Below, piece after piece: positions 1 to 64,000 of a stretch of DNA of 64,000 bases. The DNA is from Apostichopus japonicus. Lineage: Eukaryota > Echinodermata > Holothuroidea > Aspidochirotida > Stichopodidae. The translations under genes were made by a program, and so were the position numbers. The number at the start of each line of letters is the position of its first letter. Position 1 is the first letter of the stretch. The stretch spans positions 730,001-794,000 of the forward strand of contig NC_092563.1 in NCBI RefSeq assembly GCF_037975245.1. Reading direction: 5' to 3'. Under the pieces are notes generated by a model, which searched no databases, was not told the DNA's origin, and saw only the letters and a list, made by a program, of their open reading frames with translations.

Positions 1-1797
1 ATAGGATCAGGGATGTTGTGTTCCTGGTCATTGTAAGTAACGGTATTGCTGTAACGTCGCGATGTAAGAGCACATTATAGTATAGGATCAGGGATGTTGT
101 GTTCCTGGTCATTGTAAGTAACGGTATTGCTGTAACGTCGCGATATAAGAGCACATTATAGTATAGGATCAGGGATGTTGTGTTCCTGGTCATTGTAAGT
201 AACGGTATTGCTGTAACGTCGCGATGTAAGAGCACATTATAGTATAGGATCAGGGATGTTGTGTTCCTGGTCATTGTAAGTAACGGTATTGCTGTAACGT
301 CGCGATGTAAGAGCACATTATAGTATAGGATCAGGGATGTTGTGTTCCTGGTTATTGTAAGTAACGGTATTGCTGTAACGTCGCGATGTAAGAGCACATT
401 ATAGTATAGGATCAGGGATGTTGTGTTCCTGGTCATTGTAAGTAACGGTATTGCTGTAACGTCGCGATATAAGAGCACATTATAGTATAGGATCAGGGAT
501 GTTGTGTTCCTGGTCATTGTAAGTAACGGTATTGCAGTAACGTCGCGATGTAAGAGCACATTATAGTATAGGATCAGGGATGTTGTGTTCCTGGTCATTG
601 TAAGTAACGGTATTGCTCAGGGATGTTGTGTTCCTGGTCATTGTAAGTAACGGTATTGCAGTAACGTAGCGATGTAAGAGCACATTATAGTATAGGATCA
701 GGGATGTTGTGTTCCTGGTTATTGTAAGTAACGGTATTGCTCAGGGATGTTGTGTTCCTGGTCATTGTAAGTAACGGTATTGCAGTAACGTCGCGATGTA
801 AGAGCACATTATAGTATAGGATCAGGGATGTTGTGTTCCTGGTTATTGTAAGTAACGGTATTGCTCAGGGATGTTGTGTTCCTGGTCATTGTAAGTAACG
901 GTATTGCAGTAACGTCGCGATGTAAGAGCACATTATAGTATAGGATCAGGGATGTTGTGTTCCTGGTCATTGTAAGTAACGGTATTGCAGTAACGTCGCG
1001 ATGTAAGAGCACATTATAGTATAGGATCAGGGATGTTGTGTTCCTGGTTATTGTAAGTAACGGTATTGCTCAGGGATGTTGTGTTCCTGGTCATTGTAAG
1101 TAACGGTATTGCAGTAACGTCGCGATGTAAGAGCACATTATAGTATAGGATCAGGGATGTTGTGTTCCTGGTTATTGTAAGTAACGGTATTGCTCAGGGA
1201 TGTTGTGTTCCTGGTCATTGTAAGTAACGGTATTGCAGTAACGTCGCGATGTAAGAGCACATTATAGTATAGGATCAGGGATGTTGTGTTCCTGGTCATT
1301 GTAAGTAACGGTATTGCAGTAACGTCGCGATGTAAGAGCACATTATAGTATAGGATCAGGGATGTTGTGTTCCTGGTTATTGTAAGTAACGGTATTGCTC
1401 AGGGATGTTGTGTTCCTGGTCATTGTAAGTAACGGTATTGCAGTAACGTCGCGATGTAAGAGCACATTATAGTATAGGATCAGGGATGTTGTGTTCCTGG
1501 TCATTGTAGGTAACGGTATTGCTCAGGGATGTTGTGTTCCTGGTCATTGTAAGTAACGGTATTGCAGTAACGTCGCGATGTAAGAGCACATTATAGTATA
1601 GGATCAGGGATGTTGTGTTCCTGGTCATTGTAGGTAACGGTATTGCTCAGGGATGTTGTGTTCCTGGTCATTGTAAGTAACGGTATTGCAGTAACGTAGC
1701 GATGTAAGAGCACATTATAGTATAGGATCAGGGATGTTGTGTTCCTGGTCATTGTAGGTAACGGTATTGCAGTAACGTCGCGATGTAAGAGCACATA
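1..1797. repeat. Compound minisatellite, 81-bp unit with 44-bp short units
   Basis: Near-identical tandem copies of an 81-bp unit begin at 1, 82 and 163 and continue to about 1797. From about 617 onward, many full units alternate with a 44-bp version lacking the 37 bp that contain the GTAACGTCGCGATGTAAGAG portion, giving a higher-order period of about 125 bp. Copies differ at only a few sites (for example GTCATT or GTTATT, TGTAAGT or TGTAGGT, GATGTAAG or GATATAAG). The array runs off the left edge, so its full length is unknown. It encodes no recognisable protein; short open frames are by-products of the repeat. Confidence 0.97.
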
Positions 1798-2555
1798 GAT
1801 TTATCTTCTTTGAAAGGTTTAATTGAAATGAAGATGAGGTAAAATATTTTACGAAAAAGTGATACAAAAAGCACACATTTATTTTTCCCCTCATTTGACG
1901 GCACAGTATTGATTTTTTGTTCTTCTGTTTTTATATTAAAAACCTTATATTAAAACTTGATATATATCTAGATTAAAATTTGTAAAGATTAAAACTAGTG
2001 TACCAAAGTATGTTCAAGTATGTTAATTAAAGGCCAGATATCGTGATTATTGGTGGGAGGCGTACAATTAATTCACTGCACATGCGCGGTTATTGGACTA
2101 CCAAGCTCGGAAACTGTTGCCGAAAAGTTTCAATAGCCGATATGCGTACGATATTGTACACACTGTAGTGTATACGCTGTGTGTACGCTAATATAGGTAA
2201 CACGCGGCGAAATTACAGTACGCTACCATACACATCATACCGTTACGATTCCAAATATATGCGAACATATAAGCGCACAAAAAATATCCCAAAAGACTTG
2301 TTTTGTAAGAAGCCATTTTCCAATAGGGGGGGGGTGGGTGGGGAGGGAGGGAGGTGCCGCAGTTCGTCTTAATGGCATTGTCAAGTCATAGAAGAACCTG
2401 TTTCTTTCCATGAAGGTGCATGATGACTACGAATCGCCTACATTACATGTCAAAGCCAAGATAAGGAGTCACCATGCATTGTTACCTATGTTATTGTATG
2501 GTATGGTATATATGGTACCGTACGGTATAGTATAGTATTAGTAAGGTATATGACA
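1798..2555. other. Intergenic, AT-rich, with a G-rich tract
   Basis: No exon-like sequence was seen. A strongly G-rich run at about 2326-2354, with at least four G-tracts separated by single T or A bases, fits a G-quadruplex motif. 2490-2550 is a simple GGTAT/GTATA-rich tract. Confidence 0.5.
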
Positions 2556-2845
2556 TTGGTCCGGTATGCACAAAACGTTATCATAACATTTTTAAAAGAG
2601 CTTCTAAAATATGTTTTCATAACGTTCAATGTGGTGTTATAAAAACGTCGGCATAACGTTTTTATGAGGTATTAATGTTATAATAATGTTATATTAATGT
2701 TTTAACAACAATTTTTTTTTGAAATAATAGCCTGAAAACGTTTTCGTGACATATTTATTACACCACAAATAACGTTATAAAAAAAACGAAACGTTTTAGT
2801 AACGTTATTAAAACGTATCGGTTTGCTGGTATTTGGTCCGGTATG
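2556..2845. mobile_element. AACGTT-rich non-autonomous insertion with 13-bp flanking direct repeat
   Basis: The 13-bp word TTGGTCCGGTATG occurs at 2556-2568 and again at 2833-2845, bracketing about 264 bp dominated by repeated ATAACGTT and AAAACGTT motifs on both strands. The direct repeat reads as a target-site duplication, and the interior as a short non-autonomous element. No coding sequence is present. The surrounding sequence is GGTAT-rich, so part of the direct repeat could be simple-repeat background; 13 exact bases argue against that being the whole explanation. Confidence 0.5.
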
Positions 2846-4344
2846 TGAGATGGTATAGTGTACGGTATATCATATGATGTAGCCTTTAGTGTGGCATGAT
2901 TCGATATCGAACCTTAATGTATCGTTTCCCACCCCGATTAATTTATGATTACAAAAACAACAATGGGTAAAATATTGCCAATTATCTAAGGAGTGTAACT
3001 TGAATAAAATTTCCTATCATTGGATCAAATACCATGTAATAAATCACATTTAAGTTGCAGCCTGCTACCCACCCTTAAGGTCATTGTTTGTAGACCATGA
3101 AATGACCTACCTCTACAAAGAAACAATAAAAGAGTATAAAGGAATAGTATGTCACACCCCGTGACGTTACATCTTTCTTGGTACCAATGTTTGGAAACAA
3201 CAAAGGAATATCCAGCCGTTTATGACGAAAAGAGATATGTAACATGACTGGTGTAGATATGATTTCACGTAGGGATGCATTTACAAAATTATCATCATTC
3301 ATAAAAGACTCAGTGGGTTGACTATTTTAGCTGCAACTTTACACCAGGTTCATGCAACAAACACAGCGTGAATTAAAACAAAAGTTGACTTGTTTTCGAA
3401 ATCGAAGATAGTCCTTCATCCTTCTCTGACCTTCATAACGCGAGTATGTAAACTTGAAATGAATTAGATGTAGTCTGAACCTTTGTATTGTAACAACAGG
3501 TCCATCGTTAAATTTATACTCTCACTGCGGGTCAATACGGCTGTTATACAAGATCAAATTCCAAACAAAATGAAAATAATTTTTCCGTCGGCAAATAAAT
3601 TTGACTATTATTCGAGGAAGAGCAAAGTATCATTACAGAGATAACTTATACGAACGTACATAATAAATAGTTTCATGTTCATTGACGATTCATTAGAATA
3701 AGGTTACTTAAAGTTCGATGAATTTAATAGGAAAACCACCAATAAACAAGGAAAAGTATTTCACGTAATGTGATTATGTGTGTAGTAGTGTGTACCACTT
3801 CTGTGACGTCACAGTTCTGTGAAAGCGTTTGTTTATGTTATGTCGAATTTTCTCTGATATATCTGAACCTGTGAAACCTTATTGAAAGATTTATTCCACC
3901 AAAGAAACTCAGTAATCAGTAAGTAATCCACGTTTGAACTATAATCCACATAGTGTTATGTAATTATGTGGTGAACTTTGGACTATATGCATTCATGTTG
4001 TAAAACACATAAAAGCAGTAATAAGATTGCTCAGTGTATGACGTATACATTGCTGTATAAACCTAGAAATGTCCTCTTATGAAATCGAAGTAATATGCTC
4101 ATTAAACACGGACACTCAAACAGATTGGCAGTACTAAGTTGTGAAACGAAACGTGTAAGGTATATGGACGTGAAATATTGTAGTCTTATTATGTCTGTTT
4201 GGCGTTCTATGTTGAAGGGCATATATTGAGAAGCTGAAATATATTTTAGGCTGACCGGAACGGCAGAGTGTACTGTGTTTTATACCCAGACACCCTAGAG
4301 TGGTTATCCAGAATATCACATCCATCGCTTTTCTCGGTCACCAT
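2846..4344. other. Intergenic, no gene seen
   Basis: AT-rich sequence with only short open frames (the longest about 73 codons) and no recognisable domain, codon bias or coherent splice sites. Confidence 0.4.
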
Positions 4345-4600
4345 GTAATATTACTGTATATGTTTTGCTCTGAAATATACGCAGGTACCCAATAATGGGT
4401 ATCCAGGGCCAAACCACATCATTTGGTCTCTTTGAACACTACATATATTGTTCTGAAATACACCCAGATACCCAATAATGGGTATCTAGGGCCAAACCAC
4501 ATCCTTTTGGTTCATTGAATACTATAGTAATGGTAAATACTGTGTGCTTTGAAATACTCATGCAGATACCCAATTGAATGGGTACCCAAAGTATCCAATT
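4345..4600. repeat. Three diverged tandem copies of a roughly 85-100-bp unit
   Basis: The segment from CTGAAATAYAC through the palindrome-like TACCCAATAATGGGTA and GGGCCAAACCACATC appears around 4370-4420 and 4451-4502. A third, more diverged copy (CTTTGAAATACTCATGCAG, then ACCCAATTGAATGGGT) lies at 4548-4592. The copies are clearly related but not identical, so this is an old local duplication. Confidence 0.7.
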
Positions 4601-4640
4601 AATTGCTCGCCTTGACCACTTAATGTTTTTAATGTAATGT

Positions 4641-5495
4641 TGGGTTGTGTCAATATGCATACCATAATTATGTTAGGCCTTACTTAGTCAAGAAACTGGG
4701 TAGGATAGAGTACTTTCTATTGGGTCGATAAATTAAGGAGGACCTTAACCCCCCCCCCCCCACCCTACCCTTGAATTACGTCACTGGCAATTACACTATT
4801 GAAACATGTTGACCTCAACTGACCGTGTTATTCAGAGTGATTGCTGTGCTCTCTCTAAGTTCCCAACTCTCTCACCCCCCTCCTCCCACCCCGCCTCCCT
4901 CCCCTCGTGCACTCCTGCGTTCATATCGGTAAAATGGCATCCAAGTCTACATCTTGCATCTTCAAAACTTTCTGTGGTTTTATATCTGTTTTGGTTAGGA
5001 GCGGTATTACCTTCCACTGAACCGCTCTAAGTCTCATTAATGTTATGAATCTGTATACGGAAGGAAAACATTAACAATATATCATGTTTATAATATTATT
5101 TTAAACAAAATGTATATGTCAAGTTTACAGGCTTTGCTGTGAACATTCTTTTGTTTTGTGATTCGTAAAACCTTAGCGTGATGAACAACGAGGAATTTGA
5201 AACGATAACGAGAAGTTTTTAATGAGTAAAGCTCAACCATATACAGTCATTCAAAAATAGCAACATAAACGTCGTCTTATAAAGAAAAACAAAATCATAA
5301 AAACAGATTTGCAGAATGAGTGGTGTCTGAGGACGACCCAGTAACTTATATGACTCCATGAACCCGTCGCCATATTCTCAATCCGTGACGTTGTAGATCA
5401 ACGGAACAAAAACCATGATACCATTAAGTAAATAGACAACTAGTAAAATATGTACTTGATGAAATATTGTCGATTTTGTTACATGGACTGAAAGA
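4641..5495. other. Intergenic, C- and pyrimidine-rich tracts
   Basis: Contains a C homopolymer near 4750 and a CCCTCC-rich tract near 4870-4910. Nothing coding is recognisable. Confidence 0.4.
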
Positions 5496-5885
5496 CCAGT
5501 GGCGGGGAGGGGGAGGGGTGGAAAGGGCTGCCCCACCTACATCGTCAGTCGGGACATAACGTTTCATAGAGTGATTTTCTCAAAATTAAAATGTATTTAT
5601 TAGCACAACATTGCGTTTATATAGACATAGTATAGCCTAAGTATTGCCTAAGAATAAACGATTTGACGTCTAAACTTCAAATGGCTTTCTTTGGGAGGTC
5701 CCCCACATCCCCTACATGGGAGTCCGTTTGAATGCCCCAAGTACCGAACCTCCTCATGTATATAATCCTTGATTCGACCTCTGCCCCTTCCATAAAGGTT
5801 CATGCCTGTACCTAATCAGTCTGGAAAATTTTGAATTTAGCCCCTCCCCCACTCACCACTGTTGAAACCCTGCGCACGCCACTGG
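5496..5885. mobile_element. MITE-like element with CCAGTGGCG terminal inverted repeats
   Basis: The left end begins CCAGTGGCGGGGAGGG (5496) and the right end finishes CGCCACTGG (5885), the exact inverse of the first nine bases. The 390-bp body has no open reading frame of note and is C/T-rich near its right end. Ends of the CAGTGGCG type are common among cut-and-paste DNA transposons and their MITEs in animals. No clear target-site duplication was identified, so the superfamily is left open. Confidence 0.5.
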
Positions 5886-6560
5886 TACCACCTATCTATC
5901 AACACACAACCCCCTAAAAATGATTTAGGTATATGCATCTGATTTCATCTTCAAAGTTTGTTTACATAATCTACCGCATGTTTGAATTACTCTCACAAAA
6001 TAACAATGGCAAATTTATTACTCCCTTTTTCTTGCTAAATTGTCTACACTGGTTTAGACTTGGACGAATGACTAACCCTAAAGAAAATAAAAAGCTTTCC
6101 GTCTGCATAGGGATTGGTTGCTGCAGACGCAACCAGCTGCTTCAAGAGAATACGAAAGTGATCCGGAATCTTGAGTTCACTGTGTTGATATTTAATTCTT
6201 ATCGATGTCTGATAATAATCAATCAATCGATCGATCGATAATCGATCGATCGTTTGTCAAAACGAACACAACTGTGGCTTTGGACATTTCAAAGCGGAGG
6301 AAGTGTGTGAGCTTTAAAGCTGTTTGCTGTGTTTGGATTAATCTGTACGCTGTTTACTGTATACTTTTAACCAAGGTTCGATGAGTTTTCAGTGGCGTGA
6401 CTATATTTCATAGTTCATACGTGCATGCATGCGTAGAATGTCTTTTCGTCCAACTTGACACAAACTCACTGAGTTGGTAATTAGCTCATTACGTGAATCC
6501 CCCGATGGCGTAACAACCTTCGCCTAGATTTCTTGTATGCAAATTAAGATTACACAAATT

Positions 6561-6562
<2 letters not shown>
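5886..6562. other. Intergenic, no gene seen
   Basis: Contains a short (ATCG)n run near 6222-6252. An open frame of 102 codons at 5933-6241 has no recognisable domain and is judged fortuitous. Confidence 0.4.
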
Positions 6563-6591
<29 letters not shown>

Positions 6592-6598
6592 CATGTTT
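6563..6598. repeat. (CA)n microsatellite
   Basis: Uninterrupted then slightly interrupted AC/CA dinucleotides immediately upstream of the MITE-like element at 6607. Confidence 0.9.
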
Positions 6599-6606
6599 GT
6601 GTTTCA

Positions 6607-6763
6607 TTCAGACCGAGGACCCCATTGTATTTTCCATTGTTCTAATCCACGTACCCTAACCTTAACAATACCCCATACAATAGAATTCTTCCGAGGACGT
6701 GGTGATTCTTTAGAAATCACAACCGAGGACCTGGAATTCTTTTGTTCAAGTCCTCGGTCGGAT
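6607..6763. mobile_element. MITE-like element, copy 1 of a dispersed pair
   Basis: The left end carries GACCGAGGACCCC and the right end AAGTCCTCGGTCGGAT, which are inverted relatives (core GACCGAGGAC). An internal imperfect palindrome (GTGATTCTTTAGAAATCAC) lies in the right half. A diverged second copy is at 34767-34900 on the same strand. Microsatellite DNA flanks it on both sides. Confidence 0.55.
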
Positions 6764-6772
6764 AAAAAACAA

Positions 6773-6846
6773 ACGCACACGCACACGCACATACACACAC
6801 ACACATATATATATATATATGTATATACGGTATGTATATATGTATA

Positions 6847-6888
<42 letters not shown>

Positions 6889-6921
6889 CACACATATAAA
6901 TATATTCACACACATATATAT

Positions 6922-6993
<72 letters not shown>
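6773..6993. repeat. (CA)n/(TA)n microsatellite cluster
   Basis: Alternating blocks of ACACAC and ATATAT, ending in a pure (TA)n tract from about 6950 to 6993. The open frames of 113-144 codons here encode only Tyr/Ile/His/Thr dipeptide runs and are not genes. Confidence 0.97.
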
Positions 6994-6995
<2 letters not shown>

Positions 6996-8678
6996 GAGCT
7001 AACGTCATACACGTTGTAAACATATAAAAGTTTTACTACGGATAAAGCAAAATCAAAGAGTTCTTTGCCTGTTAATGACATTGGCATACCACATTAACAA
7101 CATATATATTATACCGTCTACATTTCTGCAGATGTTGCCTTAATTGGCCGGCGCCGACAGACAGGTTTTTTCGCAAACACATTCTCATTTGTTCTTTGAT
7201 GTGTATACGTATAAATACGAGTCAAAACAGATTCATTCTTAAGCACGTAAAGTGATGGATTTTTTTTCTTTTTTTTTTGTAAATCATGTATTCATCTGTT
7301 TATAATTCTGTTCTATTGATGAAGCTTGCCGGAATAATACAATTATTCTGCCAAACATGAAAAACTAAAAGAGGTAAAAAAAAAAGAGACCGAAAAGAAG
7401 AAACAAACATCTCATTTTTATGAAAGCCTCACCTCTTAGCAAGTTCAGGGTCGTTTTGCATGTTACTTTTCATACTATAGCCTTCAGGGTGTAAATACGT
7501 CTGTTTTAAAAGTGGAGCATTAACTGCCTTAGGGGAGAATGTTTATTGTAATGTGTATTAGTTTACTCTGTAGGTTACCTTCGAAGAGTGTAATTATGCG
7601 ACTCTACGGTGCATCAGCCTTCTAATTATATAAATTAAACTTCAGTGTTATATTTATATATAAAGACGTTACGGCATCTTAATTTACGAGGCTATAATTG
7701 TACAGGGTTTGATTGCAGACACGAGGTAAAGATAACCCTGCACTGAACGCTATATATAGGTTCGATCGAAAACTTACAATCGATTGAACTTTTACCTCTA
7801 AGAGTAACTATGAAAGGTCTTGACGAAATAGCAGTATATATTTATATATATATATATCCTATAAAAGAAACGCATGTTACAGTTGGTTAAATGTAGGTTC
7901 GGGTTAGAGCTAGTACAGACGATAAAAGGTAGGCCAAGGTCAGAACCCTCGTCACATCAATTCTAAGTCAACAGAATATGGGACGAAGTTGAAAATGTCT
8001 TTCTAAAGAAATTGATGATTATTATCGCAGTTTACGTCACCGTGAATTGTTAACTCTCATGACACTACACAATATATACTATACCAAATAGAAAAGGAGC
8101 CGAAGAATAAGATGTTGGCTAGAGATTTCAAAAACGTGGAACTATTTGCGTTAAATAGAATTAAGTGATCGAAAGTCATTTAATATAAGCAAAACTTCTC
8201 AATATATTATTATTGTTATTATTATTTGTCTTATTGACGAAATCAACGTTGCTGCTTATTTAAAGTAACATATAGGCCTAGTCCTACTTTTTGACCTGCG
8301 CTTGTTGACACGTGTAAACTATATATAACTTTTTGGCAGTTCTTTGTGCTTCATCGAAAACAATTTGTGTTTTTACAGGGAGGATTCGATGATAGACGAC
8401 GATAAAAAAAAACTATCAAAAATGAGAGGACAGAATAATTAGTTATGTCTGCACGGGTCTTCCAGTTTAGTAGATACAATGGTGGTCCAGATGGGATATT
8501 GAAGATTTCGACTATTTTATGTCAAAATGTCTTCTTTTCTAAACTTTTCGAATTTCATTGTTTCCGCTTAATGTTGATATTACACCTATAGAAAAACAAT
8601 GATTGTCGACGTTTCGACTAAAGATTCTTGTAAAAAACAAATGTGTCATCGCTTTATAAACGAATAACAAAATATTAT
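6994..8678. other. Intergenic, no gene seen
   Basis: AT-rich, with several short TATATA tracts (for example 7840-7857). No supported coding sequence. Confidence 0.4.
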
Positions 8679-8842
8679 ACAAATAATGAATGGTTATGAG
8701 TGCAATAGTGCAAATATTTCATGAGTTGAAAGATGGAATTTTCCATTCAACGAGGCGCAGCCGAGTTGAATGGAACAAATTACATCTTTCAACTCATGAA
8801 ATATTTGCACTATTGCACGAATGGAAACCATTCATTATTTGT
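8679..8842. mobile_element. Foldback (long inverted repeat) element
   Basis: The left arm runs from ACAAATAATGAATGGTT (8679) to TTCCATTCAAC (8741-8751). The right arm is its inverse, from GTTGAATGGAA (about 8765-8775) to AACCATTCATTATTTGT (ending 8842). The arms are about 70-75 bp and nearly perfect, so the whole 164 bp can fold as one hairpin around a GC-rich centre (CGAGGCGCAGCCGAG). It has no coding capacity of its own, and the 90-codon frame across it is a by-product. This is a typical foldback MITE; the transposase family is not determinable here. Confidence 0.8.
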
Positions 8843-11800
8843 TTTATACAACATATTATATTAAGATGGATAAAATGCACTCATGCAACAGATTGCTTTG
8901 AACCAACAGGTTTCTCTGCTCTCTTACCATTGAAAAAGTGCTACCAAAAAAGTATTGCCTAACCATGGTTCTATTTCATAGAGTGGAATAGAGCGGATTT
9001 TGCATGCAATCAACGAGCAATTGACCAATCAAATGCCCAGAATACAATTAGGTGTTGTATAAATGTAAATAAACCATATATTTTACCACGCTGTCAAATT
9101 GACCCCTCCAGATTATGAATCACAACTCCCCTCCCCTCCCCCTCCCCTCCCCTCATCTCACCGGGTCTAACTGCCACGTAAATATTTCCCCGAGGTTTAA
9201 ACCATTTTCATTACGTATATTATTATCTGCATAGACTCAAGTTCACGATTATAATTATAACCTTCCTTTATGAATATAGTTTTCAGACTTACAGAAGTTT
9301 GAGCAACTATCATATATCTTATCTAGGGCAATATAAATGACCTTTGACGAGAGGGTCCTGGTTCTACGAAACAGCAACTATCAAGGACACTGCAGGAGGT
9401 GTCGCTTCGGGTTGGCCGGATTTCACAGTTCTTTCAAAACTTGTGATCTTTGACATCTAGGTCAAAAAGTAGAACGAAGGATATTGCTAATATGGCTATA
9501 TCGACATTGTATTCGTAAAAAAAACATTGGCGAAAATGACAAAAATAAAATTCTCACTTCAAAAACGTGTAGTAAATGTCATCAAAAAAAGTATTCAATA
9601 CTATTCATTGAAATTTTGAAGACAAAAAAACTGATATAAAAACAGCGAATTTAAGCAAAACGCACCGAAAAACCATTGTTCTTAAACATTCTCAAAAAGA
9701 CCTTGACAGTGGAAGTATAATGAAACGCTTTACAATGGGATACTTATGGGTGATTTTTTTTTTAAATACAAAATTCGTCGTTTTATGAACCTTATATATA
9801 TATATATAACCTACGCATGAGATATGTACATTGGCTGACTTACGGTCTCGACAGAACAAAACAAAATACTAACACGCACCGTATACCGAATTAATATTCA
9901 AGGATCACGAAACTTCGTATTTTTGCACATTCAGGGGAAAGAAAAGAACGTGCTGGCTAACAATACACGTAAGTACAGTCGATTATTCACGGAGCCAATG
10001 TGAATCCCTCTTCGTCGTTGATATATAGGCCTACCTGACATGTGGCAACTTATTCCCTTCGCCTTTCGCAATTCATGCGAAGCCTGATATCTCGTAACAT
10101 GAGGAAACGACTGGTTGTCAAAGACCTGTCAATTCGGCTACGCGGCGATCTCTTTGATCATTGGCTTGAGCGACGCTGGTATTACACGCTCGATTGGTGC
10201 GTTCATACGTTTACGCCATTTTGCATTTTATGCCATCTTTAAAAGTGACGGCGTCAACAACACTATAGAAGGCGGGAAGATTCTTAAATCGTCCGTGACA
10301 TTATAAACACGGCATTCATGCTCACGTGATAGGATATATAGGAGTGCCGTAGAACAAGCATAGCTGGTGACATAGCTGGAGACGCAATCTCGATGAATGA
10401 AGCCTGCTTCAGCACCTTGTCGGCACTTTTAAAAATGTCTTTGAAGTCTTAATTCGGAGCGCGAAGTCACCTGCTTGCGATATCAATTCTTTAGAGCCTA
10501 TGCAAGTGAACCAGGCGTAATAAATATCACTGCGCTAAAGCACCAGCACGGTAACTTCATTTGTATTATAGATGATCCCCAATCCATATAAGAAAAGATT
10601 GTTGAGTTATTGACGTCATCATTGCGTCACCGTTCACCTTCTTAATAGTTTATATGTTGAATTGAGTGATTCATATCGTAATATTTTGCTGGTGCTTGTA
10701 TGATGTTTAAACTAAAATAAGGTATGTGTAGGCCTATAGCCATAATGCCTTCGACTTATCCAAAATGTCTTGTCAATTTAGAAGGCGTTGACGGTTCTGT
10801 TAGGTCAATATTTTATAGCCCCCCCCCCCCCTCGCAGTTTTCACTCCAACCCACCCAACCCCTCACTCTTGTCGTTCCAACCATCACCCGTATACGTAGA
10901 CTTACCTGTGTAAAGTCCAGTATAAAATTCAACTCAATGGGGCAAGTGTAATTCCTGTAATTAAGGTATATACATCTTGCTTTAAATACTGTAGAAACAA
11001 AATTCGTAGTAGGTAAAATGAAAGAAAATTAAACACGTAAAATGCAAAAACAGCTAACCAAAATATTTATTATCAAACATTTCTGGGTTTCCTTTTCTGT
11101 CAATTTTGTAATTTATTATTATTATCGTTTTTCCGACCATATAATCAGTTTCCCAATATTCAGAAACACGTCAGTTTTGTCTAAGGAAAACTCACTGGAG
11201 GGAAGTTGGCTGATACTTTTCATTTAAATCTATATCATACTTATTATTTGTCGTAGAATTGATATGCCAGGGTCCAAAATAATTGAAAGTTTTTGTTAGC
11301 GGGTCATTTTTCTGCATGTTCATTTTTTTTATTATGCTTAAGTATATAAAATATGTTTATAATTGGAATGGTCAGTTCGAGAACATACTATTGAGGATAA
11401 CGTCAGATTCTCTGTTCCGCTAATTATTAATTTAGCTTTTCTTTTTGCTCTACATTCGTTTTAATGATCGCCGTCACAAATATAGTGTATTAAATGAAAG
11501 TGAACCATATACCTACATTGTATAGCTAACATTCTCCTTTTACGTCTTGATGGGCTATGCAGGCCAGGCCGGGCACAAGAGCCCCCCCCCCCTCCCACAT
11601 GTAGACTATATCCGTTCCCCATCTGTGCCACCATAATTACCATAATGTTTATAACACAAACTTCACAAGTTGCAAAATAGCGTTTTGTAACCCTCCTTCA
11701 ATTATTGGTGCCCCCTTCATAAGTCGTTGCTGCGCCTCCAACTCATTCAGCATTCCTGGCTATACGTACCATGTTTTATGTGATAAAATAGACTCTACAA

Positions 11801-12452
11801 TTCAGCCAATCAGATTGATGGATGAACTTTCGATTTTGTAATGTTGTTCAGTTCGCATTACCTCACCTGCATGTGAAATAATAAACTACAAATGCATAAC
11901 TTAATGGGCCCTACCGTATACTTTAGTGCCAGTGCACGCTCACGCTGGTGTAAAAATCAATATTGTCTCCCTCTCTTCCCCTCTCCCTCCCTCTCCCCGT
12001 CCCCCCGTCCCCCCCCCCGTATGTATTGTCCAGTCTTACAATATTTACCAAGAAAATACATCCGGTCGGATATTAATGACATTATCTTGTACCAAGTAGT
12101 ATGTGACTCGATAATTTTGAAGATTTTTGCGGTTTTTCCAATAATGAACAAACAGTTTGTGACTCGGCCGCAAACAATCAAACTGAGGTCGCACTACTTA
12201 AACTCAGATAAAAGGCTTAAGTTCGTGTGCATCTTCAAATCACTTCCCCCCGTAAAATCACGTTTATTTCAAATTTTAGGACGTTGTTTCCAGAAGGCTC
12301 AGATTCAGGAATTGAAGAAATTATAAACAGTTCTTATTCAGTAAAATAAGGAAATGAATAATGGAAAATTGACTGGGAAATAGTTAGACAATGAAAAAGA
12401 GCTCAACTTCTCACTCTTTTCCATGTTAAAAATCCCTATTGTTAATTGTACT
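8843..12452. other. Intergenic, no gene seen
   Basis: Contains a CCCCT-rich pyrimidine tract at 9124-9155, a (TA)n tract near 9793, and C homopolymers near 10820, 11580 and 12000. Open frames such as 10042-10242 and 11892-12326 lack recognisable domains and paired splice sites. No gene is supported. Confidence 0.4.
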
Positions 12453-12799
12453 CAGGGGTAGGAGCCGGGGGGGGGGCATTGGGGAAACTTTCCACCCAAT
12501 TTTTTCCAAAATAGCAAATGTGCCCTACTGCCAAATAAAATGTGCCCCTTTGATGAATAACTGTCTTTTGGATATCTTATTCTATACATGCTATTTTATA
12601 TAATGGCATATCATATGTTTGTAGCACGGTTAACAACAATCTCAATAAATAGTATTGATAGCATACTAACACATAATATATATTTAAGTGATATGGCCGG
12701 TGTGCATCGGTTTATAGCATAACGAGTGGTGGTTGTGGAATGAGAAAGTGCCCCTCTGATGTTGTGCCCCCCACTTTTTGGAAGCTTCCTACCCCCCTG
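12453..12799. mobile_element. MITE-like element with CAGGGG...CCCCTG ends
   Basis: Starts CAGGGGTAGGAGCCGGGG and ends GGAAGCTTCCTACCCCCCTG, so the termini are imperfect inverted repeats (CAGGGG-TAGGA). The interior shows a degenerate GTGCCCCTTTGATG / GTGCCCCTCTGATG pair and no open frame. This is the profile of a non-autonomous DNA transposon. A target-site duplication was not clear. Confidence 0.5.
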
Positions 12800-12884
12800 A
12801 TTTTACTGCATGTCAGTTCTGCTTTCACAGCGCCCTGTGAATCAATTGTAAGTTGAAACAGGTCCATCACTGGGAGTCTCATCT

Positions 12885-13095
12885 CACTCGAGTCGCATTT
12901 TCTATTGACTTGACTTTACTCGAGTCAGCAACCTAAAATGACTTGACCAGACTTCTAGAGTCGTCAAACCAAAGTGATTTTACTTTGCTAGAGTCATCTC
13001 ATGAAAATGACTTGATTTGAACCGGACTCGACCGTCACTTGACTCGAGTCAAGGTAAGGACTCGTTTGAAAACAAGGGACTCGAGTAAAGTGAAG
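12885..13095. repeat. Degenerate ACTCGAGTC/ACTTGACT-rich repeat
   Basis: Numerous copies of ACTCGAGTC, GACTTGA and related words in both orientations over about 210 bp. The period is irregular. Probably a decayed satellite or transposon end. Confidence 0.55.
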
Positions 13096-13120
13096 ATCAA
13101 GAATAGGAATCAAAGTTGGA

Positions 13121-13960
13121 GGAGATTTAGTAAAGTCAATCAAATTTGCAGATGATAAAGCAATTGTCAATATTACAGGTATTTAGAGTATAGTGCACGT
13201 CCACTTGAGAGGTTAACCGAAAAATAATCAGAAAATAGCACTAAAGCGACCTACTGTATTGACTCTATATGTGTCATTTAATGAGTCATCATCATCATTC
13301 TGTTTAATGTTTGGATGTTGAAGAGGACGATATAAACTACTGATGGTCTAAAATTCTTGACGATTGGAGGCGATTTCAGGCATTTTAGAAAATCTTGGGC
13401 GAAACGAGAAGATTCCACAGAGAGAGCTGGCAGATGGGTTGCGGAGCACTATGATAATTTCTGAGCTCTTCTAGCTCAAAATCTAAACAGTCATGTATTG
13501 GCAAAAGTTGAAAGTGCTGTGATAGCCCAAGCCATCAGCTATCATATGGTGGGTAGGACATGTCAGGTGAAAAACTTCTACCTATGCTCTAGAGGCCTTG
13601 GAAAGTTACAAGTTGAGTGTGTAAGCCAATGGGAGCATTGTATTTTGATGCGACACCTACAGAAAATAGTCTGCAAAGAATGGTAGATGCCATTAATGGA
13701 GCAGCAGAAAGGTTAAGAATGAGAATCAATGAAACCAAGACAAGGTGATGAGGATTACAAGGAGAGATGGAGCTTAGATGAATGTTTGGAAAGGCAATAG
13801 AACTAATGATGAAGTAGAGCATTTCAACTTGTACATGTGGAGTATATAAACGAAGAATGGAGATTGCAGTAAGGAGATTAGAACTAGAGTTGTTTTATGA
13901 GGGAAAGAAGGGGTACTATTGAGACAAAGTTGACTTGAGTCTGAGGAAATGCAATGTGTA
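13121..13960 (+). pseudogene. Broken non-LTR retrotransposon (LINE) reverse transcriptase fragments
   Basis: 13121-13179 reads GDLVKSIKFADDKAIVNITG, with the FADD form of the reverse transcriptase catalytic motif (Y/F-x-D-D). 13638-13740 reads NSLQRMVDAINGAAERLRM then RINETKTR, the helix that directly follows the FADD motif in LINE polymerases. From 13748, with stops and shifts, MRI-RRDGA and VEHFN resemble the palm-end V-E-x-F-x-Y-L-G segment, and KEIRTR (about 13874-13891) and DLSLRK (about 13932-13949) match later LINE residues. About 450 bp of unrelated sequence separates the first two blocks, which should be adjacent, so the copy was interrupted or rearranged. Stops and frameshifts show it is dead. 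Family assignment beyond non-LTR retrotransposon is not attempted. Confidence 0.65.
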
Positions 13961-15764
13961 TGAAGGAACATTAAATCTGCGATATTTCTCAAATAGCGTT
14001 TTCTTAGCTGTTTGCGATAACTGTTCTTTCGCGTAAAAAATGGTAATTGGCTTAGACATACGTCACGTATCAATCAGATCAGCCAAAAATATCCCTATTG
14101 GTATCTCTTGGCGTTCCATAAATATCTGAAAGGACTTGATCACGCAATGTTTGCGCAAGGTAAGAAAACACAAAACAGTGTGTATATTGTACGGAGGCTT
14201 AGAAAGAACATTGAAAGAACAACTAAAGTAGCGCTGCTAAGCCGTAATTTCGACATATATGCGGTCTCTTTCATTTTCTTACAATGCTCTTTCTGGGCCA
14301 CCGTAAACTAACCTAAACTTACTGTAGGTGGTACCGTACGTTGTTCGTAGACTAGGAAGCTGTACTGTAGTATTCGTCACACACCTAACACTAACAGTAC
14401 ATAGTTACACTGCAACCTAAGTCGAAACAGATACGCATTTTAAGTCAGCGACAAGAGAACAGAAAGAAGTTGACAAATAATTCCGAAGAACTACCGGGGA
14501 GAACTAACAAAAAGAGAGAAGGACAAAATATTGGTTCACACATCACTGACCTTTGTCTTAAAATGAAGTGGTATGGCCTAACCTAAGCCTTGTGCCTAGC
14601 CTGAATGTCTACTTGAACTTAGTGTCTTTCTAACTAAATGTCTTTATAACTTAGTATGGCTTAAGTACTGTAGGCTATTTTAACTTTAACTTAGTGTAAC
14701 TATTTGCTACTGAAGAGTAACATGGGCCTAATGTTAGTTGTAAATGAAGTTAGCTAGCCTAGGCCCCTAACTTCGGATACATTGTGACCAAAGTATACAT
14801 GACTTACGCCTACAACTTACAACTGTACAAAGTGTAACTTGTGTAACATGCATAGGGCTAAGTTAGGCTAAGTGTGGTGCTGTAGGGGACCTTCGCATGT
14901 CCCCTAAAGTTGCATGACATTACTAGGAACTGAAGTTGCCTTGTTAGTAAATTATAAACACTTTATCAATCGCAATTTAAAGCCTCCATGAAAACGGCCA
15001 AAATTGCCACACTGAAACAAGGAAACATTAAGTTTGTAATTTGTATCTTGAGGCACTTTGGATAACTATTCCATCCATTTAGTGGAATTGTACAGTAAAC
15101 TCTGATGCATGTAGTTTTCCTTGCTTCAAGCAGTTTGACACCCAACCTTTGCAAGTATGATTCTTTCTATTTGTAGTGTAATCTGGTCAAACCATGACAT
15201 AAAAAAACTAGGATAGAACTAAACCAGTGAGCAAAATTAGCAACATTGTCATCACAACTATCCTTCACAAGAACCTTAATGCCCTTACTATTGCAAATTT
15301 TCTGTATACCATCATATCATGGTAAAAGGTCTACACTACAGTAGCACTAACAGAATAGGTAATGCAAGAGCATACTAACATTAAAGGTCAATTCATTTTT
15401 TTTGGTCAAAATCTCAGTAAATCAGGTAGAATATTGGTCTCCCGATCAACAAACAAATTGGTAATACCTATTATTTGAGTCAAACTCTGTACAAATTGAA
15501 AAGAACAACTTGATTAAAGTCAGATTGTTTGAGATTAGAACCATGTGCGAGAGCTGCTGACTGGTGGTCAAACGGCTACAACAATTTCAATGTCGAGCGT
15601 AAACCAAGAAATTATCCTACTGTAACTTGTAATTAAAATTGAATGGGTAAAAACAAAATCAATAACCTTTGAAAGAAAGAAGTTGTATTCGTGGCCTACG
15701 TTTAAAGAAATTAATAAGTTATATTGTCACGATAGGAGTGTAAGCTCAGGAGTGTTAACACGTA
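13961..15764. other. Intergenic, no gene seen
   Basis: Non-coding, with many CTTAGTGT/TAACTTAG-type low-complexity words around 14600-14880. Open frames of up to 67 codons are unsupported. The 5' untranslated exon of the downstream receptor gene could lie here or further right but was not located. Confidence 0.35.
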
Positions 15765-15966
15765 GGAGTGTTAGCTCAGAAGTTAAAGCCGGTGCCTTTC
15801 AGTCATAAGGTCCCAAGTTCGAGTCACTCCAAGATTAATGTTTGTCGTCCAGTTTCAGAGTTGTTGACAATTGACAATTCATAATCATGGAATGTGAATC
15901 TAAGAGACTTATTTCTGTCAGCCGGCGGCTTTGATAAGTCAATGATGGCTTCTTCGCGAGTTCGCA
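15765..15966 (+). mobile_element. tRNA-derived SINE, family A copy 1
   Basis: The head is tRNA-like: GGAGTGTTAGCTCAGA resembles a 5' acceptor/D-arm with box A, and AAGTTCGAGTCACTCC is a box B/T-arm with a 3' acceptor complementary to GGAGTG. The body contains GAGTTGTTGACAATTGACAA, ATAATCATGGA, GAATCTAAGAGACT and ends TCTTCGCGAGTTC. The same body motifs occur in reverse orientation at 38616-38800, which shows it is a dispersed family. The RNA polymerase III role of boxes A and B is family knowledge. Confidence 0.75.
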
Positions 15967-17354
15967 GAAGGATCTAAAATCCATACCTAAATACATGCAA
16001 TGCCTACAAGAATGTTAGTTATGAACTGAAGAAATGGAATGTACCATTATACATTAGGGTATTGTTGGGAGATCTTGTATGCTATGGAAATGATCAGCAA
16101 TAACTTCTACCTTGGTTAGAATATCCCCTCTAGACCCTTACCTGTTTATATGTAACACATTTCTGTACTGCATGTTGCTGATAGAGCCACTACATTTTGA
16201 AAGTGCTTATAGTTATAAATTGCTGCAAAATGGATTTGACCTTGTTCAGAAGATCTCGGTGAGGGACAGGAATAATTGGACACCACAAAATTTGACATCA
16301 AGTTGGCAATCTTTGGGCAAAATCTATACATGAGAAGAAACTTTTTTAGTTTGGAAAGTTTTAAACTGAAGGAAACGTTTTGAACTGAAGGAAATAGAAC
16401 TAACAACTTAAGGAAATAAAAAAAACTTTGAGGAAATTTATTCTGTGCAGAGTATTGCTCAATATTTGTACCGGTTGATGTTGTTTCTAACAATTTGCCA
16501 ACATTTTAAACTCCTGATCAAGCTTGATGGTGCAAATTGTGATTTTATTTATTTTTTAAATACAGTTTAGTATTCATTATCATCACAAAAATCTTAGTGT
16601 TCCAGAGATTTCTTAAAAATGCATATTATTTCTGACACATTTTGCTTCTAGATAGATTTGCTTTTTGCACACTTGAAAAAAAGGACCACAAGTGTCAGTA
16701 ATGAAATGAACTTGGTCTCACATTTTAGGTTTTGTCACAGGTCAACTTCATGCAGGAATTATAGAAATTTCATATCAATATGTTGGGGAGACACACTACT
16801 ATTGTTCAATTTTATGCATTGAGCTATGATGCTTGTTTAAAGCCTCAATTTGAGTGCTACTGTCCAAGAACTGCTGACTGTCCCAGAACTTCCGACTTGA
16901 CCCTAGGGGTCATTAAAAGGTTTTTTTCAGAAAGGTATGACATTACAGTACAGTACATGTGCATACATTGTCTCTGTTTTGTGACTAGGGATAGAAGCCA
17001 CTCTCATTTTAAGAAATTTGATACAAAATACAAAATCTGACTTGACAGGAATTTGAACGTGTCAAATTTTTGACTAATCATGTCAATCATTTCAGCCATG
17101 TGTGTCCAGAGGAGTTAGGCTAGCACATAGGTTAGCCCTAGTGTGATAAAGTGTAGACATTGCTTGTTAACCCAACAGAATTCAACGTTCATGATGCATT
17201 GTCATTTGACTTTGTTATGAGCCTGAACAGTCTTTAAATAATGACGTCAAAGAAGTTATTTTACGGCACTAGGAAACCACATGTGCATCTGGGGGTGTCC
17301 CAATAGCTTAGGCCTATAACTTACACCTCACGTCAGGTGGCTATCCAATTTAGT

Positions 17355-17535
17355 TTTAGATTTTTTTTTAATACTTGGAAGACCATTTCAGATGAGAAAA
17401 CCAAAGATTTTTCCTGGATGAAAGAACAAACCTTACTTATAGCTGGTCAGGGTTTGAACCCACAACCTTCGAGGTGTTCGGTTTCATTGCTTCTAATACC
17501 ACAGACAGTATCTACTGGAACATTTTCCTGGATTT
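17355..17535 (-). mobile_element. tRNA-derived SINE-like element on the minus strand
   Basis: Read on the minus strand, TGGTATTAGAAGCAATG resembles box A and GTGGGTTCAAACCCTGACC contains a near-canonical box B. It is followed by about 90 bp of body and an A-rich end (a nine-base A run near 17360-17370). The arrangement and length fit a SINE. No second copy was seen in this window. Confidence 0.5.
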
Positions 17536-17654
17536 ATGTTTGAACGTGTAATTTTCATGGGCTAACTTGTGTCACCTTCATACTTAGTTGTAACGAAGCA
17601 AACCTACTTGGGCAACAGACTTATGGGTAGAGAGAATCGTTATAACTACTCACT

Positions 17655-17900
17655 CCTTTAAGGTAGTGTTGTCATCAAGTGGTTTAGACAATGGACTTGC
17701 GACCTGAGTATTGCAGGTTGGAGTCCTGGCTAAGTCAGTACGTTGTTTCCTTGGGCAAGGCACTTACTCTCCTTTGAGACACTTCATTCTGCAGGTGTAT
17801 AATTGGGAAATAACTTGTAAATACAGTTGGGTGCGCCGGTGTGCGGCTGCACCCTGGAGTGACCTGTGGAGTGATAAATAAATGTGTGCTGAGTTTGTGT
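17655..17900 (+). mobile_element. tRNA-derived SINE, second family
   Basis: AAGTGGTTTAGACAATGGAC resembles box A with D-arm, and GCAGGTTGGAGTCCTGGC carries box B. The following body includes TTGGGCAAGGCACTTACTCT, a phrase typical of SINE bodies in marine animals, and the tail ends GATAAATAAATGTG. It is distinct in sequence from the family at 15765. Confidence 0.65.
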
Positions 17901-18830
17901 CATAGTCTGGTCTATTGCATATCACATTTTGAACATACCTTGTAAATTTGGTAAAATCACTGCATTAATAACTACTTAAATGACTGATCTACTATCAATG
18001 ATAAACAGGAAACAGTCTGTCAGAGAAATTGTGATATTACCTTCCAAGTTAATCAAAATAGCTGACTTTCAGAAAGCAGGAAATGTAGACAATTCATGCA
18101 TGTTTCCTGGTTGGGTTTGTAGGTTTATGATGTGATATATTTGAGTTGATATGATTTGATGATTTTTTGACCAAATTAGACTGGGCTCTTCTCTCATGTT
18201 GTAAGTTTAAGTGAAGCTTCATCAGCAGAAGTCTTAATTTTAGTTGGCATGGGTTATTGACGGTTGTCTGACAATTTGTGGTTAACAAGATTGGATTTAC
18301 ATGGCAGCACTGTAATGTGCTTTGGGCAAACTAAGGTTATGTCCTAATTCTGTATAGGATCTGGTGTGTTAGACTTGTCATTCAGGATAGGCTAATTTAC
18401 AAATACTATGAATTTGTATGAAATTATTTGGATGCAATTCTTCCATTTTCTCAATTCCTTCCAATTTTAATGGAAGTGTTTATTCCACATCTTTTTTGTT
18501 TTCACCTTGGGAAGAAACCTGCAAACACTGCCATATGTTAAAGAGTGTTAAAGTAAGAAATTAACATGTAACAGTGGGGCAAACTTGCTTTGAGGTCGGC
18601 TTAAAATATGCTGGAATAAAAAGTTGAGTGACCATTATTTTGACTTTCCTAGCATATTTTAGTGCAGAACTAGTGACCTGTAGTCAGTCAACAGTTTCTG
18701 TGAGCTGTGATATGTAGTTATATGTTAATCTGTCAATATTCTGGATAAGCTTCCTACCGTCTGTCACTCTCCCGTAAAAGATTGACTTCTTGACTAACAT
18801 TTGATCTCACTTTTTGGTTCACAGATTTTC

Positions 18831-18885
18831 ATGTTTGTAAAGAAACTTCTCTCAGTGGACTACGCCATGTATTCTGTTTTTCAAG
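18831..18885 (+). CDS. LRP12: Receptor exon 1: start codon and first part of signal peptide
   Basis: ATG at 18831 follows an acceptor (TTTTTGGTTCACAG ending 18824). The exon encodes 18 residues ([18 protein letters not shown]) and ends in phase 1 at a GTGGGT donor. A second in-frame ATG (residue 13) would give a shorter, more typical signal peptide (MYSVFQG followed by ILFLYLM). Either start fits and the sequence does not decide between them. Confidence 0.75.
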
Positions 18886-21800
18886 GTGGGTTTTCTTTGA
18901 ATGTATTCACAAGCTTAGCTATTTTAAATGTTTTGAGCTTTTCTGTATTGAATCATAAAATCAAATACCCTTTGATTTATATCCTCTTCTATTTTTATTC
19001 TCTTGTCAGTATTTGTCATGATAACAAATTGCATGTGTACTATTTTGTGTACACTCTCTCAGTGAAAGGTGGAAAATCGCTGTGACTGATTCCACCACGC
19101 TCCTCCCATGCAGCTTAATTTCTATATGTATCAAAAAGTCGTCACATAAACAGGGTGACTAAACAGTCATAGTGTACAGTACAGGGCAAAGTTTTAAAGA
19201 TTATTTTCTGCTTGTGCCTTGAACAACCAGGGTGTACCTTTTGATTGTCCTTGCAGGGCATTTTGGGTTACAAGTCCAAACATAAAGTGTAACAAAGTTA
19301 CAAAGACTGATCAATATGGTAAAGAGCACTGAAGGGAAGATGTGTTGGTATGGGGAATGTGACACCAGTTTAAGGCCTTTATAAACTCCTCTTTGGTTGG
19401 ATCATAGGCCTACCAGTATTTTGTTTTGTATCAGTAACTTTAGAGTAACCGAGGGTGAAAACAATAATATATAAAAAGGTAAAATATAATCAAATTTGAT
19501 GCAAAAAACTAGTCGTACACCTGATGACCTCCAAAGCTGATTTTTAATAGTTGTCTGAACGGGAAATTAATAAAATTGACTAAGTTGGGTACAGTGTACA
19601 CACGGAGGGCTAGGCTTAATGTTACCCCTAATCACTGTGATTGTAGATTGATACAGCACTGATGTATTTTTATGTTTTAAATGAAAAGGAGTTGTAACTT
19701 TGACCAGTTTTCTTGAAATTTAGCTTAAAGAACAGGTAATGGATGAATCAAGCAAAATTACTGTACCTATTGTATTACTTAACAATGGGACTTATTCATT
19801 GTGTTGATTGCAATTATTTGCGTTAAGAAGAGGGAAGGGGGGGGGGGCACCATACTTTACAGCATCAAGTTAGCAATATCCTTAAATAAAAATGCTAATT
19901 CTATGGAAATTCCTTCATTTCCAATGTGCTTAAAAAAAAAAGTGTGCTATAAAAAAAAAAAAAATAAAAAATAATAACCATCTTTTCATGTTGTTTGTAG
20001 TATTACCAATTTTTTCGTTTCATAACTCAGGTGTTTTACTGTCAGAATGAAAGTGCTTTGTGAGTGGTATCACGAGTTAGAAGATGTGTTCCCCTTCTCC
20101 CCCAATTATTGTTTCATAATTTTGTTATATTTTCCTACAACAAAAGGATTTTTTTTAAATGCTTTAACTGGCCTTAACCTGGTTTGATTGTAGTTAAGAA
20201 TAAATTTCAAACTATATACATAGGCTATGAACTTCAATTTGTTGAACAAATTATGATTTACAAGTAACAAACACAAAACAAAAACTGAAGGAAACCAACT
20301 GGATGGACAACCTTAGTTACTGAACCACTGTCCTTTAAGCAACCGCAGAGACGGAGTGAAATTGAGTTTTCATTTGTCGTAAATATTGTGGTTGTTTAAA
20401 TCCAATTAATTTTTCTCTATCTTTTCAGGTATTCTCTTTCTATATCTCATGTGCCAGTGTCATGGAAGTAAGTACAAGTGACTCATGTAGTCTTAAAGTA
20501 TATAATTTTCTTTTCTGGACATTTAACTCTCATTTATTAACCAAAAAAAAGGAGAAATTTTACATTTTACCGGTTCCTAGTAGGGCAAGTTTTTTCAAGA
20601 ATGAAAGTTGTGTAGAACACAGATTGGCATTTTTGTCGTGGGAGGTGTTTTGGGGGAATTTTCATGGTTTTGCTGTCAGGTTACCACCATGCTAGGGGAA
20701 ACCTTGAAATTTGTGACTTTGCAGCCTCTGGATTGGAAGCTAACCTTTGCTGTGGCTTACAATGGCCATGGTACCACTTAAAAACCTTGTTGTTATCCAA
20801 AAGACTGCATTGCCCTCAGTGGTTGACACATGATGATTTTTTGCTGGTCTGCTAGGGATTAGCATTTCATTATGAATGACCTTAAATAAAGAAGAACCTT
20901 GCATAAATCTTTTGCACATGCATGTATGTATATCAGGATGTTATTTTTAACTCCACGTCTCATGCAAATAGACATTACCGACTTAATATGTTGTTTTGAT
21001 TGAGTAACTACGTGCTTGCACATTAGATGTATACTGTCTATATAGGAGCAAACTGTTACTCATTTTGCTGTAGTTTAGATCCCTGAGAGAATACACTTCT
21101 TTTTTCACTGAATCAATCCAAATCCATATCTCACCTGATGAAGGCTCATATTTTTAATCAAATTTTCAGGCTTATGGTTGACTTAGAATTTGACTGAAAA
21201 AGTCTTTTTTTTTTTTCTTTAAAAAATAAATTAACAGGAAAACTAAAGACCAGACACAGTAGAACTTTATGTAATGAAATGAAATTAGCAAATAGACTTG
21301 AATATCTAAAATAACCTTGACTTCATGTTTTGAGTGACGTGGCCTTGATGATTAAAGCTTCAAGTTGAAGCCAGTTTCAAGTAATTTAGATCATTAAATT
21401 GATTAATATAATCACTTAAGTTCTTATTCATGGTGAATTAGTAATTAGTAGGATTAGTTCAAGTTTAGTATTTCCCAAGAGTTAGGAAGCCAACAGAAGC
21501 TCATATTAAATCTTATCAGTGATCATTTTTTCTATTTTTACACAATGGTATATTTCTGTACATTTTTCACCTCCATCAATGATTCCATTTTTACTCCCTC
21601 TCATCCCTGCCCCATATCTTCGCAATAGCCTTGGTGCCGTTCCATTTTGCTCGCTCTGATCAGTCTAATACAGCAGTCTGTCCTTCCGTCTCTGTTAAAT
21701 GTCTGTCTACCTAGGTCTGTTTTTAGTTTCGATTGGCCCGGAAGACTTTTTTACCTACGCAAGCAGTTTGCAGCAGATAATGAAGCAGTTTGTTTGTCTG

Positions 21801-24800
21801 TTCATTATTTTTCTGAATCTTTTCTTGCTTGACAGTTCTTAAATGTGGCGATGGCCAATTAAGTGAACCCTCAGGCTACATCTCCAGTCCAGGCTTTCCC
21901 AATCTTATCACAGCATCTGGAAACTGCAAGTGGAAAATACATCTTGGAACAACAGATTTCTTAACCATCAGGTAACTTAGATATAGTATTTCAATCCCAG
22001 GAAGAGTTTTTTTTTTCTTCTCACAGAACATACAATTTTAGACTTGCTTGTGGTAGACAATATGCCTGAGAGTAAATTAGTTTATGATGGCTTCAAAAAT
22101 GTTAAAAGTTTACCCTAGCAATCAGTCCAAATCTGCAACGCAAATTGTAATTGCAGTCAAAGGGTTGACTGCGTCTGGAAAAAAATTAAATAGAAAATAA
22201 AATATAATTGTTTTTAAGATTGCGTTTCAAATGTTGTGAAGGCCGGTCATATTGAAAGTTGAAGAAGAGAGACATGTTTTTCCTCAACAGAGTTCACATT
22301 TACTGAATTTCGACATGCAAAATGGGGACTTGGGAAAGAGATGTAGTTGATTTAAAAAGGAAAATGTTGTCGCTCATTGCAGTTTAGAGATAAGTAAGAC
22401 CAGTCTCAAAAGTGTACATAGCATGGCTTCATGATAAATATTAATTTGACAAAACTTTCCAGCAGAGCTGCTGCAGTCCAGTCCATCAGGTCTGAGTTAG
22501 ATTCTCAGATCTCCAGGTCTTGAGTCAAGAGAACCTGAGTCCAAACCCTGTCAGAATCCAGCCAGTACTCACAATTAATGTTACTAGTTGTTCAATGATA
22601 TTGGTACCTTGATTGGTTCATCAGCATTATACCATTCACTGTTCTTTTCGTTAAATCCTGTAGGGTCAAAAATGAAGACTACTCCCACCTGAGTTAACTA
22701 TAAATATCTTCCAATGTCAAAAATGATGACATAACATTACAACATAGAAAAAAAAGCAATGTAAAATTATGTTATTATATGTTATTATACTCTGCATTAC
22801 AATCATGCAGTGCCCTACATGGAAATGAAATTGATAAAAGTTAAAAGTTAGATCCATTTGTTACAGAGGTGCAGATAGAGTCAGGACTTGTAGTAAGTAT
22901 TAAGTCAATACAGTCATGCCCAACGGGAAAGAATAACTGAGAGTATGCCCATTTGTTACGCATGTACATGCATCTTGCTAACAGTTATTAACCGATGTTT
23001 ATTAAAGGGTGCCATCCAACCAAGCCCAAAATCAACAGAGGATGTCGTCATATCGGTACTATCTAGAAACATAGGATGTTGCAGTCTATGACTACAGATG
23101 GTTAGGGTACCATGAGTAGATCTCTAGCAGTATACATAAAATTGTTAGGGTACCATGAGTAGATCTCTAGCAGTATACATAAAATCATTAGGGTACCATG
23201 AGTAGATCTCTAGCAGTATACATAAAATCATTAGGGTACCATGAGTAGATCTCTAGCAGTATACATAAGATCGTTAGGGTACCATGAGTAGATCTCTAGC
23301 AGTATACATAAAATCGTTATGGTACCATGAGTAGATCTCTAGCAGTATACATAAAATTGTTAGGGTACCATGAGCAGATATCTAGCAGTATACATAAAAT
23401 CATTAGGGTACCATGAGTAGATCTCTAGCAGTATACATAAGATCGTTAGGGTACCATGAGCAGATCTCTAGCAGTATACATAAAATCGTTAGGGTACCAT
23501 GAGCAGATATCTAGCAGTATACATACAATCATTAGGGTACCATGAGTAGATCTCTAGCAGTATACATAAAATCATTAGGGTACCATGAGCAGATCTCTAG
23601 CAGTATACATAAAATCGTTAGGGTACCATCAGTAGATCTCTAGCAGTATACATAAAATCGTTAGGGTACCATGAGTTGATCTCTAGCAGTACATATATAA
23701 AATTTCGTCAGTAACTATTGCAGCAAAGATCATCTGTAACATATTCTTGAAATTTCAAATCAATCGAACTGTTTTAAGCATGCCAACCTGGTTTTTCCCG
23801 AAAAGAAATGTTTTTGTTCAGCAAAACTGCACGAGCAGAACCAACGCATGTTCGCATTCTTGTGAGTGATTCGTTTGGACTTGTCACTTTAATTCAGTGA
23901 TACGTAAGCGATGCAGAACACTCCCATTAGGACCGATATGATAGCGCCCTCTGTCGAACCGCTCGAGACAGCAATTGACCCCATCGTCTTTCTTGTTAAT
24001 GCTGGAGTTTGTTATCATCTTATTTTTCACTCACATTTATTTAAATTTTCCATGTTCAGTTTTGAGACTTTCGACTTTGCAAGTACTTCAACGCATTCCA
24101 GATTAGCAATCTATCCATCCCTTGGTGTCAATGATAGGACAGGGTACTCCGTATCTGACCCACCAACGTCACCCTATTTTAGTGCCTCACATGGTTCCAC
24201 TATTGTCATCTCTCTGACACTGGAAGCGTCTGATGTTGGTTCCAAATTTAACTTGACCTATATTAGAGGTAAGAATAATAAAATATGTTATTTCATTGCT
24301 AATATTTTTCTCATCAAATTCCCCCCCCCCCCCCCCAATGAAAAAATAGAAAACAAATATAGAAAGAATAGAAAAAGGGAGAAACCTGTTGTGTAAGATA
24401 ATCTTTAAAATACATTAGGTTTGCCATATTAGGACTTTATTCAAAGAGTGTGGTTAAACTCTGTTGCGACAAACTGAAAGTTATATTTTTGTATGCTTCA
24501 TCTTCCAAAAAAACAGTTTCTGTCGACACCAAGACCCAAAAGTTTGCTAGCATCACTACTGTAATACTAAACGAAACAGTGATATTATTTTTAACTGTGC
24601 AATGAGTGTCAAGTAATCGCTGCCTGTTTGTGGAATCAACCAGTCATAATTTAGAGATATTCTCTGATATCATTCTTTCCAAAGGACCAAAGGATCTGTT
24701 ACAGAGCTGTCCCAGCCACCAGTTTAAGTGTAGCAATGGCAAATGCATACTACCCAGCTGGGTGTGTAATGGAGAAAACGAATGTGAAGACGGCTCTGAC

Positions 24801-27800
24801 GAGGCCCAGTGCAGTGTACCTTGTAAGTCATCATCAAATCTCTCTATGTCAGTAAGGTTAAGTATGAATGTTAAAGTCTTTGAATGTCAAAGAGATTGTA
24901 ACGAAATCCAGAATAATGGAACACTTAAACTTATAAAAAGTCAAAGGATTTTCTTGCGTCCATGGATATGTCACTGTTTGTCTTAGTACAATGTTCATCC
25001 ATGGATATGTCACTGTTTGACTTGGTACAATGTACGTCCATGGATATGTCAACGTTTGTCTTGGTACAATGTTCATCCATGGATATGTCAACGTTTGTCT
25101 TGGTACAATGTACGTCCATTTACATGTCAACGTTTGTCTTGGTACAATGTTCATCCATGGATATGTCAACGTTTGTCTTGGTACAATGTTCATCCATGGA
25201 TATGTCAACGTTTGTCTTGGTACAATGTACGTCCATTTATATGTCAACGTTTGTCTTGGTACAATGTTCATCCATGGATATGTCAACGTTTGTCTTGGTA
25301 CAATGTACGTCCATGGAAATGTCACTGTTTGCCTTGGTACAATGTTGATCTATGGATACGTCACTGTTTGTCTTGGTACAATGTGCATCCATGGACATGT
25401 CAACGTTTGACTTGGTACAATGTACGTCTATGGATACACTGTTTGACTTGGTACAATGTGCATCCATGGATATGTCACTGTTTGTCTTGGTACAATGTTC
25501 ATCCATGGATATGTCAACGTTTGTCTTGGTACAATGTACGTCCATGGATATGTCAACGTTTGTCTTGGTACAATGTTCATCCATGGATATATCAACGTTT
25601 GTCTTGGTACAATGTGCATCCATGGACATGTCAACGTTTGACTTGGTACAATGTACGTCTATGGATACACTGTTTGACTTGGTACAATGTGCATCCATGG
25701 ATATGTCACTGTTTGTCTTGGTACAATGTTCATCCATGGAAATGTCACTGTTTGTCTTGGTACAATGTTCATCCATTGATATGTCAATGCTTGACTTGGT
25801 ACAATGTACATCCATTGATATGTCAATGCTTGACTTGGTACAATGTACATCCATGGATACATCACTGTTTGTCATGGTACAATGTGCATCCATGGATATG
25901 TCAACGTTTGTCTTGGTACAATGTTCATCCATGGATATGTCAACGTTTGTCTTGGTACAATGTACATCCATGGATACATCACTGTTTGTCATGGTACAAT
26001 GTGCATCCATGGATATGTCACTGTTTGTCTTGGTACAATGTTCATCCATGGATATGTCAACGTTTGTCTTGGTACAATGTACGTCCATGGATATGTCAAC
26101 GTTTGTCTTGGTACAATGGTCATCCATGGATATATCAACGTTTGTCTTGGTACAATGTGCATCCATGGACATGTCAACGTTTGACTTGGTACAATGTACG
26201 TCTATGGATACACTGTTTGACTTGGTACAATGTGCATCCATGGACATGTCACTGTTTGTCTTGGTACAATGTTCATCCATGGAAATGTCACTGTTTGTCT
26301 TGGTACAATGTTCATCCATTGATATGTCAATGCTTGACTTGGTACAATGTACATCCATTGATATGTCAATGCTTGACTTGGTACAATGTACATCCATGGA
26401 TACATCACTGTTTGTCATGGTACAATGTTCATCCATGGATATGTCACTGTTTGTCTTGGTACAATGTACATCCATGGATACATCACTGTTTGTCATGGTA
26501 CAATGTGCATCCATGGATATGTCAACGTTTGTCTTGGTACAATCCACATCCATGGATACGTCACAGTTTCTCTTGGTACATGTGTTCTTCAGAAAACTGT
26601 CATATTTTCATTCTTCCTGCTCTCTAGCTCCAACCCCTCATGAAGGGTCCTGTCCCAACCAACATTTTGCTTGCACATCCTCATCCACCGGGCACATGAC
26701 TTGTTTCCAAGAAATACGGAAATGTGACGGCCACCAGGACTGCGAAAATGGAGACGATGAGGAGAGTTGTGCATCCGTTTGCCATTATCTCCTGGAAGGT
26801 ACAGTCGGTTCATTTTCCTCTCCGAACTATCCGGGGAATTACTACAGTGACCTGGACTGTGAGTGGAGGATTTCGCTAGGGCAAGAGGGCATTGTGCAAC
26901 TGAGGTTTGTTCAATTTGATCTGGAGTCCGGCTTCTACAGAGACTATGTAAAGGTTTTTGAAGACTATATCCAACCATCGACTGGAGCCTACGTCCGGGT
27001 ATGTTGTCAGTTATTCAACTTATCTAACTTACACCTTTTCTTTTTGAATTTGTTTTTCCACAAATACTAGCTGACAGTAGTAAGCTATGCAAGTCAGTAT
27101 GAAAAGAGTCTGTGGCCGTGTTACATTACGGATCAGACTCTGCATTCGCTGTTCAGCATTAAACTTGACTTTAAACCCCCGGGCCTTTGGATTTAGATCC
27201 CCTGCTCAGCATCAGATCCAGCGCATGCAATCACTGTTATTAACACACTACTATTATGTCAAATTATGGGCCTAAATAACAAATATAATTATTAAAGGTC
27301 ACCACTGATCCCAGGTCAACGTAAAACTGTGTTGACAGAATTCATATCCACAGGATCACATCCACCCTCGATCCTGGTCTATATCGCTTGATTCAAATCG
27401 CGGGGTCCGATTCTCGTTTACATTATAAATTAGACACCTAGGGCTGGGCACAACACCATGCTTTGTGGTCTAATGTAAATGAGGCCTGTGACTCTTCAAC
27501 ACAACATGGTCAGATTGTGGGGTATTTCTGAATTATTCCAGTACTCTAGGAAAAGAAATGGCTTGATATAGGCCAGTGTTTATCCAGTCTTCACATGGAT
27601 AGATTTCATTTGATCTACTTTAGGCTTTGTAATCCTGGAGATTAATAAGGAAACGGAACCAAGGTAGCCATCATAGAGTTTATAAACTTGTCTTACTATT
27701 AGGGAAAGTGTTCATATGACAAACGAGAGGCCAGCTAGGATATTTCTTCTTCTTCTTTCCCCCCCGCCCCCCATCTTCTGTATTGATTTCACTGAGTTAA

Positions 27801-30800
27801 TATATTTTTACGAAAGTAGATAGTTATTAAGTACATAGTTTATAGTACTTACATAGTACATAGTTGTTAGGTCTCTGAATTTTCTCTTGAAGTTAAAAGT
27901 TGACTATTTTACCGTTTTGGCCTATCTAGCGTGAGATTGACACCTACTACGGCTCAATGCAGGACGTTTACAGTCCACCTACAGTAGTGGAAGCATCTGG
28001 TAGTTCATTGGTCGTTCAGTTCCATACGGACAACAACATTAACCGGGGAGGGTTCAACGCTACTTTCCAAAAGAAAGGTAACTAAAATATGTTAACTATC
28101 TTGAGAATAAGCTATTTCAGACAGGGAAATTCTTGCTGCAGCTTTGCTGAAATCCATGACAAGAAATTTCTATGATCTCATGTGTTTAGAATTTCTCATT
28201 TGTATTGTTTAATTATACATTAATTGTTTACAGAATGCATGCATTGTTTCCTTTGTCCTTGCTCAAAGTTGCAGTCACCTTTAAATGGTTAGTGTGGTGG
28301 GAGTCACCTGTAGGTGTAATTTGGAATACCCTAGCTTCCCACTTCTCAATCACAAAGAAAGTTAGAGTCTGAGAGATACCTCAGGTGTTGAAGGAGGCTT
28401 GTGAACAACATAGGAGAATAGTAGTGATCAATGTAAGTGTACTATTCATGGGAGGATGTGATTAACATAAATGTATTATACATATAAATGTATTATTCAT
28501 GGGAGGATATTTTTTTTGCAGGATACTGTATTGATCATCAGAAGAGTTGTGGTGAGGATGACAACAACTGTTATGATGTGGACAGGGAGATGTGTGATGG
28601 TCGCTATGCCTGTCAAAGAGGCCAGGATGAAGTAGGGTGTGGTGAGTAGTGTAATGGTCATTGTCCATACTAGCATGGTGTCCTCTAGAGAGGAGGGTGG
28701 TGGCCAGGGGTGGGGTTGGGGATAGAACAGTGGGTAGAAGCCAGTATGTACTAGGGTGTGGTGAGTAGTGGTATGGTCATTGTCAATAGCATGGTGTACT
28801 CTAGAGAAGATGGTGGTTGCCAGGGGTTGGGGGTAGGGGAGTGGGGTAGAAACCAGGATGTAGTACTAGGGTGTGGTGAGTAGTGGTATGGTCATTGTCA
28901 ATAGCATGGTGTACTCTAGAGAAGATGGTGGTTGCCAGGGGTTGGGGGTAGGGGAGTGGGGTAGAAACCAGGATGTAGTACTAGGGTGTGGTGAGTAGTG
29001 GTATGGTCATTGTCAATAGCATGGTGTCCTCTAGAGAGGAGGTTGGTGGTCAGGGGTTGGGGTAGGGGAGTGGGGTAAAAGCCAGGGATGATGTTGGATC
29101 TAGTGCATATCAGAAGTGGACATTATACTAGCATGTGACCTCTGTAGAGTAAGTTGTGGATTTGAAAAAAAGGATTTGTGTAGAGGCCAGGGATAAAGTA
29201 TGATGCAGTGGCCTTTATAGTACCAGCATATTTCCTATGGAATTGTGGGTGTCAGAAATGGGCTGGGGTATGGTAGAGTGAGTGTGGGTAGAGGCCAGGG
29301 GTGAAGTAGACTGCAGTGAGTGTCGCAGTGATTAGATTGTAAATGTAAAGAGGTGGGTGTTGAAGATGGGGGGGGCTGGGGGAAGTTGGGGATGTGAGGC
29401 AGGGCGTGGTCCACAGTGGTAGAAGTCAGAGACAAAGTAGAATGCATGTAGTAAGTGGTCATGACAATACTAGCCATATGTCCTCTGGTGATGTGGATAT
29501 CAAGGAGAGAGAGAGAGAGAGGGGTGTGTTGGTCTGGGTAGGAGGCAAAGAAAGTAGGATGCAGTGCATAATAGAAGTGACCATTAGAGTAGTAACATGA
29601 GTACGTAGGGGGTTGGGGGTGTAGACAGGACCAAATAGGATGCAGTGTGTAGAATTGGTCGCTACAGTGGTAGTATGTGCCCTATGGAGAGAATAGGGCA
29701 GGTGTGGTTGGCAGAAGACTGGTCTGGGTAGAGGCTAAGATGAGTAGAATAAGTGATTACAGTACAATAGTTGTGTATGTCTACAATGGTAAGGAGGGCA
29801 TGGCTTTGAGAGATATCAGGGCTGAGTAAAATGGGTGAAGGGTAGGGGTGTCAGAGTGGGTGGGGAACAGTAAAGTGGGTGAATTAACATACTAGTATGT
29901 GCCCTCTGGAATGGCAGGGGGTGGGGGGGGGGCTGTGTAGAAGCCATGATGAAGTAAGACTGCACTACAGTACTAGATTATGGTTTACAAAGTAAAAGGG
30001 TTTGGATGTAAGAAAAGGTTTCTGGGTAGAGGCTACAATAAAGTAAAATGAGTAGTAGAAACATTACAATATTAGCTTGTGAAGACAGTATGATTGTATG
30101 AGAGTAGAGTGGGGAAGGGGAGGGATGGAGGATGTTGGAGAGCTCTGCTTTGAAGGCAGAATGAAGTGTGGTGAGTAGTATAAAATACCATTATCCAAGT
30201 ACCATGTATCGAAGTATCATGTATGAAGTATAATCTTGATTTGTTTGGGTTCAGGTAACTGTTCTGCAGAGAAGATACCCTGTCAGGGATCAGGTAGGGA
30301 CTGCTTCCTCCCTGAAGACAGATGTAATGGGTTCACCACATGCAGTCCTGGAGGTGAAGACGAACAGTTCTGCACCGCTGAAATCTGTGGAGAGGCTCAT
30401 GGTCTATTTCTTTGTAAAGATGGTACTTGTATTCAAGAGAAATGGATGTGTGACGTTCAGGTCGACTGTGAAGATGGATCCGACGAGTCAGATTGTCGTA
30501 AGTGATATTTGTTATAAGTTTCAACCGTGAAAAAATGAGAAATGACTTTAACCTGCTACCGAGATCCTACTTTTAATGTGATGCACTTTGTCATCCTCTG
30601 TTTGGTGTACAAATGTTTAGGTTCACTATCCAGGGTCTTCCATGAAGACTGAGCCATGACCCACCATCCCCTCCCCCCCTCCCCCCCACCCAACTGCTTT
30701 GAATCCATGCTCAGGATGTATGAAAGCTATAGCTAAGACTATGCACCGGAAATATATATAAATCCATCTCTGCCGGCAATCCTCTAAAACCATAGATAAG

Positions 30801-32863
30801 TTTCTGGCTTCTGGAATAAAATGTCACTTTTGGGTCTTCCCCTTTGGGTTGAGGACCATCGTTGATGTAGAAACATTCAATGTGTCGGTAAGGTGATGAT
30901 CAAGGCAGAAGGTGATAATTTAGTGAATGGATTTGAAGAGATGCAGAAAATAGATATTATTATTTAAAACATTGGAAAAGTGACAAGGGGGGCGGGCATG
31001 TATTTGAAACAAACAGTGAAACACCTTCCAGCTGATACTATGATACTATGATCCATATTGCAATGTCATCAAGTGTTTTGTGGTTAGCGTTACCTTTGAC
31101 CTTTGATGTAGGTATGTGATGTAGAGCAGTGGCAGTTCTTGATCTCAAAGTGCATCTTTCAAAGGAAGAAAAGGACATGTTAAGCTGCCCTTCACTCAGT
31201 CGAATTAGTTGACAGCTGCTTTAGTCAACACATCAGTTCCAATGATGAACTATTCATTCTCTGGGACTTTCACTGGCTCAATCAGGGTAACTTCAAGTAT
31301 CCATCGAGCCAGAGACGTCACTAATATTTAGCAGGGAGAGGTTAAAACTAGTAAATATGCCAGCGTATTTGAATCCAAATGATTTGCGGTCTCAGACAAA
31401 GAATGGTCAACTTCAATTTAATTTTTTGTGAAATTGTTTAATTCTTTGTGGAATTTCTACATGTTTGTAGGTTATTGTAAATGGTATGATTGCAAGTTAC
31501 CCCTCAGTACTGAAGAGATGGAATCAGGAGTTGGGTGTATGATGAAATGAATAATCATACCACATGTCATGTATCGACTTCATTCTGCCAACCAAAGTGT
31601 GTAGTATCTGGAGAAACCATGGATTTTTGCAAGTTACATTTTGTCTTGCTGTAATTTGTGTATAATTTTAATTGCAACTAATTTCATTTGTATATTAGCA
31701 ATATTCTATATTTGATTGTATTTTCCATATTTTGTATGCATATATTTTTATGTAGTTTCAAATTTGCATATTTAACATAAAAGCATCTGTTTGACTGCAT
31801 ACGTTGGAATCTTTTCATTTTGTCAGTTTAAAACTTTGTTTCGTCATTTGCAATGACGATTTTACAAATTATTCTTCTCTATCCAGCATCTACTGTCAAA
31901 GTAATCACAGCTGCCGTGATTGGTTCGTTGGTGTGCGGGATGCTCCTCGTTGCTGCCCTCAGTTGTACATGCAAGTTGTACCAGCTCCGTCAGGTCCGCA
32001 GAGACGGAGGACAGTCACCATCCAGATCGTCCTACTACATCTACGGGGGAGAAAATGACCAGAGGGAAGCACCCCCGTCCTACTCAGCCACTATGGCATC
32101 TCCTCATTATGGAGACCTTCAGAGGGCATTCGTGGAAGGAGTAAGGGGAGGCACGACTGTATCCCATGGGATCAACAGACGAAGGTCCCGCTTTCTCAGA
32201 ATGCTCTCTCGTGGCAGTCAAGGAGAATTGAATGCAGCCGCTACCCCAGAGGCAGCCTCGAATAGAAACACTCCAGAGGGTGGGTCTCTCGAACAAGAAA
32301 CTCATGACATACAAAACTCAGTCAACGTAGAGGGTAGATCCTCAGAAAGTTCCGACCCACAGAATACCCTGGAGACATCCAGCTTCACCACATCGGACAC
32401 AGACTCGGAAACTACCCAAGAGGTGGTTCAACAAGCACACCTTGACCACCAAATACTGAATGCAGCTGCAAACATCCACAGGATTAGAGTAGTTAACAGG
32501 ATACTTCAGCGGCAAGCAACAAGCAGAAGATCTCCTGACCACCCCCCCTCATCTGAGGGTCCTACCACATCATCAAGTAGCACCCCTGACACATCAGTGG
32601 ATGGTACATCGGGTGGGTCCTCATCATTGGCAGTCACACCAGAGCTTTCATCAACATCCCAAGACCATGCTGGACATGGTCATCAGGGCACTCCAGACAG
32701 AGGGGAGATAACTCTACCATCATCATCAGCAGCAGCAGCAGCAGCGGTCTTCGTCACCCCTGATGAAGATGAGTTTCCTAGAGAGCACGATCCTGCCATC
32801 ATCGTTGGTGTGCATAATCCAGAGGAAAATAGGGATGATGTACAACTACTAGATGACGTATGA
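18831..32863 (+). CDS. LRP12: LRP3/LRP10/LRP12-type LDL receptor-related membrane protein, 10 coding exons
   Basis: Coding exons: 18831-18885, 20429-20467, 21836-21971, 24060-24268, 24685-24822, 26628-26998, 27930-28077, 28522-28641, 30255-30497 and 31887-32863. Every junction has AG/GT borders and matching phase, giving 811 residues. Order: signal peptide (about 1-30), CUB1 (35-146), LDLa1 (154-191), LDLa2 (199-241), CUB2 (244-366), LDLa3-5 (367-486), transmembrane helix (492-515) and a roughly 296-residue tail. This is the layout of human LRP12 and its relatives LRP3 and LRP10, type I endocytic receptors. The tail has REAPPSY (PPxY, a WW-domain ligand, 549-552) and a DVQLL acidic dileucine just before the end (804-808). 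A 5' untranslated exon must exist because the first coding exon is preceded by an acceptor; it was not found. The symbol is that of the closest vertebrate member; the gene may predate the LRP3/10/12 split. Confidence 0.92.
20429..20467 (+). CDS. LRP12: Receptor exon 2: hydrophobic core of signal peptide
   Basis: A 39-bp exon between a TTTTTCTCTATCTTTTCAG acceptor and a GTAAGT donor. It adds [13 protein letters not shown], the hydrophobic core and probable cleavage region. Both borders are phase 1. Confidence 0.75.
21836..21971 (+). CDS. LRP12: Receptor exon 3: first half of CUB1
   Basis: Encodes [20 protein letters not shown] and onward, with the CUB hallmarks G-x-I-x-S-P-x-F/Y-P and C-x-W-x-I (CKWKIHL). 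The acceptor is TTGCTTGACAG; the GTAACT donor leaves phase 2. Confidence 0.92.
23101..23700. repeat. 43-bp minisatellite in receptor intron 3
   Basis: About 14 tandem copies of a 43-bp unit beginning GTTAGGGTACCATGAGTAGA, at 23101, 23144 and so on. Copies vary at a few positions (GAGTAGATC or GAGCAGATA, CATTAGG or CGTTAGG). The array lies between the two CUB1 exons. Confidence 0.95.
24060..24268 (+). CDS. LRP12: Receptor exon 4: second half of CUB1
   Basis: Joins exon 3 in phase to give [11 protein letters not shown], then LAIYPSLG and [20 protein letters not shown], the D/Y-x-L-x-I-Y and S-x-x-x-x-I-x-F/L strands of a CUB fold, ending KFNLTYIRG. The acceptor follows CATGTTCAG; the donor is GTAAGA (phase 1). 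Confidence 0.9.
24685..24822 (+). CDS. LRP12: Receptor exon 5: LDLa1
   Basis: Encodes one complete LDLa module: [13 protein letters not shown], then [18 protein letters not shown], with six cysteines and the calcium-cage acidic cluster ending DGSDE. The acceptor TTCTTTCCAAAG was chosen because it is the one that joins exon 4 in phase 1. The donor is GTAAGT. Confidence 0.93.
24960..26580. repeat. 39-bp minisatellite in receptor intron 5
   Basis: About 41-42 tandem copies of a 39-bp unit of the type CATCCATGGATATGTCAACG followed by TTTGTCTTGGTACAATGTT. Because 39 is 13 codons and the unit lacks stops in several frames, very long open frames (up to 572 codons forward, 438 reverse) appear. They encode only 13-residue repeats such as [13 protein letters not shown] or [13 protein letters not shown]. 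The array ends about 45 bp before the acceptor of exon 6. Confidence 0.97.
26628..26998 (+). CDS. LRP12: Receptor exon 6: LDLa2 and first part of CUB2
   Basis: Starts after TTCCTGCTCTCTAG and encodes [18 protein letters not shown], LDLa2 ([16 protein letters not shown]), then CUB2 from [19 protein letters not shown] through CEWRI and [16 protein letters not shown], which carries the CUB strand with D-x-V-x-V. It ends in phase 0 at CGG before GTATGT. Confidence 0.93.
27930..28077 (+). CDS. LRP12: Receptor exon 7: end of CUB2
   Basis: Encodes [20 protein letters not shown], then [20 protein letters not shown], the usual C-terminal CUB strands (S-x-x-x-x-V-x-F-x-T/S-D followed by G-F). The acceptor is GGCCTATCTAG; the GTAACT donor leaves phase 1. 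Confidence 0.92.
28522..28641 (+). CDS. LRP12: Receptor exon 8: LDLa3
   Basis: Encodes [17 protein letters not shown] then [16 protein letters not shown]. All six cysteines are present, but the acidic calcium cluster is weaker than in LDLa1, 2 and 5 (RGQDE rather than DGSDE). The donor is GTGAGT at 28642. The last 21 bases and this donor are the seed of the repeats filling the next intron. Confidence 0.88.
28642..30190. repeat. Degenerate tandem array of about 119-bp units copied from an exon/intron border
   Basis: Units start at sequences resembling the end of exon 8 (GCCAGGATGAAGTAGGGTGTG, donor GTGAGTAG). The closest copies put GTGAGTAG again at 28761, 28876 and 28991, about 115-119 bp apart. 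More diverged starts (AGGCCAGGGATAAAGTATGA, AGAAGCCATGATGAAGTAAG, AAGGCAGAATGAAGTGTGG) continue to about 30155, where another GTGAGTAG follows at 30171. About 14 copies fill nearly the whole 1.6-kb intron. Confidence 0.85.
30255..30497 (+). CDS. LRP12: Receptor exon 9: LDLa4 and LDLa5
   Basis: Encodes [31 protein letters not shown] (LDLa4), then [16 protein letters not shown] and [16 protein letters not shown] (LDLa5, canonical calcium site). The acceptor is GTTTGGGTTCAG; the donor is GTAAGT, phase 1. Confidence 0.93.
31887..32863 (+). CDS. LRP12: Receptor exon 10: transmembrane helix and cytoplasmic tail
   Basis: After TTCTTCTCTATCCAG it encodes PSTVKV, a helix of about 24 residues ([20 protein letters not shown]), then [13 protein letters not shown] as a basic stop-transfer. 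The tail is Ser/Thr-rich with REAPPSY, a basic [16 protein letters not shown] segment, a short poly-Ala from a GCA run (about 32727-32747), and an acidic end ...DDVQLLDDV. DxxLL motifs bind GGA adaptors in LRP10 and other sorting receptors; that role here is inference. The stop is TGA at 32861-32863. Confidence 0.92.
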
Positions 32864-32970
32864 GAGGTGGAGGAGGAAAAACAGTATAGAAAATCATGGT
32901 GTGCATAATCCAGAGGAAAATAGGGATGATGTACAACTACTAGATGACGTATGAGAGGTGGAGGAGGAGG
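32809..32970 (+). repeat. 90-bp tandem duplication across the receptor stop codon
   Basis: The segment from GGTGTGCATAATCCAGAGG through GATGACGTATGAGAGGTGG occurs at about 32809 and again, essentially identical, at about 32899. The second copy includes a second DxxLL-coding stretch and a second TGA but lies downstream of the first stop, so it is 3' untranslated. Confidence 0.92.
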
Positions 32971-33000
32971 AGGAGGAGGAGGAGGTGGAGGAGGAGGAAA
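32955..33000. repeat. (GGA)n purine tract
   Basis: GGAGGAGGAGG triplets immediately after the duplicated 3' end of the receptor coding sequence, in the likely 3' untranslated region. Confidence 0.9.
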
Positions 33001-33156
33001 AACAGTATAGAAAATCAGGAAATGGAAAGGGAGGAAAAGAAATACTGAGATAAATTTATAAGGAGAAGGTTCAATTTAAATTCTAGATTAAATCTTAGGT
33101 GTAATTTCAGTGTGAACTCAAAAACAAGCGAAGCAGGTGTATCAAATTGAGTTGAC

Positions 33157-33418
33157 CGGGTGGGTAGATGGGGTACTGGGTGGGTAGGTGGAGTACTGGG
33201 TGGGTAGATGGGGTACTGGGTTGGTAGATGGGGTACTGGGTGGGTAGATGGGGTACTGGGTAGGTAGATGGGGTACTGGGTAGGTAGATGGGGTACTGGG
33301 TGAGTAGATTGGGTACTGGGTGGGTAGATTGGGATACTGGTGGGTAGATGGGGTGCTGGGTGGGTGGATGGGGTACTGGGTGGGTAGATGGGGTACTGGG
33401 TGGGTGGATGGGTACTAA
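33157..33418. repeat. 20-bp minisatellite in the receptor 3' region
   Basis: About 13 copies of GGGTGGGTAGATGGGGTACT with small changes (GTAGGTGG, GTAGATTG, GTGGATGG). The minus-strand open frame over it is a repeat by-product (runs of TQYPIYPP-like residues). Confidence 0.95.
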
Positions 33419-36400
33419 GAACATCTCCATCACATAAATCAAAGATAATGGTGAGTGTGTTTCCTGTATTGGTGCCTTATTACATGTTTCAAACTGATGT
33501 TAGTTCTTACTGCGTCTGTCTTAACATTGGTATAACTTGCAGTGGAGTTTAGGATTATAGTTTTTCATTTGGTCACAATCTACACAATCTTCCCAGTATA
33601 ACTCAAAATTAGATCAAAATTAATCTAACTTACCTAACCTTGTAGACTTTTCCACCAAATGAAGCTAACATGGAGAAAATAATATTGTCGCGCAAACACT
33701 TTCCATTTGGATGAAGTCATTGGGATTTTAATATGAAATAGCATCCAGCTTTTAGAAGATTTGGTCATAATTTAAGGCCTGATTTTAAGTAGATTGTTAC
33801 TTTCTTCCAAATTATTACTTGATTTTGTAAAGCATTTTCATAAAGTCAAAGAATTATATGCATCTTCTGCCCAAATGACAAAGAGTGCTTTATCAACCTT
33901 TAAACTATTGCCAGCTCAGTATTAAAGCTGATAGCAATACCTTATGTCAGGAATGGTCACATGACACCATATCATCCAATCAGAGCCAAGAATGTAATAT
34001 CATAGATCGAGCATGTCATTTAGAAGTAGCTCATGAAGAAACACTGTCATAGTTGTTTTGTGTTATTTTATCAAAAGTCCTGAATGGAATGCCCCTCCAC
34101 CCCCCTTCTTTTTGGGTGGGCTTTGTGGTTGACACATTTGCTTAGGTCACAAATATTATTTAGTGGAAGGTAGTTACAGAATAGTTTATTTTGGTACAGG
34201 CACTTGTGACTAAATGTTATTACATGAATTTTTACGTAGCCATAAAACTTAATGAAAATGTGTCTGAAGCATCGAGAAAAGCCTAAACTCAATGAAATTG
34301 TTGTTGATTTATGTTTCTTGATGACGCATCAGGTTCTGATCATTAAGAAAGTTTCCTTCCTGTACCTCAAATAGTTGAACATTTTTCAAAGTGGGCCTAT
34401 CAGCCAAGCCATTTTTCTGACTTAATCATTTATATGAGATGACACATTTACAAAACAAAATGTTTGAAAAACTAGAGTCGTAACTAGCCACCTTATTTTA
34501 AGTTTAAGTCTAGTCATCGTCAGTGATTTTACCATGGTAGAGTTGTTTGCAACGTTGTGGGTGTTGAAAAAGACACCTTTGTGGGGTAACATTTTGAAAA
34601 AAACACAAAAGACCTCAACTCTTTATAATGAAGAAATTGGTTATTGGTTGCTCTGAATTCTTTAAATGTTGTCTCTGTTATGCTCAGTGTGTGTTAATGT
34701 GCGTGTGTGGCGTGTGTGTGTGGTCTGGTGTACAATCCATTAACAAAGAAAGAGACGTGTTTTACATTCAGACTGAGGACCCCATTGCTTTAGCCAATTT
34801 TTCTATTTTCAAATCCACATACCCTTCCTGCAAAAATATTCCTTAATAATAGAATTCTACTAAGGACGAGGTGATTCTTTGCAAATGATGTCTAATTACT
34901 TGGCATTGATTTGTCATGAGTCAGAATACTAATCAAGTACATGCATACTCGCACATAACATGAGTAATGTTTTAAGCTGGTCACATATTTTCCAGACCCT
35001 CATATATAATTGTATTTCCTTTCAGTACTTTTATCCAACATCCAATCTGCACGCTGTGACATACCCATCACTTTATGTCTGCAATCCTCACCCCTCCCTG
35101 TCTCTCTCCCCTTACCCTTTCACCACTTTGTTCCTGCAGATTAAAGCAGTTAAAAGATGATGCTTATTAAATATATCCTTTGCTTTCATTAAATTTCGGT
35201 AGAGTTTCTTACATTGGGGACTTCCTTGAAATTTGGAAACTATTGAAATGTTAATTTATTCCCCCTTTTTTATTTGGCGTCTGTTTCTTTTGTTTGTTAT
35301 TTTTGTTTTAAACTCATGTCTATTCATATATTTTTGATTACATGTCTGTCATTAGAAAAGGAGTGATTCATATTTATACAGAATTGATGATGTAATTAGG
35401 TTTAACGACAGTTCTATTCTTTTGATCAGTTTTATTTTCATATTTGTTCAGCATTTTTTTCCCCCTGTTCTATCGGTATTTGGTTGCAGAAGCTTTCTAT
35501 ACAAACTTTTTAAAGAAATTCATTTTAGGTGTTTGTAGATATATCCAATGGTGACAAAGAGATGTTACAATTTTTACAATTTTATGGATAATTTGAAAAT
35601 ATAATTATGCGGATGATTTATATAACATTTGTTCTTGTTATTAGTTTCAATGATGTGAAACTTAATGTTTGCTATCATGAAAGCATTTGTGTATGAGTCT
35701 GGGATGCCTTACTTGTAACATAATTTCTCATAATCATAATCCCTACTTTGTATACAGATGCCCTAAGCCAAGGTTAAAGAGCCCATTGTTTTAGTGAAGG
35801 TCAAAGGTAATTTGAGGTCAACAGAATATGAAAACTTTAGAAACATGATATCTCTTGAAGATGAAGAGTTGTATTGATTTCATGGTTGCATGTGGTTGCC
35901 CCATATTGAGTAGGTGAAGGCCATTGTTTTGTTGTGTAAATGTCAAAGATCATTTTAAGTCAAGGAGGTCAAAATGATTAAATATTGTATGAAACACAAT
36001 ATGTCAAGAATGCGAAGAAAACCCTTTTTCATCAAAACATGACCCTAATCATATTGCTATGTGGAGCTTCATCATCGAGAGGAATTCAGTACTTCTAGAA
36101 AGGCAATTTGTCATTCCCTATTTCATTTTTCTTTCTGGTAAATTCAGTTACAGCGCCCATTGACATGATTTTCACCAACCCTTAAAGGCATTGAAGACTC
36201 GCCCCAAACCATGTGCAGTCATCTGAAAAAGTTAACTTTCTGTCGCTTGCAAGTGACATTTTGTTCGTGTCGCTACAAAATGCAGGCAGTAATGGAACGT
36301 GATACCTTAATTGTTATCTTTAGCTGGACCTGAGATGTCCATCTCGAGTCTTCACACCCACACTTTGAAGTCAGCCTTATCACCCCTTGCTATCACCTCC

Positions 36401-36929
36401 ACTAAAACTAAATGGATGTACGAATTTAAGTGTGTGTGATAGAGATTTTTGTGAAGAACTCACAAAACTTTAAATAGCCAAGAAACCCATTAAAACTGTT
36501 GAAAAGTTCCAAAGGTCAGGTTGCCCGATGGATATGGCAGCGCCGTATGCGGTCTTTTCTTACACATATAAATCCGGATGGCGTTCGATACCTTTTATTG
36601 CATAAGTACGTGAAAACTGTCATGTGTCGCACATACAACTATCATTACACTGGTGTAAGTTGTAGGTGACCTACCGGCACTGTTCCATACATTGTGTACC
36701 TGCAGTTAGCGTGTACTTGTACTTTCGTTACAACTGCAACAGCAAAATTGCCTACATTAGGTGGCGAAATAATTTGAGCTGAAAGGAGACGAATTATTCC
36801 ATGAATTTTGAAATCCTCCCGTCGCACCGTTGTCCACGAAAAGACGATCTCACAACAAGAAGTTGCATATTTTGTATTATTTGAAACAGACTAGGCCTAA
36901 CCTACAATAGTAACAGAAATTACTTGAAA
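33419..36929. other. Receptor 3' flank and intergenic region up to cytochrome b5
   Basis: No coding sequence is supported. The end of the receptor transcript could not be fixed, and several AT-rich candidate poly(A) regions exist. It contains the dispersed MITE-like copy at 34767 and TG-rich sequence at 34690-34730. The last few hundred bases should contain the cytochrome b5 promoter and 5' untranslated region; no TATA box was identified with confidence. Confidence 0.4.
34767..34900. mobile_element. MITE-like element, copy 2 of a dispersed pair
   Basis: CATTCAGACTGAGGACCCCA and AATAGAATTCTACTAAGGAC followed by GAGGTGATTCTTTGCAAAT match the element at 6607-6763 in order and spacing. The right end has decayed. 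A TG-rich tract again lies just upstream. Confidence 0.5.
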
Positions 36930-37049
36930 ATGGCAGAGACAGTAACGAAGACATATACTCTCGAAGAAGTTAGCGAACACAGAACTACCGGCTCTTCTTG
37001 GCTTGTCATTCATGATAGTGTTTATGATGTTACTAAATTCTTGGATGAG
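36930..37049 (+). CDS. CYB5: Cytochrome b5 exon 1
   Basis: Encodes residues 1-40, [17 protein letters not shown] to VTKFLDE, ending in phase 0 at GTACGT. An A at -3 and G at +4 support this start. Confidence 0.95.
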
Positions 37050-40000
37050 GTACGTATGATCAAAACGAACACAGGCCTATGCTTCTGAGCTTCAGCTCCT
37101 AGCTAAGTTATACGTTAAACTGAATAAAGGATAGGTTTCTCGGTAATCTATATTCTAACGTTACTTCAAATACTGCCTAACGTTACTTTCTTGTTCAGGG
37201 TCTATCACTAGACTGTAGGCCTATCCGCACCGTCCATTTCTCGAACTGAAAATAAGAATCTCAAATACATATTCATATGGTTGACTAGTTGAGACTAGTG
37301 GAACAGTTCAACACTAGCCTAGTAGTTGTTATTCAGAGTTTCACGTGTTGAGCAATCATCAGGCAACTGGTATGTAGTGCTTGTAGTTGTGGTAGTCTCA
37401 ACTAGTCCCAACCTATATTCCGCTCTGTAAACTGGACATACCTGTAGAGCACTCTGCGCCAAGATAGTCGCAAACCAACCAAATTCATCTAGGCCTATAT
37501 ATATATATTATATAGCAATTGACGCACTTAAGAATTTGATCAACAGTATAGAGGAAAATCCAAATCACTCAACTGAATGTGTTTTTCAATTTCACATGTG
37601 TAGTTCGTCAGAAGTGTAATGATCTCAAAATATTTATTGTTCTGTGCCTACACAACACAAATAATCTGCCATTTCAAGTTCTTTCATACCTCAAAATTGA
37701 CAGATTTGTCGATAAGCTTACTGTAAGTATACATCCATTGACTCTGAATGTTGTTTGCTATGCTCTGAGCCTCTATAAGCTCAGACAGGTCAGGTCCCAG
37801 AGAGCAGTGGTATCATGTTGAGGTAATTTTGGTTATTTTTAGGGAGTAAGATTACCAAATGCAAAATATACGTGCAAAACTGGGCGGAGGGTGTTAATAG
37901 CTTAAAAAAACACAATTTGATCAGCTCAAACCTGAAATGGATTCAAACTCAATGAAATATGTAACTGCTTTGCTGCAAAAAGTTTAGGTTGCCTGCTGTA
38001 TCATTGCTAGTAATATTTGAAGGTGCGTCAATTATGAAGCCTTTATACATATATAAATATACTATAACAATATATATAAAGGCATATGCATATATTATAA
38101 AGAAAATCCATGTGTATTCCAAAAGTATCATAAGATACAATTCCTAATTTTGACAAACAAGAGAAATAGGCCTCAAACAGTAACGAATCATACAACAATA
38201 GTAACAGGAAGAAGATGTTAGTGCCCACCCCTCCTCCCCAAAAAAATTAGAAGAGAAAATGCCAGCACACAGTTTCATGCATATCAACTTGTTGGGGAAC
38301 GTGATCGTTCATTTAAAAAGGGGTTAGGACTAGCGTTATAGAATAGGCACATATTTTCTCACTAAATTTTTAATGGGATACCACAAATGAGAATTGTACA
38401 AGTGGTTACTGTCTGTGAGTTGTGAAAACGATTAGAACTTACAATATGAGTTGATTATAATTTTGATACTTTATATCAATGCATGACTTAAAGTGAGATT
38501 TGACCTTCATTCTGGCTGTTTAAAAATATCAGTATCAAGCCGATATCGGGATTGGAATATCGGATATTGTATGCATGTATGTAGTATGTATAATATAATA
38601 TATAATAATAATAAAGGAACTCGCGAAGACGCCTCATTGGCTATAATCAAAGCTGCAAGCTGACCGAAGTCAGTCTCTTAGATTCATATTTTTAACGTCC
38701 ATGATTATGAATTGTCAACAACTCTGTGACTGGGCGACATACATTACATTACATCTTGGACTGACTCGAACCTCATAACTCGAAATCAAAACTGAGGCCA
38801 AAGAAATGGGTTTTTAGAACTGATTGATAAATTATCGCAAGTAAAAAGAAGTGGCTTTGTTGTGGCAAAGAAATGTTCTATATCGGTTGCCGTTATCGGC
38901 AATAGGGATAAATTTTACCGATATGCCGCCGATACTGCAGACATTGGCCGATATCGATATCGCAAACGATTATCGGCGCGACACAAGGTCACCTTCTCCG
39001 TCAGGTCAGATCCTTTTCTACCAACCTATAGTAGGCAGTTGTTTCAGATCATGAAGATACATATTGCAAAGATGGAGAATGTTTCTCTAATCTGCTCCCC
39101 TCCCCTCCCCCATCTCTCTCAATTCCATCTTCAAGAAAGAAAATAGAAAATAATTCAGAATGCATGTACTGTAGGGAACAAAGCAGCATTGTATGCGTTT
39201 AAGAAATGTTGTCAATATAATTTTACCATGAAAGAACCAATTGGCTTATTACTTTCAAACTTGTACAAAAGTCTTTTCTCAGTCATTTTTTCCAGCAGTT
39301 GTACAATCTGAGTAGTATACAGATAGACCAAAAGGGAATGTAGGTGTGTAGGGTTCACACAGTCTATGCGGTTGCTGTAGCAAACTCCTACAACTTTACA
39401 ACTTAGTGTATTATTTAAGAAGCAGGTATAGTGTGACTTACTGTACATGTGTAGACCTGCATTACTCTCCTACCATCAACATTAACTGATTCTCTTCCTG
39501 TACCAAACCACTTCAAATTTATCTAAAGCTCCAAACTTGTTTCGAGAGTTACAGTATGCCTGCTAAAATAAGGTATTATATGGGTATCCACTACTACCCA
39601 CAACCCAGCAAATCTTTGAACAATTACGATCATTGTCTCTGTGTCACTAATTATAGACTAATTATAACTTAGTGTATTATTTAAGAAGGAGGTACAGTGT
39701 GACATACATGTGTAGACCTGCATTACTCTCTTACCATCAACATTAACTGATTCTCTTCTTGTACCAAACCACTTCAAATTAATCTAAAGCTCCAAACTTG
39801 TTTCGAGAGTTACAGTATGCCTGCTAAAATAAGGTATTATATGGGTATCCACTACTACCCACAACCCAGCAAATCTTTGAACAATTATGATCATTGTCTC
39901 TGTTGCACTAATTATAGACTAATTATAACTTAGTGTATTATTTAAGAAGGAGGTACAGTGTGACATACATGTGTAGACCTGCATTACTGTCTTACCATCA

Positions 40001-43000
40001 ACATTTACTGATTCTCTTCTTGTACCAAACCACTTCAAATTAATCTAAAGCTCCAAACTTGTTTCGAGAGTTACAGTATGCCTGCTAAAATAAGGTATTA
40101 TATGGGTATCCACTACTATCCACAACCCAGCAAATCTTGAACAATTGTCTCTGTTGCACTAATCAAAGAGTAGACCTATGAGTAATAATAAAGCAACTGA
40201 CCTTCAGTCTCCTTGCCCCTCCCTGTCAATGACTTTAGTGGACAATTCTTTGTGTGACAAAACTTGCAACATCACCATTTGAAATCATGTTCATCTTAAT
40301 AGCTTGCCTAATGTATATCACAAAGAAAAGAATGAAGTCTGACAACAGCATTGTTGTTGACAGAAATTGTGAACAAAAAGTGCAGAAAATCAAATGTTTC
40401 AATAATATCAAATTAAAAAAATCAAATAAAAATAGGAACACATTTAAGTGTAAGAGGTCTGAAACATCAAACATATATATTAATTGTTTCACATATCTAG
40501 AAAATAACAGAACTGTTTGAAATTAGCACTAACTTAGTATTGGATAATATTTCACTGTACTGCACATAGCTTGCAGTACTTACGGTAAAATGTTTGGAGG
40601 CAGATACAGTATGTAGAACAAGAGGAATAACTTGATTAATTTCATTTGAGATCTATTGCATTCAGGTGTATATTACGTAGAGTTCTCCAAGCTATCATGT
40701 ATGTAAGATGTACAATACAACTGGTATTGCATTAGAGTGTACAGTACGTAGAGCTGTGACGCGATGAACATATCAAACTTGCCCCAAGTCATTTTGCAGT
40801 ATGATGTGATAGACACATTGAACTTGCCGCAAGTCTTTTTGCACATCATTCTACTGTACTTGTGATAACAAAAAATAATAATGACAATGTGGCAATGAAG
40901 TCATTTCAAAACTATAATGTTAGTCACTTTTGAGTTTAATGATAAACTGGTTGTTTTTTCTTTCAGCATCCCGGTGGAGAGGAGGTTATGCTTGAACAAG
41001 CAGGTAAGGATTGTCAGTAATTTAGAAATACTTGAAATATTTTTAAATAGTTACATTTTTAATAGAAAATGTATATTTTGTTTTATGTGTGTTCCTTGCT
41101 TTGGAAATATGACTTTTTCATATGATAACATGAGAATACAGTTTAACATTTAATTATCCTTTACTTTTGCGATTAAATCACAAACGAGCTCAGGATTCAT
41201 TCACCTGTGATGTCCTTGGTATATGTTGTCTGAGCAGCCTGGGCGTATAGTACATTAACCTACAGTGTACAGGTGTGCTCTTGTTAGACAGTAGTGTTAG
41301 ACAGTACTGTATGTATTACAGTATAAACCAGGATCCAGAGTACAAACTCAGGGTTGAAGTCCATGGGATGATTTATCTACAGTACATGGTGTTAATTGCT
41401 TTAAGTACCAACCCTGGTATCAGTGGTGAACATGACATGACATAATTATCAATCACAGCTCATGTTTAATCATTAAAATTACATGAATCAAAATCGAAGG
41501 AAATAATTGTTGCTACTGTTAAAGTCTGTAGAGATAAGAAACAGAGAAATGAATGAATAGATATACTGTACATAACAGTGAGTTTAGTTTGACCTGTTTG
41601 TATCTTGAAAAGTATAAAGTCTAAGGAACTGACAAATTTGATGAAGGAAATAAGGCTAAATATCAAACTTCAAACTAATGGATGGAGTTAAAAGAGTATA
41701 TAACTGATAGTGCATGCATGCCTGTACAGTGTGGTGCTGAGACTTAGGAAAGGTGTGACCTTTGAACCCCATTCTTGTTAAATTTTATATCTGTGTGTAC
41801 AGAAGTAACTGAGGTATATATACTAGTAAGTAGGGGGTGGGAGGGGGGAGGGGGGACAAGAAGTACTTGATGTTTCAGAAGGAGATAAAATTCTTTAATA
41901 CATGGTTGGCAGTGGAACTATCAATATTATAGTACTGTAGCATACCCATGGCTATTGAACTCATTGGACAACTTTTTTTTGGGGGGGGGGGGGCATGGGG
42001 AGCAAAAAGTAAAGCTTAGGTTGAGATGCAGACAGCAATAGAAGCATAAAAATGTCATTGATAACAAGCTCAGCTTGTTTTTTTTTATGAAGGCTAGCAA
42101 TGTGCTGGGCTTTTGTGATGTAATGGTGAGCAAGCATGCCGCTATTCAGCTACAATTTACACTGTCTTGGCTCTTAAAGTGGGGTACGCTTCACTGAGTA
42201 CAACCAAGCACTGACAGTCTCACACTATTTGGAGGTCAGCTTTAAAGTGCCTATGTCACTCAATGATCTTTCACCTTGATATTAACTCACTTTATCTGAA
42301 TGTCTTCACAACTACTAGACTTAGGGGTACAAGCACTTTACATGGTGTTTTGATTGTTATCTTCAAGAAAAATTTGCAAAGTTCTACGTAGAAATTGTCA
42401 ACCAACACAATGGAATTTACAACACTGTGATAATTCTGACTATTGCTTTGCTGGATGTGTTCTGGGAGTTTTCTTTATCAAAGTTTTCATTACTTAACCA
42501 TGCTGGATGGTTTTAATGAATTTCTGAGACTATCCTCTGAACATAGGATGACTTTTGACTTGACTGTGCTATGCATGATATCTTTTTGGAAATTGGAATG
42601 ATGTAGACACCCCCCCCTGCCCCCACCCCTGTTTTATGAGTGAAACTATGTAGACTGCAGGCTGTCATATCCACTGCTATATTTAAAGCAGACAGGTGAA
42701 ATTATGGTTTCCATGATGAGAGGACACTGCAAGTGAATAGTGGTCCCTGGTCCACAGGCTTGTCATTGGCACCACACCAATTGATTATTACCTCGGACCA
42801 GTTTTCATTTATTTCCATCTTATTTACACTCCTTTGTTGTAAAGAAAAATTGGTTCATATACTTAATTTTACTAAAATATCACTTAGCAACAAAGTTGAA
42901 CATATCATAAAGCGTTGCTGTTTCCACTTGTTTGGGAAAGACAAACAAAGCTTGTGTCAGAGAATATTAAGAACCTCCTGTTGTATTTTTAAAGGAGCAG

Positions 43001-46000
43001 GTTTCTTTGTGTTCACCGTGCTCATTAACCTGTCTGTATTCTGTGCGTGTTTTTGTCCCTTCTGTTATTGTTACTTGTCATTTAGCCTTTGAAGAAGATT
43101 CTGCTAGGATCGAAACGTCAGGCCAACTTACTTTTACACATTCTCTTACACAGGCTCTCTAGTGGATAAGCAGTTTGCTAACAGTTTTATTTTATTTTGT
43201 ATTTTTAAAGGGGTGGGCGGGTTAACAAGTTATGGTTAATCAGATGTCATTAAGAAGGTTATTAAAAGATTTGTGGTAGAGACTGCAAACTGTGAATATT
43301 CCCTCAATTTCAAAATTAATTCCTTTATGTTCTTAATGTTATTTGAATGTGACATACAGATACAGTGCTACTGATATTATAGTTACAGAGTTTCAACACG
43401 TACTAATTGGGTATAATTAACTCCTCTCTATCAACATCACTATATTTGCCTTAATTCCTTCCATGTAAATGTCACTAAGTAATCATTTGTGTTTTTCTTT
43501 TCATTTCTCGCCTCTAGGTGGTAATGCTTCAGAATCGTTTGAAGACGTAGGTCATTCGCAAGATGCCAGGGAGCTGATGAAGGACTACCTTATCGGAGAA
43601 TTAGATGAAGTAAGTGTCTACTCAGCTAAGATCATTTTGAGACGGTCATTTCATTTTAAAGCAAACTTTTAACCATATTTTCACCAACGTTTTCCAACTG
43701 AGGGGACATTTTTTCCCCTGCATTTTACTGAAAGGTCAGTGTTAGTGTAAGACCAAGTCTTCCATGCTATGGGAACACCTTGAAGCAGCTTTCAGCGATG
43801 TCAATTCCTTAGCTAGAGTAATCAAGTTTTATTTAATTAAAGTTAAAACAAAGATGGACAAAAGTGATTGAAAATTTATGCATGGCAGCAGATGATGAAT
43901 TAGTTACCAATTAAGGCTTCATTAAGTATTCCATTGTAAACATGAACAAACCAATCCCTAACTCTACACTCTTGTTTGGTAACTACTTCTGGTAGTTAAC
44001 AATCACACAATTATGGCAATGTACTTTTTTGCCAAAGTTTTGAACCATTGGACAAGTTTTATAGTTCAAATGAAATCAGATTTCCAATTAACTTATGATT
44101 CCTCGGTTTGATATGATTAAGTTTTATCTTGTCCAATCTTACATGTTTTGTCATTGATGAATAGGACCCAAAACTTGCGACTAATATTATAAATGTTAAT
44201 CATAAAATGTTGTTTTTGAAATAATCAACATTTGGAAAATATATACAAAATGCTGGTACTGTAGTGAGATAGTCAAAGAAATACATACTGTATGGGATTT
44301 TATTAGGGCAGCTGTTTGGAGTCATGAGTTCTGTCAGGTAAACCTTAGATACTGTCAGATACCAACCATGTTACCCAAACTAACATTTGCTTTTGTTTCA
44401 AATATGCAAGAACAATTGTAAACTTGCCAAAAAAAATCTGATTTTGTTAAATGTTACTATGAAAGGTTGGGTTTTGGCTATGAATATTGGGAATCAAATA
44501 GAAGTTTTAAACTCAGGTAAAGGATCAGCTGGTGTATTAAAAGCTCAAGAGATTGTCTTAGTTTGTTTTGTTGCTATTACAGTATATTAAGTAACACTTG
44601 GCAGGTGTAGTGAAATTTACTGACTTAATGCAAAAAGACTTCTTTTTAATCACAAGAACAGTTCGGCTCATACAAATCTAGAACTACCCCCTTTTAATAC
44701 TGTCAAGTAATGCAATAATCCAGCACTACTACAGTTATATATATATAATGAACTGAATTGTCATTGCTTCACCCATGGACGTGTGCAAATGTCATTTTAA
44801 CATAGATGTTTGTATCTTTTACAAACCACACAGGATTACCGTATCCATGTTTGGTACTTGGTAGGGATTCATATTTTACTTGTCTGTTATTTGATGCATG
44901 GTAAGATACTGAACTAACATCAAATATTATTATTTTTTTTTATGTTCCCCAGAAAGATAAAGTGAAATCAGCTAAAGTAAAGGTAAATATGACGCTCATT
45001 AAGGTTTCTCCGTTTCGCTTAGATTGTGTGTAAATGATTTTTAAATGATTTTGTATTTGACATTTTCGCTCTGGTTTTGTGCAGCATGGGTGGAACATCA
45101 TGTTGAAATTTTATTTGAAAGGTTTTGCTTATGCTGTATCTTAATTTGCAAAAGAAAGGCAAATATGAAAGGGGAACGCATTTTCTTGTTATACAGAAGA
45201 AGAGGGATCACTTTAGTGACACTGTTAACAGGAGGGGGCAGGGGGAGGAGGGGGAGGGTAATCCTAACGGAGGTAATAATAAAGTCTATTAACTCTTGTA
45301 GCTGAACATGTATGGCAGTGTTAGGTTGTCGGTATCTACTGTTGCTGTGGTAACCTTTCATATCCATAACAACCAACTGATATTGTGTTTTGCTCTCATT
45401 TGTTTCAGAGAGCAGAAGAACTACCATCATCGTCAAATGACGGCGGGTGAGGAAACATTCATTTACTAATTACATCACATTTAAGTTTTCTACTGTTTGT
45501 TAGGTCATACACCACCCATGACCTTCACTACAGCACCTAACTCTAACATGGGAATCAAACCATGCTCATTTTATGTTTCATCCTTTAAACCACATGCATC
45601 ACATTTATCCCCATTTTTTCTGCAATTAAAAGTCTTCATGCATTAATGAATTAAGCTGCATCTTGGTATTGCAACAATAATTAGACTGTTATGGTAGAAT
45701 TAGGTTGTTGGTTTAACATATGACTGTTCACGTTGTTTATTTATAAAGTAAACAAATACGTGCTCCATCATTGTAGATGATATGATTTCATAACATGACT
45801 AAAACACACAAAAGCCAAAGTATGTATGAGAGTGCCTGGAACACACAGTATAATTCTGGTTGTGTTGTATGAAGTTTGAATTGTCCAATTGTTGATGCAA
45901 TAGAAATCAAATTATGACATATGAAGGAACATAAGCAATGTTTACAACATGGTCGTGTCTACGTCATCTTTCAAATTGTCCAATTACGAAAGCAAAAAGC

Positions 46001-49000
46001 AAAACTTGAGTTCTGAATCGAAAGTTATGTAACTCTGCAGTATCCAACCACTGTAACAATTCATTGTTTTACTTCCAATTAGGCAGGAAGGACACATATG
46101 GTACTGTACCTACTACCATAGAAAGACAAACCAATATATATATCTGTGGGTATTAGATAATGCACAGAACACTTGAATGCTAAACACGATACTGAAACCC
46201 ATTATCCCACACCCCTTCAAACCCAGCGTGCCTCCTTAAGTAAGTGCTTCGGTCAGGATTAGATATATTCCACCACTGAAGTTTGAATACCAGAGGACTG
46301 AACATACCCTACCATCCAAGATATGCTGGTAGTTGTGTCTTGCACAACAGGGTGAAGGTTTGAGATTGCGAGAAAAACTGTATATGATACGGAGGTCGTG
46401 AAGTTAACCAAATCCTAGGTATTATAGGGATGCGGTGAACCCAATCCTAGGTATGATAGGGAGGTTGTGAACCCAATCCTAGGTATGATATGGAGGTCGT
46501 GAACCCAATCCTAGGTATGATAGGGAGGTTGTGAACCCAATCCTAGGTATGATAGGGAGGTTGTGAACCCAATCCTAGGTATGATAGGGAGGTTGTGAAC
46601 CCAATCCTAGGTATGATATGGAGGTCGTGAACCCAATCCTAGGTATGATAGGGAGGTTGTGAACCCAATCCTAGGTATGATAGGGAGGTTGTGAACCCAA
46701 TCCTAGGTATGATAGGGAGGTTGTGAACCCAATCCTAGGTATGATATGGAGGTCGTGAACCCAATCCTAGGTATGATAGGGAGGTTGTGAACCCAATCCT
46801 AGGTATGATAGGGAGGTTGTGAACCCAATCCTAGGTATGATAGGGTGGTCGTGAACCCAATCCTAGGTATGATAGGGAGGTTGTGAACCCAATCCTAGGT
46901 ATGATAGGGTGGTCGTGAACCCAATCCTAGGTATGATAGGGTGGTCGTGAACCCAATCCTAGGTATGATAGGGTGGTCGTGAACCCAATCCTAGGTATGA
47001 TAGGGAGGTCGTGAACCCAATCCTAGGTATGATAGGGTGGTCGTGAACCCAATCCTAGGTATGATAGGGTGGTCGTGAACCCAATCCTAGGTATGATAGG
47101 GTGGTCGTGAACCCAATCCTAGGTATGATAGGGAGGTCGTGAACCCAATCCTAGGTATGATAGGGAGGTTGTGAACCCAATCCTAGGTATGATAGGGAGG
47201 TTGTGAACCCAATCCTAGGTATGATAGGGAGGTTGTGAACCCAATCCTAGGTATGATAGGGAGGTTGTGAACCCAATCCTAGGTATGATAGGGAGGTCGT
47301 GAACCCAATCCTAGGTATGATAGGGAGGTTGTGAACCCAATCCTAGGTATGATAGGGAGGTTGTGAACCCAATCCTAGGTATGATAGGGTGGTCGTGAAC
47401 CCAATCGTAGGTATGATAGGGAGGTCGTGAACCCAATCCTAGGTATGATAGGGAGGTCGTGAACCCAATCCTAGGTATGATAGCGTGGTCCTGAACCCAA
47501 TCCTAGGTATGATAGGGAGGTTGTGAACCCAATCCTAGGTATGATAGGGAGGTTGTGAACCCAATCCTAGGTATGATAGGGAGGTCGTGAACCCAATCCT
47601 AGGTATGATAGGGTGGTCGTGAACCCAATCCTAGGTATGATAGGGAGGTCGTGAACCCAATCCTAGGTATGATAGGGTGGTCGTGAACCCAATCCTAGGT
47701 ATGATAGGGTGGTCGTGAACCCAATCGTAGGTATGATAGGTTGGTCGTGAACCCAATCCTAGGTATGATATGGAGGTTGTGAACCCAATCCTAGGTATGA
47801 TAGGGAGGTTGTGAACCCAATCCTAGGTATGATAGGGAGGTTGTGAACCCAATCCTAGGTATGATAGGGAGGTTGTGAACCCAATCCTAGGTATGATAGG
47901 GAGGTTGTGAACCCAATCCTAGGTATGATAGGGAGGTTGTGAACCCAATCCTAGGTATGATAGGGAGGTCCTGAACCCAATCCTAGGTATGATAGGGAGG
48001 TCCTGAACCCAATCCTAGGTATGATAGGGTGGTCGTGAACCCAATCCTAGGTATGATAGGGAGGTCCTGAACCCAATCCTAGGTATGATAGGGAGGTCCT
48101 GAACCCAATCCTAGGTATGATAGGGTGGTCGTGAACCCAATCCTAGGTATGATAGGGAGGTCCTGAACCCAATCCTAGGTATGATAGGGAGGTTGTGAAC
48201 CCAATCCTAGGTATGATAGGGAGGTCCTGAACCCAATCCTTTAGTTGGATGAGCGCATTAGTGCAAATAATATGTGATGGACAAACACCGATTGCATCAG
48301 TAACTGCTTTTTGAAATTCAAATAAAGTAACAACAATTCCAAAGTTTCATGTCTTCTGCAATGGAATGAGCTATTAATATCGGAGAGAATCAAATCAAAG
48401 TAATTACTAAATTGTAGATGAACCCTCACTTGGTATATCTAACATGCTGTCTTAGTTTACTAGAGGGCAGCCTCACTTTGAATACTAATCCTTGAGTCAA
48501 TGCAGAAAAGGTGACTTGAAACAGCAGGTTGTATTTCAAACCAAAATCCACCTTCCCCTAGATCCAATTAAGGAACAGATTTTAAGTTTCCAGTTAGTAA
48601 CACTTTTTTAATGTTTAATGTTTTTCTTTTTTATTCTTTAAGTTATTTTTCTTAATTTAATTAATTATTTTATTCTTTACTTTTTACTTTAATTAGCCTT
48701 AAAGATTTCATACCCTTGCAAATTACATGATGGGTAGGTGTGTTAGGTTCAGAAGAGGGATTCCTATTTGCTCTGGAAAGTTACAAAGATTGTAAGATTC
48801 CTATAACCATGCAGTCCAACTAGTGTAAAAAATACATTGCAACACACTACCAGTAACTTTATCTTAATTTATGAAGATAAATGTGTAGTGTGGGTTGGAA
48901 TAATTGGATTCTTTCTAAATATGGCATGTCTGAATAATTGGTACACTTTTATTAAAAATTGTTTTAGTAGAGCAAGGCTTTTTCCAAAGACCAAAGCAAA

Positions 49001-52000
49001 AAAAGATGAAAATTAGGCATTTTAACGGTATTTCTAGTAGTGGTGCTGTTCACAGCGTAAAATATACTTGTGCATTGATATCTATTGTGCTTTTTGTAAA
49101 TCAATGAGGCTTCAATAAAAATTGAAGAAAAGTGTGATCCTTGCCATAAATTGAATATTTCAAATGGTGTGATCCTGTCAGACTTTTTCCTTTGAACACT
49201 TAAAGAATCACCTAAATTAAGGGAGATATATTAGATTGGGGGGGGGGAGGAGGTGAAGGCCCAATTTAATGAGAAGTAATTTGCGTTCAGATATGCTACA
49301 ATAGGCTCACTTCAACACCTTTAAGTTACATCTTCATCATGCTGTCAAAATTTTTGTGAACTTTTCTTGTTAGCATTTTCCCCTGATGACCCTCGTACTA
49401 ACATTGCTTCCACTGTTCCTCTGTCCGTCCGTCCGTCCATCCGTCCATGTGCATCAGATTAAATGTTGTGGCAATTATGTCGTGATGAATCAAATGTGGT
49501 CTGGGAGTGATGTTTTTCTTCTTTTTGTTTACTTACAGTCAAAAGACTTCAAGCAAATCATGTTGCATCATGTAGGATGGGCTTCATTTTGACAGCATTT
49601 TTAGGGTATGGCTTACTGTAACTGCTTTCGTTTCTTAAGGATGGTTGTCAGTCACTGTAATAGCTATGTTTGAAATCTATCTAGGTTAGTACTTCCTAGG
49701 GAAATAGACTTGACAACCTACCAGCCTATCCTATGCTCCAACTACAGTAATGTTTCTCTCCGGCCCATGTAAAGAATGAATTGAAAAATCTGTGTGATTG
49801 GATCCAAAATTTTGAGTATGGTGTTTGCCTCTGATATGTCTTTAGTGTGACATTATTAAAAGGAAAGGGAGTTTTATAAGTTTGTGTGTGTGTGTGAGGG
49901 GGAGAGGAAGTGGGTGGGGGGAGGAAGTGGGGGGGTTGAGGCAGGTGTGGAGGAGGATGAGGAAGAATAGGCACTGCTAAATAATATAGAGGCTAAATTT
50001 GTCAAACTGGTGAGCCTCCAAGATATGACAAAACAGCTCACCTGAGCATGTTGTAAAGTATGGCAGTGAATATCTCTGTACGTGTAACGCAAGTTGACAA
50101 CATTAGCCTGGCACCCAAATAAATAAAGGTTGACTGATATTATCTTAAAAGGTATGACCATCAAAGCATTGAAAACAGTCAGTGTGGTGTTGAGCGGGGG
50201 GGGGGGAATAGTTATAGATCCCTTTCAAGTTAGTATTTTCTTTAATTTTGATTTCATGTTTTTGTCCATTTTGTTTTGTAGTGCTCGTTCCTCTATGTCG
50301 CACTAATTGCACCAAGTACATAATGTAGGACTGCTTCTAGGATCCATTTTATTTTATTCATGGTCACCACCATGGGCATCACGGTCACCTTTTTTCAAGA
50401 AAGGCAGCAAGACTATTCTATAACTAGACTGATTTAAAATATATATCCTCTGTCTAGGCCTGCCTAGGACTATCCCATTGATGTACCATTTTCAAATGCT
50501 CCTAGGCCAAACAATCCCCTGACATACGTTCCTCTAACATCCCCATCCCATGTGCCTCTTTTCACCCTCCTCCTTTGACCTCGATCCTAATGTCACACCC
50601 TGTTTAACATTGTCTTTGGAAGCCTGTAATTCATCTCTGGCAATTCCATCCAACACACATACTACCACAATAATATCATTCAGCAGTTTAATACCACTGC
50701 AATGTTGATTCTGGCTTCTGCCCTCATCAATCTATGAATTTTCAGTGTTGGTTTCTGCTCTCAATACCTATGAATATTCAATGGTGTTCACTCATGAATA
50801 TTCAATAGTAATTGTAATATACTCTATGACACTGCACTCTATGATACTTCACTGTATGGTTTATATGTACAACCATGTTGCATTCAATGCATGTTAGTTC
50901 TGTTTTGCCTCTGCCATTGGTTTTGCATTGTCTGGCAAATCACTACAGAAAAGTGACTGGGAAATTGTAAACAGTCTTATTAAGGAGCACAGAAATTGGT
51001 GGCTAGCGAGGTATTTCTCAGGATTGCCCCAAAAAAAAATTGGTAAAGAAAAAAGATAGTAGAAAACCTGACATTACATGATCAATAATAGTTATGCACA
51101 TGTGTGTATTTATTCAGCATGCATCTGTGAAACTGGACGTATTTGTGTATCTTTGATATAATTACAAGTGTTCAAAGGGATGGTGACAGTAGAGGGATAT
51201 AGATAAGTTTGGGAGGGGAGGTTAGAGATGGAGGGGGGGGAGGGGGCAAGAGATAGGTTGAAGAGAGAGACTTCCCTCCGTGGTTATGATAGGGAGCATC
51301 AATTTTCATAGTGGTGCATGTTTCCCAGAAGTAGCAGTCCTTCTGTGATTGCTTTATCAGTTATCAGTAACCTGCACATCATATCAATGTTGTTTGAGAT
51401 TGCTTGCATTAATGGTTGATACATAACATACTGTATGGTCAATAGTTTGATAGTTGCATTCTGTAATTTGTATAAATTTGTAGTAACTTCTCCTTTGTGT
51501 ATAGTGTGACATTTATATTTATTGAAGTTTCTTAAGATATAAAGGCGGTTGTTGGACTTGCCAGAAATGTATTTGAATTAGAAGGCTATGGTGATTACTT
51601 ATAGCTGCATACTGCATTGAAAGGATGTACATATGTATTATGTAATGCCTGATGAGAAAACACCTTCAAACTGATTAGTTTTCCTTTGGAGATAAGATGT
51701 AGTCCATGTGTACATGTATTTTCCTGCCATGCAATGTTCCAGTAATGGTAATAATGATAGAAATGGTCCTTTCAATTCTTGTAAATTAGGTTAACTAGAC
51801 TATGATTAGATTCATCTTTGACACAAAGAAAACGAAGAACAAAGGAATTGACCACAAATATCAAGCGACAGACACATTCACAGTGTAATACCCTAATGCA
51901 TTTATAGAAACACAATTTTCTTCAGGATTGAGTTGATGTTATGTTTGAATGAATAATGTGTAAGTGCCTGAATTTTGTTGGAACTTGGTGCAAATATTGC

Positions 52001-52723
52001 ACAAGCATTGTAGATGGCTTCCCTTGTTAATTTATTGAGATGGAAACAGGCAAATGGACAGACAGACAGACGGATATCCTGTCAGTTACACTGAGAGTCA
52101 CACAGACAGACACTCACACATTCACACAGTTAGTCAAATGAACTGACAGTTGTAGAATGATACATACAGCTATTTTGAATTCCATTTATTGTAATTTTGC
52201 TCTTGTAAGCTATTTAGTGTAGGACCATTGAATGATAAATACTTTATGGCGACAGTAAAGATGATTGAAGTCTACAATTAGTGGATTTTGCTGGTAAGAT
52301 ACAACACACACAGACACACACACACACATGTATAAACTGCATTAACAATATTTACATCTCAACTTAAGTTGCTATATATTACACAGACAAATCCAAAACA
52401 TTTTTTTCTATGGGTAGTGCACTCATTACAATAAAAGATGTTCAATACATAAAGAAAATTCATGAAATATTCCCCTCCCCCAGAGATATATAGCTAGACC
52501 AAGGCTGATTTGCATATAAAAATTGGGCTGAAGTTACTCATGGAGTAAGCTATTCATCAAGTATGTAATATAATGCCAACACTTGAAACAATTTCTATTT
52601 TTGATTTCTTTCTTGTTTTTATTCCCTTTCTTTCACAGTGCTTTTTGGAACTGGATTGTACCAGGAATTATCGCGCTAGGTGTCGCCTTAGGTTATCGTT
52701 ACTTCTTTGCAACATCCAACTGA
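36930..52723 (+). CDS. CYB5: Cytochrome b5, tail-anchored microsomal/mitochondrial type, 6 coding exons
   Basis: Coding exons: 36930-37049, 40967-41003, 43518-43609, 44953-44982, 45409-45446 and 52639-52723. All junctions match in phase and yield 133 residues, close to the usual length of about 134. Residues 9-85 form the heme-binding b5 fold: [50 protein letters not shown]. The axial heme ligands are His41 (HPGG) and His65 (VGHS), 24 residues apart as in the family. A charged linker ([23 protein letters not shown]) leads to a C-terminal anchor ([20 protein letters not shown]) with short tail FATSN. It carries electrons to desaturases, cytochrome P450 and other acceptors from the cytosolic face of the ER or outer mitochondrial membrane. 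Which membrane is not decidable here. Start context GAAAATGGCA is good. AATAAA signals lie at 53102 and 53225. Confidence 0.96.
37279..37413. mobile_element. Short inverted-repeat element in cytochrome b5 intron 1
   Basis: Left arm GGTTGACTAGTTGAGACTA and right arm TAGTCTCAACTAGTCCCAAC are inverse copies apart from a two-base insertion. They enclose about 95 bp, consistent with a tiny MITE or relic hairpin. Confidence 0.5.
38525..38980. mobile_element. ATCGG/CGATAT-rich repeat split by a SINE
   Basis: Words such as AAGCCGATATCGGGATT (38538) and TTACCGATATGCCG, GGCCGATATCGATATCG (38915-38960) recur on both sides of the minus-strand SINE at 38616-38800. Dense YATCGG motifs of this kind are characteristic of hAT-type non-autonomous elements in many animals; that assignment is tentative. 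Confidence 0.4.
38616..38800 (-). mobile_element. tRNA-derived SINE, family A copy 2
   Basis: On the minus strand it shows AGGTTCGAGTCAGTCC (box B with acceptor end), then AAGATGTAATG, CAGAGTTGTTGACAATTC, ATAATCATGGA, GAATCTAAGAGACT and TCTTCGCGAGTTCC, the same order as the copy at 15765-15966. The box A side is more decayed. Confidence 0.75.
39401..40160. repeat. Three tandem copies of a roughly 265-bp unit in cytochrome b5 intron 1
   Basis: ACTTAGTGTATTATTTAAGA starts copies at 39401, 39667 and 39928 (spacings 266 and 261). Copies are about 95 percent alike by eye and include TCGAGAGTTACAGTATGCC and GGGTATCCACTACTA. There is no open frame of interest. Confidence 0.93.
40740..40850. repeat. 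Short tandem duplication, about 58 bp
   Basis: AAACTTGCCCCAAGTCATTTTGCA and GAACTTGCCGCAAGTC-TTTTTGCA recur with the preceding GATGAACATATC/GATAGACACATT context. Confidence 0.5.
40967..41003 (+). CDS. CYB5: Cytochrome b5 exon 2, heme ligand His41
   Basis: A 37-bp exon encoding [12 protein letters not shown] plus the first base of the next Gly codon. It contains the first axial heme ligand. The acceptor is TTTTTTCTTTCAG; the donor is GTAAGG. Confidence 0.96.
43070..43160 (+). mobile_element. Possible Penelope-like element end with a hammerhead-like fold
   Basis: The segment AGCCTTTGAAGAAGATTCTG CTAGGATC GAAACGTCAGGCC can form a 5-bp stem (GATTC with GGATC) and an outer GCC/GGC pairing, followed by GAAAC-GTC, as in hammerhead ribozymes. 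The first core strand reads CTTTGAA instead of CTGATGA, so cleavage is not expected. Hammerhead-like ends are known from Penelope-like retroelements. No GIY-YIG or reverse transcriptase coding was recognised beside it. Confidence 0.3.
43518..43609 (+). CDS. CYB5: Cytochrome b5 exon 3, heme ligand His65
   Basis: Encodes [20 protein letters not shown] to YLIGELDE, including the second axial heme ligand in VGHS. The acceptor is TCGCCTCTAG; the GTAAGT donor is in phase 0. Confidence 0.96.
44953..44982 (+). CDS. CYB5: Cytochrome b5 exon 4, 30-bp microexon
   Basis: Encodes [10 protein letters not shown] between a TTTTTTTTATGTTCCCCAG acceptor and a GTAAAT donor, phase 0 on both sides. It could be skipped without changing frame. 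It forms part of the charged linker. Confidence 0.85.
45409..45446 (+). CDS. CYB5: Cytochrome b5 exon 5, linker before the C-terminus
   Basis: Encodes [12 protein letters not shown] and two bases of the next Gly codon. The acceptor is CTCTCATTTGTTTCAG; the donor is GTGAGG, phase 2. If the donor is not used, the frame stops at once (GGC GGG TGA), which would give a soluble 106-residue b5. Confidence 0.88.
46382..48241. repeat. 32-bp minisatellite in cytochrome b5 intron 5
   Basis: About 58 copies of the 32-bp unit CCTAGGTATGATAGGGAGGT + TGTGAACCCAAT. Four variants recur (GGGAGGTTG, GGGTGGTCG, TGGAGGTCG, GGGAGGTCC). Near 46480-46750 one TGGAGGTCG unit alternates with three GGGAGGTTG units, a 128-bp higher-order period. 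Confidence 0.97.
49539..49575 (+). CDS. CYB5: Candidate alternative last exon of cytochrome b5 encoding a CaaX box
   Basis: A strong acceptor (TTCTTCTTTTTGTTTACTTACAG, described by its ends at 49516 and 49538) is followed by T-CAA-AAG-ACT-TCA and on to TAG at 49573-49575. Joined to exon 5 (phase 2) it reads [12 protein letters not shown]-stop, giving a 117-residue b5 without the hydrophobic anchor but ending in Cys-Cys-Ile-Met. This fits the CaaX rule for prenylation, and Met at the last place favours farnesyltransferase. The K/S-rich lead-in resembles small-GTPase tails. Overlapping AATAAA signals at 50118-50127 with GT-rich sequence at 50180-50200 could end the transcript. There is no direct evidence of expression. 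Confidence 0.5.
50118..50127 (+). terminator. Candidate poly(A) signal for the alternative cytochrome b5 transcript
   Basis: Two overlapping AATAAA hexamers (AATAAATAAA), with a GTGTGGTGTTG stretch about 55 bases downstream. These could serve a transcript ending in the 49539 exon. Confidence 0.35.
52639..52723 (+). CDS. CYB5: Cytochrome b5 last exon, membrane anchor
   Basis: After CCTTTCTTTCACAG it completes Gly106 and encodes [20 protein letters not shown] then YFFATSN and TGA. The helix with a central Pro and short polar tail is the standard b5 tail anchor. Confidence 0.95.
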
Positions 52724-53101
52724 CGTCTCTCTTCTGTAAGAACATTCCAACCGCAGGTTCAGTTTTGATACAGTTTTTGAGTGGAGACAAACAAATTCAA
52801 CATTAATGAATACAATTAATTGAAATCATTAGGAATATCTTTGGGCATTGAACAGATGTTAAACTTGATTTAATTTTAATGCCAGATGCTTAGCTTAATT
52901 GTTGCATCACCACTGTAACCATGACGATGCTAGAGGGAGGGGTTAACGAAAAAATTGTTGTGTATTGACGATGAATTTGAACTCAAGTGAATTGAAAGGA
53001 CCAAGAAGAACTTTTCTGAATTTCAAGGTGGGGTATGGGACACAACACCATCCCCTTTCCCGATGGTAAAATACTGGAATTGACCCATTATAGTAATATC
53101 T

Positions 53102-53230
53102 AATAAATTTGGTTTTTCAGATTTGATCATTTTTCAAATTAAAGAAAGTAGTAATAGTTTTACTGTGTTATTTTAAAGTTAACTGCTACATGATAATTTC
53201 AGAATATATCAAGGGATGTTAAGTAATAAA
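53102..53230 (+). terminator. Candidate poly(A) signals of cytochrome b5
   Basis: AATAAA at 53102-53107 and 53225-53230. The second is followed by GAGTGGTCTCTG. Which one is used cannot be told from sequence. Confidence 0.4.
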
Positions 53231-56200
53231 CTAATGAGGAGTGGTCTCTGTAAAATGTCTAGACATATATTGGTTGCTATGTGACGTGATATACCAATAT
53301 GCACTACCATCATGTGTGATATTTTAATGTTGGCAAAACCTAGACAACAGGAGTATTAACAGTGATCATGCATAAATAATCATTTATAAACCAGAGACAG
53401 AAAGAGGTAAACTTTTGTGTTAGAGATGGAATTTTTGTAGCTTTGCTTTTTAAGCAGGTCTTGATGGTGAATTTGAGGTATAATGTAAACTTATGACCCT
53501 GTAAGAATCTACTACCAACTAATACTAAAAGCCCCAATTATAACAGACTATTTACAGAACATAATTTGGTTACCCTATATAAACGTAACAGGTCTGAATA
53601 TGTCATCCATAGGCAAAATACAACCCACCAAAACTTGCTTGCAAACATTGCAACTGCTTCTTGTCCTTTGAATCGATAATGTAGAGTACAAAGATGTTTC
53701 CGGATTTAAAATGTTGTAAACTTACAGATTAACTTGCAGTGTGGGATGAGGGCTATGTGTCAACAACAGTTAATAATTCGCTTAGCCCAACCAAGGCTTT
53801 AACCAATAATTTAAGATTTCTGGTAGTTCTATTGTAATTGATGATTGGACACTGGTTTGTAATATGTTAGTCGTATTCCTCTAGCTTCTGCTTTTACTTT
53901 TGCAAGACTGATTTCAAACGTGACAATGATCATGTTAAGACGAGCTTTCCAACTACTTACAGACAGTGATAACAGAACCATGAGAAACATTTCTGTTTGA
54001 TCAAATAATTAATTTGAAGCAGTTTTGGAGGTATGATAATTTGTAAATGAATACAGTAAGAAAGGGGCGAGGTAGATCAAACTGTGGTTGGCCCACTCTT
54101 TAAATAGTCGACCGATAGATTCTCTTGGAGTATTTGATCATTAACTTTGTATTATGAATAGCATATAAAGGGTCTGTTTATTATGCAGGTTTCCCTGTAT
54201 CCCCAGAGACCTACCTTATGACATGTACTCAACTACCTGCATATATTTTGTCTGTTTTATTAACATCTCTGCATTCGCTTTCAAATATGGCAGCACAAGT
54301 TCTGCAGACTTTAGAACTGCAGATAAACTCATGCACAAATAAATTACTGGGTTTCTATTCTAACTTGTTGAAGTAGATCTAACAGAGTTGAACTAGATCT
54401 GTGGTATACTATGAGAAACTTTGATGCTTTGGGAAGTAGTGGGCCTGATGGAGTCTGGTTAACAATATTTACTATTGTAATGGTCATATAAACAATAATA
54501 AGAAATTTGGAAAGACTTGTCCCTTGACAAATGTTGTATTCATGGCATAGAAAAAATAAAAAGGTTTTCTGAAACTAATATGATATATTGTATCCAGATT
54601 GGGACTGTTGAATGTCAAACTGTTTTTATCCTAAAAAAAATATTGTTGTTGTGTACAGTGCAGGGTTCTCACCGTCAAGACAAATACGCATAACTTCTAG
54701 CTATTTATTGCTGTAGCAGCACAACAGTTATAATAATCTGGCAACCATAAATGGGTAAGATGAACCCCCTTCCCAATATCATCTTCCAAGCACCAGCTGT
54801 GATTGTTTGGAGTCGACTCTCAACTGGAGCATAAAGCTGGTCTCAAGTTATCGAAGGGTGTGGTAAGTACCGTGTTGCCTGGAGATGCTGGTGTTTTAAT
54901 TTTCAGCCACACGGAAGCAGGTGGATTATTACGGCTGTAGACACTGAGTTTGGTAACAATTAGCAATTAATCTCAGACTCATTATGTTAACTCTGTTCAA
55001 TAGTCAGAGGTTATAAAGTACATGCAGTGAAGATGTTTGCAAGACCAACCAGATTTAATACACAAAAAGGAAAATAATGAATGTTGAACTGTTTATACCA
55101 GCAACACCACCGCCACCATTTATTAGCAATGTAGATCCTTCACAACTCTTGAATGTAATATTTAAGTATCTCTTCACCATAAGAAGGCAAAATTATAATG
55201 TATCAATAATGAAATAAAATTGCAAAAACATTTCTGTGGATTGGAATGCTCTTTGACTCAATGGAATCAAAATAATAAAGTCCACTCCATTCTTCAACAA
55301 AGATGTTGACGGAGGGAAAATTCCTGTGAATCAGTTTGTATCTTGTTTGCATAGATAAACAGTATGGGGCAGAGAAGACACCCAAAAATGGTCTCATTGC
55401 CTTTAGAAACTTATCATACATTACAGCTGATATTTGTTTAAATATTGATATACAAATAGACTTGAATAAAGAAAGAAGCCTATTGGAAATGCCTTTGTAA
55501 TCACTTAGCTATTTGGGTTAATTAAATTCTAACAAAATCCTAAAAGTTACCAAATGAAGGGAAAAATGAATTCGTTATTGAACAAGAAAATGTAATGAAG
55601 TATCAACAAATTGTCAATTATAAATAGTACAGATACATGGAAGCCTCAATGATAATATTAAATTTCAACTTGAAAAGCACCTCTCGTTGTGTGATCGTTG
55701 TCCGAATACATAGAACCTATATGTTCGTTGTGTGACCCCCCCAACCCCAATAACTTAGAACTGATGCTCAGGAATGCACAAAAACTATTAAACCTTTATG
55801 TTACATTTAGAGTCATTTGCTTTTGTACATGTTGTTAATTGATCAAAGCAAGCAATGAAATAATTTTGTAGTGTTCTTTTTGGGCTGAAAAATAAAATTT
55901 AATATTAAAACTTTTCCCTGATATTAAAACGATGCAATATGAATATGACAGAAAGCATTGACCTGAGTACTCGACATTTGGATTTTTCAAAGACAAAACT
56001 TACTTTTCACTCAATAATACATTACTAGGTAAACTGGTCTGTTGATATCGTAACTAACATGAGTAAAAACATGCAGTGAAAGTACGAAAATATATTTGTA
56101 AAATGGAATATTTTAATGAGAGTGTTGAGAATTGATCAAATATGCCCAATATGTTAACTAATTGTTAATTAATTTACTGATTTAGAATAAAAACTACTGT

Positions 56201-57369
56201 CAAACCCAACTGTAATTTCGGATTTTACTTGGTATGAAGACTCTGAAACGATTGCCAATGAATAACAATCTTACATGTTACACTGATGCATAATTATGAG
56301 AGTTGCATGACCACTATAAACTTTTAACATCTTATTGGGAGTTGCCAAAGATAGCATTACACTGCATCAAGTCCATATCATATGCTGATATCAAGTACAA
56401 TAGGTCATCTGTATCCTATTGAAGTGATGTTTCTGACAGTCTCATTTGACTTTTACATAGTATCCAGCCTCTTTTACTCAGCCTATCCTCCACCAATCTG
56501 ATGGCATGCCTTTGTAAATATATTGAAATAAATGAGGGTCCAGCTGGACTAAAGAATCAAAACTAGACAAGGAGCTGGGACTTGAGGGCTCTCCAGCATT
56601 GTCTCAATAGAGGGCGCTATCAGATGTGTTCTGACCTAAATGATATGTATTGTTCTTTGAACCATCTCTGAAGTGACATTATTACCAATATTAATGGTCT
56701 TTCATGGGCACTAAAGAGAGTAGACAAGGTGTGCTTTACACATGCACCTGTGTTACTATGAACATTTGCTAATATTCAAACTCATGTTGTATTACCTCTG
56801 CACACACCTTTAATATGTTCTGTTCACACGCTTTAGTCACCTCAATATATATCAATGCCCTATTGTGTAACCCTTAGGTCATCATCACACTATTTCTTTA
56901 ACTGAGGCTGTTTCTTGTACAGACATCCCGACACGATCTTATTGTAACAGACACATTGTATGTGCAATGTCGCCCTCTCTGCTCTATACTGAGCTGAAGA
57001 GGTGACGAGATTCTGTGAACTTCAGTTTTACCGTTTGACCACTGAAGAACCGATACATACTGCCAGTGTCATTTGGAAATGTGATACATTATACTCAACC
57101 CACCCACTTGGTAAACATACTACTGCCCTGATGTAATTAGTCCCAATGGACATTATATCCACAGCCAGAGTTTATTCATCATGACATGGCCACACTGGAT
57201 GCATCACCATCATTCTGGGTAGTTTTGGTTCACTAGCAAACATATGATGGGTATCATCTTTTGTTTTTGGAATCAGAGTGATGATACCATCAGTTGTCAA
57301 ATACCAAAATGTTGTCATGAGATCTGCATCTCCATGGATTGCCTTCTTGTTTCCATTGATCATGTGATG
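53231..57369. other. Intergenic region between convergent genes, no gene seen
   Basis: AT-rich, with scattered short open frames of at most 72 codons and no domain recognised. No tRNA or other RNA gene was identified. Confidence 0.4.
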
Positions 57370-59957
57370 ATCTTGGATGACTACTGGTTTATGCCAAGCA
57401 TTGCCTTATTGATGACTACTGGTTTATGCCAAGCATTGCCTTGTTGATGACTACTGGTTTATGCCAAGCATTGCCTTATTGATGACTACTGGTTTATGCC
57501 AAGCATTGCCTTATTGATGACTACTGGTTTATGCCAAGCATTGCCTTATTGATGACTACTGGTTTATGCCAAGCATTGCCTTATTGATGACTACTGGTTT
57601 ATGCCAAGCATTGCCTTATTGATGACTACTGGTTTATGCCAAGCATTGCCTTGTTGATGACTACTGGTTTATGCCAAGCATTGCCTTATTGATGACTACC
57701 AGTATATACCAAGCATTGCCTTATTGATGACTACTGGTTTATGCCAAGCATTGCCTTATTGATGACTACCAGTATATACCAAGCATTGCCTTGTTGATGA
57801 CTACTGGTTTATGCCAAGCATTGCCTTATTGATGACTACTGGTTTATGCCAAGCATTGCCTTATTGATGACTACTGGTTTATGCCAAGCATTGCCTTATT
57901 GATGACTACTGGTTTATGCCAAGCATTGCCTTATTGATGACTACTGGTTTATGCCAAGCATTGCCTTATTGATGACTACCAGTATATACCAAGCATTGCC
58001 TTATTGATGACTACTGGTTTATACCAAGCATTGCCTTATTGATGACTACTGGTTTATGCCAAGCATTGCCTTATTGATGACTACTGGTTTATGCCAAGCA
58101 TTGCCTTATTGATGACTACTGGTTTATGCCAAGCATTGCCTTATTGATGACTACTGGTTTATGCCAAGCATTGCCTTATTGATGACTACCAGTATATACC
58201 AAGCATTGCCTTATTGATGACTACCAGTATATACCAAGCATTGCCTTATTGATGACTACTGGTTTATGCCAAGCATTGCCTTATTGATGACTACTGGTTT
58301 ATGCCAAGCATTGCCTTATTGATGACTACTGGTTTATGCCAAGCATTGCCTTATTGATGACTACCAGTATATACCAAGCATTGCCTTGTTGATGACTACT
58401 GGTTTATACCAAGCATTGCCTTATTGATGACTACTGGTTTATGCCAAGCATTGCCTTATTGATGACTACCAGTATATACCAAGCATTGCCTTGTTGATGA
58501 CTACTGGTTTATGCCAAGCATTGCCTTATTGATGACTACTGGTTTATGCCAAGCATTGCCTTATTGATGACTACTGGTTTATGCCAAGCATTGCCTTATT
58601 GATGACTACTGGTTTATGCCAAGCATTGCCTTATTGATGACTACCAGTATATACCAAGCATTGCCTTATTGATGACTACCAGTATATACCAAGCATTGCC
58701 TTATTGATGACTACTGGTTTATGCCAAGCATTGCCTTATTGATGACTACCGGTATATACCAAGCATTGCCTTATTGATGACTACCGGTATATACCAAGCA
58801 TTGCCTTATTGATGACTACCGGTATATACCAAGCATTGCCTTATTGATGACTACCGGTATATACCAAGCATTGCCTTATTGATGACTACCAGTATATACC
58901 AAGCATTGCCTTATTGATGACTACTGGTTTATACCAAGCATTGCCTTATTGATGACTACCAGTATATACCAAGCATTGCCTTATTGATGACTACTGGTTT
59001 ATGCCAAGCCTTGCCTTATTGATGACTACCGGTATATACCAAGCATTGCCTTATTGATGACTACCGGTATATACCAAGCATTGCCTTATTGATGACTACC
59101 AGTATATACCAAGCATTGCCTTATTGATGACTACTGGTTTATACCAAGCATTGCCTTATTGATGACTACCAGTATATACCAAGCATTGCCTTATTGATGA
59201 CTACTGGTTTATGCCAAGCCTTGCCTTATTGATGACTACCGGTATATACCAAGCATTGCCTTATTGATGACTACCGGTATATACCAAGCATTGCCTTATT
59301 GATGACTACCAGTATATACCAAGCATTGCCTTATTGATGACTACTGGTTTATGCCAAGCATTGCCTTATTGATGACTACTGGTTTATGCCAAGCCTTGCC
59401 TTATTGATGACTACCAGTATATACCAAGCATTGCCTTATTGATGACTACCAGTATATACCAAGCATTGCCTTATTGATGACTACTGGTTTATGCCAAGCA
59501 TTGCCTTATTGATGACTACTGGTATATACCAAGCATTGCCTTATTGATGACTACTGGTTTATGCCAAGCATTGCCTTATTGATGACTACTGGTTTATGCC
59601 AAGCCTTGCCTTATTGATGACTACCAGTATATACCAAGCATTGCCTTATTGATGACTACCAGTATATACCAAGCATTGCCTTATTGATGACTACTGGTTT
59701 ATGCCAAGCATTGCCTTATTGATGACTACCAGTATATACCAAGCATTGCCTTATTGATGACTACCAGTATATACCAAGCATTGCCTTATTGATGACTACT
59801 GGTTTATGCCAAGCATTGCCTTATTGATGACTACCAGTATATACCAAGCATTGCCTTATTGATGACTACTGGTTTATGCCAAGCATTGCCTTATTGATGA
59901 CTACTGGTTTATGCCAAGCCTTGCCTTGTTGATGACTACCAGTATATACCAAGCCCT
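57370..59957. repeat. 35-bp minisatellite, about 74 copies
   Basis: The unit is GATGACTACTGGTTTATGCC + AAGCATTGCCTTATT. Two main versions alternate: ACTGGTTTATGCC and ACC(A/G)GTATATACC. A rarer AAGCCTTGCC mark at about 59007, 59217, 59392, 59602 and 59917 reveals larger repeated blocks (for example about 58880-59050 is copied at about 59090-59260). Confidence 0.98.
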
Positions 59958-60749
59958 TTATGATAAGTGTTCAGAAAATCATGATGCAGGCCACTTCAAG
60001 TCCCCATCCTTGAAACAATGGAAGACTCCACTCAATGACACTGTAGAGTAGCAATTTCAGTCCTTCACAAGGTTTTGAGCCAAGAACCTAATTGTTGTGG
60101 TGTGGTGTGGTTAATCACTTCTAAACACTATGCCATACATTCATCTCACAGTTACTATTGATAACTGTGAGTAGCAAATATTCTTGAGGTATTAATCATC
60201 TGTTTGAAACTAACCTTCTAGACAAACAACAGATTATTTTTTGTTTTGTTTTTGCATATTAGGCAGACTACTTCTTATAAAGACAAATCAGCTACTCATA
60301 GTATGGTGATAATTAAATTCTTATTATGTACAGTAGCCTCTACTACTACATTTTAACCAAATTTTTATCTCTTTACTCTTACCTTACAAATATAAGCATG
60401 GATGTAGAATACAAGAATGCCCTGTAACATTATCAAGAACTTGCAATCCCATAAAGCATCGTTAGAATGAAAGAAAAGACACAAGAAAGCCAGCATGCCG
60501 TGAAACCTTCAATCACAGGAAATGAGTTTAAATCTAATAGTTTTTAAGAAAGAAATATAGAAAGTGGTATCATGAAAAGACCATAGAAAAAGTTGTATTA
60601 TTGAAAAGAATTGTAGAGAAATGCCTCATAAAAATATTAGAAATAAATATTAATTGCTACCAAAATTCCAGATTAAAGTGAGATGTTTTCTCTCATGAAT
60701 ATTCAGTTGAGATGAAATTTGTCTCTCATGAATATTAATTTAATGTTGA
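59958..60749. other. Anoctamin 3' untranslated and flanking region
   Basis: Between the 35-bp array and the anoctamin stop codon. No coding sequence. The minus-strand poly(A) signal was not assigned. Confidence 0.35.
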
Positions 60750-60800
60750 TCACATGTCTTTCTTTTCCTCAGACAAGCTCATTTCCATTTCTGCTGCTTT
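60750..60800 (-). CDS. ANO10: Anoctamin last coding exon
   Basis: Acceptor TTTCACTTTTATTCCTCATGCAG (ends at 60801, minus strand), then KAAEMEMSLSEEKKDM and TGA at 60752-60750. It is short and charged, as anoctamin ends often are. It is supported by the in-phase join to the preceding exon and the strong acceptor, not by recognisable homology. Confidence 0.65.
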   Translation of the reverse strand, partial: KAAEMEMSLSEEKKDM

Positions 60801-63800
60801 CTGCATGAGGAATAAAAGTGAAAAAGAAATTTAAGAGGTTAAATATTAATTTTTTAAAAATTTTCTAATCGCATCTACCTTTATGCGTGGACTGATAGCT
60901 GAGATGACCATTTTACTTTCATGACTGAATGTGATAGACTTTAATGTGGAGGCTTCACTGTAACCAACGCACATGAAGTTGCAGCTATCATTGTGGGTAA
61001 ACTGTAACCATTGACAGGAAATTGAGTTTGTATTTCTAGGTAAAGTAGGGTAGTGATCTGTGTAAAGCCACAGTTAATACCAGCTGCTGCCAATCATAGA
61101 TTGATAAAAAAGACAGTCTGGAATTATATAAGAAAACATTGCAATGTCCTTACTTCAGACAAACTTATAAACATCATTGACTGTCCAAACAGAGGTTGAT
61201 TCCCCACTCAGGACATCCTGAGACATGTGGCCGACATACCACAGGATGTCCATCTATGTCTTTACCTGGTAGATGAGTCTTGAGCACAGATTTGTAGTAT
61301 TAGTACAAGTCTAACCTGAGTACTAGTATAAGTGTAAGTTCACTTTAAGTATGAGTACCAATATGAGTACACGTGTACAACACTCTTGAATTTGTTCTTT
61401 TGATTACTGCTGAAAATGTCCCAAGCAAGAAGACGAGTACAGATCCGCAAGTCGGAGGAGGATTACAACAATGCTAGAATAAAAATACAGACTCACTACA
61501 GGTCTGCCAGAGCATGTTACTTTTATAAAAGACAAGAAAGTATTTTACCTTTTGGTTTAGGGCATGTCTGGACTGGTACTCCTCCTTGGCAAGCTCTTCC
61601 TCCATCCAGTCTGGTAAGTCAGGGATAAGGATGGCTATGGCTGCCTTAATAGCCAGGAAGACATGCTGGAGGGAGAAGAGGCAGGGAAAGTAAAGCAACC
61701 ACACCCTGTAAAGATTATATGAATTAAACATGACAAGTTTCAGGAAACTTGTGAGGGCAAACTTTTTATGAAACATCTTTAATCTTGTTATTAAAAGACA
61801 GCTTTTTTTGCTCACTCTCAACAACTTTTGGCAAAGTTTGTGATATGTTGTTTATCAATGACAGAATGAGCACACCTGATTTGTAATTTCTCTCAGCACT
61901 TTTTGACAAAAGAAGGCTTGATATACCATAGAATGTCATTCAAGTAAATCACACAGACATGGTTTCAAATGAGCCACTGCATGGCTTCCTAACCTGCAAT
62001 ATTGCAGTATTATGCAGGATTTACAGGTTTTCAATGAAGTTTAGGTTTTAGCATTTAATAAAGAGCACTTGATGGAACTTGATAAAAAGCTCAAAGCAAG
62101 AAAATAAATCACACACAATTTGACTAGGTCATGAATTAATTCAAACTCAATTTGGAAATTTGGAAATGATCATGGAGTGCACAGCAGTGATCCTAACAGG
62201 ATTTATACTACTACTACTACTACACCTGTCAATAATACTTGGCTTATTAATGCTTGCCGTGCTAGACAAAGGGAGGTACTTTACCTCTCTTTCAACAAAA
62301 GGTTGAGTGGATTTAATGATGAGATGTACTTCACATTTTAAGCAGAGGTACAGGGAATTGTACATAAAAGTTCAATCTCCAATGTTGTAATTATATAAGT
62401 CATGGTCCATACCTCTACAGCCACAAATAGTAAAATAAACTTTGCTGTACTGAGATGGGATACTAGTTCCTGGACCTCAGGTGACATGGCCAGTAAAGCA
62501 ACATTGGTCAAGACAGCGATGATGCCCATTATTTCAAATGTCACCTACAAATGAGAATGGTATATGGAATGCAAATTATTATTATTATCCACAAAAAAAA
62601 AAAATTTAAAAAAATCACCAAATTCATGTGTGAGCATCAGAGTGAACTATGCCGATAGGAATCACACTAATGCATTTTGATTTCATGTAATACATATATA
62701 TCAATCCATATGTAGTCATGTAAATACCACACTAATTAAATTTATTTATTCTCAATGGTTTCCTTAGAAGGGGGACTTAAGGCACACCAGGTTCATTTTG
62801 ATATGTTAATAGATTGTTAAAAACACTGCTAGCAGTTCAGGTGGTATTTCTGTACCACTTTTTTAATTTTTAAGAAATTACCCTTTAACCAGCTGAGGTT
62901 GATTAATTAGAGTGGCTGGACTATGTAATCTAAGCAACAGAGCATTCTGTCAGTTCCGTAAATGCAACACCAAACTCAATCTGGAAAACAAGACATGCTA
63001 GCCTCAAAGAAACATCTATTCAGTACATTACAAGTATGTCAAAAACAAAACGGTGTTGGATGTCATACAATGGTGCTCTGTTGTTCACATGAAGTTAAGG
63101 GAACATGTTTTGGGTGAGTTACTAGAATTGATAAAACAATGGATTAATTAACATTTACATCAACACTGAGGAGTAAACATAAATATAGCAGTAGAGGAAC
63201 ATTCCAGATGAAAAGCATATTTTAAACGTCTATGATCTTGAATTTGTTTTTTTTAAAAGCTACAGTATTGATACAAGCTCTCTAAATTGTTCTTTTTCTT
63301 GAACACTACACTCGAGTTAATGTCATCATTTAACGTTGAATATGTAGTTTCAAATTAGTCAAATATATTTTGGACCGTACCACCATGTGAGTAACTGACG
63401 GTTATGGCTACAACCTCTGGCATAAGATGACTTCACAATGCCTGACTGAATGAAGAAGACCCAAACATGTCTAGACTGTTGTTTGTACTCCTGGCACCTG
63501 CATACTGAACAACTGATGAATGCACACGGAAAGACAGTCTTTGTTTTAACGACATTTGTTTGTTGAGGTCACTCGCAACAAGTTGTGTCCATGAACTGCA
63601 CACAGCAGCACCTTTACCACCTACTGGATCCAATGTGACTTTAAAACTGGCTAAATATCGATCAGTTGTAGTCGGAAGGAACAACTCACTCCCCGGGTCA
63701 CCCATGATTATATTAATATTTCTCTATTGGTTCCACATTCAGTCGGGTAGGGTGCAAACCGCTTTGCAATTACCTTCACTTCTTCTTTTTCTTTTATTCT

Positions 63801-64000
63801 GCATATCTCAGAAACAGAAAAATAGATGACAACACCTTACACCTAAAAAAAATATAATAATCATACAAAAATAAAAGTTAATAATAATTCTCACCTGCCA
63901 AGTTCCTATATCAGCCATTGCTTGTCCAAACGGTCTCCTGCAAACTTTGGTAAGTTTAAAGGCGTCACTCTTTACTTCTATCACGTTGTTCAGTAAGGCA
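60750..64000 (-). CDS. ANO10: Anoctamin (TMEM16 family), ANO10-like, C-terminal four exons, partial
   Basis: Minus-strand coding exons: 64000-63895 (continues off the right edge), 62544-62413, 61665-61549 and 60800-60750. All junctions are phase 0 and read as one frame: LLNNVIEVKSDAFKL, CRRPFGQAMADIGTWQ | VTFEIMGIIAVLTNVALLAM | HVFLAIKAAIAILIPDLPDW, EEYQSRHALNQK | KAAEMEMSLSEEKKDM-stop. The NN-E-x-x-D-A-x-K, RPF, IG-WQ and IPD-P landmarks are anoctamin C-terminal residues. F-E-x-M-x-x-x-A-V-x-T-N followed by MSP fits ANO10 better than ANO8. Family members are multi-pass ER or plasma-membrane proteins, several with calcium-dependent channel or phospholipid scramblase activity; ANO10 is mainly intracellular. 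The pore and calcium-site exons lie outside the window, so activity cannot be judged. Confidence 0.85.
61549..61665 (-). CDS. ANO10: Anoctamin penultimate exon
   Basis: Encodes HVFLAIKAAIAILIPDLPDW then MEEELAKEEYQSRHALNQK, covering the end of the last transmembrane helix and the conserved IPDxP motif. The acceptor is CTCTTCTCCCTCCAG; the donor is GTAAAA, phase 0 on both sides. Confidence 0.87.
62413..62544 (-). CDS. ANO10: Anoctamin internal exon
   Basis: Encodes VTFEIMGIIAVLTNVALLAM then SPEVQELV and FILLFVAVE, transmembrane segments near the C-terminal end. The acceptor is CTCATTTGTAG; the donor is GTATGG, phase 0. Confidence 0.87.
63895..64000 (-). CDS. ANO10: Anoctamin exon, truncated by the window edge
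   Basis: Encodes ALLNNVIEVKSDAFKL then TKVCRRPFGQAMADIGTWQ, ending at a GTGAGA donor in phase 0. NN-x-x-E-x-x-x-D-A-x-K and RPF are strongly conserved in ANO8/ANO10. The upstream exons lie beyond 64000. Confidence 0.88.

Follow-up and report, generated by a model that had tools for sequence, protein, structure and literature searches.

Cytochrome b5 is a textbook example of a tail-anchored protein, and the family is defined by two axial histidines, one in an HPGG motif and the other further along the chain. In vertebrates, alternative splicing of one gene, CYB5A, yields both tail-anchored and anchorless forms, and the alternative form ends early, is soluble and has no CaaX box. No description of this soluble/anchored splicing was found among the matches listed in a search of the open-licence PMC literature. 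The sea cucumber b5 gene described here would resemble CYB5A in giving anchored and anchorless forms, and would differ from it in that the anchorless form carries a CaaX box instead of being soluble.

Splicing that determines a C-terminal lipidation box has been described for two other proteins. In CDC42, splicing of the last two exons picks the box, CCIF in the brain form and CVLL in the ubiquitous form, and the sections of the source that deal with the brain form report that a fraction of it carries a prenyl group and can skip the trimming and methylation steps (PMC9868626). This is the same kind of choice as the one proposed for b5; however, both CDC42 forms are lipidated GTPases, whereas b5 is a heme protein in which a lipid would take the place of a transmembrane tail anchor. 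In OAS1, splicing gives (p46) or removes (p42) a CaaX box (CTIL) and thereby sets the location of the enzyme. As far as the OAS1 account extends, p42 is unprenylated, there is no exchange with a tail anchor, and CTIL is predicted to be geranylgeranylated (PMC7612834), unlike the b5 case. PRL-3 shares with the b5 candidate a CCaX box with a terminal Met (CCVM). It is farnesylated, and palmitoylation of its second Cys has been proposed, although not every CCaX protein carries both lipids; the portion of this source that was available does not present the PRL-3 terminus as something that splicing exchanges for an anchor (PMC5095905). CYB5R3, the partner enzyme of b5, is itself lipid-anchored, with an N-terminal myristate on the reductase rather than a C-terminal prenyl group on b5. 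The sources for this name b5 only in the titles of references on b5 reductase myristoylation, at least in the text accessible (PMC13372824, PMC12057185), and a further paper, in its accessible part, concerns b5 reductase and not b5 (PMC6037860). No report of a prenylated cytochrome b5 was found among the matches listed in searches of the open-licence PMC literature, although one may have been published elsewhere.

We analysed a window of 64,000 nucleotides (C3:730001-794000) from the sea cucumber Apostichopus japonicus, a widely farmed animal. A cytochrome b5 gene of six exons spans 36930-52723 on the + strand of this window, and its exons were joined by script. The last intron contains a candidate alternative last exon. 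The features of the gene are as follows.

36930..37049, + strand: b5 exon 1 with the start codon (script joining; donor GAG/gtacgt)
40967..41003, + strand: b5 exon 2, which holds HPGG, the heme-ligand motif that includes His41 (script joining, acceptor scoring)
43518..43609, + strand: b5 exon 3, which holds His65, the other heme-ligand histidine (script joining, acceptor scoring)
44953..44982, + strand: b5 exon 4, linker of 10 residues (script joining, acceptor scoring)
45409..45446, + strand: b5 exon 5, linker of 13 residues, with the donor CGG/gtgagg at 45447 (script joining)
49513..49538, + strand: alternative acceptor, a polypyrimidine tract and AG (C or T at 21 of the 24 bases preceding the AG; 9.55 bits)
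49539..49575, + strand: candidate alternative last exon, coding part, with the end of a Gly codon, 11 residues and a stop (script joining, acceptor scoring)
50118..50127, + strand: overlapping pair of poly(A) signals, AATAAATAAA (doubled AATAAA), 543 bases past the candidate stop
52639..52723, + strand: constitutive last exon with the tail anchor, comprising the end of a Gly codon, 27 residues and a stop (script joining; 2m33 alignment)

The main product is a tail-anchored b5 of 133 aa. Residues 6-130 of this protein, anchor included, align to the 134-aa b5 chain 2m33 (E 3.2e-40), and exon 52639-52723 matches the C-terminal stretch of that chain, indicating that the main form has the C-terminal hydrophobic anchor. 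Both His41, in the HPGG motif, and His65 align to His in 2m33, and we take these two to be the axial heme-binding histidines of this b5. The complete Cyt-b5 heme domain is also present when exon 5 is joined to the candidate exon, since the joined 117-aa product matches PF00173 over profile positions 1-74 of 74 with 93.8 bits (cut-off 23.7, E 6.5e-27).

Exon 5 ends in ...GGC GG, and a T opens both alternative last exons, so that the same GGT (Gly) codon is completed in either case. The first-pass annotation had placed an acceptor at 49538, an in-phase junction 45446-49539 and this shared Gly codon in the gene, and script joining agreed with it to the base. It likewise reproduced the three product lengths given there, 133, 117 and 106 aa. 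When exon 5 is spliced to 49539, the product ends in CCIM (residues 114-117). The 106-aa product arises when the exon 5 donor at 45447 is left unspliced and translation reads through into an immediate in-frame TGA. The proposal of a soluble form of this length is the weaker one, however, because the stop follows automatically from a GTGAGG donor at that phase.

The candidate exon lies 4.1 kb into the last b5 intron (7.2 kb), which is the intron where the anchor would be swapped while the whole heme domain and the linker are kept. Its acceptor, ttctttttgtttacttacag/TCAAAAG, scores 9.55 bits, and the five constitutive acceptors of the gene are all slightly stronger (9.83 to 11.98 bits), as scored with a generic acceptor matrix rather than one trained on echinoderm junctions. 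Scoring covered the 461 AGs from 45478 to 52660, a range that leaves out the first 30 bases of intron 5 and extends just into the anchor exon. In this set the alternative acceptor ranks second, behind only the acceptor of the anchor exon, and is thus the best non-constitutive one. The third-ranked AG, at 52484 (9.06 bits), has only a three-residue frame behind it. On the + strand of the window, 0.43% of AGs score at least as high as the alternative acceptor. With 11 residues and the end of a Gly codon, the exon is too short for its coding bias to be assessed.

A Met at the X position of a CaaX box favours farnesyltransferase, and prenylated tails have linkers that are small and hydrophilic. 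In the predicted product the stub before CCIM is QKTSSKS, which is of this small, hydrophilic kind, and by analogy the C-terminal CCIM should be acceptable to FTase or GGTase I; for Cys at the a1 position this analogy is with CCIF and CCVM. CCIM is a CCaX box like those of brain CDC42 and PRL-3, so that both farnesylation and palmitoylation would be possible.

We propose that the sea cucumber b5 gene has two mutually exclusive last exons. Splicing of exon 5 to 52639 would give the ordinary tail-anchored b5, and splicing to 49539 would give a 117-residue b5 that carries, in place of the anchor, a Ser/Lys-rich stub with the ending C114-C-I-M; the latter transcript would probably be cleaved and polyadenylated near 50.14 kb. 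C114 would be farnesylated by farnesyltransferase, after which the usual trimming and methylation would follow, or C115 would be palmitoylated as in some CCaX proteins. With the heme domain and linker unchanged, the electron carrier would leave its insertion in the ER or the mitochondrial outer membrane for a post-translational and partly reversible attachment to the plasma membrane or endomembranes, where the relocated b5 could serve a lipid-anchored b5 reductase. On the evidence of the gene structure, we consider the question of whether exon 49539 is used and gives a prenylated b5 isoform to be close to evenly balanced, tipping slightly towards no. The wider reading is a little less probable: one b5 gene may make tail-anchored and farnesylated (perhaps palmitoylated) forms by choice of the last exon, placing b5 either in the ER/mitochondrial membrane or at the plasma membrane and endosomes, with the farnesylated form pairing with a lipid-anchored b5 reductase in plasma-membrane redox.

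The available text on CYB5R3 gives its sites as the plasma membrane, the ER and the mitochondrial outer membrane (PMC6210646). A lipid-anchored b5 would, speculatively, find a partner at the first of these. The same text also describes protection of the plasma membrane via coenzyme Q reduction as independent of CYB5A or CYB5B (PMC6210646), which argues against assuming that b5 is needed there. If the proposed isoform is real, the splice choice of a lipid box, already known for GTPases (CDC42) and OAS1, would also be found in an electron carrier, and b5 electron transfer would be placed on membranes that lipidated proteins reach. Such an isoform, with a farnesyl box in the place of the anchor, would, if true, also offer a natural test of the role of the anchor.

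The probability that such an exon arises by chance was estimated with a strict farnesyl-type box, defined as C, then not P/D/E/K/R/G/W, then I/L/V/M, then M/S/Q/A/C, at the end of a frame of 6-60 residues; pattern and cut-off were chosen post hoc, with the candidate already seen. Intron 5, with its last 25 bases left out, was dinucleotide-shuffled 400 times and scored in the phase of the candidate. The shuffled introns held 1.75 acceptors of at least 9.5 bits each, and a strict CaaX end behind such an acceptor occurred in 1 of the 400 shuffles (0.0025 per intron). A looser box gave 6 matches in 400 shuffles (0.015) and a looser acceptor threshold of 5 bits gave 10 in 400 (0.025). In the window and the four loci examined for a paralogous b5 gene, taking both strands and three phases, 207 combinations reached at least 9.5 bits, and the candidate was the sole strict match. 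A larger control was drawn from the same genome (294,726 bases in 26 stretches, namely 20 arbitrary 10-kb pieces, the four paralogue loci and the two flanks of the window); this DNA may include true acceptors. Strict ends per acceptor-phase combination amounted to 1/759 at 9.5 bits (0.13%), 7/2,796 at 7 bits and 12/6,810 at 5 bits (0.18%), and loose ends at 9.5 bits to 6/759. Acceptors of at least 9.5 bits occurred at 0.43 per kb per strand in the control, from which the expectation of a strict CaaX end for the intron is about 0.004 to 0.006. Genome-wide, chance cases at such rates would number in the hundreds, by our own estimate rather than by computation. Because the pattern was post hoc and hundreds of chance cases are expected, the case for the candidate exon lies in the coincidence of gene, intron and motif and not in the motif alone.

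A second, divergent b5 gene is present on the same contig, about 8.2 Mb away (C3:9018485-9034390, covered by loci L006-L008). Its exon 1 is 53% identical to that of the b5 gene in the window over 34 residues, and a short hydrophobic exon, VLFMLFTASVLVGWLAYKSFSLY, starting at position 8322 of L008 behind a 13.9-bit acceptor, is likely its tail anchor, judged from the sequence. In the four loci, 38 kb in all and scanned in every phase on both strands, acceptors of at least 5 bits were never followed by a strict CaaX frame of 6-60 residues. The CaaX exon was thus either gained in one gene or lost from the other, and its lack in the paralogue counts modestly against a used isoform. The earlier claim of an alternative CaaX last exon therefore stands in part: the anatomy favours it more than chance alone would and a poly(A) signal pair follows the stop, but the paralogue is without the feature. 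A Cyt-b5 family search of the genome returned 6 places, which are exon 1 in the window, exon 1 of the paralogue and four others. When the b5 protein was compared with these four others, L001 matched with E 8e-10 and L004 only with E 0.82, and L002 and L003 gave no match.

It is a serious possibility, if somewhat short of an even one, that the acceptor at 49538 is a decoy in a 7.2-kb intron and that the short frame behind it just happens to end in CCIM, being rarely or never used and giving no functional protein. Decoys are common, as about 3 acceptors of at least 9.5 bits are expected in this intron from the control rate, and strict ends at the observed rates would recur over all introns; the paralogue without a CaaX exon points the same way. 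Against chance, the expectation for the b5 intron itself is only about 0.0025 (shuffles) to 0.005 (control DNA), and the candidate falls in a gene and an intron where it is meaningful. The exon could instead be real and regulatory, either stop-bearing and poison-like or a terminal exon used at low level, tuning the amount of anchored b5, with CCIM incidental or the product unstable. The candidate exon could also be internal, as strong donors lie downstream of it, one at 49945 (9.3 bits) and one at 50010 (9.9 bits). This would leave the protein unchanged, and in an internal exon 49539-50009 the stop would lie far from the next junction. The poly(A) signal pair, however, is also there. As AATAAA is frequent, with 0.70 copies per kb in intron 5 and 0.84 in the whole window, this pair is weak evidence for a transcript end. 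A purely regulatory exon would moreover leave the farnesyl-type end of the short frame unexplained, and we consider it improbable.

It is highly improbable that the acceptor belongs to something else, such as a repeat or a non-b5 transcript. A large minisatellite (46406-48240) does lie in the same intron, but it ends 1.3 kb upstream of the candidate exon, and Rfam gave no match in the window at gathering score. Positions 49300-50200 (901 bases) found no second copy in a search of the whole genome (35 contigs, 671,581,487 bases), which passes over simple repeats and very common words, and blastn of the same region against 316,735 other bases gave a best E of 0.82, or 0.13 for a 161-base core. 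A known interspersed repeat, used as positive control for that blastn, gave 9 matches in 8 stretches, itself included. The reading preferred here remains that of an alternative last exon encoding a CaaX box.

Two origins of the exon were considered and rejected. It does not look like a piece of a common repeat, as the genome search returned only the region itself and blastn no match with E <0.1. It is also not a recognisable decayed copy of the anchor exon, since the local DNA score of 16 hardly differs from the shuffle mean of 14.2 and was reached in 111 of 500 shuffles. A degenerate-codon pattern of the acceptor, the 11 residues and the stop had 0 matches in bacterial, archaeal and viral contigs, a result that is uninformative on animals. 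A search of viral contigs with the b5 protein gave 10 pattern-matching stretches, none of them coding a relative.

Several repeats were observed around the b5 gene. The minisatellite at 46406-48240, which lies in intron 5 upstream of the candidate exon, repeats a 32-bp unit about 57 times; it could differ in length between individuals and alter the splice distance. An interspersed repeat of about 160 bp (36182-36343) lies upstream of b5 exon 1 and has 8 further matches of 79 to 91% identity, one of them partial, in the 316,735 bases. Another repeat (38615-38771) is matched at two places close to the paralogous b5 gene.

Elsewhere in the window, a frame on the - strand (61474-61824) includes an anoctamin-like exon that matches PF04547 with E 8.7e-5 and 22 bits, under the curated cut-off of 28. 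An open frame of 336 aa at 31853-32863 has a hydrophobic stretch and a Ser/Thr-rich tail and no Pfam match at E 0.01, and may be the cytoplasmic end of the same receptor gene as the repeat-bearing stretch at 25017-26627. In that stretch, long open frames on both strands run over a repeated unit; this is probably an intronic minisatellite, and the gene around it has domains of the LDL-receptor class A and CUB types.
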